Assembly: GCF_020181595.1 (NCBI RefSeq)
Contig: NZ_CP084028.1
Span: 4,024,051 to 4,082,829 of the forward strand
DNA: 58,779 nt
From: [Mycobacterium] vasticus
GTDB taxonomy: Bacteria > Actinomycetota > Actinomycetes > Mycobacteriales > Mycobacteriaceae
Reading direction: 5' to 3'
The notes below the pieces were generated by a model that was not told where the DNA came from, did not search any database, and worked only from the letters and a program-made list of their open reading frames with translations. A program made the position numbers and the translations under genes. Shown here piece by piece: positions 1-58,779 of the stretch. Numbering within the stretch: position 1 is the first letter of the stretch; every line of letters starts with the position of its first letter.

Positions 1-92
1 GCCCCAGGCTGGGGGAATTACGTGACAGACGGGGTGGGGGAATTACGTGACGGACAACCCCTCAAGCTGGGGGAATTACGTGACCGCTGACA
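1..92. mobile_element. Terminal segment of an IS21-like insertion sequence (rest lies left of window)
   Basis: Three copies of the 16-bp sequence GGGGGAATTACGTGAC lie at 11-26, 36-51 and 69-84. Multiple repeats at a terminus are typical of IS21-family ends. Read on the minus strand the element begins TGTCAGCGG at position 92, with the TG/CA dinucleotide end usual for this family. Immediately beyond it, BVMO coding sequence stops matching its family after the residues GKRLAVV. No transposase is visible because only the end is in the window. The family assignment rests on the repeats and the TG end; the junction is clear. Confidence 0.6.
11..84. repeat. Three direct repeats of GGGGGAATTACGTGAC
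   Basis: Exact 16-bp copies occur at 11-26, 36-51 and 69-84, spaced 25 and 33 bp start to start. They are most likely the multiple transposase-binding sites at the end of the IS21-like element. Confidence 0.85.
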
Positions 93-656
93 GACGACCG
101 CAAGCCGCTTGCCGCTGAGATTCAGATCGTGGTCCCAATTCGCGGAATGAAACGACGGGCCCGCGAAGCCCGAGATTCCAGGAATATCAGGAACTGAGGG
201 TCGGGACAGCTGGCCCACGGCCGAAATGACGACATCGCACTCCAATTCCTGACTCGTAGTCGTGGTCAGACGCCATGTGTTCGTGCGCTCATCGAAGGCC
301 GCCTTAGCGATTTCGGTTTTGGTCCGAAGGAGGGACAGCAAACCACTTTCGTCGGCGACGCGGCGAAGGTAGGCGAGGATATCGCCTTGTTCTGCGTAAC
401 GCCGACCCCACCTGGGATTCGGCGCCGAGGAGATCGAGTACAACTGCGACGGGACGTCACAGGCCGCCCCTGGGTAGGTGTTCTCCCGCCAGACTCCCCC
501 GACACCATCGCCCTTTTCGACAATGAGGACCCTGTCGAACCCTGCGCGTTTGAGGCGAAGTGCAAGGGTAATTCCGGCGAAGCCAGCGCCGATGATGACG
601 ATCGAGGGGTTACCAGGGGGATTGTCCTGGGTTGGTTCACGTTTCACGGGTTTCAT
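93..656 (-). pseudogene. Baeyer-Villiger monooxygenase, 3' part removed by IS insertion
   Basis: This is the N-terminal part of a class B flavin monooxygenase that would turn ketones into esters with FAD and NADPH. The FAD Rossmann motif GAGFAG lies near residue 23-28, GGVWRENTYPGAACDVPS follows, and the BVMO fingerprint appears as FAGPSFHSANWD. Coding identity stops at GKRLAVV, where the second (NADPH) GTGASA motif should begin. Position 92 is the IS end, and the frame then runs into IS sequence and stops at 18. About 188 of roughly 500 residues remain, so it should be inactive. The ATG at 656 is preferred; a TTG at 671 sits too close to GAAGG. It is the last gene of the minus-strand BVMO operon, 62 nt after the esterase. 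Confidence 0.85.
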
Positions 657-718
657 CGTTAGCTCATACAACCTTCGTGCTGGGGCGCCTCGTGGTCAAG
701 GCGTGCGCAGGGACGCTG

Positions 719-1681
719 TCAACGGACGGTGGCCGAAGTAGCCAAGAACTCGCCACCGAGCCTGAGGGCCTCACGTGCTTCTGGCAGTAGGCGAAACATC
801 GCCTGGAAGACATGGATCTGGCCGCGGAAAACTTGCAACTGCGAGGAGACCCCTGCAGTTTGCAGACGTTTGGCAAAGACTCTGGAGTCGTCGAGCAACA
901 TCTCTCGTCCGCCGACCTGAATCAAAGTTGGTGGCATGTCCGTGAGATCAGCATCGAGCACGCTTATCCTCGGGTCGGCTGGATCGGCGCCCGCCACGTA
1001 CAGACCAATTGTTCTCGACGCAGAGATGGCGGACGCAAAGGGGTCCCGTCTGCGCAGATCACGGTCCATCGCGAGTTGGCATGTCAAATCCAGCACCGGC
1101 GACATCAGCAGCATGGCATCCGGCGTCGGCAGTCGATGTTCCCGAGCGCCAAGCGCCGTCGCCGCAGCAAGCTGGCCGCCTGCGGAATCGCCGGCGAGCG
1201 CCACCGTGCCAGAAGACGCGGTGATCGCGCTTCCCTCTGTCAACCATCGATAGGCGATCAGTGCATCATCTGCGGCCGCCGGGAAGGGATATTTCGGGAC
1301 CAATCGATAGCGCACGGCAAATACCGGCCTGCGGGCGGCCGCGGACAGTTCGCTGATGAGGCCACGGTGGGTCTCGGGAGAGCACATAGAAAATGCGCCG
1401 CCGTGTATATAAAGAATCGGCGGAGCATCCGAGGCCACGTTGGCCGCCTTGACCCAGTCGCCTCGCACACGTTCACCGGCGAAGGGCGTGTCTACCTTCT
1501 CGACACTGATTGCGCGCCTTGGCCGCGACACCACGAGTGTTCCCCGTAGCACGCGGTCCATGACCGCGAAGCCATGGTCGTTGGCCGGAATCACTTGCGT
1601 GAGAGGTCGAAGAACGCCTCGCGCCGTTGCCGCGACCAGGTGGCTCGCCATGCTCGGATTCGGCCTGGCAGGTGAACTCAT
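719..1681 (-). CDS. HSL-family alpha/beta hydrolase (esterase/lipase, LipC/LipN type)
   Basis: A 320-residue carboxylesterase of the hormone-sensitive-lipase family, cytoplasmic, hydrolysing short or medium acyl esters. The oxyanion-hole motif HGG is at residues 93-95 and the nucleophile elbow GDSAGG at 164-169 (Ser166). The Asp of LLDDS (264/265) and His290 in QIHVFQ complete the triad. The ATG at 1681 overlaps the stop of the upstream BVMO as ATGA, so it is chosen over a 98-residue upstream extension with non-protein-like composition. Its place among BVMO genes suggests it opens the ester or lactone products. That pairing is inferred from context. Confidence 0.9.
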   Translation of the reverse strand: MSSPARPNPSMASHLVAATARGVLRPLTQVIPANDHGFAVMDRVLRGTLVVSRPRRAISVEKVDTPFAGERVRGDWVKAANVASDAPPILYIHGGAFSMCSPETHRGLISELSAAARRPVFAVRYRLVPKYPFPAAADDALIAYRWLTEGSAITASSGTVALAGDSAGGQLAAATALGAREHRLPTPDAMLLMSPVLDLTCQLAMDRDLRRRDPFASAISASRTIGLYVAGADPADPRISVLDADLTDMPPTLIQVGGREMLLDDSRVFAKRLQTAGVSSQLQVFRGQIHVFQAMFRLLPEAREALRLGGEFLATSATVR

Positions 1682-3267
1682 CCGGCGGTGTCCACCTTCT
1701 GTGGGGCAGTGTCCGCCTTTTTCGCCGGTCGCCGTTCGAAACGGTAGTCGGCCAAGTCGAATCGTCGACTGCGCCAGATCGACTCGACCGTCGTCGTGGG
1801 ACGCAGAGGCACGTCCCCATGCTTGTCGAAGTAATAGCTGTTCGCGCCCGCGCAGCTGTCCTGCCAGAAGACCTGCGTATGCCGCCGTGCCAGCATCTCC
1901 GCGAAGAAGCGTTGATTCGCCTCCTCGCGTACCTCGACGTAGTTCGAGTCGGCCGTCCTGGCATGCCGGAGGCAACGGAGAATGTGACCCGCCTGTGCCT
2001 CGATGAGTGCGAAGTAGGACGACCCGTTGTATCCGTACGGGCCAAACACTGAGAAATGGTTCGGGAATCCTGGCACGCTGACTCCCTCATATGCCTGGAG
2101 TCGGTTCTCGTCCCACCACTGTGCCTGGTCTCGGCCGGCGACACCTCTGAGCGAGTAGGTGGGCATGCTGTCCGATTCCATGACCTTGAATCCCGTTGCC
2201 AGGACGAGCACGTCGATCTCGTGTCTGACGCCATCGGCCGTAATTACCGCGGTCTCATCCACCCGGGTGATGGGGTTGGTTTCAAGAAGGACGTTCTCGC
2301 GGTTGAACGTCTTCAAATATTCGTTGTGAAAGCTTGGTCGCTTGCAGCCCAGCGCGTAACGCGGCGTCAGCTTCTCCCGAACGACCGGGTCGGTGACCTG
2401 CCGACGCATATAGCTGATCGCTGCACGCTCGATCGCCGACGCCAGCGGTATGGCGGTATGGAAGTGCGCTGCGACGGGAAAGGTGAGTTCGACAAAGGCC
2501 TGGCTGGCTCCCCGCGCGGCGATCTGCGCTCCGGGTGCGAGCCGGAGAAGAGCACTCAGCGGGCGGGGCACCGCGAAGTCGAATTTCGGCAGACACCATA
2601 TCGGGGTGCGCTGAAAGACGGTGAGTGTGTCCACGTCCTTGGCTATCGAGGGGATCAGTTGCACCGCCGAGGCGCCCGTCCCGATGACGGCGACCCTCTT
2701 TCCGGTGAGGGTCTGCTGGTGGTCCCAGCGCGACGTGTGCATCGTGACCCCGCCGAAGTCCCCGACCCCCGGTATGTCCGGCGATTTTGGTCGCGTGAGA
2801 ACCCCGGAGGCATTGATGACGAACCTCGCTGTCAGTTCCTCGTCCGTCGAGGTAAACAAACGCCACAATGTCGATTCTTCGTCGAACTCAGCCCTCACAA
2901 CCGTGACTCCGAAGCGGATGCGCGACGCGAGGCCATATTTTTTCACGCAATGCTTCGCGTAGTTCTTCAGTTCGATCCCCGGCGCATAGGTACGGGACCA
3001 CGACGGGCGTTTCTCAAAGGAGAATTGGTAACTATATGACGGAATGTCTACTGCAATCCCCGGGTAGGTATTCCAGTACCAGGTTCCACCCACCCCTTGG
3101 GCCTCATCAACGATGAGGAAGTCCGAGAAACCTTCCTTCAGCAGCTTGATGCCCACTCCGATCCCGGAGAATCCAGCTCCGATGACCAATATCTCGTGGG
3201 TGGGGACCTCGTACGTAGGGGCTCCGGAGGTGGGGGCATTCTCGTCGCCCGCAACATGGACACTCAA
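1678..3267 (-). CDS. Baeyer-Villiger monooxygenase (NAD(P)/FAD-dependent)
   Basis: A full-length class B flavoprotein monooxygenase of 529 residues. It has the FAD motif GAGFSGIG at 30-37, the BVMO fingerprint FGGVTMHTSRWD at 171-182 and the NADPH motif GTGASA at 196-201. The expected reaction is NADPH- and O2-dependent conversion of a ketone to an ester or lactone; the substrate cannot be read from sequence. Its ATG overlaps the stop of the preceding BVMO (ATGA), and its own stop overlaps the esterase start the same way. This arrangement suggests tightly coupled translation. The first ~20 residues are Pro/Thr-rich and poorly conserved-looking. Confidence 0.93.
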   Translation of the reverse strand: MSVHVAGDENAPTSGAPTYEVPTHEILVIGAGFSGIGVGIKLLKEGFSDFLIVDEAQGVGGTWYWNTYPGIAVDIPSYSYQFSFEKRPSWSRTYAPGIELKNYAKHCVKKYGLASRIRFGVTVVRAEFDEESTLWRLFTSTDEELTARFVINASGVLTRPKSPDIPGVGDFGGVTMHTSRWDHQQTLTGKRVAVIGTGASAVQLIPSIAKDVDTLTVFQRTPIWCLPKFDFAVPRPLSALLRLAPGAQIAARGASQAFVELTFPVAAHFHTAIPLASAIERAAISYMRRQVTDPVVREKLTPRYALGCKRPSFHNEYLKTFNRENVLLETNPITRVDETAVITADGVRHEIDVLVLATGFKVMESDSMPTYSLRGVAGRDQAQWWDENRLQAYEGVSVPGFPNHFSVFGPYGYNGSSYFALIEAQAGHILRCLRHARTADSNYVEVREEANQRFFAEMLARRHTQVFWQDSCAGANSYYFDKHGDVPLRPTTTVESIWRSRRFDLADYRFERRPAKKADTAPQKVDTAG

Positions 3268-4934
3268 GCGTCTTTCCTCACTCTCGAGGCTGCGCGCTTA
3301 GGCGGTACCTTCCCGACGCCCACGTCCAGGATGTCGGCTTTGACGTCAGACCGCGTTGGCAGGGCGCCTGCGCTTTTTCGGCCCTGGGCTACCTTGGCCT
3401 TGCGGCCCTGGGCAACCTTGGCCACATTCGAGCCGTTTTGGGCGTGTTCGGTTGGGTGGTGCTCAGTTCGTGCGGTTGTCGGGGTCGTTACATAATCACC
3501 CATGTCGACCTTGGACAGTGCGCGCTTGAACTGGGTGGCGAAACCGGGGTACATGGTGCCGTTGTATCCGTCATTCGTGAGGTACCAGCTCTTGCAACCC
3601 GAATTCCAAGTCGTACTTCCCAACCGCTGCTGTACCTCGCCGTGGTAATTATTTTGCCGATCTTCGCGGACCTCGAGCGTACTGAGATCATTCGCGATGA
3701 TCGCGCCGATGGCTTTGACGATGTAGTTGATCTCGGCCTCCATGTACACGAGGGCCGAGTTATGGCCGGGCCCTGAATTTGGTCCGAAGGTGAAGAAAAG
3801 ATTGGGATAGCCTGCGACGGTGACGCTCCGGTACGCATAGGCGCCCTGGGACCACTCGTCGGAGAGCTCACGACCATGCGCGCCTCGGATGGGAAAAGGT
3901 GTGCCAGCCTTGCATACATCGAAGCCGGTGGCGAAGACGATGCAGTCCAGTTCGTGTTCGATGCCATCTGCGGTCCGTATGCCATTCGGCGACAGGGTCG
4001 CGATCGGCCATGAGACGAGCTTGCAGTTGTCGCGCTGAAGAGCGGGGTAGTAATCGCTGCTCATCAGCATCCGTTTGCAGCCGGCACGGAAGTTCGGCGT
4101 CAGCTGGCGCCTGAGCCAAGTATCCGATACCTGCCTCCGCAAATTCGCCTTCGCCAGTAGCTGGATGCCAGTGGTGACCGGGGTATCCCAGACCATGCCG
4201 ACGGCCATGAGCTCGTGGCCCCAAAACCACGCCTGCCGTCCGACGTTCTGCACGCGAGGCAAGCGACGAAACGCCGTCCGCACCCACTGCGGATGGGAGA
4301 AGTCGGGCCGAGGGAGGACCCAGCCGGGGGTGCGTTGGAAGACCTTGACCGACCGCGCAGTCTTCACCAGTTCGGGAATGATCTGAACAGCGCTGGCTCC
4401 GGTGCCGATCACGGCGACACGTTTGTCGCTCATGTCGTAGTCGTGATCCCAACGCGCACTGTGGATCTTGTGACCATCGAAGGTGTCCAGTCCGCGGATG
4501 TCCGGCAGGCTCGCATTCGCCAGCGGCCCACTGGCCATCACTGCGGTGCGCGCCGTGAACTGCGAGCCGTCAGCTGTCTGCGCCGTCCACAGTGCGCTTT
4601 CCTCGTCGAACTCCAGACCGGTGACGTTCACTCCGAACCGGATGAAACGCGACAGCGAGTACTTGTCCACCATCGTCTTGATGTAGCCGAGGATCTCGGC
4701 GCTGCCCGAATACGCGCGGGACCAGTCCGGATTTTGCTCGAACCCGTAGGAATAGAGCAGCGACGGGATGTCGCACGCCGCGCCGGGATAGGTGTTGTCC
4801 CGCCAGGTACCACCCACCTCGTCGGCACGTTCAAGGACAACGAAATCGTCGATACCCTGTTGTAGCAACCGGATTGCGGTTCCCAGGCCGGCGAAACCCG
4901 CACCGACGATCAAGACGGTCGTGGTGTCGCTCAT
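3264..4934 (-). CDS. Baeyer-Villiger monooxygenase with basic repetitive C-terminal tail
   Basis: A 556-residue BVMO. The FAD motif GAGFAGLG is at 11-18, fingerprint FDGHKIHSARWD at 152-163, and second Rossmann motif GTGASA at 177-182. The start at 4934 is preferred because ATG overlaps the stop of the ferritin-like gene as ATGA. The catalytic body ends near residue 490. The last ~60 residues form a Lys/Arg/Ala-rich tail containing the tandem peptide KVAQGRKAKVAQGRK, encoded by a 24-bp-period DNA repeat at 3380-3423. Such a tail is not part of the BVMO fold and resembles low-complexity basic tails of mycobacterial proteins. Its function is unknown. Confidence 0.92.
   Translation of the reverse strand: MSDTTTVLIVGAGFAGLGTAIRLLQQGIDDFVVLERADEVGGTWRDNTYPGAACDIPSLLYSYGFEQNPDWSRAYSGSAEILGYIKTMVDKYSLSRFIRFGVNVTGLEFDEESALWTAQTADGSQFTARTAVMASGPLANASLPDIRGLDTFDGHKIHSARWDHDYDMSDKRVAVIGTGASAVQIIPELVKTARSVKVFQRTPGWVLPRPDFSHPQWVRTAFRRLPRVQNVGRQAWFWGHELMAVGMVWDTPVTTGIQLLAKANLRRQVSDTWLRRQLTPNFRAGCKRMLMSSDYYPALQRDNCKLVSWPIATLSPNGIRTADGIEHELDCIVFATGFDVCKAGTPFPIRGAHGRELSDEWSQGAYAYRSVTVAGYPNLFFTFGPNSGPGHNSALVYMEAEINYIVKAIGAIIANDLSTLEVREDRQNNYHGEVQQRLGSTTWNSGCKSWYLTNDGYNGTMYPGFATQFKRALSKVDMGDYVTTPTTARTEHHPTEHAQNGSNVAKVAQGRKAKVAQGRKSAGALPTRSDVKADILDVGVGKVPPKRAASRVRKDA
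3380..3423. repeat. Two near-identical 20-bp tandem units (24-bp period) inside the BVMO tail
   Basis: Units at 3380-3399 and 3404-3423 share the pattern GGCCCTGGGC(T/A)ACCTTGGCC and differ at one base. They encode the repeated basic peptide near the BVMO C-terminus. The repeat could expand or contract by slippage without shifting frame. Confidence 0.8.
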
Positions 4935-5854
4935 CTGGCCACCGGTTCGTAGGTCAGCTCTTCTGTCCACGTCGGTGACTTACCGAGCACCTCGGTGGGG
5001 AAGTGGTCGATCGCGGTACCCAGCCGCTGCGAAATGAAATGCAATGGCTGAGAACGCTTGATGCTGGCGGACATGTGAGCCTTCAAGATGTGGTAGCCCG
5101 GAACGCGGCGCGTGAACTCACTACGATCTCCGACGTTCTCGTACCGCATCACCGCGTTGTAGAGCTTCTCCTCCGACAATCCCATGGCGTTGAGATTGGT
5201 CAACATCCTGGTGAGCAACGGCACGTAGAGGACGCCGCCGAGAAGGATTCTCGGGTCGATGAGCGCCCCCATCGTCTGAGTCGCATGAATGCGCATGGGG
5301 CTGGCGCCGAGGTCGTTCAGAACCTGGAATCCCACTGCCAAGTGCCGCGATTCGTCGTTGTTGACCTTGTTGAAGACCTCGGCGCAGAGCGGATCCTGCA
5401 CCTCGTCGAGAAGGAACTTGAGCAATGCTCCGTCGAGCGCAGTCTCCAAGGCTGGGATCGCCGCTCCGATCACCGTCAGCGGGAGGGCCTCGGCGTATCG
5501 GTCGATCCACTCGATGACCAGTCGAATATTCTTGTTCGGCACCGGGATTTCCCCTTCCTCGAGCATCCCCCACCGCTGCATGAGCGCCAGCTCCGCGTTG
5601 GCGTGCCGCTGCTCCTCGGCATGGAAATACCGGTAGATGTCACCTAGAGCCTCGAACGGCGCTTTCGGCGCCATGGCGGCGAACGCGCGTGCACCGACGT
5701 GTTCTATCCACACCACGTCAGCCATGAACTGCTTCAGTTCGGGCCGCTGCTCATCAGTGATTTTATCGGCGCCCGGCGCATCCCAATCGATGTCGGCCAG
5801 CGCCCACTGCCGATTCTTGATCGTCTCGAGCATATCGCTGTATTTGAATGCCAT
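4931..5854 (-). CDS. Ferritin-like diiron protein (possible oxygenase/oxidase component)
   Basis: A 307-residue ferritin-like four-helix protein. Candidate diiron ligands are in the classical order: Glu51 (WIEHVG), Glu81 and His84 (EEQRH), Glu138 (ALETALD), Glu168 and His171 (DESRH). A carboxylate-bridged diiron site able to activate O2 is therefore likely, although the reaction is unknown. The ATG at 5854 is chosen because AAGGAG lies just upstream; the longer reading frame adds 22 atypical residues. It follows the SDR by 31 nt and overlaps the next BVMO by ATGA, so it belongs to the ketone-oxidation operon. Confidence 0.85.
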   Translation of the reverse strand: MAFKYSDMLETIKNRQWALADIDWDAPGADKITDEQRPELKQFMADVVWIEHVGARAFAAMAPKAPFEALGDIYRYFHAEEQRHANAELALMQRWGMLEEGEIPVPNKNIRLVIEWIDRYAEALPLTVIGAAIPALETALDGALLKFLLDEVQDPLCAEVFNKVNNDESRHLAVGFQVLNDLGASPMRIHATQTMGALIDPRILLGGVLYVPLLTRMLTNLNAMGLSEEKLYNAVMRYENVGDRSEFTRRVPGYHILKAHMSASIKRSQPLHFISQRLGTAIDHFPTEVLGKSPTWTEELTYEPVAR

Positions 5855-5885
5855 TGGAGTCTCCTTTGTCTTTGTCTGGAATGAC

Positions 5886-6722
5886 TTAGCGCGCGATTCG
5901 CTCAACCAAACCGAGCGCACGGGTATACGTGGCAGGCACTGCCCGCTTAAATAACCAGAGAATCTTCGCGTCGACTTGGGGTAGGACGTGCAACTGACCG
6001 CGATCGTTCGCGTCCAACGTTTTGCGCGCCACCGATTCCGCCGACACGCCGGTCCACTTCATCAAATTCGTTGCCAGCTTGGCGGCCGACTCCTCAATAC
6101 CAGGGTTATCGACGATGTTGGTCTTGACAAATGTCGGGCACAGTACAGTCACCGCCACACCAGTACCACTCAGCTCGGCCGCCAAAGTCTCGGATAGCGA
6201 GAGCACGCCGGCCTTGCTGACGTTATAGGCACCCATCCGGGGCGCTGCTCCAAAACTTGCAGCCGATGCGACGTTGATAATTCCCCCGCTGCCCTTCGCA
6301 CGAAGTCGCGGTACGAAGATCTCGCAGCCGTAAATCACTCCCCACAAGTTGACTGAAAGTGTCGCTTCCCAGTCCCGCTTGGGCGTCGCGCCGATGACAT
6401 TGCCACCGATTCCGATGCCCGCGTTGTTGATCACCAGGCTGGCTGCCGCGCCGAACCACTTCTCGGCGCTGTCGGCGAGTTCGCGGACCTGCTCTTCGTC
6501 CGTGACATCGCATGCGATGTCGAGCCCCTCGCCGCCGGCTTGGACGACGAGCCCGACCGTCTCCTTGGCACGCACCGGGTCGATGTCGGCACACACCACT
6601 CGTCCACCTCTACGGGCGAGCTCCACCGCGAAGGCACGGCCAATTCCGCTGCCCGCTCCCGTTACGACCGCGTTGGCGCGGCGGCTCAGGCGAGGCGGTC
6701 TGTCCCACCTCAAGATATCCAT
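5886..6722 (-). CDS. SDR family NAD(P)-dependent oxidoreductase
   Basis: A classical short-chain dehydrogenase of about 278 residues. It has the cofactor motif TGAGSGIG near residue 22, NNAG, the catalytic Ser in NVASAASFG and the YxxxK motif in AYNVSK. A likely role is alcohol/ketone interconversion that feeds the BVMOs downstream. It is the first gene of the minus-strand operon. The start is ATG at 6722 or the adjacent GTG at 6725; AAAGGA lies upstream at suitable distance for either. The C-terminal ~60 residues (DANDRGQLHVLPQ onward) match the extended tail seen in mycobacterial SDRs of this type. Confidence 0.92.
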   Translation of the reverse strand: MDILRWDRPPRLSRRANAVVTGAGSGIGRAFAVELARRGGRVVCADIDPVRAKETVGLVVQAGGEGLDIACDVTDEEQVRELADSAEKWFGAAASLVINNAGIGIGGNVIGATPKRDWEATLSVNLWGVIYGCEIFVPRLRAKGSGGIINVASAASFGAAPRMGAYNVSKAGVLSLSETLAAELSGTGVAVTVLCPTFVKTNIVDNPGIEESAAKLATNLMKWTGVSAESVARKTLDANDRGQLHVLPQVDAKILWLFKRAVPATYTRALGLVERIAR

Positions 6723-6787
6723 CACTACTGAATCCTTTGCAGATTACGGCGACGCCTGACCTGTGAGACAAGCCGGCCTGCAGCCAT

Positions 6788-6826
6788 CTGGTGGCGGCGA
6801 ACACAATTGTGGTCGCCTGCCACCAG
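6788..6826. promoter_or_regulatory. Nested dyad (operator candidate) between SDR operon and TetR gene
   Basis: The perfect palindrome CACAATTGTG (6802-6811) sits at the centre of a larger inverted repeat with 8-bp perfect arms, CTGGTGGC (6788-6795) and GCCACCAG (6819-6826). It lies in the divergent intergenic region and is a good candidate for TetR binding to control the BVMO operon and itself. Confidence 0.55.
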
Positions 6827-6841
6827 TTTGATGCGGCGCTC

Positions 6842-6879
6842 CTGCCTTTGTCAAGATGTATTCGTGCGGACAAAGGCAG
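6842..6879. promoter_or_regulatory. Inverted repeat at TetR start (operator candidate)
   Basis: The 11-bp perfect arms CTGCCTTTGTC (6842-6852) and GACAAAGGCAG (6869-6879) are separated by 16 bp and straddle the proposed GTG start of the TetR gene at 6864. Binding here could block expression of the regulator. Confidence 0.55.
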
Positions 6880-7505
6880 CAAGGTGGGGCGGGCGTACTG
6901 GCGCCGAACGACGGGCTGACCGGCGGCGGCGCCTAGTGAACGCGGCGACGGAGATCTGGACGGAAAGCGGATGGGCTGCCGTGACAATGCGTGGGGTCTG
7001 CTCCAGAGCCGCGCTGAACGACCGATATTTCTACGAGGAGTTCAAGACGCGCGATGAGTTGCTCGTAGCAGCGTGGGACAACGTGCGGGACGAGATGCTC
7101 GGCGAGGTTTCGGCAACATTTGCCGAACGCGTCGGTCAACCACCGATCGAAACCATTCGCGCCGCAATCTCGATCGTTGTTCTCCGCATCGCGCAGGATG
7201 CCGGGCGAGCACAGATCCTGCTGACACAGCACGTCGGCAGTTCAACATTGCAAGATCGCCGAGCGGTGGCCTTGCAGGAAGCAACCCAGCTCGTCATGGC
7301 CGCCAGCAAGCCGCATCTGAAGCCTGACGCAGACGAAATGGCTCTGCGTATGGACACGTTTGTAGCGGTCGGCGGCTTCGTCGAACTGATCAGCGCTTGG
7401 CACGCAGGACTACTGGTCGATGTAAGTCAGGTCGACATCGTCGAACATACGAGTAGACTTGCTGAGACGCTGGCTCGCCGCTACGTGGTTGATAAGTTTG
7501 GCTAG
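6864..7505 (+). CDS. TetR/AcrR family transcriptional regulator
   Basis: A 213-residue one-component repressor, transcribed divergently from the SDR-BVMO operon. The N-terminal TetR HTH spans about residues 14-60 (TEIWTESGWAAVTMRGVC, then RYFYEEFKTRDELL). The remaining residues form the helical ligand and dimer domain. The recognition part reads SRAALNDRYFYEEF, which fits the TetR helix 3-4 pattern loosely. The GTG at 6864 (VRTKAARWGG) is the likely start. Upstream starts add residues unlike TetR N-termini and no strong ribosome site is seen, so a leaderless start is possible. Its targets are probably the two dyads upstream. Confidence 0.85.
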   Translation: MRTKAARWGGRTGAERRADRRRRLVNAATEIWTESGWAAVTMRGVCSRAALNDRYFYEEFKTRDELLVAAWDNVRDEMLGEVSATFAERVGQPPIETIRAAISIVVLRIAQDAGRAQILLTQHVGSSTLQDRRAVALQEATQLVMAASKPHLKPDADEMALRMDTFVAVGGFVELISAWHAGLLVDVSQVDIVEHTSRLAETLARRYVVDKFG

Positions 7506-7652
7506 CTGGTACTCCGGATGCAATTTCCCGGTGGCGGAGGCTGCATTGGCCGCAGGGGTCGTGACACACCGTTGACTTACCTTAGAAACGGTGGAAGGTC
7601 CGTCTCGTCGACCTGCCAAGCCGACGCTCCTGCTGTCGAATGGCGGCTTCAC

Positions 7653-8831
7653 TCAGAGGCCAATCTGCTTGGCGATGATCTCCTTCATGATTTCGGTGGT
7701 GCCGCCCCCGATACCCAGGATGCGCGAATCGCGATAGTGCCTTTCGACCTCGGTCTCGCGTAGGTAGCCCATGCCACCGTATAGTTGGACGGCCGTGTCA
7801 ACGGCGAGCGCGCAGGCCTCTACGGCTTGGTTCTTGGCCATCGAGACCATCCGCACGTCGGTGTCTCCGGCGACGATGCGGTCCACAGCGGCACGGGTGT
7901 ACGTACGGGCGACGTCGACGGCCGTCGCGATATCGACGATCTTGTGCCGCACCACCTGTCGGGTGGATAGCGGTCGACCGAAGGTTTCGCGCTTCTTCAC
8001 CCAATCCAGCGTCAGGTCGAGGCAGCGCTGGGCCGTGGCGTAGCACTGGACGGCGATGAAAGCACGTTCGACCTGGAACTGTTGCATGATCTGCAGGAAT
8101 CCGCTGCCTTCGGGGCCAACCAGATTGACCACCGGCACGCGCACGTCGGTGAATCCGAGTTCGGCGGTGTCGGAGCACAGCCAGCCCATCTTCTTCAGTG
8201 CCCGCGAGACCGAGAAACCCGTGGCGCCACGCTCCACCACGAGCAGAGAAATCCCCGACGGGCCCGGGCCGCCGGTACGCACGGCGGTGGTCACGAAATC
8301 GGCGCGGACACCCGAGGTGATGAACAGCTTTGCACCGTTGACCACGTAGTGGTCGCCGTCGCGCCGTGCGGTAGTGCGGATGCCGGCGACGTCAGAACCG
8401 GTGTCGGGTTCGGTGATGCCAAGGCTGCCGATCTTCTCCCCGGCCAGGGTCGGCGCCACGAAGCTGCGGATCTGCTCGGGATCGCCCTGCGCGGCCATAT
8501 GGGGCACTGCGATGTGATGCGTAAGTAGGCTGGCCAGTAAGCCCGACGAGCCGCCGGCCTCCATCACGGCCTCGGTGAGCAGCACCAGGTCGCGCAGGTC
8601 ACCGCCGGAGCCACCGATCTCTTCGGCGAACCCGACGCCCAGCAACCCCGCTGCGGCTGCGCGGCGGTGGAGTTCTCTAGGGAGCTCTCCGGCGTCCTCC
8701 CAGTCTTGCAGGTGAGGAACGATCTCCTTCTGGGTGAACGACATCGCGAGGTTGCGCAACGAGATGCGCTCGGGCGTCATCCACGGGTCGGCTGCGGCCG
8801 CCTCCGCTTCCCGCTGATCCGGCTGTTTCAT
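7653..8831 (-). CDS. Acyl-CoA dehydrogenase (FadE13-like)
   Basis: A 392-residue flavin-dependent acyl-CoA dehydrogenase that would introduce the alpha,beta double bond in an acyl-CoA. Visible signatures are ITEPDTGSDVAG (FAD/substrate loop), KLFITSG, KRETFGRPL and YGGMGYLRE. The MCAD-type catalytic YEGT near the C-terminus is GGGT here. The Glu in QVERAFIA matches the helix-G base of isovaleryl/long-chain-type enzymes, suggesting a branched or bulky substrate. The ATG at 8831 has AGGAG 8 nt upstream. It is divergent from the carboxylase operon, an arrangement like the fadE13-accD2 region of M. tuberculosis. Confidence 0.92.
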   Translation of the reverse strand: MKQPDQREAEAAAADPWMTPERISLRNLAMSFTQKEIVPHLQDWEDAGELPRELHRRAAAAGLLGVGFAEEIGGSGGDLRDLVLLTEAVMEAGGSSGLLASLLTHHIAVPHMAAQGDPEQIRSFVAPTLAGEKIGSLGITEPDTGSDVAGIRTTARRDGDHYVVNGAKLFITSGVRADFVTTAVRTGGPGPSGISLLVVERGATGFSVSRALKKMGWLCSDTAELGFTDVRVPVVNLVGPEGSGFLQIMQQFQVERAFIAVQCYATAQRCLDLTLDWVKKRETFGRPLSTRQVVRHKIVDIATAVDVARTYTRAAVDRIVAGDTDVRMVSMAKNQAVEACALAVDTAVQLYGGMGYLRETEVERHYRDSRILGIGGGTTEIMKEIIAKQIGL

Positions 8832-8897
8832 GTGAGTTGCTCCTGCTGTGATCACTCGGGGACGGCACGATTGCCACGTCGACCCCATTGTCGTCGA

Positions 8898-8917
8898 ATG
8901 TTAATGACCGATAACGT
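8898..8917. promoter_or_regulatory. ATGTTA-N8-TAACGT inverted repeat, operator candidate
   Basis: This 20-bp site lies between the divergent acyl-CoA dehydrogenase and carboxylase genes and ends 23 bp before the carboxylase ATG. The same bipartite sequence with the same spacing recurs at 15561-15580, just beyond the end of this operon. A regulator binding site is a reasonable reading, but no regulator is identified. Confidence 0.45.
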
Positions 8918-8940
8918 AGCGTGTCAGGAGATCGACGTTG

Positions 8941-10560
8941 ATGTCACCTGGAGGAAAGTTGATTGACGTCCTGCCCGACCGGGTCGACACCCGCGCGCCG
9001 GTATACCTCGAGAATCGCGAGGGACTCATCGCGCAGCTCCATGCGCTCGCCGAACAGCTGGCGCTGGCCAACGGTGGCGGCGGCGAGAAGTACGTCGCCC
9101 GGCACCGTAGCCGCGGCAAGATGCTGGCTCGGGAGCGCGTCGAGCTGCTCATCGACCCCGACACGGCCTTCCTGGAACTCTGTCCGTTCGCGGCGTGGGG
9201 CACGAAGTTTCCGGTGGGCGGCAGCGTTGTGGTCGGCATCGGCATCGTCGAAGGCGTCGAGTCGATGATCATCGCGCACGACCCGACCGTGCGCGGCGGA
9301 GCCTCGAACCCCTACACCTTCCGAAAAGTGTTCCGGGGCATGGCAGTCGCCCGCGAGAACCGGCTGCCCATCATCAACGTCGTCGAGTCGGGCGGGGCGG
9401 ACCTGCCCACGCAGGCCGAGATCTTCGTGCCCGGGGGCCAGCTATTCAACGACCTCACCCAGCACAGCGCGCAGGGCCTGCCGACACTGGCGCTGGTATT
9501 CGGTAACTCGACGGCAGGCGGCGCGTACATCCCCGGCATGTGTGATTACGTGGTGATGGTCCGCAACCGGTCCAAGGTCTTCCTCGGTGGTCCGCCGCTG
9601 GTGAAGATGGCGACCGGCGAAGTGTCCGACGACGAGTCGCTCGGCGGCGCCGACATGCACGCCCGCACCTCCGGGCTGGCCGACTACATGGCCGAGGACG
9701 AGCAGGACGCCATCCGGATCGGGCGGCGCATCATGGCCAGACTGAACTGGCGCAAGCTCGGGCCCGGCCCGACACAGCCACCGACCCCCCCGCTGCGAGA
9801 CCCCGACCAACTCCTCGGGATCGCTTCGGTGGACCCGAAGGTTCCCTTCGACCCACGTGATGTCATCGCCCGAATCGTGGACGGGTCCGCCTTCGACGAG
9901 TTCAAGCCGCTATACGGCACCTCGCTGGTCACCGGTTGGGCCTCGATCCACGGATACCCGGTAGGGATCCTTGCCAACGCGCGCGGAATCCTGTTCAGCG
10001 AGGAGGCGGAGAAGGCCGCCCAGTTTATTCAGCTGGCGAACCAGATCGACACGCCACTGGTGTTTCTGCAGAACACCACCGGCTACATGGTCGGCGCGGA
10101 GTACGAGCAGGGTGGCATCATCAAGGACGGCGCGAAGATGATCAACGCCGTCTCCAACAGCGCTGTCCCACACCTGACGATCGTGATGGGCGCGTCCTAC
10201 GGTGCGGGCAATTACGGGATGTGCGGGCGGTCCTACTCTCCCCGCTTCCTGTTCACCTGGCCCAACTCGCGTTCGGCCGTCATGGGCCCGGCCCAGCTCG
10301 CGGGCGTGCTGTCGATCGTGGCCCGCGAGTCGGCCGCCGACCGGGGGCTCCCGTTCGACGAGGAGGCCGACGCCCAGATGCGCGCTGCCGTCGAGGGCCA
10401 GATCGAGCGTGAGTCGTTGGCGCTGGCCAACAGCGGCAGGCTCTACGACGACGGGATCATCGACCCGCGCGACACCCGTACCGTTCTCGGGTTCTGCCTT
10501 TCCGTGGTCCACAACAGCGAGATCCGTGGCCAGCGTGGCTACGGCGTGTTCCGGATGTGA
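8941..10560 (+). CDS. Acyl-CoA carboxylase beta subunit (carboxyltransferase, AccD type)
   Basis: A 539-residue biotin-dependent carboxyltransferase that moves CO2 from carboxybiotin to an acyl-CoA. It shows the two crotonase-like halves. The first carries GGAYIPGMCDYVVMV and the second ASYGAGNYGMCGR, both oxyanion-forming regions. The domain arrangement and length fit methylcrotonyl/propionyl-type AccD1/AccD2 of mycobacteria rather than AccD4-6. It pairs with the alpha subunit directly downstream (TGATG junction). ATG 8941 is used; TTG 8938 also lies after AGGAG (8926-8930), so the exact start is uncertain by one codon. Confidence 0.93.
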   Translation: MSPGGKLIDVLPDRVDTRAPVYLENREGLIAQLHALAEQLALANGGGGEKYVARHRSRGKMLARERVELLIDPDTAFLELCPFAAWGTKFPVGGSVVVGIGIVEGVESMIIAHDPTVRGGASNPYTFRKVFRGMAVARENRLPIINVVESGGADLPTQAEIFVPGGQLFNDLTQHSAQGLPTLALVFGNSTAGGAYIPGMCDYVVMVRNRSKVFLGGPPLVKMATGEVSDDESLGGADMHARTSGLADYMAEDEQDAIRIGRRIMARLNWRKLGPGPTQPPTPPLRDPDQLLGIASVDPKVPFDPRDVIARIVDGSAFDEFKPLYGTSLVTGWASIHGYPVGILANARGILFSEEAEKAAQFIQLANQIDTPLVFLQNTTGYMVGAEYEQGGIIKDGAKMINAVSNSAVPHLTIVMGASYGAGNYGMCGRSYSPRFLFTWPNSRSAVMGPAQLAGVLSIVARESAADRGLPFDEEADAQMRAAVEGQIERESLALANSGRLYDDGIIDPRDTRTVLGFCLSVVHNSEIRGQRGYGVFRM

Positions 10561-12581
10561 TGGCGATGCCCGTGATCAAGAAGCTGCTGGTGGCCAACCG
10601 GGGAGAGATCGCCCGACGCGTGTTTCGCACCTGTCGCGAACTCGGCATCGCGACCGTCGCCGTGTACTCCGACGCCGACGCCGACGCCTGGCACGTGGAC
10701 GATGCCGACGAGGCCGTCCGGCTACCGGGTTCCTCGCCGGCGGAGACCTACCTCGACGGTGACCGGGTGATCGCCGCCGCCCTCCTCACCGGCGCCGACG
10801 CCGTGCATCCCGGCTACGGCTTCATGTCGGAGAACGCCGGCTTCGCGCGGGCCTGCGCCGACGCCGGGCTCGTGTTCGTCGGCCCGCCGCCGGATGCCAT
10901 CGACGCGATGGGTTCCAAGCTGACGGCCAAGGCGATGATGGCCGATGCGGGCGTGCCGGTTCTCCCGGGCGGCGACGCGACCGGCCTGGACCCCGACAAG
11001 CTGCGCAAGCTCGGCGCCGAGATCGGCTACCCGCTGCTGGTCAAGGCGAGCGCGGGTGGCGGCGGGCGCGGCATGCGGGTTGTCGAGTCGGCCGACGACC
11101 TCGACGGAGCCGTGGCCTCGGCCTCGCGCGAGGCGATGTCGGCGTTCTCGGACGGCACGGTGTTCCTCGAGCGGTACGTGCAGCGTCCCCGCCACGTTGA
11201 GATCCAGCTGTTGGCCGACATGCACGGCACGGTTGTCTCGCTGTTCGAGCGGGAGTGCTCGGTGCAGCGCCGCCACCAAAAGGTCATCGAGGAGGCGCCC
11301 TCGCCCGTCGTCGACGACGACCTGCGCGCCCGGATGGGCGCGGCGGCGGTCGCGGCGGCACAGGCCGTGGGTTACGTCGGGGCCGGAACGGTCGAGTTCG
11401 TCCTCGACGCGAACGGCGGCGATGACGACGGGACGTTCGCCTTCCTGGAGATGAACACCCGGCTGCAGGTCGAGCACCCGGTCACCGAACTCGTCACCGG
11501 GCTCGACCTCGTGCGCCTGCAGTTGCTGGTGGCGATGGGTCGGCCACTGCCTGCCGAGGTGAGCAAGCCGCGGATCACCGGCCACGCGGTCGAGGCCCGG
11601 CTCTACGCCGAGGACCCCACGAAGGGCTACCTGCCGCAGACCGGAACGCTGCGCACGATGCAGATCCCCGACCACGTCGGGGTCCGGGTGGACTCCGGCG
11701 TGCGCGACGGCTCGGTGGTCAGCCACCACTATGACGCCATGCTGGCCAAGGTGATCGCCTGGGCGCCCACCCGCGCCGAGGCGCTCGGCGCGCTGTCCGC
11801 CGCGCTCGCCGGCGCCCGGATCCACGGACTCACCACCAACCGGGATCTGCTGGTTCGCGTTCTGCGCCACGACGAGTTCGCCGGACGCGGCACCGACACC
11901 GGGTTCCTCGACCGCCACGACGTGGCCGACCTCGGCGCAGCCCTCATCGACCGCGACGGGGAGGGCTTGCACGCCATCGCGGCCACACTCGCCCAGGTCG
12001 CGGGACGCCGCGCGGCGGCCCCCGTCCAGCCGACGCTGCCTGCCGGGTGGCGCAACAACCCGTCCCAACTGCAGTCCACCGGATGGCTGACCGCCGACGG
12101 CCGCGAGCGTCGGGTGGGCTATGCGCTGCTCCGCGACGGCGTCGAGGTCGAAGTCGACGGCAAGCCCGTCGAAGACGTCAGCGTGCTCGTGCAGCGGCCG
12201 GACCGGGTGGTCCTGGAGACCGGCGGGGTGCGGCGCGGCTACGACGTCGTCCTCGACGCCGACATTGCCTATGTCGACAGCCCTGCCGGGTCCACTGCGT
12301 TTACGCAGGTACCACGGTTCCTGGACCCGAGCGCGCTAAAGCCGGCGGGCTCGCTGACGGCGCCTATGCCGGGTTCGGTGATCCGGCTGCCCGTCGCCGC
12401 GGGCGACGTCGTGACGGCCGGGCAGGCGCTGGTGGTGGTGGAGGCGATGAAGATGGAACACACCATCGTCAGCCCAATCGACGGGATCGTCGCCGAGCTT
12501 TCGGTCGAGGTGGGTCAGCAAGTGTCCACCGGCGATGCCCTCGCGGTGGTCGGAGCGGCCGCCGGTGCAGATCAGGATTGA
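10560..12581 (+). CDS. Acyl-CoA carboxylase alpha subunit (biotin carboxylase + BCCP, AccA type)
   Basis: A 673-residue fusion. The biotin carboxylase N-terminus is KLLVANRGEIARRV. The ATP-grasp domain has the glycine-rich loop KASAGGGGRGMR, and FLEMNTRLQVEHPVTE is the active-site signature. The biotinyl domain at the C-terminus carries EAMKMEH, with the biotinylated Lys near residue 631. It would carboxylate biotin with ATP and bicarbonate and serve the AccD subunit upstream. The start is taken at the ATG overlapping the upstream stop (TGATG); ATG 10566 is an alternative. Order and size resemble accA2 of M. tuberculosis. Confidence 0.94.
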   Translation: MAMPVIKKLLVANRGEIARRVFRTCRELGIATVAVYSDADADAWHVDDADEAVRLPGSSPAETYLDGDRVIAAALLTGADAVHPGYGFMSENAGFARACADAGLVFVGPPPDAIDAMGSKLTAKAMMADAGVPVLPGGDATGLDPDKLRKLGAEIGYPLLVKASAGGGGRGMRVVESADDLDGAVASASREAMSAFSDGTVFLERYVQRPRHVEIQLLADMHGTVVSLFERECSVQRRHQKVIEEAPSPVVDDDLRARMGAAAVAAAQAVGYVGAGTVEFVLDANGGDDDGTFAFLEMNTRLQVEHPVTELVTGLDLVRLQLLVAMGRPLPAEVSKPRITGHAVEARLYAEDPTKGYLPQTGTLRTMQIPDHVGVRVDSGVRDGSVVSHHYDAMLAKVIAWAPTRAEALGALSAALAGARIHGLTTNRDLLVRVLRHDEFAGRGTDTGFLDRHDVADLGAALIDRDGEGLHAIAATLAQVAGRRAAAPVQPTLPAGWRNNPSQLQSTGWLTADGRERRVGYALLRDGVEVEVDGKPVEDVSVLVQRPDRVVLETGGVRRGYDVVLDADIAYVDSPAGSTAFTQVPRFLDPSALKPAGSLTAPMPGSVIRLPVAAGDVVTAGQALVVVEAMKMEHTIVSPIDGIVAELSVEVGQQVSTGDALAVVGAAAGADQD

Positions 12582-12639
12582 GCACCATCGGACCCGTCAC
12601 CGGCCCCGGTGGCCGGTGACATCGAAGTAGGAGAGCGGT

Positions 12640-13794
12640 ATGGAACTGCACGAGACCGAGGAGCGGCGAGCGCTGCGCAAGGCCGTGTCCGAGATCGCCA
12701 AGGACTTCGGGCACGACTACTACGTGGCCAAGTCGCTCGGCGGGGAAAAGAGTTCGGAACTCTGGCACGCCGTCGGGGAACAGGGGTTCCTCGGGATCAA
12801 CATCGCCGAGGAGTACGGCGGCGGTGGCGGCGGCATCTACGACATGCAGATCGTCGGTGAGGAACTGGCCGCGGCCGGCTGCCCGCTGCTGATGACGGTG
12901 GTCTCCCCCACCATCTGCGGCACGATCATCCAGGCTTTCGGCAGCGACGAACTCAAGGCACGCTGGCTGCCGGGCATCGCCAGCGGCGAGGTCATCATGG
13001 CGTTCGCGATCACCGAGCCGGATGCGGGCTCGAACTCGCACAACATCTCCACCTACGCCAAGCGCGTCGGCGGGGATTGGATACTCAACGGCACCAAGTA
13101 CTACATTTCCGGCGTCGACGAGGCGGAGGCCATCCTGGTCGTCACCCGCACCGCGACCGACGACCGCGGACGCGGACGGCTGAGCCTGCTCGTGGTCCCG
13201 ACCGACGCGCCCGGGCTGACCAAGACCCTCATCCCGGTGCAGGCGGTGACACCTGAAAAGCAGTTCACGCTGTTCTTCGACGACGTGCGGGTGCCGGCCG
13301 AGAACCTGATCGGCGCGGAAAACGACGGTTTGCGTCAGGTATTCATGGGCCTCAACCCCGAACGCATCATGGGCGCCGCCCTGGGAAACGGCATCGGCCG
13401 CTACGCGCTGGACAAGGCCTCTGCCTACGCGCGCGAGCGCAAGGTCTGGGACGTGCCGATCGGAGCCCACCAGGGCCTGTCCCACCCGCTTGCGCACGCT
13501 AAAATCCAGCTGGAGCTGGCCCGGCTGATGACCCAGCGGGCGGCCTCATTGCACGACGCCGCCGATCCCGGTTCCGCGGAGGCGTCGAACATGGCCAAAT
13601 ACGCTGCGGCCGAGGCGGGCATCCTCGCCCTCGACCAGGCGATCCAGACCCACGGCGGCAACGGGTTGGCCACCGAGTACGGGCTGGCCACTCTCTGGGG
13701 CCCGGCACGGCTGATGCGGACCGCGCCGATCAGCCGAGAGATGATCCTCAACTACGTGGCACAGCACAGCCTCAACCTGCCACGATCGTACTGA
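12640..13794 (+). CDS. Acyl-CoA dehydrogenase (FadE12-like)
   Basis: A 384-residue acyl-CoA dehydrogenase. It has the N-terminal helical domain, ITEPDAGSNSHN in the FAD loop, KYYISG, and a helix-G Glu in NPERIMGAA that could be the catalytic base. There is no YEGT-type Glu near the end. AGGAG lies 7 nt before the ATG. It sits 58 nt downstream of the carboxylase alpha subunit, as fadE12 follows accA2 in M. tuberculosis, so a role in oxidising a branched acyl-CoA before or after carboxylation is likely. The substrate is not readable from sequence. Confidence 0.92.
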   Translation: MELHETEERRALRKAVSEIAKDFGHDYYVAKSLGGEKSSELWHAVGEQGFLGINIAEEYGGGGGGIYDMQIVGEELAAAGCPLLMTVVSPTICGTIIQAFGSDELKARWLPGIASGEVIMAFAITEPDAGSNSHNISTYAKRVGGDWILNGTKYYISGVDEAEAILVVTRTATDDRGRGRLSLLVVPTDAPGLTKTLIPVQAVTPEKQFTLFFDDVRVPAENLIGAENDGLRQVFMGLNPERIMGAALGNGIGRYALDKASAYARERKVWDVPIGAHQGLSHPLAHAKIQLELARLMTQRAASLHDAADPGSAEASNMAKYAAAEAGILALDQAIQTHGGNGLATEYGLATLWGPARLMRTAPISREMILNYVAQHSLNLPRSY

Positions 13795-13811
13795 GCATCC
13801 TTCATCCGTTC

Positions 13812-13841
13812 CTGTCCGCTTCCGTCTACCAAGACGGACAG
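13812..13841. promoter_or_regulatory. Overlapping hairpins/dyads upstream of the acyl-CoA ligase
   Basis: A 7-bp stem with loop ACCA, TCCGTCT-ACCA-AGACGGA, spans 13821-13838. It overlaps a second inverted repeat, CTGTCCG (13812-13818) with CGGACAG (13835-13841). The two pairings are mutually exclusive. There is no T-tract, so an operator or an attenuator-like RNA switch is as likely as a terminator. Confidence 0.4.
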
Positions 13842-13921
13842 TGGTGATCGGTCGCCCGCCGGGGCCGGGTCCTGCCTTAACGAGCATTTGTCAACCAAAA
13901 CTGCCGAGGAGGCAAATCAAC

Positions 13922-15478
13922 ATGGATCGCGGTATCGGTCAGTGGGTCACCAAACGGGCCTTCCTCAACGGGCAGCGCACAGCGCTCGTCCAAGGTGACA
14001 CCAGCTTCACGTACTCCGACTTCGATCGGCGCACCAACCAGGTGGCCTCGAGCCTGTTGCGTCTCGGTGTCCGTAAGGGGGACCGGGTGGCCATACTGCT
14101 GGTGAACTCGGTCGAGTTCCTGGAGGTCCTCCTCGGCTGCGCGAAGATCGGCGCCATCACCATCCCGATCAACGTCCGGCTCGCCGGCCCGGAGATCGGC
14201 TACATCCTCGCCGACTCCGGCGCCGACGTGTTCGTGTTCCACGCGCCGCTAGCAGCGGCGGCGGTCAGCGCGCTGACCGAGCCTGGGGTCCGGGTCCGCC
14301 ACACCCTCCGGGCCGGGGGCGCCCCGGCCGACGGCGAGATCCCCTACACCGACCTGCTCTCCGACGGTGCGCCCGCGCCACTCGACAGCGACGTCGAGGG
14401 CCGCGACCCCGCGTTCATCATGTACACCTCGGGCACCACCGGCCGCCCGAAGGGCGCCATCCTCAACCACGACAACCTACTGTGGAACGCCATCAACGTG
14501 CTGGGCGCCGAACAAGGCCTGACCGGCAGCGACGTGACTGTCGCAGTCGCCCCGATGTTCCACATCGGCGGGCTCGGGGTACATACGTTGCCGTTGCTCT
14601 ACGTCGGCGGGACCAGCGTGATCCTGCCGTCGTTCGACCCGGTGGGCACGCTCAAGGCGATGGCCGAGAGCCGGGCCACCGTCCAGTTCATGGTGCCGGC
14701 GATGTGGTCGGCGCTGACCCAGGTGCCCGACTTCGACTCCTACGACCTCTCCGCGCTGCGTCTGGCCATGGGCGGCGGCGCACCGATGCCGCTGACTGTC
14801 ATCGACTTCATGCACCAACGCGGAGTCCCCTTCACCGAGGGATTCGGGATGACCGAGACCGCCCCCATGGTCTCGGTCTTGGACGCCGCCAACATCACCA
14901 CGCGGGCCGGGTCGATCGGCCGGGTCGCCATGCACGTCGATGCCCGAATCGTCGACGCCGACGACCGGGACGTCCCGGCCGACACCGTCGGCGAGCTCCT
15001 GGTGCGCGGACCCAACGTGTTCGTCGGGTACTGGATGAAGCCGGCGACCACCGCCGAGGCCTTCCGGGGCGGCTGGTTCCACACCGGCGATCTCGGCCGG
15101 ATCGACGTCGACGGCTACATCACGCTCGTCGACCGCAAGAAGGACATGGTCATCTCGGGCGGGGAAAATGTCTACCCCATCGAGGTCGAGCAGGTGCTGT
15201 TCCGTCACCCCGGTGTGCTCGACGCCGCGGTCGTCGGCGGTCCGGACGACAAGTGGGGTGAGCGCGTCGTCGCCGTGGTGGTGGCCGACCCAGCCGCCGA
15301 ACAGGTACCCGGCGCCGACGAACTGATCGCCTGGTGCCGCGAACGGCTGGCGCATTTCAAGTGCCCGCGCGAGGTGCACTTCCTTGCCGAGCTGCCCCGC
15401 AACGCCACCGGCAAGCTCCTCAAGACCGAGCTGCGCAGGCGATTCACCGGTGTCGAGGGCGGCGTCGTCCAGCGCTGA
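13922..15478 (+). CDS. Acyl-CoA synthetase (FadD-type AMP-dependent ligase)
   Basis: A 518-residue ANL-superfamily ligase that activates a carboxylic acid to its CoA thioester through an acyl-adenylate. It has the P-loop YTSGTTGRPKGA, the GFGMTETAP motif, GWFHTGDLG, the hinge region DRKKDMVISGGENVYP and the catalytic Lys in RNATGKLLK. The ATG at 13922 follows GAGGAGG by 9 nt, so the upstream 27-residue extension is rejected. It is the last gene of the carboxylase operon and probably supplies the CoA ester used by the neighbouring dehydrogenases. Confidence 0.93.
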   Translation: MDRGIGQWVTKRAFLNGQRTALVQGDTSFTYSDFDRRTNQVASSLLRLGVRKGDRVAILLVNSVEFLEVLLGCAKIGAITIPINVRLAGPEIGYILADSGADVFVFHAPLAAAAVSALTEPGVRVRHTLRAGGAPADGEIPYTDLLSDGAPAPLDSDVEGRDPAFIMYTSGTTGRPKGAILNHDNLLWNAINVLGAEQGLTGSDVTVAVAPMFHIGGLGVHTLPLLYVGGTSVILPSFDPVGTLKAMAESRATVQFMVPAMWSALTQVPDFDSYDLSALRLAMGGGAPMPLTVIDFMHQRGVPFTEGFGMTETAPMVSVLDAANITTRAGSIGRVAMHVDARIVDADDRDVPADTVGELLVRGPNVFVGYWMKPATTAEAFRGGWFHTGDLGRIDVDGYITLVDRKKDMVISGGENVYPIEVEQVLFRHPGVLDAAVVGGPDDKWGERVVAVVVADPAAEQVPGADELIAWCRERLAHFKCPREVHFLAELPRNATGKLLKTELRRRFTGVEGGVVQR

Positions 15479-16029
15479 GGCACGACACCGGAGGCGGAGC
15501 TCGGGTTTGGGAAGTGTTGTCGCGACGAGTAGCCAAGGTCACCGCTGCAAATAGCTGAAGATGTTATTTGTCGCTAACGTTTAGAGGCGCAGGGTTGGGA
15601 CTTGTCGGCCGAGACAACCGGGAGGAACACGACATCCGGCATGTGTTGCGGGTGGGTCTTGCCATGCGCTCGCCTGTCACCTTGCGATAGGTGCTTGAGC
15701 GTCCCTGACGCCCATGAGCTTCGGCGAAAGGGGGGTGCTTCAGTGTCGTACGGCGGCGACCGACGACTCCACCCGATCAGCCTTCCCGCAGTAGAGCCCG
15801 GTGGCAGCGTCGAAACATGAATCGGACTCGGACCACGAGGCCCGAGACATCCGGATCGCCGTCGGTCACCACACCCATCCGTCCGAGACTACCGGTGTTA
15901 CTACGCTGCGAGGAGTACCGCGGTCGACTGCGGCCAAGCCCACGCTCTGGCGTGGCGCACCCAGCTGAGATCCACCGTCACCGATTACGCGTTGATTCAC
16001 GCATCGGTTTCTCGGACAGTCCTCGTTCA
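15479..16029. other. 551-bp gene-poor region
   Basis: No convincing gene was found on either strand; short open frames here lack ribosome sites and protein-like composition. The only notable element is the ATGTTA-N8-TAACGT site at 15561-15580. The region lies between convergent operons and may be decayed sequence. Confidence 0.6.
15561..15580. promoter_or_regulatory. Second copy of ATGTTA-N8-TAACGT operator-like site
   Basis: Same half-sites and 8-bp spacing as the site at 8898-8917, with a different spacer. No clear gene starts downstream, so it may be a relic promoter of a lost gene or a distal regulator site. Confidence 0.4.
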
Positions 16030-17331
16030 TCACCGCGCGGGTGTCAGCCGAATCGGCAGATAAGTGGTGCCCCGAAGTGAGCTGTTGGTTGACCAGGTGG
16101 CCGAACCGGCCGCTGCGATGGCCGAGGCTTGGGAAGTGAGTTCGCGGAGCACCGCCTGGCCCTCCATGCGACTGAGGGTTGCTCCGATGCACATGTGAAC
16201 GCCGTAGCCGAATGCGATGTGATTGCGCGGATTTCGGTCAGCGCGGTAGGTATCGGGATCCTCGAAGACCTCAGGGTCGCGATTGGCCGCGCCGAATGCC
16301 AACAAGAGCCGCGACCCGCTCGGGATAGTCACCTCGCCGACCCTGTAGTCGGTGCGAGTGTAGCGGTACAGGTTTTGGATGGGCGCCGAGTACCGCAGCT
16401 GTTCCTCGACAGCGCTGGGGATCAGGTCGGGATCGTCTCGGATCATGGCGAACTGATCGGGGGCGTGGGCAAGGGTGTCGAACATCCCGCCGATGAGGTT
16501 GGTGGTGGTTTCATTCCCAGCGAATAACAGGAGCATCGCGATGAAGAAGAGCTCGTCGTCGGAGAGCTTGCCGTCCTCGTTGTTATCGACGAGCCGACCC
16601 AGTACGGTATCTGACCCCTTGAGCTTGCCCGAGGCCAACTGATCCTTGAAGTACCGGCGCAGTGCCGCAATCGCCCGAACCCCCTTGAGCCCCTGCCGCA
16701 GCCCGGCGGGGCTCACGCCGGCATTGATGACGCCGACACCGTCTTCGGACCATGATCGGAAGTTCTGGACATCTTCGGGCGGAATCCCGATTATGTGCGC
16801 GATCATTCGGATGGGCAAAGGCACGGCGAGGCGCTCCATAACGTCGCAACCGGGGTTGGCGACGACGTCGGCGACGAGTTCTTTGGCGAGTTGGTCTGCC
16901 ATCCCCTGCCAGTCGCTCATAGCTCCCCTGGTGAACCCGGGTTGAACCTGTTTGCGAAGCCGGGTGTGGTCATCGCCGTCGGTGAGCACCAAGATCGGTG
17001 CCGAGATCTTCATTCGGGTGACGCCCTGGCTACTTGTGACGGCGTCGGTGTCGCGTAGGGCTGCTCGGATGTCTTCGTGTCGGCTCAGAATGAAGGTCGC
17101 ACGTTTGGGGTTGTAGTGCACCCGCCCTCCGGCGTGCAGCGCGCGATAGGCATCGAATGGCTGCGCCGCGGTCGCTGGATCGAGTGGATCGTAATCGGTG
17201 TTTACCGCACCGGTCCATCCTGCATAGCCACGGCGCCGGACCCGTACGGCCGCAGCAATGTTCATTCCGACAGCCGCCACCACCGGTGCCCCGATTTGCC
17301 GCACCGCGCTATCCGAGCGCCATCTACTCAT
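16030..17331 (-). CDS. Cytochrome P450
   Basis: A soluble bacterial P450 of 433 residues, likely a hydroxylase that needs a separate ferredoxin and reductase. The I-helix reads FAGNETTTN with the O2-activating acid/Thr pair, the ExxR motif is EEQLR, and the haem loop is FGYGVHMCIGATLSR with the axial Cys. An N-terminal hydrophobic stretch (APVVAAVGMNIAAAV) precedes the catalytic body and is longer than in most soluble family members, so the true start could be further downstream. An IS1380-family element ends 16 bp upstream of the ATG, which separates the gene from its original promoter. Confidence 0.92.
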   Translation of the reverse strand: MSRWRSDSAVRQIGAPVVAAVGMNIAAAVRVRRRGYAGWTGAVNTDYDPLDPATAAQPFDAYRALHAGGRVHYNPKRATFILSRHEDIRAALRDTDAVTSSQGVTRMKISAPILVLTDGDDHTRLRKQVQPGFTRGAMSDWQGMADQLAKELVADVVANPGCDVMERLAVPLPIRMIAHIIGIPPEDVQNFRSWSEDGVGVINAGVSPAGLRQGLKGVRAIAALRRYFKDQLASGKLKGSDTVLGRLVDNNEDGKLSDDELFFIAMLLLFAGNETTTNLIGGMFDTLAHAPDQFAMIRDDPDLIPSAVEEQLRYSAPIQNLYRYTRTDYRVGEVTIPSGSRLLLAFGAANRDPEVFEDPDTYRADRNPRNHIAFGYGVHMCIGATLSRMEGQAVLRELTSQASAIAAAGSATWSTNSSLRGTTYLPIRLTPAR

Positions 17332-17347
17332 CGGTAGTCCCCGCTAA

Positions 17348-17365
17348 CCTCGATTTTTCGTAGGA
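17348..17365 (+). repeat. Left terminal inverted repeat of the IS1380-family element
   Basis: Sequence CCTCGATTTTTCGTAGGA. Fourteen of 18 positions match the reverse complement of the right end, including the core GATTTTTCGT. Confidence 0.7.
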
Positions 17366-17517
17366 CTTGATGTGGGCCGGGTCTGGTGCTGGATTGTGTT
17401 GTCCGGTGGTGGTTTTGCGTGGTGGGCGTGGCCGGTCGGCCCGTGTCGCCGGGTTGGGCGGGCGTCCTTTGGGGCCGTTGGCCTTTCGTCGTCGATGGGG
17501 CTGGTGAGGTCAGCCGG

Positions 17518-18972
17518 TTAGGTGAAGGCTGAGCGGATGCGTTGCCAGGCGGTGGCGATGGCGCTGGCCCAACGCCAGGTGGTGTCGATGCGCAGTCGCA
17601 GTTGGCGGGCTGAGCGGGTGATGCGGGCTGCGACGTGCAGGACTCGGTAGCGGAATGTGGCGATTTCGGCGCGGGCCAGGCCGGGTTGGTCGCCGAAGCC
17701 GATGAGTTTGGCCCAGGTGACCAGGTCAGCGGCGGCCAGCGCGACTTCTAGCCAGGCGGCATTGGCCCAAAAAGAGTGGCACGGCAGGTTGCGTAGCCCG
17801 GTGGCTTTGAGTTCACGGATGCGGTCTTCGACGCGGGCGTGCTGACGGTGCCGCAACTCCAGACCGGCGACTTGGCCGGCGATGGCGCCGGGTTCGGTGT
17901 CGGTGATGAACGCGGTGACGCGCATGCCGTCGGCGTCGGTGAACCGCAACTGCGCTCCCGGGTGGGGTCGTTCTTTGCGCAGGATCAGCCGGGTTCCCGG
18001 TGGCCAGGAGGCAAGGTTGACCAGGTCGGTGGCTTCGGCGACCCAGGCGCCCTCACGGATGCCACCAGCGGTGTCGATCGCCGGGTACCAGCAATCACCA
18101 AGGTTGAGGGTGTCCACGGCGTCTTGCACCCGCGCATCAACGGGGTAGCCGAAGGAAAACCCCACTGCCGCGGCTCGGCAGGCATCAGCGAAGCCGTGGG
18201 TGGCTCCGGCGGTGTCACTGCGGATCAGGACCCGGGGTGTGCTCGCCTCGCTGGGATGGGCAGGGTCAGGTCGCCACCGCGCGGGCAGCGCTGCCAAGGC
18301 CCGGTCCAGCAAGATGATGTGGTCAGAGGCGGTGTTGGAGCCGGCGTTGCCGTTGCGCAGCATCCCGGCCAGGGCTTCCCCGCCGGAGATCTCGGGGCGG
18401 TCCAAAAACGCCAGCAGCGGGTGATAGCCGAACGTCTTCTTCCAGGTGCAGGCGGCGCCGACCTTGTTGTCGGAGTGGTCCAGGGTCAGCGTGGCATCGA
18501 CGTCGATGTGCAGCCAGCCCTCGCTGCCAGGCGCGGCGCCGGCCTGCCACACCGCGGCCCGCGCGCTGGCCCTCGCCGCCCAGATCCGCGGCAGATGTGC
18601 GGCATCGATACGTTCATCGACCAGTCGCCACATCGTGGTGGTTGAGGCTTTCAGACCAAAGACATGCTCACGATCGCCGCAGCGTTGTCCGACCCCGTCG
18701 ATGCAGTCCGCCCCATCAGCGACCGCGGCGGCCAGATCAGCGAAGACATCACCGGGAGCGTGGCGCCAAGGACCGCGGTAGGTATCGGCCAACGCGGCGG
18801 TGACCAGCGCCGATAGGCCGGTGTGGTCGGCCAACTCACGCAGCAGGCCCATCCCCGCATGCGACACGACACCCTGGCCGTCCGCGGAAACTTTCACCCT
18901 CGATCGGCCCGCGATAGTGTTCACCTGCGAAGTGCCTTCCCGTAGGAATGGTTGAACCGTAGACAAGTCCAA
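17518..18972 (-). CDS. IS1380 family transposase
   Basis: A DDE-type transposase of about 484 residues that cuts and joins the IS ends. Recognisable parts are HIDVDATLTLDHSDNK with a catalytic Asp, TWKKTFGYHPLLAF, the RSDTAGATHGF segment with a further Asp, and the C-terminal region HARVEDRIRELKATGLRNLP with the Glu. These fit IS1380-family enzymes in order and spacing. A TTG at 18972 preceded by AAGGG is the longest start; the GTG at 18924 (VNTIAGRSR) is a shorter choice. The reading frame is uninterrupted, so the element may still be active. Confidence 0.93.
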   Translation of the reverse strand: MDLSTVQPFLREGTSQVNTIAGRSRVKVSADGQGVVSHAGMGLLRELADHTGLSALVTAALADTYRGPWRHAPGDVFADLAAAVADGADCIDGVGQRCGDREHVFGLKASTTTMWRLVDERIDAAHLPRIWAARASARAAVWQAGAAPGSEGWLHIDVDATLTLDHSDNKVGAACTWKKTFGYHPLLAFLDRPEISGGEALAGMLRNGNAGSNTASDHIILLDRALAALPARWRPDPAHPSEASTPRVLIRSDTAGATHGFADACRAAAVGFSFGYPVDARVQDAVDTLNLGDCWYPAIDTAGGIREGAWVAEATDLVNLASWPPGTRLILRKERPHPGAQLRFTDADGMRVTAFITDTEPGAIAGQVAGLELRHRQHARVEDRIRELKATGLRNLPCHSFWANAAWLEVALAAADLVTWAKLIGFGDQPGLARAEIATFRYRVLHVAARITRSARQLRLRIDTTWRWASAIATAWQRIRSAFT

Positions 18973-19026
18973 TTATCCCTTGCAGGACAGGCACTTTCGC
19001 CTATCTACACGCCCCTACCGGCAGCA

Positions 19027-19044
19027 ATCCACGAAAAATCCGGG
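19027..19044 (-). repeat. Right terminal inverted repeat of the IS1380-family element
   Basis: On the minus strand it reads CCCGGATTTTTCGTGGAT and pairs with the left end through the shared core GATTTTTCGT. It is followed by CTAG. Confidence 0.7.
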
Positions 19045-19091
19045 CTAGCCGAACTGGATGGCCGCATTCATCATGAGCGCGAACTGATCCT

Positions 19092-19634
19092 ATGAGTACA
19101 CGGATCATCGGCCTGTTGCTGGCAGCCGGCGCTGGCCGCCGATACGGTCAACCCAAAGTGTTGGTGGACAATTGGTTGTACGTGGCGGTAGACGCGCTGT
19201 TCGGGGGCGGCTGCGACGAAGTGGCGGTGCTGCTCGGCGCAGCAGTGGTCGCGGTGCCGTCCGGCGCAAGCACCGTCACGGTGGCGGACTGGAACCAGGG
19301 TTTGAGCGCCTCGGTCCGTGCCGGGTTGGCGTACGCCGGCCAGATCGCGGCCGACTACGCCGTACTGCACGTCGTCGACACTCCCGACGTGGGCGATGCA
19401 GTGGTCGCGCGGGTAGTACAGCGTGCGGTGGCATCGGATAGCGGTCTTGCGCGGGCCTGCTTCGCCGAATGTCCCGGCCATCCGGTTGTCATCGCCCGCC
19501 GGCATTGGCCCGCCGTGATGGTGGGGCTAACCGGAGACGAAGGCGCAGGTTCGTATCTACGCAATGCATCCGGGCTACAGCTGGTCGAGTGCGGCGATCT
19601 CGCCAGCGGCCGGGATTTCGATTCCTATCGATAG
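19092..19634 (+). CDS. MocA/MobA-like nucleotidyltransferase (molybdenum cofactor type)
   Basis: A 180-residue NTP-transferase fold protein. The nucleotide-binding signature LLLAAGAGRRYGQPK is at residues 8-22; LHVVDTPDVG holds the metal-binding region and CFAECPGHPVVI lies further on. It resembles MocA, which transfers CMP to molybdopterin for xanthine/CO dehydrogenase-type enzymes. No molybdoenzyme gene is visible in the window, and the gene begins only 48 bp after the IS right end. It therefore looks like an orphan left by rearrangement. The product could still act in trans. Confidence 0.8.
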   Translation: MSTRIIGLLLAAGAGRRYGQPKVLVDNWLYVAVDALFGGGCDEVAVLLGAAVVAVPSGASTVTVADWNQGLSASVRAGLAYAGQIAADYAVLHVVDTPDVGDAVVARVVQRAVASDSGLARACFAECPGHPVVIARRHWPAVMVGLTGDEGAGSYLRNASGLQLVECGDLASGRDFDSYR

Positions 19635-19940
19635 ATCGGTCCGGCGTTCGGCTGAAACACGCTGCCGGATCACGACGATCGTGACGGAATGCGAGCCTGC
19701 GAAGATCTTGGAGCTCGACCGCATCGTCTCGTCGTACGACGGGGCTCCGACCGCCATGAACATTGCCAGCAACTCAGCCGGACCCGATGCGGCTCCCGAT
19801 GTACCGCTCCAATCGATGACGCACTATCTCATCGATGGGATCTCGCGCGCCGTCTGAAGCTGCCAAGAGGGTTTCCGGTAGAGCCCCTCGTAATGGCACA
19901 ACTGGACCAGAAAACCGGTCCCTCTCAAAAGATTAGGACT
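19635..19940. other. 306-bp region with only a weak small reading frame
   Basis: A GTG-initiated 58-codon frame (19681-19857, + strand) has plausible codon use but no ribosome site and no recognised homology. It may be a gene remnant. No promoter or RNA element was identified. Confidence 0.4.
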
Positions 19941-20522
19941 TCACTCAGATCCCAGCCGGCCACGCAAGCCTTGGATGATGGTGTCTACACCGAAGGTAAA
20001 GAAGTCCTGACCACGAAGCTTCGGCAGCTCGGTCTGGAGGGTTCGCATACTCTCTGGGACCGCGGACGGACTTTCGTCGATCTCACCCGCGTGCATCACA
20101 ACCTGGTACCGACCGAACAGGTAGGTGTGGATCATCGCGTATGCCAGGAGTACATCCCGTTCTGAGAAGCCTGCGCTTTGCAGAATATCCATGACGCCGG
20201 CCATAACGCGGTAGTCCGTGCTGAGCATGCGTTCCAGCAGGATCTCGGCAATACCGGTGTGGTGTCGCATGCGATCATCGATACCGCTGATCAGTTCGCG
20301 CAGGCGAGCATCCCATGGGCCGGAATCAGCTGGGGGAATAGGTACTTCCGCGAGCACCTTCCGGGCGACCAGATCCAGCAGAGCCTGCTTGTCGGTGACG
20401 TAGCGGTAGGTGGCCATCGTGGATCGTCCCAATTCGGCCGAGAGCCGGCGCATCGACAAAGCGTTGACGCCTTCTGTCCGGATCACCGAAAGTGCCGCGC
20501 CGACGATCTCTTCCTCGGTCAT
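19941..20522 (-). CDS. TetR/AcrR family transcriptional regulator
   Basis: A 193-residue TetR repressor. The HTH region includes GAALSVIRTEGVNALSMRRLSAELG and STMATYRYVTDKQALLDLV. The C-terminal helical domain has the long amphipathic segments typical of ligand-binding TetR proteins. An in-frame TGA upstream with no ATG/GTG/TTG before 20522 fixes the start, although the sequence just upstream (PPGRRGKAPS) looks TetR-like. It is divergent from the amidohydrolase/aldolase operon (20928 onward) and probably represses it. Confidence 0.87.
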   Translation of the reverse strand: MTEEEIVGAALSVIRTEGVNALSMRRLSAELGRSTMATYRYVTDKQALLDLVARKVLAEVPIPPADSGPWDARLRELISGIDDRMRHHTGIAEILLERMLSTDYRVMAGVMDILQSAGFSERDVLLAYAMIHTYLFGRYQVVMHAGEIDESPSAVPESMRTLQTELPKLRGQDFFTFGVDTIIQGLRGRLGSE

Positions 20523-20613
20523 CGACGGCGCCTTGCCGCGACGTCCGGGCGGCCGGATCGGGTCGAAGTTGGCGTCAGTTATGGCCGGGTCCCTTCAGTG
20601 CGATCGTCTGATT

Positions 20614-20775
20614 CTAAGAGATTCGGTCCAGCACTAGCAGAGCACCCAGATCACGACGCGGTGCGCGGTCGTCCCACGTCCACGTCGAGCGCATCAACGC
20701 ATACACGGTCTCGGGAGTCAGGAATTCGCCGAAACCGGCCAGGCCGAGTTGGTTCGTTGCAGCCAAGCTCGTCAC
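20614..20775 (-). CDS. Small hypothetical protein (53 aa)
   Basis: A GTG-initiated frame with AAAGGA 7 nt upstream encodes 53 residues starting TSLAATNQLGLAGFG and ending LLVLDRIS. It has no signal peptide, membrane segment or recognised domain. Codon usage is like the neighbours. It lies between the divergent TetR and amidohydrolase genes and could be a small regulator-linked protein or chance coding. Not recognised. Confidence 0.4.
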   Translation of the reverse strand: MTSLAATNQLGLAGFGEFLTPETVYALMRSTWTWDDRAPRRDLGALLVLDRIS

Positions 20776-20853
20776 CGCGGTGTCCTTTCGTGAATGACGT
20801 TGGCGTCCAGCGAAAAACGATGTTCGGAAGTACTGCAACTTGTTATTGCGTAC

Positions 20854-20863
20854 AGTGTACACT
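20854..20863. promoter_or_regulatory. 10-bp palindrome AGTGTACACT (operator candidate)
   Basis: A perfect palindrome 65 bp before the amidohydrolase ATG, in the region between the divergent TetR gene and its presumed target operon. GTACAGTGTAC gives an overlapping partial repeat. Confidence 0.4.
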
Positions 20864-20927
20864 AATCTGGTGATCGCAGCCGGACGCCGTACGGATGCGC
20901 GAACAGTCGATTCGAGGAGACGCGAGA

Positions 20928-22085
20928 ATGATGGCTACTGTTTCACCCGCTCAGCTGGAGGGCGTTTCTGGAACTCAGGACAAGATCTGGGCGCATTCGG
21001 GGGATTCGCACGTGATGGAGCCCGACGATGTGTGGACCGCGCGTCTGCCCAAGGCCCTGGCTGACCGGGCGCCCCGCACCGAGCGCGGCGAGAAGTACGA
21101 GGTCATCTACGTCGACGGCAAGCAAAAGACGCGACATTTGAACGACTTCGTCGATGCGATGCGCCCGCCGGGAGTCTTGGACCTCGACATCCGTTTGCAG
21201 GACCTGGAACAGGAAGGCGTCCGGTGCCAGCTGGCGTTCCCGTCGGTCGGATTCTGGAGCGTCGATATCGAGGACCCCGAGCTCTCGGTGGCAGTCGCAC
21301 GTGGATGGAACGAATGGTCCCGTGACGATTACATGGGGCGACAGAACCGAATCTTTACGCCGGCGATCTTACCGCTCGCCGACATCGCGGACACCGTGCG
21401 CGAACTGGAGTGGGCTGCGGAGAATGGATTCCAATCGGTGTTCCTGCCCTGCGGCATGCCGGCAGAGAAGGACTGGGGCCTTGATGTGTGGACGCCGTTA
21501 TGGGATGCGGCGGTTGCCAATGGCATGGTGCTCGCGTATCACATCGGCACGGGTACCGACACCGTCGTTTACCGAGGCCCAGGAGGGGCGGTGGTGAACT
21601 ATATGGAGACCACGTATCCGGGCATGCGGGTGGTGTCGCATCTGGTCGCCGGTGGTGCGCTCGATCGCCGCCCGGACCTCAAAGTCCTGGTGGCTGAGGG
21701 GGGCGCCGGCTGGGTGCCAGCGATCGGCGACCGGATGGATGAGGCCTACCGCCAGCACGGCATGTTCGTGCGACCTCGATTGGACCGTCTGCCTAGTGAG
21801 ATCGTGCGCAGCCAGGTCTACACCTCATTTCAGCACGACATCAGCGCCGTTCAGGTCATCGAGGACACGAACTACTACAACGTGATGTGGGGTGACGACT
21901 ACCCGCACCTGGAAGGCACGTACGGGCACACCCAGCAGACACTGCACCAGATCTTCGACACCGTGGATCCGAGAATCAAGGACCGAGTACTGCGGGGCAC
22001 CTTCGAAGAGCTGTTCAAGGTTCCATCCGATGAGGATCTCAGCCAGGTGACGGTTAAGGCTGGAACAGATTCCGATGGCCAATGA
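20928..22085 (+). CDS. Amidohydrolase family protein (amidohydrolase_2 / ACMSD-like)
   Basis: A 385-residue TIM-barrel metal-dependent hydrolase or decarboxylase. DSHVMEPDDVW holds the N-terminal metal-binding region, although the first ligand pattern is D-x-H. YHIGTGTD and HLVAGGALDRRP carry barrel histidines, and WGDDYPHLEGTY carries the C-terminal Asp. Members include ACMSD- and resorcylate-decarboxylase-like enzymes, often acting on C-C bonds. GAGGAGA lies 7 nt before the ATG at 20928. It overlaps the DUF35 gene by ATGA and is the first gene of the operon that also encodes an Ltp2-like aldolase and CoA ligases. Confidence 0.9.
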   Translation: MMATVSPAQLEGVSGTQDKIWAHSGDSHVMEPDDVWTARLPKALADRAPRTERGEKYEVIYVDGKQKTRHLNDFVDAMRPPGVLDLDIRLQDLEQEGVRCQLAFPSVGFWSVDIEDPELSVAVARGWNEWSRDDYMGRQNRIFTPAILPLADIADTVRELEWAAENGFQSVFLPCGMPAEKDWGLDVWTPLWDAAVANGMVLAYHIGTGTDTVVYRGPGGAVVNYMETTYPGMRVVSHLVAGGALDRRPDLKVLVAEGGAGWVPAIGDRMDEAYRQHGMFVRPRLDRLPSEIVRSQVYTSFQHDISAVQVIEDTNYYNVMWGDDYPHLEGTYGHTQQTLHQIFDTVDPRIKDRVLRGTFEELFKVPSDEDLSQVTVKAGTDSDGQ

Positions 22086-22561
22086 ACAAGCCTGTGACTG
22101 AAGGGCCTTCCATTGACATCGATGACGACGAATTGGTCCGACGCTTTCCGGGCGAACCGATCACTCACGACAACGCCGGCCATTACCGGGGTCGGTTGCG
22201 GCGCGAACTGTTGCTCAATCGGTGCTGCCGTTGTGGCACCTGGCATCAGCCCCACAAACCGGTCTGTCCGGCCTGCTGGTCCGGTGCTGTCGTGCCCACT
22301 CCCGTGGCCGGCACCGGCACGATTCATCTGGCGATCTTCCTGCACCAGGGTCCTCCGGCCGAAGGTGTTGACTACCGAACTCCTTACCCGGTGGTAACGG
22401 TCGAACTGGACGAGCAGGCCGGCTTGCGATTCACCAGTACCGTGGCCGACGCAGACAATGACCAGATCATCATTGGGCGCCGGGTGGCACTGGCCTGGCG
22501 CACGCGCCACGGTAGCCCCCTCCCGGTCTTCACACTCGTGGAAGAGGCGGCCCCGAGATGA
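22082..22561 (+). CDS. DUF35/OB-fold Zn-ribbon protein (acyl-CoA-binding partner of thiolase-like aldolase)
   Basis: A 159-residue protein with a rubredoxin-like Zn ribbon, C48-x2-C51 and C62-x2-C65, followed by an OB-fold (GTGTIHLAIFLHQG to FTLVEE). DUF35 proteins form complexes with non-catalytic-looking thiolases. In steroid side-chain degradation the DUF35 part of ChsH2 binds Ltp2 to make a retro-aldolase. The gene overlaps both neighbours by ATGA, including the thiolase-like gene directly downstream, which supports a stoichiometric complex. An alternative role in polyketide-type or acetone-carboxylase-like chemistry cannot be excluded. Confidence 0.88.
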   Translation: MNKPVTEGPSIDIDDDELVRRFPGEPITHDNAGHYRGRLRRELLLNRCCRCGTWHQPHKPVCPACWSGAVVPTPVAGTGTIHLAIFLHQGPPAEGVDYRTPYPVVTVELDEQAGLRFTSTVADADNDQIIIGRRVALAWRTRHGSPLPVFTLVEEAAPR

Positions 22562-23724
22562 ACCGAAACCCGCTCAGGGACAACGTGGCGATCGCCGCCG
22601 CGGCCAGTACGGGCTTCATTGCCCGTAACAGCGGGCGCAGTCAGACCGCGTTGGCAGCCCATGCCTGCATCGGTGTTCTGCGGCAAGCAGGTCTGAAGGC
22701 GGAGGATGTCGACGGATTGTGTGGATCCTGGCCGTCAGCGGCGGAACTCCAGTCGGCGCTGGGAATCCCGCGCGTCACGTGGTCGGCGAATCCGCCGATC
22801 CCGTTCGGCAATCACATCGCTGCGGCGGCATCGGCTGTCTTCAGTGGGCTGGCTAATGTGGTGCTCGTCTACCACGCGGCCTACCGGCTGCCGTGGAACA
22901 CTTCGTCATCGCTGAAGGATCCGTTTCGGCGTATCGCCACACCGGGTCTCACGGAACCGAAGGCAGGACCGGAGAACATTGCCGGTGCCGTGGGTTATGC
23001 CGCGTGGGCATCGCGATATGCACACGAGTACTCAGTGCCCAAGGAGGACTTCGGACTGGTGGCCGTCAGCGACCGGGCCAACGCCTTGGACAACCCGCTG
23101 GCAGCGATACGGACTCCGATGACCATGCCGGACTACCTTGACGCCCGCATCATTCGCTGGCCGCTCGGGTTGCTGGATATGGACATCGCCGTGGATGGTG
23201 CGGACGCCTTCCTCATCACTACAGCCGAGCGAGCCCGCGATATGGCACTGCCGGCCGTCCTCATCGACGCCGTTGTGCTCGGCCAATCGGGTCATAACGA
23301 AGAAGATCAGATCGTCGGCCTGGAACATCACGGACAGCACATCGTGATCGACGAGCTGCGAAGGAAGAGCGCGTTCTGGATCGACGACGTCGATGTCTAC
23401 TTCCCGTACGACGGCTTCACGGTGCTCGCGCTCAATTGGATCGAAAACGCCGGGTGGTGTGGGCGTGGCGAGGCCGGTGCCTTCCTGCGGCAGCACTGGG
23501 ATGAGAGCACCGGTCGGGTGCGTATCAACGGACGGATAGCCATGAATCCGCATGGCGGGTCATTGTCCGAGGGCGCCACCCAGGGATCGGGCCACGTTCG
23601 GGAGGCGGTGCATCAGCTGCAAGGTTTGGCCGGGTCCCGGCAGGTTCCCGAAGCGCGCAGGGCATTGCTGACACCCGGCGGTTTCTTCTTCAACGCTCAG
23701 GGCATCACCCTTCGGCGCGAGTAG
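22558..23724 (+). CDS. Thiolase-fold lipid-transfer/aldolase protein (Ltp2/SCP-x-like)
   Basis: A 388-residue thiolase superfamily protein. The N-terminal half reads IAAAASTGFIARNSGRSQ and the C-terminal half ends with the conserved NPHGGSLSEGAT and HQLQGLAGSRQVP. The nucleophilic Cys region of a true thiolase is not evident; the corresponding region around SANPPIPFGNHIAAAASAV lacks a Cys. This fits Ltp2-type proteins that with a DUF35 partner cleave a beta-hydroxyacyl-CoA by retro-aldol reaction. It overlaps the DUF35 gene by ATGA. The substrate is probably a branched or cyclic side-chain CoA ester. Confidence 0.87.
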   Translation: MNRNPLRDNVAIAAAASTGFIARNSGRSQTALAAHACIGVLRQAGLKAEDVDGLCGSWPSAAELQSALGIPRVTWSANPPIPFGNHIAAAASAVFSGLANVVLVYHAAYRLPWNTSSSLKDPFRRIATPGLTEPKAGPENIAGAVGYAAWASRYAHEYSVPKEDFGLVAVSDRANALDNPLAAIRTPMTMPDYLDARIIRWPLGLLDMDIAVDGADAFLITTAERARDMALPAVLIDAVVLGQSGHNEEDQIVGLEHHGQHIVIDELRRKSAFWIDDVDVYFPYDGFTVLALNWIENAGWCGRGEAGAFLRQHWDESTGRVRINGRIAMNPHGGSLSEGATQGSGHVREAVHQLQGLAGSRQVPEARRALLTPGGFFFNAQGITLRRE

Positions 23725-23850
23725 CTCAGCGAAAGGCTGGTTTTCGTCAAAGGGGCTGCCAGAGTGTGGTGTTCGACACAGTTCAAGCACTAAATTCACT
23801 GGATGCAGTGGCGGATCCCGCGCTGTGGCAGCTCACGGAAAAGGCAACGG

Positions 23851-25149
23851 ATGGACGATCGACTTTTCGAGCCCGAAATCGAGACGATGCCGCGCGACAA
23901 GATCGCCGAGCGTCAGCAGGCACGCGTCATCGAGGTGGTCCGCCTCGCCTACGAGAACTCGCCGATGTACCGATGGTGGTGGGCCCGCCACAACGTGCGT
24001 CCGGACGAGATCAAGTCCCTGGCCGACTTCACCGAGAAAATACCCTTCATCTCGAAGGACGTCATCAGGAAGTGGCGCGACGAACACGGCGATCCGTTCG
24101 GCGGACTGTTCACCGGTGCACGCCAGCGGGTATCGGCGGTGACGTCGAGTTCGGGGACCACCGGGGAGCCTACCTTCTTCGCTGAGTACCACGAACCGTT
24201 CGGAAATCTCGCGATGGGCCTGGCTCGTCCCCTGTGGGGACACGGCTTGCGCCCTGGCGACTATGCGCTTGATCAGCCCACGACATTCCGTGGCCTCACA
24301 CACCACACGATGCGCCTTATCGGGGTCACGACAGTTGAGATCGACACGTTCATCGGATCGTGGCGCAGTGTGCTGCAGGCCATCGAGCGTTACGACATTC
24401 GGTACATGCAGCTGATCGGTCCCTTGATGGCGGAGCTGGAGCGACTCAGCGAACACTGCGATATGCGTGCAGCCCTGGCACCGCTGAAGTTCGCAGGCTT
24501 CGCCGGCGAGCCGATCGGCAGTCGACTGCGGGCGAGGGTGCGCGACGAATGGAACGTAAAGCTGGTGATGTGGACCAGCGTCGGAGACATCGGCACGGCC
24601 TGGCAGTGCACTGAAGGCGACGGATACCACGTCGGGGAGGATGGCGCGTTCGTAGAATGCTGCGACCCGATATCGGGTGCTGCGGTCCCGGATGGCAGCA
24701 TCGGTGAACTGGTTGTCACCGCCATCGACGACGAGTTGGCCCCATTGATTCGATTCCGATCCGACGACCTTGTGCGTCTCGACCGGACAGTCTGCGACTG
24801 TTCCCGCACACACCTTCGGATGTGGCCGGTGGGTCGCAAGGGCGACAGGATTGTCGTTCGAGGCCGCACCGTCGTGCCGCACGATGTGTGGGAGGTGATC
24901 GAACAGTGTGACGAGACACGAGCCGCCCTGTTCCAGATCATCAGGCCGACAGAGGAACTCGACGAGCTGAGGGTCAGGGTGGGTTACGACACCAGCCGGA
25001 CCGCCAGCCTCGCCGAGCTTCGTCAACGACTGATGAGCTGTATCGAAGAAAGCGTCGGTGTCCGTCCAGTGCTCGAAATGGTGGATGAACAAGCCATCAT
25101 CGCGCGGGCTTCCTCGGCAGTGAAGATTCCCAGAGTGAGCAAGAAATGA
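23851..25149 (+). CDS. Phenylacetate-CoA ligase-like AMP-dependent ligase (PaaK-like)
   Basis: A 432-residue ANL-superfamily protein of the PaaK branch, which lacks the long N-terminal subdomain of FadD proteins. It has the P-loop SSSGTTGEPTFF, the GFAGEPIG segment, a WTSVGDIGTAW A5-like motif, the GELVVT strand and the hinge GDRIVVRGRTV. It should form acyl- or aryl-CoA from a free acid with ATP. ATG 23851, preceded by AAGG, is preferred over the 16-residue extension. It is 126 nt after the thiolase gene and in the same direction. Confidence 0.88.
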   Translation: MDDRLFEPEIETMPRDKIAERQQARVIEVVRLAYENSPMYRWWWARHNVRPDEIKSLADFTEKIPFISKDVIRKWRDEHGDPFGGLFTGARQRVSAVTSSSGTTGEPTFFAEYHEPFGNLAMGLARPLWGHGLRPGDYALDQPTTFRGLTHHTMRLIGVTTVEIDTFIGSWRSVLQAIERYDIRYMQLIGPLMAELERLSEHCDMRAALAPLKFAGFAGEPIGSRLRARVRDEWNVKLVMWTSVGDIGTAWQCTEGDGYHVGEDGAFVECCDPISGAAVPDGSIGELVVTAIDDELAPLIRFRSDDLVRLDRTVCDCSRTHLRMWPVGRKGDRIVVRGRTVVPHDVWEVIEQCDETRAALFQIIRPTEELDELRVRVGYDTSRTASLAELRQRLMSCIEESVGVRPVLEMVDEQAIIARASSAVKIPRVSKK

Positions 25150-25159
25150 GTAACTGGTC

Positions 25160-25855
25160 ATGACTTATGCATCGGCGTTGGAGCGGTCCCGGAGCCTGCC
25201 GCGACCGAACCCCGCGATGATCGGGCGTTTCACTGTCGACGGGGAAGACATTGACTTCCCGGTCAGTGAAGCTGATCTGGACCGGGACAGCCTTTGGTGG
25301 AAAGAAATCCTCCGCGGTTACGGCGTCAAGGCCGGCGACCATGTTCTGATCAGCTCGCATGCATGGCATTGCCCGTGGATCGATCCCATCCGGACGGCGT
25401 TGACCAAACTCGGCGCGGTACATTCCAACGTCGAGGCATGGGGCTGGGACGCTCCGCGGATGGCGTCGTTCCTGCGCCGGTTTCCCATCTCGCTAATCGT
25501 CGGATTGGAACTGGAATCCGTTCTGGCGCTGGAGAATTCCGAGGATCTGAAGGTCCTTCTGGGTGACGTGACGCTGCTGGCGCAACCGAAAGCTGTCGAA
25601 CGACTGAACGAGTGCGGATTCCGGGCCGCCACGATATTGCGCATCGGGCCCGCGAATGCGGTTGCGCCGGCCGGCGAGAGCGGTACAGCGAGATTGATCA
25701 TCGACAACGATGAGTGGCTCATCCAAACGCAAGGCAACGAATTCGTCGTGACTTCCCGTTCTGAGCGCTCAGCCAGATTCGAGCGACAGCTGACTGGTGT
25801 TCACGGCCGTACCCTTCACGTCGAAGACCGCACCTACCTGGAGTTGCAGGCATGA
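25160..25855 (+). CDS. Unknown protein resembling the N-terminal part of an ANL ligase
   Basis: A 231-residue protein not confidently assigned to a family. The segment GVKAGDHVLISSHAW...RTALTKLGAVHSNVEAWGWD and the following FLRRFPISLIVGLELESV resemble the first alpha/beta subdomain of acyl-CoA ligases. The P-loop, A5 and hinge motifs are absent. There is no signal peptide or membrane segment. It begins 10 nt after the PaaK-like gene and ends in an ATGA overlap with the next ligase, so it is co-translated with both. It may be an accessory subunit of a split ligase or a diverged pseudo-enzyme. Confidence 0.8.
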   Translation: MTYASALERSRSLPRPNPAMIGRFTVDGEDIDFPVSEADLDRDSLWWKEILRGYGVKAGDHVLISSHAWHCPWIDPIRTALTKLGAVHSNVEAWGWDAPRMASFLRRFPISLIVGLELESVLALENSEDLKVLLGDVTLLAQPKAVERLNECGFRAATILRIGPANAVAPAGESGTARLIIDNDEWLIQTQGNEFVVTSRSERSARFERQLTGVHGRTLHVEDRTYLELQA

Positions 25856-27432
25856 CCGCAAGCCGTCCGGCGACTGTCGCCCACATCCTGGCGCAGAACG
25901 CATCGGCATACCCGGATCGCATCGCGCTGATCGACGGAGACATCCGCTTGACGTGGACCGACTTGGCCTCGCGTGTCGATCGCCTTGCCGGGGCGCTGCG
26001 ACAACGCGGTGTGTCCCGGGGCGACCGGATCTTATGGCTGGGGCAGAATTCGTTTCGAGTCTACGAGCTGCTTTGCGTAGCAGCGAAACTCGGCGCAATG
26101 GTGTGTCCCGCCAACTGGCGCTGGTCTGCCGCCGAGATCGAATTCGCGGTCGACGACTTCGATCCGCGCGTGGTGTTCTGGCAGAGTGAAGAGATCGGCG
26201 ATGTGATCGCGCAGGTACCGGGACGGACCGAACGGCTGTGGATCCGTCACGATGCCGATCCGGGTGGGGACGGCTACGAAAGGCTGGTGACGGGCGGAAA
26301 TCCGCCGACAGACCTGCCTGAGGTCTCTTCCGACGATGCGCTATTGGTGATCTACACCGCCGCTATCGACGGTCGGCCGGGCGGGTCGATGCTGTCGCAC
26401 ACCAATCTCATCACGACCGCGCTGACCACTTCCTGGGCCTACTCGGTGAGCGCTCAAACGGTATTCCTCAATGCCGGACCGATGTTTCACATCGGCAATT
26501 GGCAGATCGTCGGCCTGCCGACCTTCGTCATGGGCGGCACGAATGTCATTCTGCGACGGCCGGATCCGAGCGCAGTTCTTGACGCTTTGGCCAGCCAGAA
26601 ATGCACATCGGCATTCTTGATGCCTGCCACAATTGCCGAGGTTGCTGTGCTACAGCGGAAACAGGCACGTGATCTCAGCGCCTTCCGCGCCAATGCGGCG
26701 TTCCAACTCTGGCAGGGACTGGTCGAGTTGGATGATGTACCAGCCACCCGGATCAGCGGTGGTATCGGCTACGGGCAAACCGAGATGAGTGGCCTCAACG
26801 TGCTCCCCGCATTTGGTGCGGATGGTGTCGGCAACGCCGGCCGGCCGGCGCCCGGCCTCACTGTGGCACTGTTGGACGAGAACGGTGTTCCGGTACGCGA
26901 CGGCGAGACAGGCGAGATCTGTGTGCGCGGAGGCATTGTCCATCTCGGCTACTGGAACCGTCGCGAGACCAACGCGTACCGTTTCCGACACGGATGGTGG
27001 CACACGACCGACTTGGGCCGTTGGGAGTCCGACGGTAGCCTGACCTTCATCGGCACGATGACGCGGATGATCAAATCGGGCGCGGAGAACATCTTTCCCG
27101 CTGAAGTCGAGGCCGCTCTCGAATCCCATCCGGCGGTGCGTGAAGCCGCGATCATCGGTGTTCCGAATCCGCGATTGCTGCAAGACGTTAAGGCTATCGT
27201 CGCATTGCACGAAGGTACCGAATTGACACAGGAGGCACTGATCGAACACTGCAAGGCGAAGATCGCATCGTTCAAGAAACCCAAGAGTATTGAATTCGTC
27301 GAGCGACTCCCTCGGCATGGACCTGACAAGGACTACGACACCCTCGACGATATCTTCGGCGGCGGTGGATACCCAGGCGGCGTCAACCTGGGCGGCGGGG
27401 CCGGCCACGAAGTCAAGCGCAACGTCTCGTGA
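25852..27432 (+). CDS. AMP-dependent acyl-CoA ligase with non-canonical P-loop
   Basis: A 526-residue FadD-like ligase. The adenylation P-loop reads YTAAIDGRPGGSMLSH instead of YTSGTTGxPKG, losing the Ser-Gly-Thr-Thr run and the Lys. Other motifs are kept: GPMFHIGNWQ, GYGQTEM, GWWHTTDLG, and the hinge and CoA region MTRMIKSGAENIFPAEVE. The terminal Lys region is GPDKDYDTLDD rather than NPSGK. Similar TAA-type P-loops occur in some mycobacterial FadD-like proteins, so it may be a real subfamily. Catalytic ability is uncertain. The C-terminus is Gly-rich. Last gene of the operon. Confidence 0.87.
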   Translation: MTASRPATVAHILAQNASAYPDRIALIDGDIRLTWTDLASRVDRLAGALRQRGVSRGDRILWLGQNSFRVYELLCVAAKLGAMVCPANWRWSAAEIEFAVDDFDPRVVFWQSEEIGDVIAQVPGRTERLWIRHDADPGGDGYERLVTGGNPPTDLPEVSSDDALLVIYTAAIDGRPGGSMLSHTNLITTALTTSWAYSVSAQTVFLNAGPMFHIGNWQIVGLPTFVMGGTNVILRRPDPSAVLDALASQKCTSAFLMPATIAEVAVLQRKQARDLSAFRANAAFQLWQGLVELDDVPATRISGGIGYGQTEMSGLNVLPAFGADGVGNAGRPAPGLTVALLDENGVPVRDGETGEICVRGGIVHLGYWNRRETNAYRFRHGWWHTTDLGRWESDGSLTFIGTMTRMIKSGAENIFPAEVEAALESHPAVREAAIIGVPNPRLLQDVKAIVALHEGTELTQEALIEHCKAKIASFKKPKSIEFVERLPRHGPDKDYDTLDDIFGGGGYPGGVNLGGGAGHEVKRNVS

Positions 27433-27454
27433 AGGACGATGATCTGCTGATTCA

Positions 27455-28387
27455 TCACCATTTCCGGAGCCACTCGAGCAGGCGTTGCCAGAGCACCCGC
27501 CGGCTGGTGGCGTGATTGTGGTTGTGTGCGGACTCCGGAAGCCGGAACAATGTGACTGCCGGACTTGAGGGATAGCAATCAATCTCGGCTTCTGGATCCG
27601 GTGCGGTGTCGGCAATCTCGCCAAAAGCGAGAAAAATTGGCACGTCGATCTTTTCGACTACCGATCGGAGCCCAACTGGAGCCAGGTTGCTGACTCCGAG
27701 TTGGCGCGGAAGTACGGTCACGGTGGCTTCATCAGCGGCGAGAACATCGTCGGGGACGTCGGGGGCGTGGAACAGATCGCGGAGCAATTCGCGCGGCACG
27801 TTCAGGTAACCGCTATCCCAGCTCGTCCCGGCCATGTTTGACAGCATCTCCGCGGCGACGCTCTCCTCCAACACTCCCATATTCCAACACCCGCGAAATG
27901 AGCTCCCTAACAAGGCGATTCGTTCGAAACTGTGATGCACGGCCTGCTGAACCGCGGTGAGCTGCCCGCCCATCGAATGACCGACACCGACCAGTCTGAC
28001 CGACGTGCATCCGGGAACCAGCGAGCCGGATTGGATGCGATCGACGAACTGACGGGCAACAGCTGCATTGGCGGCTGCGACGGACTCGGCGGTCAGATAT
28101 TCGTGCCGATGCGGCCGGGTTGACTCCCCGGTTCCGAGGTTGTCAAGGGTTAGCACGGCGAATCCTTGTCGGGCAAAGAATTCGGCGAAGCTGTAGCTTT
28201 CGCGGCCGGGTACCTGAAGGTCCCAATATCCGCGGGTGTACGTGCCCCCGGGGACGGCGACAACTGCGGTGAGCTGATGATCACCGGCATGTTCTGGAGG
28301 GAAGAACGTCGCCTGAATATGGCACTGCTGATCGTTCGGTGAAACGTCGGCACTTACGTCGAAACGAAGCTGAGCCGGCTCGAGCAT
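27455..28387 (-). CDS. Alpha/beta hydrolase
   Basis: A 310-residue alpha/beta hydrolase with the oxyanion region VAVPGGTYTRGYWD, the nucleophile elbow GHSMGG (Ser near residue 157), an acid in the FGEIADTAPDPEAEID region and a His in SAHNHNHATS. It could hydrolyse an ester or act as a C-C hydrolase. The gene starts 2 nt after the FCD regulator gene, so the two are one transcription unit. Its 3' end converges on the ligase operon with only 22 bp between. Confidence 0.87.
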   Translation of the reverse strand: MLEPAQLRFDVSADVSPNDQQCHIQATFFPPEHAGDHQLTAVVAVPGGTYTRGYWDLQVPGRESYSFAEFFARQGFAVLTLDNLGTGESTRPHRHEYLTAESVAAANAAVARQFVDRIQSGSLVPGCTSVRLVGVGHSMGGQLTAVQQAVHHSFERIALLGSSFRGCWNMGVLEESVAAEMLSNMAGTSWDSGYLNVPRELLRDLFHAPDVPDDVLAADEATVTVLPRQLGVSNLAPVGLRSVVEKIDVPIFLAFGEIADTAPDPEAEIDCYPSSPAVTLFRLPESAHNHNHATSRRVLWQRLLEWLRKW

Positions 28388-28389
28388 TC

Positions 28390-29244
28390 CTATCTCCCTG
28401 CGGGTCGGTGTGGTCCAGCACTCGGGGGCTTCGTGCCGAGAATCGCGGCATCGAGCTGATCTAGATGGGCGGTCATCTCGCGGACCGCCAACTCGGCATC
28501 ACCACATGCCACCGCTTCGGCAATGCGGGCATGTGCGGCGAAGGTTGGCTCAGCGTCATGCTCCGCGTGCTGTTGGGCCACATAGTTCACCGAAAGGTGT
28601 GTCAACGCCTCGATGAATAGCAGCAGCGCCGGATTGTCGGTGATCTCGGCGATGACGATGTGCACGTTGTTCGACCCGACCTGACGGAGCTGGTCCTTGG
28701 GAGTCTGCTGTTCCGCTGCAACCGCAGTCCGCAGGCGGGCGGCACCGGCAGGTGTGATCCGCCGGGCCGCCAGACGTACGCAGGTCAACTCGACTTCGCG
28801 CTTTGCCTCCAGTACGTGCTCGCTGCTCACGTTTCTGCTGGAGAGGAACATCTCAAGCGCGTGGGCGGTCGTGGTCGCCTGCGGCTTGCTGATCACCAGT
28901 CCGCCACTGCGGCCCATACGCATGGTCGCAATACCCTGCTGCTCGAGCATCCGAGTGGCTTCGCGTAACACATTGCGCCCGACACCGAACCGTTGCAGCA
29001 ACTCAGCTTCCGATCCGAGGTTTGTGCCCTCGAGCCAGTTCGCCGCACGGATCTCTTCGGTGAGTTCATCGACCACTGACTGTGCCAACCGCTCACCACT
29101 GGCTTTGCGCCCCCCGCGCGACGAGATCATCCGGCTATCGTGGGCGACCCCGCGGTGGATTGCAACGTCGTTGTTGGTGGCTGATGGCAGGGAGCGACGA
29201 GACGCCGAAAGTGGCGTTTTCGGCGAGTCGCTCGACCTTGACAT
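28390..29244 (-). CDS. FCD-domain GntR-family transcriptional regulator
   Basis: A winged-HTH plus FCD regulator. The wHTH covers about residues 50-120 (LAQSVVDELTEEI, then RFGVGRNVLREATRMLEQQGI and the wing RMGRSGGLVI). The all-helical FCD ligand domain follows, with His-containing segments NNVHIVIAEITDNPAL and AHARIAEAVACGDAELA as metal-ligand candidates. The first ~38 residues are low-complexity; ATG 29130 (MISSRGGRK) is a possible shorter start. It lies divergent from the long operon starting at 29325 and next to the palindrome at 29267, which suggests it controls both directions. Confidence 0.87.
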   Translation of the reverse strand: MSRSSDSPKTPLSASRRSLPSATNNDVAIHRGVAHDSRMISSRGGRKASGERLAQSVVDELTEEIRAANWLEGTNLGSEAELLQRFGVGRNVLREATRMLEQQGIATMRMGRSGGLVISKPQATTTAHALEMFLSSRNVSSEHVLEAKREVELTCVRLAARRITPAGAARLRTAVAAEQQTPKDQLRQVGSNNVHIVIAEITDNPALLLFIEALTHLSVNYVAQQHAEHDAEPTFAAHARIAEAVACGDAELAVREMTAHLDQLDAAILGTKPPSAGPHRPAGR

Positions 29245-29266
29245 GGATCACAGTCTCACACGAAAG

Positions 29267-29276
29267 TAGGTACCTA
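29267..29276. promoter_or_regulatory. Palindrome TAGGTACCTA (FCD-regulator operator candidate)
   Basis: A perfect 10-bp palindrome in the 80-bp gap between the divergent FCD regulator and the amidohydrolase operon. GntR-type sites are short palindromes of this kind, though the exact FadR consensus is not seen. Confidence 0.45.
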
Positions 29277-29324
29277 GTAAAGCGTGATTGTGCTCCCACC
29301 AAGCCCTAGCCAGGAGGCGACCCC

Positions 29325-30461
29325 ATGAGTCAGACCAAGTACAAGCTGTTCAGTGTCGATGACCACATCATCGAACCGCCGAACGTATGGACTGACCGAG
29401 TGCCCGCCAAGTACGGCGACCAGATCCCGCACGTCGTCGAAGAGGGCGGCCGTCAGTTCTGGGTGTGGGAAGGGGAGAGGATCCCGCAGATGGGGCTCAA
29501 CGCGGTTGCGGGCAAGCCCCAGGAGGAGTGGAACACCGAGCCTGTCCGCTACACCGACATGATCCCGGGCTGCTACGACCCCGTGCAGCGCGCCAAAGAC
29601 ATGCGCAGCGACGGAATTTTAGCCACGCTGTGCTTTCCGACCCTGACTGGCTTCGGTGGGCGTGTACTGAACAACATCGCCGATAAGGAGTTCGCGTCAC
29701 TGCTGGTGCGGGCCTACAACGATTTCATCCTTGACGAGTGGTGTGCGGCAGCGCCCGAAATGTACGTGCCGATGATCGCCGGACAACTCTGGGATCCGGC
29801 GGCCATGGCTGACGAGATCCGCCGCTGCGCCGAGCGCGGTGCCCGTGCCCTTACATTCCCGGAGGGCACCGTCTCGTTGGGTCTCCCGTCGCTGTTCAGC
29901 GATTACTGGGACCCGATCTGGCGGGCATGCGAGGAGACCGAGGTCGTGGTGTGCATGCACATCGGATCCAGTGGCTCGTTGACCAACCCGGCGCCCGACG
30001 GGCATTTCATCATCCCGATCGCCCTGGGCAACCTCAACGCCCAGGCCGCGATGATCACCTTCGCCATGTCGCCGGTGCCACGCAAGTTCCCCAACATCAA
30101 ACTGGCCATCTCCGAGGGCGGTATCGGATGGATCGCGAGCGCGTTAGAGCGCGCCGATCGCCAATTCAAGAAGCACCGGCTGCATCAACACATGGACGAC
30201 CTACTGCCAAGCGAGGTCTGGCACCGCAACATCTGGGGCTGCATGATCGACGAACCGATCGGCCTGAAGTCCCGCTACGACATCGGCGTAGACAAGATTT
30301 TGTGGGAGTGCGATTACCCGCACTGCGACAGTACCTGGCCGGACAGTCAGAAACTCGTAGAGGAATTCCTCGGCGAACTCCCCGCCGAGGAGATCTCCGC
30401 AATCACTCATGGCAACGCAGAGAAGCTGTTTCGCTGGAAGCTCGGCGTCGGTGCGGTCTGA
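29325..30461 (+). CDS. Amidohydrolase family protein (amidohydrolase_2), first paralogue
   Basis: A 378-residue metal-dependent hydrolase/decarboxylase-like TIM barrel. SVDDHIIEPPNVW gives the N-terminal D-x-H-type region, VCMHIGSSGS the barrel His, SEGGIGW a central segment, and WECDYPHCDSTWP the C-terminal Asp. AGGAGG lies 8 nt before the ATG. It is the first gene of the long operon and is clearly paralogous to the next gene; both keep the pattern DDHxIEPP and DYPHxDSTxP. Substrate unknown. ACMSD-, LigY- or resorcylate-type C-C bond chemistry is possible. Confidence 0.9.
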   Translation: MSQTKYKLFSVDDHIIEPPNVWTDRVPAKYGDQIPHVVEEGGRQFWVWEGERIPQMGLNAVAGKPQEEWNTEPVRYTDMIPGCYDPVQRAKDMRSDGILATLCFPTLTGFGGRVLNNIADKEFASLLVRAYNDFILDEWCAAAPEMYVPMIAGQLWDPAAMADEIRRCAERGARALTFPEGTVSLGLPSLFSDYWDPIWRACEETEVVVCMHIGSSGSLTNPAPDGHFIIPIALGNLNAQAAMITFAMSPVPRKFPNIKLAISEGGIGWIASALERADRQFKKHRLHQHMDDLLPSEVWHRNIWGCMIDEPIGLKSRYDIGVDKILWECDYPHCDSTWPDSQKLVEEFLGELPAEEISAITHGNAEKLFRWKLGVGAV

Positions 30462-30490
30462 ATCTGGTTTGACAAGCTGAGGAGACAGGT

Positions 30491-31696
30491 ATGGATATCC
30501 CGAAAATCATCTCAGTCGATGACCACGTCATCGAGCCACCGACGCTGTGGCAGGAGCGGCTACCGCAGAAATACCGCGAGAACGGACCTCGGGTGGTCCG
30601 TAAAAACGGTCGGATGACCTTCGCCGACGGCGTGCTGAAATTCGAGGAATCTGCGGATGCGCCGGTGGTGGATCTGTGGCACTACGACGACCTGGTTTGG
30701 CCCATTCCCCGGGGTATGGCCCAAGTCGGGCACCTCGATGAACTATCCGCACACTCGGTGAACTACGACGATATCGAGTTGGGCTGCTGGCAACAGAAGG
30801 CCCGGCTGGACGCCCTCGCCGCCAACCACACCGACGGTTCGCTGTCGTTCCCGAGCTTCCCACGGTTCTGCGGCCAGACATTCCTGGAACGCGAAGACAA
30901 GGATCTGGCCCTACTGTGTGTGCGGGCCTACAACGACTGGATGATCGACGAGTGGTGTGCGGGCGACGGTGCCGGCGTGCTGATCCCGTTGACCCTTATT
31001 CCGTTGTGGGACCCGAACTTGGCTGCTGCGGAGGTGCATCGCTGCGCGGACAAGGGCTCCTATGCGGTGGCATTCTCGGAGAACCCGGTTCCGTTGGGAC
31101 TGCCCAGTATTCATGGACCGCACTGGGATCCGTTCCTAGCTGCCTGCGAAGAGACCGGCACCGTGATCAACATGCATATCGGCTCCTCGTCTCAGCTGGC
31201 CGTGACAGCTCCGGATGCGCCATTGGAAGCCGGTATGGCGCTCACCGCGGAGAATTCGGTGCACGCGTTTGTGGACTGGTTGACCTCCGGTGTCTTCGCG
31301 CGCCGACCAGGTTTGAAGATCGCCCTGTCCGAGGGGCAAGTCGGGTGGATGCCGTTCATGATGGAGCGACTCGACTCGGTGTGGGAGCGCAGCCGCTTCT
31401 ATGGCAACCGGCTGCGCGAGGTGCTGCCTGAGCCGCCGAGCAGCTATATTGCGGGGCACCTCTACGGCTGTGTATTCGATGACGTCGAGGGAATGCTGCG
31501 TCGCGATGTGATCGGTATGGGGCAGATAATGTTCGAAACCGACTATCCGCACAGTGATTCGACGTTCCCGCATTCGAAGCAGACGGCAGAGAAACTCGTG
31601 CAACAGGCTGGACTCAACGAGAAAGAGACTTACCAGTTGCTGCGCGGAAACGCGATCGAATGTTTCGGATTGGAGCGGTTGGGGTTCACCAAATGA
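30491..31696 (+). CDS. Amidohydrolase family protein (amidohydrolase_2), second paralogue
   Basis: A 401-residue paralogue of the upstream gene with the same landmarks: SVDDHVIEPPTLW, NMHIGSSSQ, LSEGQVGWMPFMMERLD and FETDYPHSDSTFP. GAGGAGA lies before the ATG. Tandem paralogues suggest two subunits of a hetero-oligomer or two successive or stereospecific reactions. Its stop overlaps the next gene (ATGA), coupling it to the tandem binding protein. Confidence 0.9.
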   Translation: MDIPKIISVDDHVIEPPTLWQERLPQKYRENGPRVVRKNGRMTFADGVLKFEESADAPVVDLWHYDDLVWPIPRGMAQVGHLDELSAHSVNYDDIELGCWQQKARLDALAANHTDGSLSFPSFPRFCGQTFLEREDKDLALLCVRAYNDWMIDEWCAGDGAGVLIPLTLIPLWDPNLAAAEVHRCADKGSYAVAFSENPVPLGLPSIHGPHWDPFLAACEETGTVINMHIGSSSQLAVTAPDAPLEAGMALTAENSVHAFVDWLTSGVFARRPGLKIALSEGQVGWMPFMMERLDSVWERSRFYGNRLREVLPEPPSSYIAGHLYGCVFDDVEGMLRRDVIGMGQIMFETDYPHSDSTFPHSKQTAEKLVQQAGLNEKETYQLLRGNAIECFGLERLGFTK

Positions 31697-34077
31697 CCGA
31701 CGCGCCGCCGGATCGCCGCGACGAGGAACGGCTTACCAAACGGTCTCGTGCTCCGCACAAGATCGGCGTGTGTTTGGAATTCGCGGGTGGTACCCAGCTT
31801 GCCCAGGACTTTCTCGATGGCATCCGACTGGCGCTCGACGAGGCGGTCGGGCGTGGCGAAATTGACCGCGATGTCGAGTTGGTGGTGCGGGAGGTACAGG
31901 GGCCGATGCGCGGCACCAGCGCCCCGGTGATCCGCGCGTGGCGCGAATTGGTGCACGACGAGGATTGCCTCGCGGTGCTGGGGCCGGTAGTCACCGAGGC
32001 CAATCTCGCGCTGTGCGACGAGGTGAACGCCACCGGGGTACCCACGATCTCGTTCTGCGCCACGGCGGACTGGGCAGGCCCGTACTGTTACGCCTTGCAG
32101 AACGGCAACTATCCCGACGAGGCACACGTGCTGGCCGGCTGGCTGGCGCGGGAGGGTTGTGAGTCGGTTGCGGTGTTCCGCGAAACAGGGCTCATCGGCG
32201 AGGAATTCGGCACCGCCTTCAAGGTGGCGGCGCGCCGATGCGGTCTGCGGGTCACCGTCGACCACGAGGTCGGGTTGTTCAACACCTACACCCCGGTCGA
32301 GCCGGCTCTGAAGACTGCGCATCTTGCCGGGACCGACGCGGTGCTGGTGCTGTCTGCTTACGGGGCGCTCGCACCCGTGCAGCGCGAGTTGGCCCGGGTC
32401 ACCGCAGAATGGGATTGGCACCCGAGGCTGGCCCAGAATATGACTTGGGTCGGCCTGACAGCTTTCGGCGCCACCGGTGACTTCGACGCCGATGCACTTG
32501 GGGAGGCCTTCGAGGGCTGGGTAGGCCTGGACCAGATCCACGAAGACAATCAGTACTTCCAGGACGTGTTGGACCGCTTCGAGGCCCGGTACGGGCGGCG
32601 ACCATTCCATGCCTACACCGCACTGGGTTTCGATCACGGCGCCGTCGTCGCCGAGGTACTCGCGGGGCTGCGGCTGCCGTCGCCGGCCGGCTTCAAAGCG
32701 GGGCTGGAACGCATCAGGGTCAAGTCGGCCTGCGTCGGCGCCCCGGGCACAGTGATCAGCTTCGGCCCGCACGATAATCGCGGCTATAAGGGCGAATACA
32801 TCGTGCTGCGCACGGTCCGCGACGGTGTGGAACAACCGCTGGGGCTGAAGTGGGTGGACCTACTGGAAACCGAGCCCGAAACACGTGGCGGCGAGGACAT
32901 CGGCGCCAGCGGTAGCGCCGTCGCCGGCGCCGGATCGGCGTATGCCCTGGCCGGGGATCGTGAGCCGTTCCGCATTGGCGTGCTACAGGACTGGGCGCTG
33001 TGGGCGCCGGTGGAGGACTGGTATGGCGGACTCACGCTGGCTTTCGAGGAGGCCTACGAAACCGGCCTGATCGATCGACCCGTCGAACTGGTGATCCGTG
33101 AGGTCGAGGGACCACCCGAGGGTGACTTCGCGGGGGTGCGCCGGGCCTGGCGGGAGCTTGTCGAGGACGAGATGGTCCTGGCGACCGTCGGGCCGTTCAT
33201 CACCGAGACCACCCGGGCGCTACGGGATGACATCGAGCGCGCAAAGGTGCCGTGCCTGTCCTACTGCGCGACCACCGGGTTTGACGGCGACTACACCTTC
33301 CAGCTGCCCAACGGAACCTTCGCCGACGAAACATTCTTGATTGCAAGGCATCTGGTAGAGCGCGGAGTCCGTCGCGTCGGGGTGGTCCGTGAAGACAACC
33401 CGATCGGCGACGAGTACTACGCCTACTTCCGGCAGCACGCGCAGCGTCTGGGCCTGGACATCGCCAGCGACCAACTGGTGTCGCCACGTGTCGACGATGC
33501 AGGTATGGCGTTGGCGTTGGCTAACATTCGCGCCTCGGGTGCTGACGGGCTGGCGCACCTGGGTTACGGGCTGACGTTCTACGCCATCCTGCACAGTTGC
33601 CACGACATCATCGCCGACTGGGATGTGCCGCGCTGCACCATCACGACTTGGGTGACTTGTAGCGGCCTGGATCAGGAACGCGGCAGCCCGGTCATGCTGA
33701 ACCTCCCCGCTCCAACGGATCTTCTGGAGGGCTGGGTCGGCGTCGACCTACCCCATGAGGGCAATCGGGTCTGGTCGGGCTTTCTGAACCGGTATACCAA
33801 GCGATTCGGCGGATCACCGCCGGTGTGCTGCTACCCGGCTCACCTCTACGACATGGGCCGCGCCCTTGCCGAAGGGATCGCCCTTGCGCGCCCGGTCAGC
33901 CCCGAAGGGCTGCGCCACGGCCTGGAGCAGGTGCGCATGCTGCCCGCCGCGATGGGTGCACCAGGCACCGTTATCGGCTTCGGTCCCTATGACCATCGGG
34001 GCTACAAGGGGTCAGATTATCTCGTGTTACGCACCGTCCGCAACGGACGTGAGGGACTTGTGGAGGACCTGCTGTGA
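31693..34077 (+). CDS. Tandem (duplicated) type-1 periplasmic-binding-protein fusion without export signal
   Basis: A 794-residue protein made of two related branched-chain-amino-acid/amide-type binding-protein domains, about residues 24-390 and 427-794. A Gly/Ala/Ser-rich linker joins them (about 395-425). The halves share RDVELVVREVQGP/RPVELVIREVEGP, RAWRELV, ISFCATADW/LSYCATTGF, and GAPGTVI-FGP-D-RGYKG. Normal family members have one domain and a signal peptide or lipobox. Here the N-terminus is hydrophilic with no hydrophobic segment, and no ABC permease or ATPase gene is near. The start overlaps the amidohydrolase stop (ATGA). It resembles cytoplasmic AmiC-like ligand sensors more than a transporter part. 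Function not established. Confidence 0.88.
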   Translation: MTDAPPDRRDEERLTKRSRAPHKIGVCLEFAGGTQLAQDFLDGIRLALDEAVGRGEIDRDVELVVREVQGPMRGTSAPVIRAWRELVHDEDCLAVLGPVVTEANLALCDEVNATGVPTISFCATADWAGPYCYALQNGNYPDEAHVLAGWLAREGCESVAVFRETGLIGEEFGTAFKVAARRCGLRVTVDHEVGLFNTYTPVEPALKTAHLAGTDAVLVLSAYGALAPVQRELARVTAEWDWHPRLAQNMTWVGLTAFGATGDFDADALGEAFEGWVGLDQIHEDNQYFQDVLDRFEARYGRRPFHAYTALGFDHGAVVAEVLAGLRLPSPAGFKAGLERIRVKSACVGAPGTVISFGPHDNRGYKGEYIVLRTVRDGVEQPLGLKWVDLLETEPETRGGEDIGASGSAVAGAGSAYALAGDREPFRIGVLQDWALWAPVEDWYGGLTLAFEEAYETGLIDRPVELVIREVEGPPEGDFAGVRRAWRELVEDEMVLATVGPFITETTRALRDDIERAKVPCLSYCATTGFDGDYTFQLPNGTFADETFLIARHLVERGVRRVGVVREDNPIGDEYYAYFRQHAQRLGLDIASDQLVSPRVDDAGMALALANIRASGADGLAHLGYGLTFYAILHSCHDIIADWDVPRCTITTWVTCSGLDQERGSPVMLNLPAPTDLLEGWVGVDLPHEGNRVWSGFLNRYTKRFGGSPPVCCYPAHLYDMGRALAEGIALARPVSPEGLRHGLEQVRMLPAAMGAPGTVIGFGPYDHRGYKGSDYLVLRTVRNGREGLVEDLL

Positions 34078-35519
34078 CGTTCGATCGGCGCGACGTCGAC
34101 GGCTTCTTCATCGACGGTGCGTTGCGCCCTCCGAGTTCCACTGAGCGTGTCGAGGTCGTCCATCCGGCCAATGAGGAGATTGTGGGCTCGGTGCCGCGGT
34201 CGACCGCCGCGGATATGGCCGCAGCGATCAACGCGGCCCGACGGGCCTTCGACGAGGGGCCTTGGCCGCGCACCCCACCTGCCGAGCGCGCGGAAATCCT
34301 GACCGCAATCGCCGACGGACTGGACAAGCGCATCGATGAGTTGGCCTGGCTCAGTACGGCGCAGAACGGGATGCCGATCACCCTGTCTCGTCAGAGTCAG
34401 GGAATCGAGCTGTTGCGGTTCTACGCCGACCACGTCGACGAGGTGGCGTGGGAGCAGCGTCGGCAGGGTCTGGCCGGTACCGGCTTGGTGCGGCGCACAC
34501 CGGTGGGCGTCGCCGGTCTGATCGTGCCGTGGAACGCGCCGTCGCTGTTGATGAACAAGTTGCCCGCCGCGCTGATGGCTGGCTGCACCACGGTGGTCAA
34601 GCCTTCGCCGGAGACACCGCTGGACACCTACGTACTGGCCGAGGTGCTGCAGGATGTCGGCCTCCCGCCGGGCGTGGTGAACATCGTCGCCGGCGACGCC
34701 GAGGTGGGGCAGTATCTGGTGGACGCCCCGGCCGTCGACAAGATCAGCTTCACCGGCAGCACGCAGGCCGGCCGCACGATCATGGCCAGAATGGCCGGCC
34801 GAATCGGCAGGCTCAGTTTGGAACTCGGCGGCAAATCGGCCTCCATCCTGCTTGATGACGCACCCCTGGACGTCGCCCTGCCGGCCACCATGGCCGGGTC
34901 GTGCCTGAACAACGGGCAGGCGTGCATTGCGCTGTCGCGGGTACTCGTACCCCGTTCGCGCTATCCCGAGGTCGTCGACGCGTTGGCTGCCATGGTCGCC
35001 GCCTTGCCGGTGGGCGACCCATTCGAGGAGTCGACGTTCGTCGGTCCGGTGATCAACGCCAAGCAGCGCGATCGTGTGTTGAGCTACGTCGAGATCGGAA
35101 GATCCGAAGGCGCACGTGTCGTCGCGGGTGGCGGGACCGTGCCGGGACGCGACAAAGGCTTCTGGGTGCAGCCCACCGTCCTTGCCGACGTGCACAACGA
35201 GATGAGGGTCGCTCAGGAGGAGATCTTCGCCGCGGTGATCTCGGTGATCCCCTATGACGGCGGCGACGATGCCGCCGTGGCAATGGCCAACGACAGTAGC
35301 TACGGACTTTCCGGCGCGGTGTGGAGTGCCGATCCCCACCGGGCACTTGAGGTCGCACGCAGAATCCGCACCGGAACCATTACGGTCAACGGCTTCACCT
35401 ACGACATCGGGTTGCCGTTCGGAGGCTTCAAACAGTCCGGCATTGGGCGGGAATGGGGCCTTGAGGGTCTTGAAGGCTACGTGGAATACCAGACCATCAA
35501 TCTTCCGGCAGGACTTTGA
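34074..35519 (+). CDS. NAD(P)-dependent aldehyde dehydrogenase
   Basis: A 481-residue ALDH oxidising an aldehyde to the acid. IVPWNAPSLLMNKLPAAL and FTGSTQAGRTI belong to the cofactor domain; LELGGKS holds the general-base Glu and NNGQACIALSR the catalytic Cys. The C-terminal GLPFGGFKQSGIGREWG segment completes the family pattern. GTG at 34074 overlaps the previous stop as GTGA. With the alcohol dehydrogenase and P450 downstream it would take a hydroxylated intermediate to an acid for CoA activation. Confidence 0.94.
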   Translation: MTFDRRDVDGFFIDGALRPPSSTERVEVVHPANEEIVGSVPRSTAADMAAAINAARRAFDEGPWPRTPPAERAEILTAIADGLDKRIDELAWLSTAQNGMPITLSRQSQGIELLRFYADHVDEVAWEQRRQGLAGTGLVRRTPVGVAGLIVPWNAPSLLMNKLPAALMAGCTTVVKPSPETPLDTYVLAEVLQDVGLPPGVVNIVAGDAEVGQYLVDAPAVDKISFTGSTQAGRTIMARMAGRIGRLSLELGGKSASILLDDAPLDVALPATMAGSCLNNGQACIALSRVLVPRSRYPEVVDALAAMVAALPVGDPFEESTFVGPVINAKQRDRVLSYVEIGRSEGARVVAGGGTVPGRDKGFWVQPTVLADVHNEMRVAQEEIFAAVISVIPYDGGDDAAVAMANDSSYGLSGAVWSADPHRALEVARRIRTGTITVNGFTYDIGLPFGGFKQSGIGREWGLEGLEGYVEYQTINLPAGL

Positions 35520-35560
35520 ATGTAAGTGATTCCGACGCCAGCGCAGTGAAAGGACACGAT

Positions 35561-36799
35561 GTGACTACCCTACCAACGGATTTCACCGCCCTTGGTGCCC
35601 CGGAAAGCCCGGCGGACCGCGTGCGCGCATTCAGTACGTTTGCGGCATGGGCGCAGACGGATCCGATCGGAGCCTTTGCTGAGGTGCGCGCCCACGCAAA
35701 GATGGCGCGTTCCGAGGAGTTTGGGGGCTTCTGGATCCCCACCCGCTATGCCGAGATTGAGTGGGTGGCCCGAAACCCGGAGATCTTCAGTAGCGCCGAA
35801 CCGTTGATCCCTTACGCCCGCACCCTGCCCGAAAAGGCCATCCCCCTGGAACTCGATGGTGAGGTTCACACGGCCTGGCGCAAAGCCTTAGCAGATGCCT
35901 TCAGTCCGAGTGTCGCCCAACACTTCCTGCCTCAGATCGAGGAGCTGGCCAGGGAGCTGGTCGAAGCCGCAGTGCGGTCGCGCAAGTTCGACTTCGCCTC
36001 GGAGTTCGCCGTGAAGCTACCCGCTAGCGTCTTCCTGGTGAACTTCGGCGTCGATCCGTCGGCATTGGACCAACTCCTGGAGTTCAAGAACTGGTACGTC
36101 CGAGAGGGTCTGACGTCCGATGGCTCCGATGGTGAGGTGGCCAAGGCGTGCAAGCCGCTGTTGGACTTCTTCCAGAGCGAGGTGGACCGACGGCGGTTCG
36201 AAGGATATGAGGGGCACCGAGATGTCATGAGTAAATTGCTCAGCGCGACTTATCAAGGCCGGGCGCTCACCGATGCCGAGGTTGTGAATGCGGCCTTCGT
36301 CACCATGATGGCGAGCCTTGACACGACCACGTCTGCACTTGGATTGATCTGGCTGACGTTGACACAACGTACGGATCTGCGAGCACAAGTGATCAACGAG
36401 CCGGATCAGATCCCGCAGATGATGGAAGAGCTGATCCGATATCAGCCTGTGCTCACCACGGCAAGAGTGGTGACGCAGGAAGTCGAGCGCGACGGTGTGA
36501 CGCTTCATCCAGGTGATCGGGTGCTGATGTCGTGGGGGATGGCGGGCCGCGACCCCGATGTCTACGACCGCGCCGACGAATGCTTGCTGGACCGGCCCCC
36601 GAATCGCACCCTGGCCTTCGGGGTCGGGCCGCACCGCTGTCTCGGGATGCACCTGGCCCGACGGATCATCACCGTCGCGATGCGCGAATGGCACGCCCGC
36701 ATCCCGGATTACCGCCTGGACCCAGACGGTCCGCCTATCAGCTACTACAGCCCGGTAAGGGGAGTGATGTCCCTGCCGCTGTTGATCGGGAAGGACTGA
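35561..36799 (+). CDS. Cytochrome P450
   Basis: A 412-residue soluble P450. The I-helix is MASLDTTTSALG, where the usual Gly of AGxDTT is Ser. The ExxR is EELIR and the haem loop is FGVGPHRCLGMHLAR. It should be a monooxygenase needing ferredoxin and reductase partners, none of which is in this operon. GTG at 35561 follows AAAGGA by 6 nt and is preferred over the upstream TTG that gives a 15-residue extension. It lies between aldehyde and alcohol dehydrogenase genes, consistent with stepwise oxidation of one substrate carbon. Confidence 0.92.
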   Translation: MTTLPTDFTALGAPESPADRVRAFSTFAAWAQTDPIGAFAEVRAHAKMARSEEFGGFWIPTRYAEIEWVARNPEIFSSAEPLIPYARTLPEKAIPLELDGEVHTAWRKALADAFSPSVAQHFLPQIEELARELVEAAVRSRKFDFASEFAVKLPASVFLVNFGVDPSALDQLLEFKNWYVREGLTSDGSDGEVAKACKPLLDFFQSEVDRRRFEGYEGHRDVMSKLLSATYQGRALTDAEVVNAAFVTMMASLDTTTSALGLIWLTLTQRTDLRAQVINEPDQIPQMMEELIRYQPVLTTARVVTQEVERDGVTLHPGDRVLMSWGMAGRDPDVYDRADECLLDRPPNRTLAFGVGPHRCLGMHLARRIITVAMREWHARIPDYRLDPDGPPISYYSPVRGVMSLPLLIGKD

Positions 36800-36806
36800 T
36801 ACGACA

Positions 36807-37901
36807 ATGCGGATCACTGCCGCCGTCCTGCGCGCAACCGGAGCGCCAATGACCGTCGAAACCTTGGACCTCGATGACCCCCGACCGACCGAAATCGTCG
36901 TCGAGATCGCCGGATCCGGCATTTGTCACACCGACCTATCCGTCCGTGACGGCGCCTGGCCGTATCCACTACCTGCCGTACTCGGACACGAAGGCGCGGG
37001 CACTGTGATGGCCATCGGATCCGCGGTAGACGCAGTCAGCGTGGGGGATCGAGTCGTATTGTCCTTCGGGTTCTGCGGCAGCTGCCCGGGCTGTCTGTCG
37101 GGTAATCCGGCTAGTTGCCCGGACGCACCCATGATCAACCTGCGTGGCACCCGAGCCGACGGATCGGTGACGCTGTCGCACGACGGTGCTCCCGTCCACG
37201 GCCTGTTCAATTCGCAGTCCTCGTTCGCGACCCACCTGCTCACCGAGCAACGGTTCGCAACCAGACTCCCCGACGGGATCCCGCTGGAACTCGCCGGCAC
37301 GCTGGGCTGCGGCATCCCCACCGGGGCAGGGGCGGTTCTCAATGTGCTTGCGTCGCGGCCGGGCTCGACGGTGGCGATCATTGGACTGGGCGCGGTCGGG
37401 CTTGCCGCGGTCGCCGCAGCAAGATTCAGTGGGTGCTCTCGCATTATCGGCGTCGATCTGAACCCCGGCCGGTTCGAGCTCGCGCGAGCATTCGGCGCCA
37501 CCGATGTGATCGACGCCGGCCGTGACGACACGGTCGCTACGATTCACCAGCTGGTTGCAGGTGGTGTCGACGGTGCGATCGAGGCCAGCGGCGCGAAACC
37601 AGCTCTGAACAATGCGTTCCTGTCGACCAAGCCGACGGGGACAACCGTGCTGGTGGGTGCCGCTCCGATCGGTACCCACTACGAAATCGACTCGGTGGCG
37701 CTGCTCTCCGGCCGGACGCTGCGCGGATGCACGATGGGATCGGCCAATCCGCGGGTATTAATTCCGCAGCTCGCTCGGATGTGGCAACAGGGCCTGCTGC
37801 CGATCGAAAAGATGAGCACAACATTCAAGCTCAGTGCGATCGAGCAAGCGTTGGCAGCGGCGGCCGACGGGTCGGTGGTCAAACCCGTGCTGATCCCGTG
37901 A
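36807..37901 (+). CDS. Zinc-dependent alcohol dehydrogenase (MDR superfamily)
   Basis: A 364-residue class-III/benzyl-alcohol-dehydrogenase-like MDR enzyme. SGICHTDLSVRDG gives the catalytic Cys, LGHEGAGTV the His/Glu, and FGFCGSCPGCLSGNPASC the structural-zinc cysteines. GLGAVGLAAVAAA is the NAD-binding Rossmann motif. It would oxidise a primary alcohol to the aldehyde used by the ALDH upstream. It starts 7 nt after the P450 stop, indicating co-transcription. Confidence 0.93.
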   Translation: MRITAAVLRATGAPMTVETLDLDDPRPTEIVVEIAGSGICHTDLSVRDGAWPYPLPAVLGHEGAGTVMAIGSAVDAVSVGDRVVLSFGFCGSCPGCLSGNPASCPDAPMINLRGTRADGSVTLSHDGAPVHGLFNSQSSFATHLLTEQRFATRLPDGIPLELAGTLGCGIPTGAGAVLNVLASRPGSTVAIIGLGAVGLAAVAAARFSGCSRIIGVDLNPGRFELARAFGATDVIDAGRDDTVATIHQLVAGGVDGAIEASGAKPALNNAFLSTKPTGTTVLVGAAPIGTHYEIDSVALLSGRTLRGCTMGSANPRVLIPQLARMWQQGLLPIEKMSTTFKLSAIEQALAAAADGSVVKPVLIP

Positions 37902-37921
37902 CTCGAAGGAGAGGTACCGAC

Positions 37922-38341
37922 ATGAACGCGCTTCAGACCGTCGAGGCGTTCCTGGATGCTTACTGGTCGCAGGATCACGACAGGACATTGTCTCTTGTCA
38001 CCGAGGACTTTTCGTGGCCGAACCTTGCGTTGCCATTGTCGTCGATCGACTCACGTGCGGCGTTGGGGGAGTTGTTGGTGCACCAGAACATGGGATTCCC
38101 CGAGCCGATCGAAGCCGGGCATCATGACACCGTCAACGCGCTCGTCGACAATGGCCTAGTCCTGCACGAGCGGGTAGACCACTGGGTATTGCGTGGAACG
38201 GCGATGAACTGTCCCTGCTGTGCTGTCTTCCAGGTCGTCGACGGAAAGGTTGCACTGTGGCGCGACTATTACGACATTGGCTACGTCCTCCGTCAGTTCG
38301 AATCGGTTGGCATCAAAGCCGATACATCGCAGTGGTTCTGA
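37922..38341 (+). CDS. Limonene-1,2-epoxide hydrolase / SnoaL-like protein
   Basis: A 139-residue NTF2-fold protein. VEAFLDAYWSQDHDRTLSLVTEDFSWPN, NALVDNGLVLHERVDHWVLRGT and GKVALWRDYYDIGY follow the limonene-epoxide-hydrolase/SnoaL pattern, including the Asp and Arg positions (VDHW, LRG, WRDYYD). It could open an epoxide made by the neighbouring P450 or act as an isomerase/dehydratase. AAGGAGAGG precedes the ATG. Family membership is good; the exact reaction is inferred. Confidence 0.82.
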   Translation: MNALQTVEAFLDAYWSQDHDRTLSLVTEDFSWPNLALPLSSIDSRAALGELLVHQNMGFPEPIEAGHHDTVNALVDNGLVLHERVDHWVLRGTAMNCPCCAVFQVVDGKVALWRDYYDIGYVLRQFESVGIKADTSQWF

Positions 38342-38372
38342 GCGATCGACTGTTCGAGGAAATGGGAGTGCG

Positions 38373-39254
38373 ATGCCGGAACTGAGATTCGATGACCGCG
38401 TGGCGATCGTCACGGGTGCCGGACGTGGTATTGGGCGCGCCCATGCTCTGCTTCTTGCAGAGCGGGGCGCGGCGGTGGTCGTCAATGACGTCGGTGCGGC
38501 AACCAGTGGTACGGGATCATCCTCCGCTCCAGCCGATGACGTAGTCGCAGAGATCACCAAAGCCGGCGGCACAGCGGTTGCCAGTTACGACTCCGTCGCT
38601 GCCGCGGACGGTGGGCGGGCGATCACTTCGACGGCCATCGAAGCGTTTGGACGTGTCGACGTCGTGATCAACAATGCTGGAAACGCGATACCCAAGCCAT
38701 TTCTCGAACTATCCGATGACGATCTGTATTCGCTTGCCGACGTCCACTGGCTCGGAAGTGTGCGGTTGTGCCGCGCGGTCTGGCCTTACCTCGTTCAACA
38801 GAAGTATGGTCGCGTCATCAATACCGTGTCGGCATCGATGCTGGGAGTTCCACAGTGGACCGGTTACGGCGCGGTGAAGGGCGCACTGCTGGGTTTTACC
38901 AAGAATCTTGCGGCTGAAGGTGGCCCACATGGGATCGGTGTCAACGCGATCGCACCGGGTGCAGCGACCCGGATGCTCGCCGATACAGCGGGCTCGACAC
39001 CGCCAGGTGCGCTGGAAAGTATGACAGCGATGATGCCACCTCACCTGGTCGCACCTGCCGCGGCTTTCCTCGCCCACGAGTCGTGCATGCTCAACGGAGA
39101 GGTACTCGCCGTAGCGGCAGGCCATGTCGCCCGAATTGTTCTCGCGCAGACCGTCGGAATCACCGATTCGGATCTAACGCCCGAGCACATCGTTGACGGG
39201 TTGGCGACGATCCTGGACACCACCCAACTCACGCCGTGGACGATCGAGGTGTGA
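38373..39254 (+). CDS. SDR family oxidoreductase (HSD17B4-like)
   Basis: A 293-residue short-chain dehydrogenase with the cofactor motif TGAGRGIGRA, NNAGN, catalytic Ser in NTVSASMLG and YxxxK in GYGAVKG. The insert between the first Rossmann strand and NNAG (DVGAATSGTGSSSAPAD) and the extra C-terminal ~60 residues resemble 3-hydroxyacyl-CoA-dehydrogenase-type SDRs linked to lipid oxidation. GGGAG lies just before the ATG at 38373. Last gene of the operon begun at 29325. Confidence 0.9.
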   Translation: MPELRFDDRVAIVTGAGRGIGRAHALLLAERGAAVVVNDVGAATSGTGSSSAPADDVVAEITKAGGTAVASYDSVAAADGGRAITSTAIEAFGRVDVVINNAGNAIPKPFLELSDDDLYSLADVHWLGSVRLCRAVWPYLVQQKYGRVINTVSASMLGVPQWTGYGAVKGALLGFTKNLAAEGGPHGIGVNAIAPGAATRMLADTAGSTPPGALESMTAMMPPHLVAPAAAFLAHESCMLNGEVLAVAAGHVARIVLAQTVGITDSDLTPEHIVDGLATILDTTQLTPWTIEV

Positions 39255-39308
39255 CCCCTGATCCGACTGGAGGTTCAATGTGAAGCAAGCCGGGAACAGA
39301 TCAACGGC

Positions 39309-40112
39309 TCACCTCACGCTGAATCCGCCGTCGGCGGTGATGGTTTGCCCCGATACGTAATCCGAGGCTGCTGACGCCAGAAAGACGCATACCGCTCCGA
39401 TGTCCCCAGGCTTGCCGAGCCGGTTGACGTTCGTGTTGGCCGCCATCTCGTCGAGTACCGCGTTGAAGTCCTCAGGCTTAAGCGCATCGTTTGCGTGCCT
39501 GAGCAGATCCGCGTGCATGACCGCTCCCGGTGCAATTCCATTCACACCGATAGTCGGCCCCAGCTCCCGAGCCAGAGTCACGGTGAGCCCCCGAACGGCT
39601 GTCTTTGTAGCGCTGTATACGGCATGGCCCGCGGGGACCGGACTGACCTCGCCCTCGATCGATCCGATGTTGACGATCTTTCCCAGACCGTCACGGCCTT
39701 GCCGAGCCGCGGCGAACGCTTGTGTCAACAGAAGTACCGCGCGGACATTGACCGCGGTCATCGCATCGATCTTCTCCACGGTGAGGTCCGCGATCGGGAT
39801 GTACTCGAGGTGGGCGGCGTTGTTGACGAGGATGTCGATCGACCCAAAACGCTCGACCGCCTCGTCGATGATCGTCTGGGGCGCGGAGACCTCGGCCAGG
39901 TCCGCCTGAAGGTACTGTGCCGCTGGGCAGTTTATGGCGATGATCTCAGCACCATCGCCGCGGCGGCCTACCGCCAGCACCGACGCGCCGGCGGCAGACA
40001 GCGATCGCACTATTCCCAGGCCGATGCCGGTTGCCCCGCCTGTCACCACCGCGACTTTGCCGGCCAGGGCAGTCGGCGCGAAAATCACTTCCGATATATC
40101 GCCATTCGTCAA
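39309..40112 (-). CDS. SDR family oxidoreductase (FabG-like)
   Basis: A 267-residue classical SDR: TGGATGIGLG, NNAAH (variant of NNAG), Ser in NIGSIEGEVS and YSATK catalytic motif, then VNGIAPGAV and SGQTITADGGF at the end. The TTG start at 40112 overlaps the sulfotransferase stop (TTGA) and GGAG lies 5-8 nt upstream. It ends 54 bp from the convergent SDR gene on the plus strand. The role in the KstD-like operon is probably oxidation or reduction of a hydroxyl group. Confidence 0.9.
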   Translation of the reverse strand: MTNGDISEVIFAPTALAGKVAVVTGGATGIGLGIVRSLSAAGASVLAVGRRGDGAEIIAINCPAAQYLQADLAEVSAPQTIIDEAVERFGSIDILVNNAAHLEYIPIADLTVEKIDAMTAVNVRAVLLLTQAFAAARQGRDGLGKIVNIGSIEGEVSPVPAGHAVYSATKTAVRGLTVTLARELGPTIGVNGIAPGAVMHADLLRHANDALKPEDFNAVLDEMAANTNVNRLGKPGDIGAVCVFLASAASDYVSGQTITADGGFSVR

Positions 40113-41185
40113 TTGAACGCTCCATTCGATCGGCGCCGGTCTACCACATCCCTGGCACGTATCATGCTGTCTGCGAAGGGATTATCCAACGCACGACCGA
40201 CCAACACCTGCCCCGGCAGGCAGGCCGCCGTCAAGCTTGACAGTGTCTCGGGATCTAGAGTCGATAGCCGGTCAGGCACCCCCTCCGGATCGATCTCGGC
40301 CGCTGCGCGGGCGATCCAGCCCTCGTCGGTGGGTAGTTCGAAGAACTCCGCAATCCGGGCAAGGGTCGCTTCGGGTTGGCTCACCAGATCCTCGTAGCGA
40401 ACATCCATACGTTGTCTGGGCGGTATCCGCATCCAGTCGTATGCACCCCGGGCGATCTGCCACGACCAGTACCGACCAATGTCTTCGACGGTCGGTGCGT
40501 CTGCTCCCAGCCGGCGCATGATCGGATCCTCGGGACTGCCGGGTTCACACGACAAGGCCGATTCCAGCTCGGCCTCGCTTGGAGGATCCAGCGCGAACGA
40601 GGCGTAGAGCACGAAATGCCGGAAAGCTCGGATGCCCAACGCATTCGTTGGTCCGTCGCGGTGAAGATGAAGGATCCGCGCGTCGGGATACCAATCGATC
40701 AATGTGCCGACGTACTCGATCGATACGCCGGACCTCTCGATCCACGCGGTCGCACCGAATCTGGCAGCGAGCCAGTCGAAGAGCGCTCGCCAATGTGCGC
40801 CGATCGACTGGTTGGGTTGGGCCATGAGGAAGGCCACGGCATCGGAGTACAGGCTGGGGTCCTCGGGTGCAAGATTCTTGAGGAATATGGCTAGTCCAGG
40901 AATCTGTTCGGTCGTGCGCGCGGAGCTACCGACTTCCTTGCGCAGGGAATGGCCGGTGGTGTCGCCCAGATGAGCTGTGCGAGTCATGATGAAGTAGTTC
41001 AACAGGTTGCTCTGCTGCGCGGCGTCGGCAGCAGCTGGGCCGTCGAAGGTCCCCGGGGCGAACACTGCCGCACGATCCAAACATGACATGAACTCCGACA
41101 TCGACAGCAGGAGCCTGTTGTGTGCCAACATGTTCGACAAAAGTGTCGAGCCGCACCTCCCGGTGCCCACGATGAATCTCTCCAC
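40109..41185 (-). CDS. Sulfotransferase family protein
   Basis: A 358-residue PAPS-dependent sulfotransferase-fold protein. The 5'-phosphosulfate loop is VGTGRCGSTLLSNM at residues 6-19 and the 3'-phosphate-binding segment is LHLHRDGPTNALG. VRYEDLVSQPEATLARIAEFFEL is the usual C-terminal signature. It would transfer sulfate to a hydroxyl of a lipid or sterol-like acceptor. A GTG start follows AAGGG by 6 nt. It is co-directional with a KstD-like flavoprotein and a DUF1214 protein, an unusual setting for a catabolic operon. Confidence 0.9.
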   Translation of the reverse strand: MERFIVGTGRCGSTLLSNMLAHNRLLLSMSEFMSCLDRAAVFAPGTFDGPAAADAAQQSNLLNYFIMTRTAHLGDTTGHSLRKEVGSSARTTEQIPGLAIFLKNLAPEDPSLYSDAVAFLMAQPNQSIGAHWRALFDWLAARFGATAWIERSGVSIEYVGTLIDWYPDARILHLHRDGPTNALGIRAFRHFVLYASFALDPPSEAELESALSCEPGSPEDPIMRRLGADAPTVEDIGRYWSWQIARGAYDWMRIPPRQRMDVRYEDLVSQPEATLARIAEFFELPTDEGWIARAAAEIDPEGVPDRLSTLDPETLSSLTAACLPGQVLVGRALDNPFADSMIRARDVVDRRRSNGAFN

Positions 41186-41205
41186 GGTCCGCCCTTCTCC
41201 AATCG

Positions 41206-42429
41206 TTAGGCACGGTTTCGACGTTGCAGGTGCAGCCGGCGGACGCTTAACTGTTCACGGCGCTCGGCCGGGCCGAATTCTGGTGTACCACTGGGTATTA
41301 GATTCCTTACATCCGATACCGGTACAACCCGCGCACGCGGCACTGGAGCGTCGTTTGTCCAGATCCAGCGGTAGAACACCGCGCCCGTCGGGAACCCTCC
41401 GGTATCCAGCCAGTTCTGCACACCCGGGTCGCGATGGGACACGACGATGCGGACACGTCCGTCCTCGTCGACGTGGGCCTGCGCGCAGTTCAGCGACGTC
41501 ACCCGGTGTCCGGGGTCGATAGCCGAGAACCACGGCATCGTGTACACGTGAAATCCCCAGTAGCGGGCGTCCGGGACCTCCGTCTCGATCAACAGGGCCT
41601 CGTCATCGTCCAATCGATAGCGGGACAGGCCGTACTTGATCTCCTCGCCCCCGCCCGGCAGTGGCACCGGCCCTCGCATGGTGTTGGGCTCGATCTCGTC
41701 GGCGTACACGGTTTGGAAGATTGGGTACTTGAACGGCCAGGTGCGCACGTACTCTGTGGTTTTCGCCAAGGCATCGCTCATATCGGCGACGGCGGGCACC
41801 GCGGGGGCGCTCGCGTCGCGGTCGAGTCGGTCGATGGTGACGTCGCCGAGTCGTTCGGTGGCCCAATCCCGGTAATAGATCCTTATCGCGAGCCGGTATG
41901 CCGCGGTGGGCAATTCGATCCAGTTGGCCCCCTCACGCGACGGTGCGACAACGACTTCGAGAACCCCGTCGTCGTCGACGGTGAAATCGTCGAGCGAATA
42001 GTCGCCGAAGTTACGGTAGTCGACGTCACTGACGCCGATGATCAGATCGAAGATGGTGGTCGTGTCGATCCGCACGACGTAGCGTCGTCCCGGCCGCACG
42101 TGCGCGTAGAGGTACGTGTTGTCCAGGTTGGGCCCAGGGGGACCAGATCCGCTGTCGTCTACGTGGATGAAGCGCGGCTGATCGTAGAGTTCTGCCTCCG
42201 TGAACCATTCCAAACCCGCTCGCAACTCCCTGATCAGGTAGCGCAACGTCTCCGCTTGCATCGGCGGCGCATCGGTGCCGGGCTGCGCCAGAACCGCGTG
42301 GCCGGCACGTTCCAGGTCGCGACAGAACGCCGTCCATGCGGTGGCTGACTCGGAATCGGCTGGCACCGTGTCCGGTTCGGCGCTCGATACCGCGACGAAC
42401 GCCTCGCCTGTCTGCTTGTCCACCGTCAT
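41206..42429 (-). CDS. DUF1214 domain-containing protein
   Basis: A 407-residue cytoplasmic protein with no signal peptide. The C-terminal third carries the DUF1214-type pattern: YGLSRYRLDDDEALLIETEVPDARYWGFHVY, HVDEDGRVRIVVSHRDPGVQNWLDTGG and GAVFYRWIWTN. Function of the family is not established; members often sit beside oxidoreductases of steroid or hydrocarbon breakdown. ATG 42429 is preferred over the 49-residue upstream extension; a GTG one codon earlier is possible. It starts 28 nt after the KstD-like gene. Confidence 0.85.
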   Translation of the reverse strand: MTVDKQTGEAFVAVSSAEPDTVPADSESATAWTAFCRDLERAGHAVLAQPGTDAPPMQAETLRYLIRELRAGLEWFTEAELYDQPRFIHVDDSGSGPPGPNLDNTYLYAHVRPGRRYVVRIDTTTIFDLIIGVSDVDYRNFGDYSLDDFTVDDDGVLEVVVAPSREGANWIELPTAAYRLAIRIYYRDWATERLGDVTIDRLDRDASAPAVPAVADMSDALAKTTEYVRTWPFKYPIFQTVYADEIEPNTMRGPVPLPGGGEEIKYGLSRYRLDDDEALLIETEVPDARYWGFHVYTMPWFSAIDPGHRVTSLNCAQAHVDEDGRVRIVVSHRDPGVQNWLDTGGFPTGAVFYRWIWTNDAPVPRARVVPVSDVRNLIPSGTPEFGPAERREQLSVRRLHLQRRNRA

Positions 42430-42457
42430 CACTCTCTCGCTTTCGTGGCCGCCCCGG

Positions 42458-44137
42458 TCATGGTTCCCGTGCGGTGTCAGCAGCGGCTCGACCGCCGGCG
42501 ATGTAGCCAAAAGCCAACGCCGGGCCGAGCGTGCCCCCGGCACCCCAATACGCCTGACCGGCCGGCGAGGCGACACAGTTTCCGGCGCCGTAGAGCCCCG
42601 GGATCGGAATTCCAGCAGAGGTCAACACTTCGGCATGCTCGTTGATAACGGGCCCGCCCTTGGTATCCAGTGCGCCCGCAGCCAGGATGATGCAGTGGTA
42701 AGGCCCAGTGGATCGGAACCGGGCCATACAGGGGTTCGTCGAGGTCGACCGGGATGGCCCTTGCCAAGCGCGCTGAATCTCGGTCGCACCGCGGGCAAAG
42801 TCTTCGTCGATGCCGCTGTCGGCAAACTCGTTGAAACGGGCCAGTGAGCGCTCCAACTCGGCGATGAAATCTGGATCCAGCCGCACCCCGCCAGTATGCT
42901 GCGCGAGCGAGGCGAGCCGTTTGTCGATGTTGTGCGCCAGTTCTGCGAGAGTTTCTCCTGAGATCACGTAGTCGACCTGCTGGTCCGGCATCGGGACGGG
43001 CCCGCGAAAAACCCACGGCGTCGGGTCTTGCGCGACGTTGTCGTCATAGATCTGGAACAGCAGCAGGTTTGGGTATTCCCGTCGGCTCGGATCCCAGGTG
43101 AAGTGAACCTGCGAGCGCTCGTTGTAGACCATCTTTTCGTTGACGACTCGGCGTCCGAAGCGGTTGACCTGGACCATGCTGTCGCCGAACGGTAGCCAAA
43201 CGTCCTCGGTCGTCACTCCGGAACTACGTAGTGCAACCTCAAGGACAAGTTGGTCCCACCAGGCGTGAGACATGTTTCCCAGCCGTGCACCCAGTTCGGC
43301 CCCGATGGCGACGAAGTCGCCGGTGTTGCTGGCGGCGGCAACGCCTCCGAATGCGGGCCCACGCAAGAAAGCCTGTCGCAGTTCCGGGTTGTGTAAGAAC
43401 CCACCGGTGGCAAAGACAACTCCCTTGCGGGCGCCGACGAGAACGGTGCCACGGCCCCGCCCCGCCTGCGTCTCGACCCCCACGACCTCTTCGGCTTCGT
43501 TCCGGACCACATGGACGACACGGTGGTTGCACAGCAACGGGATTCCGAGATCGTCGGCCTTCTTGTGCATGCTCTCGACCATGAGGGCGCCGCCGATCAA
43601 CCCTGACTCGTCTCCGGCCGTAATCTGCGAATCCGGATGTGCAACGGGTGCCAACGTTCGACCAAGTGGTGCGGCGTCCTCGGGCAGATCGCTGTGATAG
43701 TCGGGATAGGTGAAATCAGGGTCAATGAACAGCGCGCGCATCTGTATGAGTGCATCGATGGCTGGGGCGCCGTTCTCGTAAAAGGCCTCCAGCAACGTGA
43801 AATCTCCGGCCGGCAGGCCCAGCGTCGGGCCTTCCGGGTAATAGCGTTGCGGGAAGGCCAGCCGGGCCATGTAACGGAGCGCCGCGTCGCGGGGATCTTC
43901 CAGACCGCGTCTGCGCATCACCGAGTTGTTCGGAATCCAGAATCCGCCCCCTGACAACGCAGTTGTTCCACCCGGCCGGTCGGCACGTTCGAGCATGACA
44001 ACTTCCGCACCATCGCTCCGCGCCCGCAGTGCGGCCGCGTATCCGGCGGCGCCACTGCCTACCACCACGACGTCGGCGACGCGGTCCCAACCTTCCCAGC
44101 CCGGCTCCATGGCCGGTGAGTTGCGGATGGCTGACAT
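42458..44137 (-). CDS. FAD-dependent oxidoreductase, 3-ketosteroid-delta1-dehydrogenase-like
   Basis: A 559-residue flavoprotein of the KstD/fumarate-reductase family. It has the dinucleotide motif VVVGSGAAGYAAALRA, the segment GGTTALSGGGFWIPNN typical of KstDs, VFATGGFLHNPELRQ, and the C-terminal GLYGAGNCVASPAGQAYW followed by GAGGTLGPALAFG. The Tyr in QAYWGAGG matches the place of the KstD catalytic Tyr, although the motif is YWG rather than YPG. A 1,2-desaturation of a ketone ring is likely; true steroid specificity is unproven. AAAGGGAG lies 7 nt before the ATG. First gene of the minus-strand operon. Confidence 0.88.
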   Translation of the reverse strand: MSAIRNSPAMEPGWEGWDRVADVVVVGSGAAGYAAALRARSDGAEVVMLERADRPGGTTALSGGGFWIPNNSVMRRRGLEDPRDAALRYMARLAFPQRYYPEGPTLGLPAGDFTLLEAFYENGAPAIDALIQMRALFIDPDFTYPDYHSDLPEDAAPLGRTLAPVAHPDSQITAGDESGLIGGALMVESMHKKADDLGIPLLCNHRVVHVVRNEAEEVVGVETQAGRGRGTVLVGARKGVVFATGGFLHNPELRQAFLRGPAFGGVAAASNTGDFVAIGAELGARLGNMSHAWWDQLVLEVALRSSGVTTEDVWLPFGDSMVQVNRFGRRVVNEKMVYNERSQVHFTWDPSRREYPNLLLFQIYDDNVAQDPTPWVFRGPVPMPDQQVDYVISGETLAELAHNIDKRLASLAQHTGGVRLDPDFIAELERSLARFNEFADSGIDEDFARGATEIQRAWQGPSRSTSTNPCMARFRSTGPYHCIILAAGALDTKGGPVINEHAEVLTSAGIPIPGLYGAGNCVASPAGQAYWGAGGTLGPALAFGYIAGGRAAADTAREP

Positions 44138-44508
44138 ACCTTGACTCCCTTTGCCAGTTAGCGACGACCGCTAAGCCTGTTGCGCCAGGCTGAATCACGC
44201 TGAAACGAATGCACCTGGTTATATTATTTTCCGGCAGGTGCGTCAAGGGCACTTCGGCGCGCGTGCTGGCAATCGTCGATTCGATGGCGGTGACACCCGC
44301 TCAGCGGGCCGACGCGTGTCGGGTAGCTCGAGCCTGTTGAGGTCAAAAGCTCTGTGGGGTCAAGGCCAAGGCTCCCGGCAGCCGGCTCATCTACTGGCGC
44401 CGCACAAGCTTGCCGGACCCAGTCGGTGGCGACCAAGCCATCGTTGACACTTCCGAAAGCCATGCAATATAACTAGGTTAGTCAATTAACGCGAAGGGTG
44501 GTCGTCGG
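44138..44508. promoter_or_regulatory. Divergent intergenic region with TAACNAGGT-type sites
   Basis: The 371-bp gap separates the KstD-like operon (minus) from the LLM gene (plus). TAACTAGGTTA is at 44470-44480, 29 bp before the LLM ATG. On the minus strand TAACCAGGT is at 44213-44221, on the side of the KstD-like gene. No gene was found between them. Confidence 0.5.
44470..44480. promoter_or_regulatory. Operator-like dyad TAACTAGGTTA
   Basis: An inverted repeat TAAC-3-GTTA directly upstream of the LLM oxidoreductase. The extended match with the 57277-57293 palindrome (TAACYAGGTTAGWCAATWA) covers 19 positions with few differences, suggesting the same regulator. Confidence 0.5.
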
Positions 44509-45705
44509 ATGGTAAAAGTGGGTGTGTACGGTCAGTTCATCCCACCTCTCGATCAGGCGGTGACGTACACCAAGACTTGCGAGGACATCGGGTTTGATGC
44601 CGTCGCGTTCACCGATCAGATTTCCGCCAACCATCCCAATTCGGCGTGGCCAGAGCTGCCGGTAGCCGCCGCATGGGGCAAGCAGCACAAGTTCCTCGAT
44701 GCCAGCATCGTCATGGCGCTCAGCGCCGCCGCAACGGAGCGAGTCGAGTTGTACCTAGGTGCAATCGATGTCGTTCGGCATGCACCCTCAAAACTCGCTC
44801 AGCACTTCATGACGCTCGACCACGCCGCGAGGGGACGCGCGTTCTTCGCGCTGGGAGCCTCGGAGGCTAAGAACGTCTTGATGTACGGACATAAGCGCTA
44901 TGGGTCGGCGAAGAAACTCGAAGACAGCCTGGCGATCATCCGGAAGATGTTTGACAGTCACGGTGAGCCGGTGTGGTACGAGGGCGAGCAATACTCGATG
45001 AAGGGTGGAGTCTTCGAACTTGAGCCATATGGGAGTAAGCCGCCGAAAGTGCTGGCGGCCACCGGAGGCTCGCCCGATACACTTGACCTTGTCGGCAGGT
45101 ACGGCGACGGTCTGCTGACCAATCTTCCGGGTATGTGCCTCGGGGGCCCTGAGCAGTTCGCGCGCGATGTCCAGTTGGTGCGCATGGGTGCTGAGCGAGC
45201 TGGACGTGATCCCGATGAGCTGGTGTTCGCCGCGTCCGTGCTCACGTTGATGTCCGAGGACGAGGACGAGATCCAGCGACTTGCATCGAGCGCCACACTC
45301 CGTTGGAACACGATTGTCTACGGCGCGGTCCGGGGTGCTGAGTGGAAGCAGTTCGGCTATACGCACCCCCTTGGCGACGACTGGGGATACGCGAAAAACA
45401 TGGTGCCCGAAAGAATGTCGCGGGATGAATTCTTCGCCGCAGCGGAGGCTGTGCCTGTCGAGGCCGTACGCTCGGTGGGGCACTTCACCGGGACACCCGA
45501 GGTCGTCGCGGAGAAGCTCGCACCTTATATCGATGCTGGTTTGAATTACGCTTTCCTGGTCGAACATTCACCATTGGCTGACCCGTCGACAGCGACCGTG
45601 GCAACGGCCAACATCGCGCGCCTCACCGAGATCATCCGGGGTGGACGTGGACTGGCGACCGCCGGCGCATCGGTTGGAGGGTACCTCGGGGTCGGCGATT
45701 CGTGA
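44509..45705 (+). CDS. LLM class (luciferase-like) F420-dependent oxidoreductase
   Basis: A 398-residue TIM-barrel flavin/F420 oxidoreductase. The N-terminus VKVGVYGQFIPPLDQAVTYTKTCEDIGFDAVAFTDQ matches the family; LGAIDVVRHAPSKLAQHFMTLDHAARGRAFFALGASEAKN and the long KVLAATGGSPDTLDLVGRYGDG follow. Mycobacterial members mostly use F420, but the cofactor cannot be proved here. It is divergent from the KstD-like operon and 342 bp before the mce operon. Last ~20 residues are Gly-rich. Confidence 0.88.
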   Translation: MVKVGVYGQFIPPLDQAVTYTKTCEDIGFDAVAFTDQISANHPNSAWPELPVAAAWGKQHKFLDASIVMALSAAATERVELYLGAIDVVRHAPSKLAQHFMTLDHAARGRAFFALGASEAKNVLMYGHKRYGSAKKLEDSLAIIRKMFDSHGEPVWYEGEQYSMKGGVFELEPYGSKPPKVLAATGGSPDTLDLVGRYGDGLLTNLPGMCLGGPEQFARDVQLVRMGAERAGRDPDELVFAASVLTLMSEDEDEIQRLASSATLRWNTIVYGAVRGAEWKQFGYTHPLGDDWGYAKNMVPERMSRDEFFAAAEAVPVEAVRSVGHFTGTPEVVAEKLAPYIDAGLNYAFLVEHSPLADPSTATVATANIARLTEIIRGGRGLATAGASVGGYLGVGDS

Positions 45706-46047
45706 ACGCAAATCTCGCATCAGGACCTGACTGGGCAACAGATCATGCGGACCAGTTCACCGGGTCCGGCCACCAGCAACCCTCAACCCGGGAGTCGTAT
45801 CGGGGTTGCCTGGGACCTACCAGATCGGCAACACCCGCGACTTTCGTGAGGTCGACGGCCCGCAGGTTGTCCGGGGCAATCGCACCTGAGACCAGGGGTT
45901 AAGAAAAAGTGAGACTCGCGGTCATCGTTGCTCCGATCGCTCATCCTTACAGTAACCGGGAGCGGTCGGGCACATGTGGAGTCCGTGCCAGATCGCATAG
46001 GTCAGCTAATGTGTCGAAGGTCGTCTCGTCCGGCCGGAAGGGACGTC
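45706..46047. other. 342-bp region upstream of the mce operon
   Basis: No convincing gene is seen. A GTG frame (45702-45902) overlaps the LLM stop as GTGA but has low-complexity composition and no family. The region presumably holds the mce promoter; no clear operator was recognised. Confidence 0.5.
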
Positions 46048-46815
46048 ATGGTCGCGCTTGAATCCGCTACCAAGCCGGTACGCGCGGTGGGTGACTTCTT
46101 CGCAATGGCTGTCGAAGTCTTGGCCTTGATATTCAAGCCGCCCTTTGCGTGGCGGGAGTTCCTCCTGCAGGCGTGGTTCATTGCGCGTGTTTCCATCGTG
46201 CCGACCATCATGCTCTCCATTCCGTTTACCGTGCTCGCGGTGTTCGTACTGAACATTCTGCTGGTGGAATTCGGAGCGGCTGACTTTTCTGGAACCGGTG
46301 CTGCATTAGGTGCGGTGACTCAGATCGGGCCGCTGGTGACGGTCCTGGTGGTTGCGGGGGCCGCCGCAACGGCGATGTGCGCGGACCTGGGAGCACGGAC
46401 AATCCGTGAGGAGATCGACGCCATGCGAGTGCTGGGCATCAACCCCCTCCAGAGGCTGGTCGTTCCGAGAGTGCTTGCCGCAATGTTTGTGGCGTTGCTG
46501 TTGAACTCTGTGGTGGCTATCGTCGGCGTAGTCGGTGGCTTTCTTTTCTCGGTGTTCGTTCAGCACGTAACTCCCGGCGCATTCGTGGCCGGGATGACGC
46601 TGCTCACGGGCCTGCCCGAGGTCGTCATCTCGCTGGTAAAGGCTGGGCTCTTCGGGTTAGCCGCGGGTTTGATCGCGTGCTACAAGGGACTCTCCGTTTC
46701 CGGTGGTCCGGCTGGAGTCGGAACAGCGGTGAATGAAACTGTGGTGTTCACATTCATGGCCTTATTCCTCATCAATGTGATCGCCACGGCCGTCGGTGTG
46801 AAGGCGACAATGTGA
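46048..46815 (+). CDS. yrbEA: MlaE/YrbE-type permease, Mce locus YrbE-A
   Basis: A 255-residue integral membrane permease of the Mce lipid importer. It has about five hydrophobic segments and the family landmarks PFTVLAVFVLNILL, TQIGPLVTVLVVAGAAATAMCADLGARTIREEIDAMRVLGI (the EExDA/VLG cytoplasmic loop), RLVVPRVLAAMFVALLL and GGPAGVGTAVNETVV. The length equals mycobacterial YrbE A proteins. GGAAGGG lies 5 nt before the ATG at 46048. It overlaps the YrbE-B gene by 4 nt and is the first gene of the operon. Confidence 0.94.
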   Translation: MVALESATKPVRAVGDFFAMAVEVLALIFKPPFAWREFLLQAWFIARVSIVPTIMLSIPFTVLAVFVLNILLVEFGAADFSGTGAALGAVTQIGPLVTVLVVAGAAATAMCADLGARTIREEIDAMRVLGINPLQRLVVPRVLAAMFVALLLNSVVAIVGVVGGFLFSVFVQHVTPGAFVAGMTLLTGLPEVVISLVKAGLFGLAAGLIACYKGLSVSGGPAGVGTAVNETVVFTFMALFLINVIATAVGVKATM

Positions 46816-47669
46816 GCGTCGATGTCATCCTTGAGCAGGAATATCCCCGCTTAGCCCGGACTGCGCAGCAGTGGGCAGCTGAGTGGAATCGGGTTGGTGA
46901 GCAAACTGCTTTCTATTTCCGCATCATCCGCGACGTAGGTCATGCGCTGCGGGCCTACCCCAAGGAGATGTTGCGACTCGTCGCCCAGATGAGCATGGGT
47001 ACCGGGGCGCTTGCCCTCATCGGCGGGACAGTCGTCATCGTCGGATTCTTGACGTTGTCCGCCGGGGCGCTGATCGCGGTACAGGGCTACAACATGCTGG
47101 CCGGCGTCGGTGTTGAGGCGCTGACAGGCTTTACGTCGGCCTACCTGAACGTGCGTATCATCGGTCCGCTGGTCACGGGGATCGGTATGTCCGCGACTCT
47201 TGGGGCCGGGGCGACCGCGCAGCTCGGTGCGATGCGTATTGCCGAAGAGATCGATGCGCTGGAAGTGATGGGCGTTCGTGCAGTGTCATATCTCGCGTCC
47301 ACCCGTCTAATCGCGGGAGTCGTGGTAGTCATCCCGCTGTACTGCATCGCGGTCGTGATGTCGTTTGTAGCCGCCCGTTTCGGTACAACCGCGGTCTACG
47401 GGCAGTCGACAGGTGTATACGATCACTACTTCTCCACATTCCTCAATCCGGTCGATCTGCTGTGGTCTTTTCTGCAAGCGATCACTATGGCGGTGACGGT
47501 GATGGTGATTCACACCTACTACGGTTTCAATGCAGCTGGTGGTCCGGCCGGTGTGGGCGAGGCGGTAGGACGAGCCGTACGCGCTTCCTTGGTGACTGTC
47601 GTGTTTGTGACGCTGGTTATCTCACTGGCGGTGTATGGACAGTCCGGCAACTTCAACCTGTCGGGATAG
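46812..47669 (+). CDS. yrbEB: MlaE/YrbE-type permease, Mce locus YrbE-B
   Basis: A 285-residue partner permease with the same core: GIGMSATLGAGATAQLGAMRIAEEIDALEVMGV, RLIAGVVVVIPLYC and FNAAGGPAGVGEAVGRAVR. The N-terminal ~60 residues form a soluble amphipathic extension. YrbE-A and YrbE-B form the membrane channel powered by an MceG-type ATPase, which is normally encoded elsewhere and is not in this window. GTG at 46812 overlaps the YrbE-A stop (GTGA). Confidence 0.94.
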   Translation: MSVDVILEQEYPRLARTAQQWAAEWNRVGEQTAFYFRIIRDVGHALRAYPKEMLRLVAQMSMGTGALALIGGTVVIVGFLTLSAGALIAVQGYNMLAGVGVEALTGFTSAYLNVRIIGPLVTGIGMSATLGAGATAQLGAMRIAEEIDALEVMGVRAVSYLASTRLIAGVVVVIPLYCIAVVMSFVAARFGTTAVYGQSTGVYDHYFSTFLNPVDLLWSFLQAITMAVTVMVIHTYYGFNAAGGPAGVGEAVGRAVRASLVTVVFVTLVISLAVYGQSGNFNLSG

Positions 47670-47676
47670 AAGAACA

Positions 47677-49125
47677 ATGCCAATTGGTCGCGAAAAACGT
47701 ATCAGCCCAGGCTGGTGGACAGCGATACTCATCGCGTTCCTGATCGGTGTGATCGTCAGTACGGCCGCGCTTTTCTCCGGCACATTCATTCCGCATGTCG
47801 GTATCGTGGTTGCCTCGGATCGGTCCGGACTTGTGATGGAGCCGGGGAGCAAGGTAAAGCTACGTGGACTTCAGGTGGGCCGGGTCGCCCGGATCACTGG
47901 TGGGCGCGACTATGTGACCTTGAACCTCGAGATCGATCCCGACAAGGTGGAGTTCATCCCGGCCAATGTCGAGGCCAGGATTCGTGCGACAACCGTATTC
48001 GGCGCCAAGTACGTCGATCTCGTACTTCCTGCTGTCCCCAGTTCGCAGCACCTCAAAGCTGGTACCGTCATTCAATCGTTGAACGTGACCGGCGAGGTGA
48101 ACACGGTCTTTGAAAACCTAGTCGGCGTGCTCGACAAGATTGATCCGAATAAACTCAACGCCATCTTGGCGGCGTTCGCAGAAGGGTTCCGCGGGCAGGG
48201 GCCGCGGATGGGCGAGGCTATTACCGCTGTTAACCAGGTGCTCCTCGAAGTCAATCCGCGCGCGGACACCGTGCGCGCCGACTGGCAGGCGTTTAAGGGA
48301 TTCAACGACACATATAGCGCGGCTGCGCAGAACATTCTCACCGTACTTGATTCGGCCAGCACTGTGAGCACGGCGATCACGGACAACCAGCAGGCACTGG
48401 ATACGCTCCTGCTGAGCATCACCGGATTCTCCACCAGCGGGCTTAACCTTCTAGCGCCAGCCAAAGACGCGATTGTCGAGGTCCTCACTACCCTTGAACC
48501 GACCACTGAACTGTTGCTGGAGTACAACCCGGTCATCACTTGTACGCTCGGATCCTCGGCATGGAACGTCCGAGAGGGTCTGAACCGGTGGGGTTTGGGT
48601 GGAAATGGCCGGACTGGCATTCTTGACTCTGGCCTGGCGTGGGGCAATGACATGTATACCTACCCCGACCAGCTCCCGATTGTGGGGGCCAAGGGCGGTC
48701 CGGATGGCAAGCCGGGTTGCGGTTCCATGCCTGATCCCACCAAACAGTATCCGATCCGTCAGCTGATCACGAATACCGGTTTTGGCACTGGTAATGACTA
48801 CCGTGTCAACCCCGGTATTGGCTTCCCCGGTTGGGTCAACTACTTCCCGGTCACTAGGGGCATACCTGAATCGCCGAGCATGCGCTACAAGGATGGCCGC
48901 GTGGCACCGCCACCGGAACCGCCGTATCCCGGAGCCCCGCCCTACGGAGCGCCGCTGTACGCGCCGGACGGGACACCACTGTTTCCCGGCGTGCCGCCGG
49001 CACCACCCCCTGGAAGATCGCGTGATTTGAGCCGGACGCCGGGATCTGAACCGTTCGTACCCGCACACCCCGCCAAGGTTCACCCCTGCACGCCCCCGTG
49101 CCACTTTGAGCCACCCGCACCATGA
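47677..49125 (+). CDS. mceA: MCE family protein, MceA position
   Basis: A 482-residue cell-envelope protein. One N-terminal membrane anchor (about 14-36, TAILIAFLIGVIVSTAALFSG) is followed by the MCE/MlaD domain (about 45-115), a long helical region with periodic coiled-coil character (to about 300) and a Pro-rich tail. In the assembled importer six Mce proteins form a hexamer with a lipid channel. No lipobox is present. The ATG at 47677 lies 7 nt after the YrbE-B stop. The mce-cluster number cannot be assigned from sequence alone. Confidence 0.93.
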   Translation: MPIGREKRISPGWWTAILIAFLIGVIVSTAALFSGTFIPHVGIVVASDRSGLVMEPGSKVKLRGLQVGRVARITGGRDYVTLNLEIDPDKVEFIPANVEARIRATTVFGAKYVDLVLPAVPSSQHLKAGTVIQSLNVTGEVNTVFENLVGVLDKIDPNKLNAILAAFAEGFRGQGPRMGEAITAVNQVLLEVNPRADTVRADWQAFKGFNDTYSAAAQNILTVLDSASTVSTAITDNQQALDTLLLSITGFSTSGLNLLAPAKDAIVEVLTTLEPTTELLLEYNPVITCTLGSSAWNVREGLNRWGLGGNGRTGILDSGLAWGNDMYTYPDQLPIVGAKGGPDGKPGCGSMPDPTKQYPIRQLITNTGFGTGNDYRVNPGIGFPGWVNYFPVTRGIPESPSMRYKDGRVAPPPEPPYPGAPPYGAPLYAPDGTPLFPGVPPAPPPGRSRDLSRTPGSEPFVPAHPAKVHPCTPPCHFEPPAP

Positions 49126-49141
49126 AAGGTAACCGGCCGCA

Positions 49142-50173
49142 GTGAGAGAGAATTTTCGAGGGGCTATCTGGCGACTGGGCGTCTTTGTCCTAGTTTGCTT
49201 GATGGGCCTCGCTGCGTTGATCGCCGTGTTTGGCCAGCTGCGTTTCGAACGACAGGAGACGTTTCGTGCTGTTTTTTCAACGATATCCGGTCTAGCCGAG
49301 GGCAACTTCGTGCGCATTGCGGGCGTCGAGGTAGGAAAGGTCAAGAATCTCACGCTGCAACAAGACTCAACAGTATTGGTCGATTTCACTACCGATTCTT
49401 CGGTGGTGCTCACCAAGGGAACCCGAGCGGTTATCCGTTATGACGACCTGATCGGCGGGCGGTTCCTGGCTCTTGAGGAAGGCGCCGGGGATCTCACAAA
49501 ACTCTCGGCCGGGGAAACCATTCCGTTGGCCAACACGGCGCCGGCTCTTGACCTTGACGTGCTGATCGGTGGGTTTCGGCCACTATTTCGGGCTCTGAAC
49601 CCGGAGCAGGTCAACGCACTATCTGGTGAGCTGATCCAGGCCTTCCAGGGGCAAGGAGCCACGATTGGCTCCATCCTCGCCAAAACAGCGGAGGTTACGA
49701 CTACTTTGGCTGATCGCGATCAACTCATCGGTCAGGTGATTGACAACCTCAATGTAGTTCTTGGTTCACTGGGCGGGCAAACTGGCCAGTTCGGTAAAGC
49801 GATTGAGTCGACATCCCAACTCGTGCGTGGTCTAGCGGAGCGGAAAGAAGATATCAGCAACTCGATCGCCTACACTGACGCCACCGCCGCTTCGCTGGTC
49901 TCTCTGCTGGGACAGGGGCGTCCGGCGATTCAGAAATTCGTGACGGAGACAGATCGAACCTCAGCCCTCCTGGTTGCCGACCACGAATACTTGGACCAGG
50001 TTCTGGGGCGGCTGGAGGAAGACTATCTAGCCCTTAGCCGACTCGGTCTTTATGGCGACTACTTCGCAATGTATATGTGCGACATGGTTCTGAAGCTTAA
50101 CGGCAAGGGTGGTCAGCCGGTCTACATTAAGGTTGCCAGCCAGGTTACGGGCAGGTGTGGATACAAAAAATGA
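49142..50173 (+). CDS. mceB: MCE family protein, MceB position
   Basis: A 343-residue Mce protein with an N-terminal anchor (LGVFVLVCLMGLAALIAVFG), the MCE domain (FRAVFSTISGLAEGNFVRIAGVEVGKVKNL) and a helical C-terminal half. It lacks the Pro-rich tail present in the A, C and D proteins, as usual for MceB. A GTG start at 49142 follows AAGG. It overlaps MceC by 4 nt. Confidence 0.93.
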   Translation: MRENFRGAIWRLGVFVLVCLMGLAALIAVFGQLRFERQETFRAVFSTISGLAEGNFVRIAGVEVGKVKNLTLQQDSTVLVDFTTDSSVVLTKGTRAVIRYDDLIGGRFLALEEGAGDLTKLSAGETIPLANTAPALDLDVLIGGFRPLFRALNPEQVNALSGELIQAFQGQGATIGSILAKTAEVTTTLADRDQLIGQVIDNLNVVLGSLGGQTGQFGKAIESTSQLVRGLAERKEDISNSIAYTDATAASLVSLLGQGRPAIQKFVTETDRTSALLVADHEYLDQVLGRLEEDYLALSRLGLYGDYFAMYMCDMVLKLNGKGGQPVYIKVASQVTGRCGYKK

Positions 50174-51486
50174 ATATATTCGCCGAACGTAATCGAGTTA
50201 CTCTCGGAATGATAGCAATTGCCGTCACTGCGGTTGCAATCCTTGGAGTGCTTAACTACAACAGACTGCCGTTTTTTAAGACGGGTCGTGACTACACGGC
50301 GTACTTCGCCGAGGCCGGTGGCCTGACACCGGGCGCAGCGGTCCAGGTATCTGGGATGCGGGTTGGACAGGTGTCCCGGGTGGCCCTAGATGGCCCACGG
50401 GTAATGGTGAAGTTCAGTGTGGCCAAAAACGTTCGCCTCGGCGATCGTACTGAGGCGGCAATCAAGACCAAGACCGTGCTGGGGGCCAAGATCCTGGAGG
50501 TCACGCCGCGTGGCGACGGCCATCTCACCGGCGCGGTTCCCCAAGAACGAACGACCTCCCCGTACCAGCTGCCGGACGTACTCGGAGATATCACCATGGC
50601 CATCAGTGGTCTCAATACAACCCAGTTGTCGGATTCATTGGCCACTATGGCCGACACATTCTCGGAGACTCCGCCACAGCTGAAGGTGGCAGTGCAAGGT
50701 GTGGCCCGTTTCGCGGAGACGCTGGACAAGCGCGATGCTCAGTTGCGAAGTCTTCTCGCCAACGCTAAAAAAGTTACCGGGGTGTTCAGTCAGCGCAGCG
50801 ACCAACTTGTCGGCCTTATCGCCGACACCAATGCACTCCTTGCGCAACTCCGCAGTCAAAGTGCCGCGCTGGACCGTATCTCGGGCAACATCTCCGGGTT
50901 GAGCAAGCAGCTCAAAGGATTGATCGGTGAGAACCGGGAGACACTCAAGCCCGCATTGGACAAGCTCAATGACGCACTGGGGCTGCTCGATAAACACAAG
51001 AAGAGCCTTCAGGCCGCGGTGAAAGGGCTCAATAAATACGCCATGTCGCTAGGTGAATCGGTCGGGTCCGGACCGTTCTTCAAGGCGTACTTGGCGAATA
51101 TATTGCCGGGTCAGTTTCTGCAGCCCTATATCGATTCGGCATTCTCCGATCTAGGACTCGACCCCAATACGCTGCTGCCGTCGCAGTTGTCGGATCCCCA
51201 GGTCGGCCAACCTGGGACGCCGCCCATGCCGATGCCGTATCCGCGGACTGGGCAAGGCGGTCCGCCGCGGCTGAATCTGCCCGACGCGATCACCGGAAAC
51301 GTTGGTGACCAGCCCTGCGGTTGGGGTACTGGCTGCTACCCCTACCGTGAACCGCTGCCGGCCCCGGCTCCCGGCGGTCCGCCGCCGGGCCCACCCGCAG
51401 TGGTCCCACCGCCACCCGCGCGGGTGCCGGTGTATCACCCCGCGCCCAACGAGATCCCCGCGTCAGGCGGCCAAAATGATGGCTAA
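50170..51486 (+). CDS. mceC: MCE family protein, MceC position
   Basis: A 438-residue Mce protein: N-terminal anchor (LGMIAIAVTAVAILGVL), MCE domain (YTAYFAEAGGLTPGAAVQVSGMRVGQV), long helical zone rich in heptad-like Leu/Lys (SGLSKQLKGLIGENRETLKPALDKLNDAL), and a Pro/Gly-rich tail after residue ~340. ATG 50170 overlaps the MceB stop (ATGA), so the 5-residue upstream extension is rejected. The 3' end overlaps MceD by 11 nt. Confidence 0.93.
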   Translation: MNIFAERNRVTLGMIAIAVTAVAILGVLNYNRLPFFKTGRDYTAYFAEAGGLTPGAAVQVSGMRVGQVSRVALDGPRVMVKFSVAKNVRLGDRTEAAIKTKTVLGAKILEVTPRGDGHLTGAVPQERTTSPYQLPDVLGDITMAISGLNTTQLSDSLATMADTFSETPPQLKVAVQGVARFAETLDKRDAQLRSLLANAKKVTGVFSQRSDQLVGLIADTNALLAQLRSQSAALDRISGNISGLSKQLKGLIGENRETLKPALDKLNDALGLLDKHKKSLQAAVKGLNKYAMSLGESVGSGPFFKAYLANILPGQFLQPYIDSAFSDLGLDPNTLLPSQLSDPQVGQPGTPPMPMPYPRTGQGGPPRLNLPDAITGNVGDQPCGWGTGCYPYREPLPAPAPGGPPPGPPAVVPPPPARVPVYHPAPNEIPASGGQNDG

Positions 51487-52783
51487 TATCCGGGTCAGAG
51501 TTGTGTTGGCCATAAGTCTCGTGGCGATGATTGTTGTGGGCGCTGTCGTGGTGGCGGTGGTGGGCCTCGGGGTGAGCCGGACGCACATCACGGCGTACTT
51601 TGCCAACAGTAACGGGCTGTTCACCGGTGATGAGGTACGCCTGCTAGGCGTGGCAGTGGGCCAGGTCGAAAAGATCGAGCCACAACCCGAACGTGTGAAG
51701 GTGAACTTCTGGGTTGACAGCAAGTATCCGGTACCCGCCGAGGCGAACGCGGTGATTCTGTCGCCGTCTCTGGTCACCTCACGGGCCATCCAACTGACGC
51801 CGGTCTATACCAGCGGGCAACGTATGCAGGATGGGGCGGTGATCCCGCAGGAACGTACTGCCGTGCCGGTCGAGTGGGATGACTTCCGGCGTCAGCTGGA
51901 GAAATTGACCACTTCGCTACAGCCGGACCAGCCCGGTGGCGTCAGCTCATTGGGTGCGTTCGTGAAAACCACCGCGGACAACCTGCGCGGAAACGGCGGG
52001 GATATTCGAGATGCGATCATCAAGATGTCCCAGGCATTTTCGGCGATGGGCGACCACAGCGATGACCTGTTCTCCTCGGTCAAGAACCTATCGATTGTGG
52101 TATCGGCACTGCAGGACAGCACTGACGTCGTCCGGACGCTCAATCAGAATCTCGCCGCTGTCACCGGACTGCTCAGCGATGACCACGGTGAGGTCGGCCG
52201 GGCCGTAGCGGACATGAACGATGTTGTAGGCGATGTTGCGAGCTTCATTGCCGATAACCGCGAGACCCTGGGCGTAACGTTCGATAAGCTTGCCGGGGTT
52301 AACGCTGCCATTAATGAGATTTACGACGACCTTGAACAGTCGCTGCACATGTTCCCCACCATGGCCGTCAACTACGTCAATGTGTTCGAGACGCCGTTGC
52401 AGTCGATTACCGGTGCGATCGCCCTGACGAACTTCGCTAACCCGATCTCATTCCTGTGCGGGGCAATACAAGCGACGTCACGCCTTGGCGCGGAGCAGGC
52501 GGCGAAATTGTGTGTTCAGTATTTGGCGCCGATCATCAAGAACCGCGCATATACATTCTTGCCGATCGGTGGGAACCCGATTATTGGCGCGCAGGCACGT
52601 CCGAATGAAGTCACCTACAGTGAGGACTGGTTGAAACCCAACTACGTTCCGCCTTCCGCGCCGGACACTGGCACAGCTCCTTCTCCGGCGGCGGCCACTC
52701 CGATACCGCCACCTGACGAACCCCAGTCGACCGATCCTGCTGCCGGGTTGCCTGGGCTCATGGTTCCGACAGGAGATCGTTGA
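51476..52783 (+). CDS. mceD: MCE family protein, MceD position
   Basis: A 435-residue Mce protein. It has the anchor VVLAISLVAMIVVGAVVVAVVGLGV, the MCE domain (ITAYFANSNGLFTGDEVRLLGVAVGQVEKI), helical stalk and Pro/Ala/Thr-rich C-terminus. Two adjacent ATGs (51476, 51479) are possible; both give an overlap with MceC. The long frame further upstream only reads through MceC in another frame. The stop overlaps MceE (TGATG). Confidence 0.92.
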   Translation: MMANIRVRVVLAISLVAMIVVGAVVVAVVGLGVSRTHITAYFANSNGLFTGDEVRLLGVAVGQVEKIEPQPERVKVNFWVDSKYPVPAEANAVILSPSLVTSRAIQLTPVYTSGQRMQDGAVIPQERTAVPVEWDDFRRQLEKLTTSLQPDQPGGVSSLGAFVKTTADNLRGNGGDIRDAIIKMSQAFSAMGDHSDDLFSSVKNLSIVVSALQDSTDVVRTLNQNLAAVTGLLSDDHGEVGRAVADMNDVVGDVASFIADNRETLGVTFDKLAGVNAAINEIYDDLEQSLHMFPTMAVNYVNVFETPLQSITGAIALTNFANPISFLCGAIQATSRLGAEQAAKLCVQYLAPIIKNRAYTFLPIGGNPIIGAQARPNEVTYSEDWLKPNYVPPSAPDTGTAPSPAAATPIPPPDEPQSTDPAAGLPGLMVPTGDR

Positions 52784-53934
52784 TGAGAATGCCGCGACGA
52801 ATAACCGCGGGTGCGCTCGCCATGGCCATCATCTTCGGTGTGAGCGGTTGCGGCTGGCGTGGGTTGAACTCGATTCCCCTCCCAGGCACGGCAGGCGGAG
52901 GTGCTGGCTCGTTTACGATTCAGGTGCAGCTGCCTGACGTAACGAATATTCAACAGAATTCCCGTGTCCGTGTCCGCGACGTGACAGTGGGAAACGTCAC
53001 GAAGATCGAACGACAAGGCTGGCATGCCCTGGTCACCATGACGCTCGACAGGGATACCGACCTGCCTGCCAACGCCCGCGCCATGGTCGGCCAGACCAGC
53101 TTGCTGGGCTCACTGCACATTGAACTCGCCCCACCGACCGCTGTGCCGGCCGAGGGCAAGCTCCACGAAGGGTCGGTGATCCCACTGCAGGCCAGTGGCA
53201 GCTATCCGACCACCGAACAGACATTGGCCGCATTGGGGATGGTTCTCAACGGTGGTGGGTTGGGTAATGTGGAGGACATCACTGAAGCGTTCAGCACGGC
53301 ATTCGCCGGCCGGGAAGATGACTTGCGAAGTCTGATGCAGCAGCTGGATAAGTTCATCGGATATGTCCGAGACCAGACCGGCGATATCATCGCCGCCACC
53401 GATAGTCTCAATCGACTGGTTGGCCAATTTGCCGACCAGCGTCCGGTAATTGATAAGGCGCTGAAGACGATTCCCGACGCGTTGGCTGTGCTGAACAGCC
53501 GACGCGAGGCCCTCGTGGAAGCGTTCGACAAGCTCGGGAAATTCAGTGGATTGACGGCTGATGTGCTGCACAAGACCAAAGAACATCTTGTCACGGAGCT
53601 TAAGGACCTCGGGCCGGTAATAGAATCGTTGGCTAACGCCGGTCCAGACCTGGTCGGGTCTATTGAGGGGCTCGTCGTGTACCCGTGGAATGAGAAAAGC
53701 ATTAAGAACTGGGTTCGCGGTGACTACGCCAATCTGACCGCCGTCTTCGATCTCACCCTGGGCCGGATCGACACCGGCTTCTTCACCGGAACCCGGTGGG
53801 AGGGCGACCTCACCGAGCTTGAGCTGCAGTGGGGTCGGACAATCGGGATGCAACCCAGCCCCTTCACGGCAGGCAATCCGTACACCCTCGGTAATCCGCT
53901 CGTAATACCGTACATAGCAAACCAGGGGAGCTGA
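52783..53934 (+). CDS. mceE: MCE family lipoprotein, MceE position
   Basis: A 383-residue Mce lipoprotein. The signal peptide ends in the lipobox GVSGC, lipidated at Cys23, which is the normal hallmark of MceE. The MCE domain (IQVQLPDVTNIQQNSRVRVRDVTVGNV) and a long helical stalk follow. ATG 52783 overlaps the MceD stop; the TTG one codon earlier is less likely. It is probably the lipid-anchored member of the hexamer. Confidence 0.94.
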   Translation: MRMPRRITAGALAMAIIFGVSGCGWRGLNSIPLPGTAGGGAGSFTIQVQLPDVTNIQQNSRVRVRDVTVGNVTKIERQGWHALVTMTLDRDTDLPANARAMVGQTSLLGSLHIELAPPTAVPAEGKLHEGSVIPLQASGSYPTTEQTLAALGMVLNGGGLGNVEDITEAFSTAFAGREDDLRSLMQQLDKFIGYVRDQTGDIIAATDSLNRLVGQFADQRPVIDKALKTIPDALAVLNSRREALVEAFDKLGKFSGLTADVLHKTKEHLVTELKDLGPVIESLANAGPDLVGSIEGLVVYPWNEKSIKNWVRGDYANLTAVFDLTLGRIDTGFFTGTRWEGDLTELELQWGRTIGMQPSPFTAGNPYTLGNPLVIPYIANQGS

Positions 53935-53939
53935 CCCTA

Positions 53940-55385
53940 ATGCTTCTGACGAGACGAATCAGAATCCAGCTAGCCATCTTCGGCGCTGTGGCGGTGATCG
54001 GCTTGCTGGTCTTGAGCCTGGGTTATATGGGCCTGCCGAACCTGTTCTTCGGGATCGGGCATTACACGGTCAAGCTTGAACTTCCCGAGACTGGTGGACT
54101 GTACAAAAGTGGAAACGTCACCTACCGCGGCGTCGAGGTGGGTCGCGTCAAGGACCTCCGCCTGACCGGTAACGGGGTCGAGGCGGTGTTGTCATTGAGA
54201 TCTGACATCAAAATCCCAAGCGACGTCGACGCAGAGGTCCATAGCCAATCAGCCGTCGGCGAGCAATACGTCGCACTGTTGCCACGAGGTGGGGATGCTC
54301 ACCCTCTGCGAGAAGGCGATATAATAGCGCGGGAAAATATTTCCGTCCCCCCCGACATCAACGTATTACTGAATGAAACAATAAGTGGACTGCAGGCAAT
54401 ACCGCGCGACGAACTCAAGACGGTGATTGACGAGGGCTACATTGCCTTTGGCGGACTGGGACCTGACCTGGCAAGATTTGTAAAGGGAGCCAACTCTCTT
54501 GCGATTGATGCGCGCAAGAACCTCGCGTCGATTACCGCTTTGATTGACAAATCGAAGCCCGTCTTGGATACCCAAACTGACACCTCGGATTCAGTGCAGG
54601 CTTGGGCGGCACATCTGGCCGACATCACCCAGCAGCTGAAAGCCAACGATACTGCCGTGCGTGGAGTGCTGCAGCAAGGATCCTCAGCGGCCGATGAAAG
54701 CACACGCCTGTTTGATCGGCTCCAGCCCTCACTGCCGGTCGCCATGAACAACCTGGCCCCCATCACCCGTTTGCTCATGGATTACTATCCCGCCGTGGAG
54801 GAGCTACTGACGATAGTCCCGCAGGCGACTTCATGGAATGCGGGTGCCTCGGTGCCCGACTTGCACATCAAGAGCCCGTACCGGGGCATCTGGGCATGGT
54901 TCAACTTGAACATGAACTTGCCGCCCGCCTGCACTACCGGGTATCTGCCGGCCAGCCAGATCAGGACGCCATCTATGGTCGACACTCCGCCCCGCCCGGT
55001 AGAGGATCTGTATTGCCGCATTCCGCAGGACTCGGACTTCAATGTGCGTGGCGTACGCAATACACCGTGCATGAAGAAACCGGGCAAACGTGCGCCGACG
55101 GCCAAGATGTGCAACAGCGACCTAGAGTATGTGCCGCTCAATGAAGGATTCAACTGGAAGGGCGACCCGAACGCCACCGTGACCGGCCAAGGCATCCCCG
55201 AGGCGCCGCCGGGAATGCCGGATCCGTGGGCAACGCCACCACCGACTGCAGCAGCGGCCTATGATCCGACGACGCGCACCTACATGGGGCCCGACGGGAA
55301 CCTGTATTCCCAGACAGATCTGACCCACAGCGTGAGGGAGGACCAAACATGGCAGACGATGCTACTGCCCCCGCCGAACGGATGA
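53940..55385 (+). CDS. mceF: MCE family protein, MceF position
   Basis: A 481-residue Mce protein with an N-terminal anchor (LAIFGAVAVIGLLVLSLGYMGL), the MCE domain (YTVKLELPETGGLYKSGNVTYRGVEVGRV), a helical stalk and a C-terminal domain containing several Cys residues (PACTTG, LYCRIP, NTPCMKK, MCNSDL), possibly disulfide-bonded. It begins 5 nt after MceE and overlaps the first Mce-associated gene by 37 nt. Confidence 0.93.
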   Translation: MLLTRRIRIQLAIFGAVAVIGLLVLSLGYMGLPNLFFGIGHYTVKLELPETGGLYKSGNVTYRGVEVGRVKDLRLTGNGVEAVLSLRSDIKIPSDVDAEVHSQSAVGEQYVALLPRGGDAHPLREGDIIARENISVPPDINVLLNETISGLQAIPRDELKTVIDEGYIAFGGLGPDLARFVKGANSLAIDARKNLASITALIDKSKPVLDTQTDTSDSVQAWAAHLADITQQLKANDTAVRGVLQQGSSAADESTRLFDRLQPSLPVAMNNLAPITRLLMDYYPAVEELLTIVPQATSWNAGASVPDLHIKSPYRGIWAWFNLNMNLPPACTTGYLPASQIRTPSMVDTPPRPVEDLYCRIPQDSDFNVRGVRNTPCMKKPGKRAPTAKMCNSDLEYVPLNEGFNWKGDPNATVTGQGIPEAPPGMPDPWATPPPTAAAAYDPTTRTYMGPDGNLYSQTDLTHSVREDQTWQTMLLPPPNG

Positions 55386-56050
55386 TCATGCCAGGACGTG
55401 AGAATGACGGCGCCGACAGCACCATCGAGGACATCGGCGCTACCGCCGGGGCGGAAAGTGCCGCAGCACCGTCCGATCACATCGTCTCCGGGCCGGAGGA
55501 TGGAGTGGTCATAGAGGCATCGGAGACCGACATCGAGGCGTTAGCCGAGGGTAGGGCGCGGCGGCGACTGTCTCCATTGGCACTGGCGGTACTGTTGGGT
55601 ATCGGTGTCGCCGTGGGGGTGGGCTGCCTCGCCGGTTGGTCAGGACTTCAGGCGTATCAGGCACGTCAAACAGAACGCCAGCACGAGGTGTTCCTCCAGG
55701 TTGCCAGACAGGGCGCCCTCAATCTCACGACCATCGACTGGGAACAGGCCGACGCCGATGTTGAGCGAATTCTCAATGGCGCGACTGGAACATTCCACGA
55801 TGACTTTTCCTCGAGGGTCGGGCCGTTCCTAGAGGTGGTGAAACACGCTCAATCGAAATCTGTGGGCACTATCACCGGAGCCGGCTTGGAGTCCGAGACG
55901 GCAGACGAAGCGCAGGCTTTAGTTGCCGTGAACGTCACCACTGATATGGCCGGCGTGTCAACATCGGAACCTCGGGCGTGGCGGATGCGCATCGCCGTCC
56001 AGAAGGTGGGGGATGAAATAAAGGTCTCCAATGTGCAGTTCGTCCCATGA
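55349..56050 (+). CDS. Mce-associated membrane protein (Mas/Mam type, first)
   Basis: A 233-residue protein with an acidic disordered N-terminus (~70 residues), one membrane segment (LALAVLLGIGVAVGVGCLAGW, about 77-97) and an extracytoplasmic NTF2-like domain (about 105-233). This is the architecture of mycobacterial Mce-associated proteins that stabilise the transporter. AGGA lies upstream of the ATG; it starts inside the end of MceF. Confidence 0.9.
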   Translation: MADDATAPAERMIMPGRENDGADSTIEDIGATAGAESAAAPSDHIVSGPEDGVVIEASETDIEALAEGRARRRLSPLALAVLLGIGVAVGVGCLAGWSGLQAYQARQTERQHEVFLQVARQGALNLTTIDWEQADADVERILNGATGTFHDDFSSRVGPFLEVVKHAQSKSVGTITGAGLESETADEAQALVAVNVTTDMAGVSTSEPRAWRMRIAVQKVGDEIKVSNVQFVP

Positions 56051-56111
56051 CCACAGCAGAGCCAGTTGCCCACAGCCACTCTGACCCGACAACTCCGCGG
56101 AGGGAGTAGCC

Positions 56112-56837
56112 TTGACACCCATACATACTGACGAGCAGCATGATGCACTTGAAGCGACCGACGGCGAGCAGAGTTCTCCCGGCGTTGACGACGGGGAGGC
56201 GTCATTGCCGGGTGCTGCCATGGATGAGCCCACCGCGGGCGACCACCTGGTTGAGGAGGCCAGCGGTGACGAGGCGCTCGCCGATTCCGATGACGTCGTG
56301 GCTGATGATTCCGGCGCTGCGCCGCGGAAGTGGTCTAAGAGCCTGAAGTGGAGCATAAACTGGCGGCGCGTACTGGCATTCGGAATCCTGCCGGCGGTGA
56401 TAGTGACATTGACGGTGACGACCGGATTCTTCAAATGGCAGGAGTCGTCGATTCGCAACAGCGAGGCCGCACGCGTTGAGTCCGTGCAAGTGGCAAAGGA
56501 CACGACCGTCGCGATGCTCTCCTATGAGGCCGATACGGTAGAGGAGCAGTTACGAGCGGCTGGAGAACTACTCACCGGCCAGTTCCGTGATGCGTACGCG
56601 TCGCTGATCAACGACATCGTCATCCCCGGGGCGAAGAAGAGACAGATCTCATCCGAGGCGACGGTGCCTGCGGCGGCATCAGTGTCTGCCACACCGACGC
56701 ATGCCGTGGTCTTGGCTTTCATAAACCAGACGGTATATATCGGAAAGGATGCCCCGAGCGCTACTGCTTCAAGCGTACGGGTAACGCTGGATAAAGTTGG
56801 CGGTCGCTGGTTGATATCAGCATTCGACCCGATATAG
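56112..56837 (+). CDS. Mce-associated membrane protein (Mas/Mam type, second)
   Basis: A 241-residue homologue in architecture: acidic low-complexity N-terminus (~70 residues), membrane segment (VLAFGILPAVIVTLTVTTGFF), NTF2-like extracytoplasmic domain ending VGGRWLISAFDPI. A TTG start at 56112 follows GGAGGGAG by 5 nt. It is the last gene of the mce operon. Two Mas genes at the 3' end match the mce4-type arrangement, but this alone does not fix the cluster type. Confidence 0.88.
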   Translation: MTPIHTDEQHDALEATDGEQSSPGVDDGEASLPGAAMDEPTAGDHLVEEASGDEALADSDDVVADDSGAAPRKWSKSLKWSINWRRVLAFGILPAVIVTLTVTTGFFKWQESSIRNSEAARVESVQVAKDTTVAMLSYEADTVEEQLRAAGELLTGQFRDAYASLINDIVIPGAKKRQISSEATVPAAASVSATPTHAVVLAFINQTVYIGKDAPSATASSVRVTLDKVGGRWLISAFDPI

Positions 56838-56926
56838 GCGCACGCCCCCGCAGACGAATTCGACTATTTGCAGACCGCGCCGCCGTTCGTTCACGATGTC
56901 AGCCAAACGACCTTGATCGCCTGCGG

Positions 56927-57217
56927 CTAGACGCATCCGTACATGCAGATGTCTGGTGGTTGAATCATTTCCGGGGCTCCCGGCTTCGGTGTCGGCAGTT
57001 GCGGCATAGAGTGACCACCAATGGTTGCCGATCCCTGCGTGAGGTCGATGTCGTGGTCGAGATCTGGTGCGACGGGCATCAACTTGCATAGGAAGGTCGC
57101 CGCGAGCTGGCAAGGATCAGACGCGGGGTCGGCGGTCGCGGCAGGGGCGAAAAACAGTGCCGCCAAACCTGCCCCGACGAACCCTAGCGCGGCCGCTCTG
57201 ACTGCACTGTGCACCAC
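56927..57217 (-). CDS. Small secreted protein, Cys-containing
   Basis: A 96-residue exported protein. A signal peptide (AVRAAALGFVGAGLAALFFAPAATA, cleavage after ATA) is followed by a ~70-residue mature part with four Cys (DPCQ, FLCK, DICMYGC), probably two disulfides, and a Pro-rich end. GTG at 57217 follows AGGAG by 5 nt; the longer frame is rejected. It is divergent from the DUF305 lipoprotein and shares the palindrome at 57277. Similar small secreted proteins are common in mycobacteria, with no known role. Confidence 0.82.
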   Translation of the reverse strand: MVHSAVRAAALGFVGAGLAALFFAPAATADPASDPCQLAATFLCKLMPVAPDLDHDIDLTQGSATIGGHSMPQLPTPKPGAPEMIQPPDICMYGCV

Positions 57218-57276
57218 AAATACTCCTATCGGCCCTAGCTTTCGAGGTTGCGTTACCCTTGATGGTATCGTGCTGC

Positions 57277-57293
57277 GTCTAACCAGGTTAGAC
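57277..57293. promoter_or_regulatory. Perfect palindrome GTCTAACCAGGTTAGAC (operator candidate)
   Basis: A 17-bp inverted repeat (8+1+8) between the divergent secreted protein and DUF305 lipoprotein genes, 23 bp before the GTG at 57317. It contains TAAC-3-GTTA as at 44470-44480; the 3-bp spacer differs from the 2-bp spacer of the KstR consensus. Confidence 0.6.
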
Positions 57294-57316
57294 AATACAG
57301 CGAAAGACTCGGACAA

Positions 57317-58015
57317 GTGTCTCTACGCCTAGGGCGGGATCGCAGGCAACAAGGTGCCGCTTACTTCGACGTCAATGACAGCCGCCCGCTAGTCCGGGCT
57401 GTTCCCGCGGCCGTCGCATGCCTCTGTGTGGCGATCCTGTCCTCGTGCAGTCACACGCCCCCGGGCCTGCCAACGGCGACGGGTATTTCGTCAAGCGTCG
57501 AGAACAGGCCGCTGATCTCAGGACCGCCTGCGGGATTTAATGCAACCGATATAAATTATGTGGCACAGAGGACTGTCGGTGATCGACTGATGATCGAGGT
57601 GGTGACGCTGGCGGGGGAGTTCTCGACTGACCCGAAGTTGGTCGTGCTCTCGCAACAGATATTCAATAATCTGAGCTCCGAAGCTTCCACGTTGAAGGTG
57701 TTGCGGGTCCAGTGGAAGGGTGAGGACCCCGCCTCTGAGTATGAGCCCCCGTTGCACGACGACTCCAACACGGGTAGTTGGGGCGACACCACTGCTATCA
57801 GCCGGTTGCGCTCGTTGTCCGGCGGGGACTTCGATGCAGCGTGGCTGCAGTACATGGTTGCACTAGGGCGGCGGGCTATCGCGCAGGCGAAAATCGAGGT
57901 CGCACGCGGCGAGAATGTTAATACTATCGCGGTCGCCCAACAAGCTCTCACGAGCCGCCAAGCCGAGATCGATCAGATGACGGCCATGGCGGCCTGGAAT
58001 GGCGGGCATTCGTAA
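57317..58015 (+). CDS. DUF305-family lipoprotein with altered metal-binding motif
   Basis: A 232-residue protein with a predicted lipobox LSSC (Cys44) after a hydrophobic segment VPAAVACLCVAILSS, so it should be membrane-anchored outside the cell. The DUF305 region reads RVQWKGEDPASEY, LRSLSGGDFDAAWLQYMV, then ALGRRAIAQAKIEVARGEN and RQAEIDQMTAMAAW. Typical DUF305 proteins have HH in the segment after WLQxM (as in SHHQGA); here it is ALGRRA, so the metal ligands appear lost. The GTG at 57317 gives a long n-region; a later start cannot be excluded. Confidence 0.8.
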   Translation: MSLRLGRDRRQQGAAYFDVNDSRPLVRAVPAAVACLCVAILSSCSHTPPGLPTATGISSSVENRPLISGPPAGFNATDINYVAQRTVGDRLMIEVVTLAGEFSTDPKLVVLSQQIFNNLSSEASTLKVLRVQWKGEDPASEYEPPLHDDSNTGSWGDTTAISRLRSLSGGDFDAAWLQYMVALGRRAIAQAKIEVARGENVNTIAVAQQALTSRQAEIDQMTAMAAWNGGHS

Positions 58016-58074
58016 GGTGTCTCGTGTCAGCCATGGGGCTACCTGATCCCAGCCCACGCAACTAGGGTTGGCCT

Positions 58075-58401
58075 GTGATTCCAGTGATGCAGGCGACGGT
58101 GGGTTGGTTGCTGATCTGCGCGGCCACCGTTGTTTTCGTGGGAGGTCAGCTGTCGCGTCAGCTGGCACGGCGCGTGGTACGCCATCCGTCGCTACAGGGT
58201 TTGGTGCGGTCAGCAAGACGAAACGCGTTGGTGGAGATGATCTTGGGGGCCAGTCCTGATGATGGGATCTCCGATGACGAACTCGACGGGCTGATCGTTA
58301 TCTCCGTTCTGCTGGCCGCCGGCGGGATGTTCGCGGGCGGGCTGTTTCTGGTTACGTGCGACACGTTCGGCATTCAATTCAGGATGTTCGAAGGACCCTG
58401 A
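58075..58401 (+). CDS. Small membrane protein (108 aa)
   Basis: A GTG-started 108-residue protein with two hydrophobic segments (about 8-27, VGWLLICAATVVFVGG; about 73-97, GLIVISVLLAAGGMFAGGLFLV) and a charged loop between (RQLARRVVRHP, DDGISDDELD). Not recognised; no domain name can be given. It lies 59 nt after the DUF305 gene and may be co-transcribed. Confidence 0.65.
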   Translation: MIPVMQATVGWLLICAATVVFVGGQLSRQLARRVVRHPSLQGLVRSARRNALVEMILGASPDDGISDDELDGLIVISVLLAAGGMFAGGLFLVTCDTFGIQFRMFEGP

Positions 58402-58480
58402 GAAATGCGGCCGCCGATATGACGGCATTCGGAGGGCGTGCTGCACGGATAGGTGACCCCGGAAGGAGGGCACAACCACC

Positions 58481-58714
58481 GTGAAGTGTGGGACACCCAA
58501 TCTGCGTTTCGACACGTTCGACGCCTGTGTAGAGGCAACAGTGGAAGCCGAACAGCTCGGCCACCGGGCCAGCTTCTTTACCAGTCAGATGCAAGGGTAT
58601 TTCGAACCTGAAGTGCTGCATGCCGTGACCGGACGTCAGCTAGGTAGCGACCGAGTCGGCATGGGCTTTCCCGATCCCGGCCCGACTTTTATCAAATTAG
58701 TGCGCACCACTTGA
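58481..58714 (+). pseudogene. Probable truncated LLM-type oxidoreductase (5' part)
   Basis: A 77-residue frame begins KCGTPNLRFDTFDACVEATVEAEQLG, resembling the start of luciferase-like monooxygenases, and ends abruptly after GPTFIKLVRTT. GGAGG lies 11 nt before the GTG. Usual members exceed 280 residues. A different coding sequence on the opposite strand starts at about the same point (58697), suggesting insertion or rearrangement. The family assignment is tentative. Confidence 0.4.
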
Positions 58715-58779
58715 GTGGATCTTGGCCAGTGCGGTGGCGAGGTCGGCGGGGATGGGGTCGGCGGCGGCCAGTGTGTGGT
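58697..58779 (-). CDS. 3' end of a gene running off the right edge
   Basis: On the minus strand the last bases encode HTLAAADPIPADLATALA followed by KIHSSGAH and a TAA stop, with strong codon bias for C/G at third positions. Only 26 codons are visible, so the product cannot be named. Its abrupt meeting with the truncated plus-strand frame makes a mobile-element or rearrangement junction possible. Confidence 0.35.
   Translation of the reverse strand, partial: HTLAAADPIPADLATALAKIHSSGAH

Follow-up and report, generated by a model that had tools for sequence, protein, structure and literature searches.

Organization of the locus

The window, that is, the whole 58,779-nucleotide stretch of DNA analyzed here, contains 47 called genes. 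A gene for a tandem type I periplasmic binding protein (PBP) lies in it among genes for oxidative enzymes, as follows.

28390..29244, minus strand: GntR regulator of the FCD type, divergently oriented and carrying a ligand domain of its own (Pfam)
29325..30461, plus strand: PF04909 protein, candidate amidohydrolase-related dinuclear oxygenase (DitZ 8uyr, E 1.4e-75, then PtmU3; ligand check)
30491..31696, plus strand: second PF04909 protein, likewise a candidate dinuclear oxygenase, in which all six ligands recur (ligand check)
31693..34077, plus strand: tandem, predicted cytoplasmic type I PBP protein, 794 aa (translation, PF13458, alignment of halves, AlphaFold model)
31747..32862, plus strand: N-terminal PBP domain, residues 19-390 (PF13458 match, AlphaFold model, N-half clade)
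32863..32955, plus strand: Gly/Ala-rich linker, residues 391-421 approximately (model pLDDT, conservation)
32956..34074, plus strand: C-terminal PBP domain, residues 422-794 (PF13458 match, model)
34074..35519, plus strand: aldehyde dehydrogenase (ALDH; PF00171)
35516..36799, plus strand: cytochrome P450, start TTG 35516 or GTG 35546 (nearest structures P450cin and other camphor-type P450s)
36807..37901, plus strand: zinc alcohol dehydrogenase (in the run-on protein P0030, a relative of this gene comes after a tandem PBP)
37922..38341, plus strand: limonene-epoxide-hydrolase-like protein (PF07858, Pfam)
38373..39254, plus strand: short-chain dehydrogenase (SDR; Pfam)

The tandem gene is joined to the preceding PF04909 gene by a real ATGA overlap (31693-31696), as an earlier note on this DNA had claimed. 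The next junctions are GTGA with the aldehyde dehydrogenase gene (34074-34077) and TTGA (35516-35519), provided that the GTG and TTG starts are used.

Domain architecture and origin of the tandem protein

The 794-aa protein belongs to the Pfam family PF13458 (type I periplasmic binding protein), which matched it in two stretches with 157.4 bits against a curated cut-off of 31.7. No other Pfam domain scored above threshold, two sub-threshold families being PBP-like; NCBIfam gave no match, and no catalytic motif was recognized. Alignment of the N-half with the C-half, a check that the earlier note had proposed, gave 40% identity over 368 columns (E 1e-70) and bears out its description of two homologous domains fused head to tail. 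The flexible Gly/Ala linker described there was also recovered at about residues 391-421: residues 401-420 have the lowest pLDDT of the model (56-57), the first residues excepted, and the linker is poorly conserved, with a mean identity to the query of 41% compared to 69% and 70% for the halves. Across 28 tandem proteins 155 columns are invariant (85 in the N-half, 70 in the C-half), charged and aromatic positions among them.

A chance or miscalled reading frame was ruled out because 28 tandem homologues align with 40-87% identity over 95-100% of the query; for the Frankia tandem protein P0013 the identity is 67-68%. Family cousins are present in 58/98 genomes of the genus, and the family is thus common there. 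It has been overlooked and seems unconnected with nutrient import. The tandem gene itself was found in 1/98, 1/201, 1/396, and 1/396 genomes of overlapping samples, its own genome every time, and in 1/35 genomes around Frankia; plasmid searches with the tandem protein and with a single-domain protein gave no match. Tandem loci with gene context are those of the window and of Frankia (L005), the proteobacterial tandems being known as proteins alone. Where family proteins are named in their sources, they are labeled 'ABC transporter substrate-binding protein', which misdirects annotation and metabolic models. No description of a cytoplasmic PBP of such kind was found in the titles and abstract beginnings of openly licensed PMC papers.

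In the phylogenetic tree, the N-halves form one clade and the C-halves another, and the two clades are sisters (supports 1.0, 0.999, and 0.96). This arrangement rules out recurrent fusion of different paralogues for 28/29 tandem proteins, the halves of which trace to one old duplication; the divergent tandem protein P0032, whose N-half falls elsewhere in the tree, is excluded from this statement. A true alcohol dehydrogenase fusion in P0030 was rejected by eye, since its garbled joint is typical of a frameshift run-on, and this protein is thus evidence for gene order only.

Export signals and import genes

Signal-like N-termini, as scored by a simple hydropathy and lipobox rule that caught the exported controls livJ and livK and missed ugpB (1/3), were recognized in 0/29 tandem proteins, 0/62 of the 68 single-domain locus proteins, and 1/48 single-domain proteins from the database. 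The six Frankia single-domain proteins outside the 62 start with MKVGVLQDF. An in-frame ATG at 31660 adds 11 residues to the tandem protein, which by eye are not signal-peptide-like. The export signal or lipobox of ABC-importer substrate-binding proteins (SBPs) was thus not recognized in the tandem family by this rule, and the absence asserted in the earlier note extends to the alternative start. Judged from sequence, export of the tandem protein is unlikely.

The cognate Liv-type permease of such importers (PF02653) had no match in the whole 4.55-Mb genome, in a search that matched 12/14 control genomes. The PF13458 genes found in this genome are the tandem gene and two single-domain relatives (four domains, all of one family). 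The claim that no ABC permease lies nearby stands for the SBP type, of which none occurs among the 47 called window genes, but an Mce operon 12 kb downstream of the tandem gene includes two permease genes of the MlaE/YrbE type (46048-47669). Similarly, the expectation that homologues lack permeases agrees with the absence of PF02653 from the own genome and from 31/58 family-bearing genomes of the genus, but not with the Frankia locus L101, where a PF02653 gene at the locus edge and a single-domain relative are seven genes apart. Frankia loci also carry a lipobox-bearing SBP in the same neighborhood as the family gene, so that distance from import genes is not a constant trait of the family.

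The 1139 proteins called at 68 family loci, a total that includes the family members, yielded few matches to E. coli Liv/Ugp proteins: two Frankia edge genes, one 30-residue match in L031, and the family members themselves. At three positive-control loci, BLAST with E. coli LivH/LivM recovered the ATPases but not the permease genes, and the neighbor screen repeated with actinobacterial permease and ATPase queries still missed the Pfam-confirmed edge permease L101_17; the neighbor screens consequently carry less weight than the PF02653 search of the whole genome. With no export signal recognized and no PF02653 found, the tandem protein is hardly an importer part in its own genome, as the description of a cytoplasmic tandem PBP had implied.

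The PF04909 neighbors and gene context of the family

The two genes upstream of the tandem gene had been taken for amidohydrolases. The six metal ligands of amidohydrolase-related dinuclear oxygenases, as given in one report (PMC7782822), correspond to a D-x-H, H, E, D-x-x-H set that is present in both PF04909 proteins (D12, H14, H212, E264, D330, and H333 in the protein encoded at 29325..30461), and the ligand letters match by eye in the alignments with DitZ and PtmU3. With these ligands and these nearest structures, both proteins look like dinuclear monooxygenases instead. DitZ is the depositors' name for the nearest solved structure, 8uyr. A small Rieske partner co-occurs with 90% of AibH2-like proteins, according to PMC10401708; the 47 called window genes gave no match to a Rieske or ferredoxin family.

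Neighbor enrichment was calculated within six genes for 11 family clusters versus 40 background loci. A PF04909 oxygenase-type gene was near 7/11 clusters versus 0/40 background loci; the corresponding values were 6/11 versus 1/40 for ALDH, 7/11 versus 4/40 for P450, and 8/11 versus 4/40 for SDR. The family is linked more closely to oxidative catabolism than to transport, and the suggestion of a carrier or allosteric subunit for the neighboring enzymes is plausible. The association with PF04909 is not constant, contrary to what had been supposed: such a gene occurs within eight genes of 24/70 family genes and is absent for 46/70. A PF04909 pair directly precedes the tandem gene at both tandem loci (the second gene of Frankia L005 being short at its start, with an open frame only from about residue 46 of the window protein in the assembly used), but these loci form one cluster and thus count as one independent case of pairing. 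Of the 22 single-domain genes with PF04909 within eight genes, 21 have one PF04909 gene. In addition, the listed genes of 5/5 plasmid PF04909 loci include no such PBP, which together with the 46/70 rules the protein out as a subunit common to all such oxygenases. The largest subfamily (35 genes) is paired with VWA, MoxR, AveC-like, and P450 genes instead, in the order MoxR ATPase, family gene, then AveC-like, SDR, P450, and ALDH. TetR (6) and GntR (4) regulators were also frequent among 112 neighbors, and ANTAR (AmiR-type) was absent from the 25 commonest of their 77 families; across subfamilies the regulators vary and the enzymes recur.

Ligand pocket

Threonines are kept in both halves (T101/T124 and T504/T527) at the positions that in LivJ hold the ligand carboxylate, and the LivJ Tyr150 position is occupied by Ile. 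At LivJ Glu226, the MAFFT column gives Leu/Arg in a poorly aligned stretch, and in most proteins acidic residues occur within the wider segment (18/29, 26/29, and 89/110). Loss of this ammonium-site residue was hence dropped as proof, which leaves room for an amino-acid ligand. The best-ranked solved relative is a leucine complex. AmiC was discarded as the nearest fold, as it ranks 41st among the best 50 rows, many of them tied.

Proposed role and alternatives

We tentatively favor, at somewhat less than an even chance, a soluble accessory protein that would bind a ligand and act as carrier or effector in an oxygenase-based catabolic pathway, the substrate of which is probably a terpenoid- or steroid-like compound. 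The enzymes encoded beside it probably oxygenate fatty or terpene-like molecules. ChsH2/thiolase genes are linked to side-chain cleavage. A binding protein would have left ABC import and stayed soluble in the cytoplasm; each lobe would bind a compound of the pathway, for which a carboxylate other than an amino acid or a hydrophobic acid is the likeliest candidate, and the tandem protein would concentrate this compound for delivery to the neighboring dinuclear oxygenases, to the P450, or to both. This proposal draws on the tandem fold, the lack of a recognized export signal, the failure to find a permease, the one old duplication, and the enriched neighbors; the ligand class, the oxygenase contact, and the role itself are inferred.

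The main rival is an AmiC/NasS-like sensor inside the cell, in which the tandem PBP would bind an inducer and control the regulator of the cluster or an RNA-binding partner. Like Pseudomonas aeruginosa AmiC, which is a single domain, and like NasS, the tandem protein is a relative of importer SBPs that is apparently kept cytoplasmic and encoded with a catabolic or assimilatory operon, and a PBP fold without an export signal is what this class would have. NasS itself lacks a signal sequence (PMC3795266). However, AmiC and NasS pair with the ANTAR proteins AmiR and NasT, whereas no ANTAR family was matched among the 47 called window genes, adjacent genes included, or among the commonest neighbor families; the neighbors encode oxygenases, the variable regulators contrast with the recurring enzymes, and FCD-GntR and TetR proteins carry, as is established, their own ligand domains. 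We thus consider a sensor role unlikely, though deserving of attention, and the amide sensing proposed by analogy with AmiC is less likely because the ANTAR gene is missing and the neighbors look like dinuclear monooxygenases.

The fold might instead have become a pathway enzyme, or might help the oxygenases to fold or to take up their metals. The many invariant columns, charged and aromatic positions included, would fit this explanation. So would the place of the largest subfamily's gene behind a MoxR ATPase gene, MoxR/VWA pairs being known metalloenzyme activators. These columns may equally serve the fold or the ligand, the two not being separated; the missing catalytic motif and NCBIfam match speak against this explanation, and no MoxR or VWA gene is labeled at the two tandem loci (window and Frankia L005), making it improbable. 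An ordinary ABC-importer SBP, exported by an unrecognized route or from another start and served by a permease elsewhere, would agree with the source labels, the YrbE permeases downstream, and the Frankia L101 permease. Against it stand the 0/29 signal-like N-termini and the genome devoid of PF02653 matches; moreover, the Frankia permease has a lipobox-bearing SBP at the same locus with which it presumably pairs, and Mce systems are established to bind via their own MCE proteins. We regard this explanation as highly improbable.

The accessory protein proposed here can be set against known systems. The Liv-type Peripla_BP_6 SBPs (LivJ, the leucine binder 4q6b, and Rhodopseudomonas palustris aromatic-acid binders such as 4f8j and 4ey3) share its fold, but the tandem protein differs in the unrecognized export signal, the permease missing from the genome, two domains per chain, and Ile at LivJ Tyr150. 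GlnPQ also has two tandem binding domains in one chain (PMC8025302), but these are extracytoplasmic and linked to the transporter membrane domain, whereas no membrane or permease domain was found in the tandem protein. The window PF04909 pair, as candidate oxygenases, shares the fold and all six metal ligands with AibH1H2, SfbO, and PtmU3, and differs in that no Rieske or ferredoxin gene was found in the window; the accessible parts of the literature on these three make no mention of a PBP partner. It is conceivable, though doubtful, that the family represents a new class in which a venus-flytrap module is reused intracellularly to hand substrate to dinuclear oxygenases and P450s, the tandem being a fixed pseudo-heterodimer that matches the oxygenase subunit pair. 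Oxygenases and P450s alone may bind their substrates weakly. For AibH1H2, a PF04909-fold oxygenase, its report gives an in vitro KM of >100 mM for the substrate that its authors take as native, which leaves room for a substrate-binding accessory. If the family serves oxygenases, it could explain this weak in vitro binding and would offer a handle for finding the substrates of orphan oxygenases, because direct ligand screening is feasible with a binding protein.

Architecture and origin of the tandem protein

The tandem gene (window 31693-34077, plus strand) encodes a product of 794 residues in which the Pfam family Peripla_BP_6 (PF13458) was matched twice. The two halves align with 40% identity over 368 columns, which bears out the head-to-tail fusion of homologous periplasmic-binding-protein (PBP) domains described in the earlier note. 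The AlphaFold model, computed from an alignment of 29 tandem sequences, had a mean pLDDT of 90.1 and a pTM of 0.90, with weak zones at the first N-terminal residues and in the linker (~391-421). Such a pTM despite a 30-residue linker between two domains suggests that the halves keep a fixed position relative to each other, as a predicted pseudo-dimer. An ATGA overlap joins the gene start to the stop of the PF04909 gene before it, as the note had read, and the next junctions are GTGA and then TTGA, provided that those GTG and TTG starts are used; with these overlaps, 30491-36799 may be translationally coupled as a single unit.

A database search with the tandem protein yielded 33 proteins including the query. 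The alignment took in 29 tandem proteins and omitted the shorter P0029, P0031, and P0033 as well as the run-on P0030. Their named sources include Mycobacterium, Mycobacteriales, Frankia, Steroidobacteraceae, Gammaproteobacteria, and Hyphomonadaceae. With P0032 set aside, the N-halves formed one clade (support 1.0) and the C-halves another (0.999); the two clades were sisters (0.96), and the single-domain proteins fell outside both. This topology places one duplication and fusion before the divergence of these tandem genes. Mean identity to the query across 27 proteins was 69% and 70% for the two halves and 41% for the linker, and 28 tandem proteins share 85 invariant columns in the N-half and 70 in the C-half. 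Since the halves are equally conserved and neither has decayed, each has probably kept its ability to bind a ligand, and the two appear different enough to bind different ligands. P0036 and P0032 are divergent tandem relatives; the N-half of P0036 (575 aa) is shortened, suggesting the loss of one binding site.

Relation to ABC importers

The hydropathy rule used for signal-like N-termini flagged none of the 29 tandem proteins, in agreement with the absence of a signal peptide claimed previously, none of the 62 single-domain proteins from the family loci, and 1 of 48 single-domain database proteins; applied to three exported controls, the rule recognised livJ and livK but missed ugpB. PF13458 matched only the tandem gene and two single-domain relatives in the genome under study. 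The permease family PF02653 had no match in this genome, while 12 of 14 control genomes matched in the same search. Within the genus, PF02653 is present in 54 of 98 genomes and missing from 31 of the 58 that carry the family (two-sided Fisher p 0.06, the trend being opposite to co-occurrence), so the presence of the family does not follow that of the permease.

Comparison of the E. coli Liv proteins with 1139 called proteins from the 68 family loci gave three matches outside the family. Two of them, an ATPase (L106_13) and a permease (L101_17), lie at locus edges, and the third spans 30 residues of L031_01. The permease, seven genes from a cytoplasmic single-domain relative in Frankia, is a genuine PF02653 gene. 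The same Frankia cluster (L101) contains both this permease and an ordinary substrate-binding protein (SBP):

18024-18500, plus strand, permease gene of family PF02653 on the edge of the locus (Pfam)
12646-13872, minus strand, ordinary SBP carrying a lipobox, three genes away from that cytoplasmic relative

Frankia single-domain loci therefore have import genes nearby, yet with an SBP of their own. Downstream in the window lies an Mce operon (46048-55385, plus strand) that encodes six MCE proteins and two permeases of the YrbE type; it may take up the compound on which the catabolic genes act.

Genes recurring beside the family

The 70 family genes at 68 loci were grouped into 11 clusters at 60% identity, and a neighbour family was scored for a cluster when at least half of its genes had it within 6 genes; the background was the middle of 40 spaced loci in four genomes of the genus, which is imperfect for the clusters from Frankia and other families. 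PF04909 was found near 7 of 11 clusters and 0 of 40 background loci (p 2.9e-6; all the neighbourhood p-values are one-sided and unadjusted across the 14 families compared). ALDH (6/11 versus 1/40), P450 (7/11 versus 4/40), and SDR (8/11 versus 4/40) also recurred, whereas ADH (2 versus 2), acyl-CoA dehydrogenase (4 versus 6), AMP ligase (3 versus 6), and Mce (0 versus 3) were not enriched. Neighbours were labelled by BLAST to a few reference proteins, some drawn from these loci, and distant members are therefore missed in clusters and background alike.

Both tandem genes have two PF04909 genes directly upstream, the second Frankia one being short at its start (L005 8826-9911, plus strand, open in this assembly only from approximately residue 46 of its window counterpart). 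The constant pair expected beside homologues did not extend to the whole family, as only 24 of 70 family genes have any PF04909 gene within 8 genes. Twenty-two of these 24 are single-domain genes: 21 with a single PF04909 neighbour, and L046 with two that lie some distance away. No family protein was found near PF04909 genes on plasmids at the five loci examined, out of 156 matching records. In the largest cluster (35 genes, including L022 and L024-L035), a conserved operon encodes a VWA/CoxE-like protein, a MoxR/CbbQ ATPase, a single-domain cytoplasmic PBP, an AveC-like membrane protein, SDR, P450, and ALDH, with VWA and MoxR within 6 genes in 33 of 35 members.

PF04909 proteins as candidate oxygenases

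The PF04909 pair had been labelled amidohydrolases, but among solved structures it is closest to DitZ (8uyr; E 1.4e-75 and 4.3e-47) and PtmU3 (4.5e-34 and 8.9e-33), the latter described in PMC7782822 as a diiron hydroxylase of diterpenoid biosynthesis. The same paper lists Asp25, His27, His211, Glu265, Asp337, and His340 as dinuclear-site ligands of AibH2. At the positions aligned with these ligands, both proteins of the pair have D, H, H, E, D, H, and by eye the alignments with DitZ and PtmU3 show the same letters there. The full set occurs in 23 of 29 aligned PF04909 proteins, the pair counted in; four lack only the first two letters (a gap at the called start) and two differ. A further gene carries these letters:

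Window 20895-22085, plus strand, a third member of PF04909, showing the dinuclear-oxygenase letters D-x-H, H, E, D-x-x-H (by eye)

AibH1H2 is a heterotetramer of two proteins with this fold and a dinuclear site in AibH2 only, whereas both proteins of the pair hold the ligand letters. An adjacent Rieske protein is reported for 90% of AibH2-like proteins (PMC10401708); in contrast, no Rieske or ferredoxin family matched within the window. With six ligand letters and no such match, the pair are candidate rather than proven oxygenases.

Proposed ligand and role

In the family alignment, the columns of LivJ Ser79 and Thr102 hold Thr in both halves (T101, T124, T504, T527), that of Tyr202 holds Tyr (Y223, Y625), and that of Tyr150 holds Ile; these four are ligand-site residues in LivJ. 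Profile and fold searches retrieved both aromatic-acid and amino-acid binders as solved relatives. The window P450 is closest to P450cin and other camphor-type P450s and is followed by a limonene-epoxide-hydrolase-like gene, and the region also contains a pair known from steroid side-chain cleavage:

Window 22292-23724, plus strand, two overlapping genes, one for a ChsH2-type OB-fold protein (PF01796) and one for a thiolase-like protein (PF22691)

Together, these features suggest a carboxylate or hydrophobic acid from a terpenoid- or steroid-like pathway as the ligand. A DDE transposase gene (PF13701; 17518-18897, minus strand) lies within the catabolic region.

The tandem PBP would act as a carrier or effector for the enzymes of the pathway. 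The rival reading, a sensor, had its precedent in AmiC with an ANTAR-type partner, and that parallel is weakened, as the ANTAR family was unmatched among the 47 called window genes; moreover, the recurring partners are enzymes, whereas the regulators vary. For these reasons we prefer the carrier or effector role over the sensor. Published studies report an in vitro KM above 100 mM for AibH1H2 with its substrate, its authors leaving open the possible importance of protein contacts in vivo, and a KM of 83 mM for SfbO with a surrogate that its authors doubt is native; such values fit an accessory but do not prove one. The tandem protein is a new, tandem, oxygenase-associated variant in a small class of cytoplasmic PBP-fold proteins, and no paper on such a tandem cytoplasmic PBP was found in searches of one openly licensed paper library. 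The observation in the earlier note was confirmed and its interpretation supported in part only.

Distribution

The tandem gene is rare, occurring in its own genome only in overlapping samples of 98 (genus), 201 (family), 396 (phylum), and 396 (genus, sampled a second time) genomes, and in 1 of 35 genomes, a Frankia, of a Frankia-centred sample. Relatives are frequent in the genus, with matches at E 0.001 or better in 58 of 98 genomes (a count that takes in some partial rows and rows with a stop), all single-domain except for the tandem gene itself. In the phylum, 7 of 346 genomes matched a single-domain query at E 1e-25. The closest single-domain paralogue in the same genome adjoins two further internal duplications (L021 4500-9156; C1:814499-819155), namely a CoA-transferase III doubled in a chain of 826 aa and an acyl-CoA dehydrogenase doubled in a chain of 713 aa.
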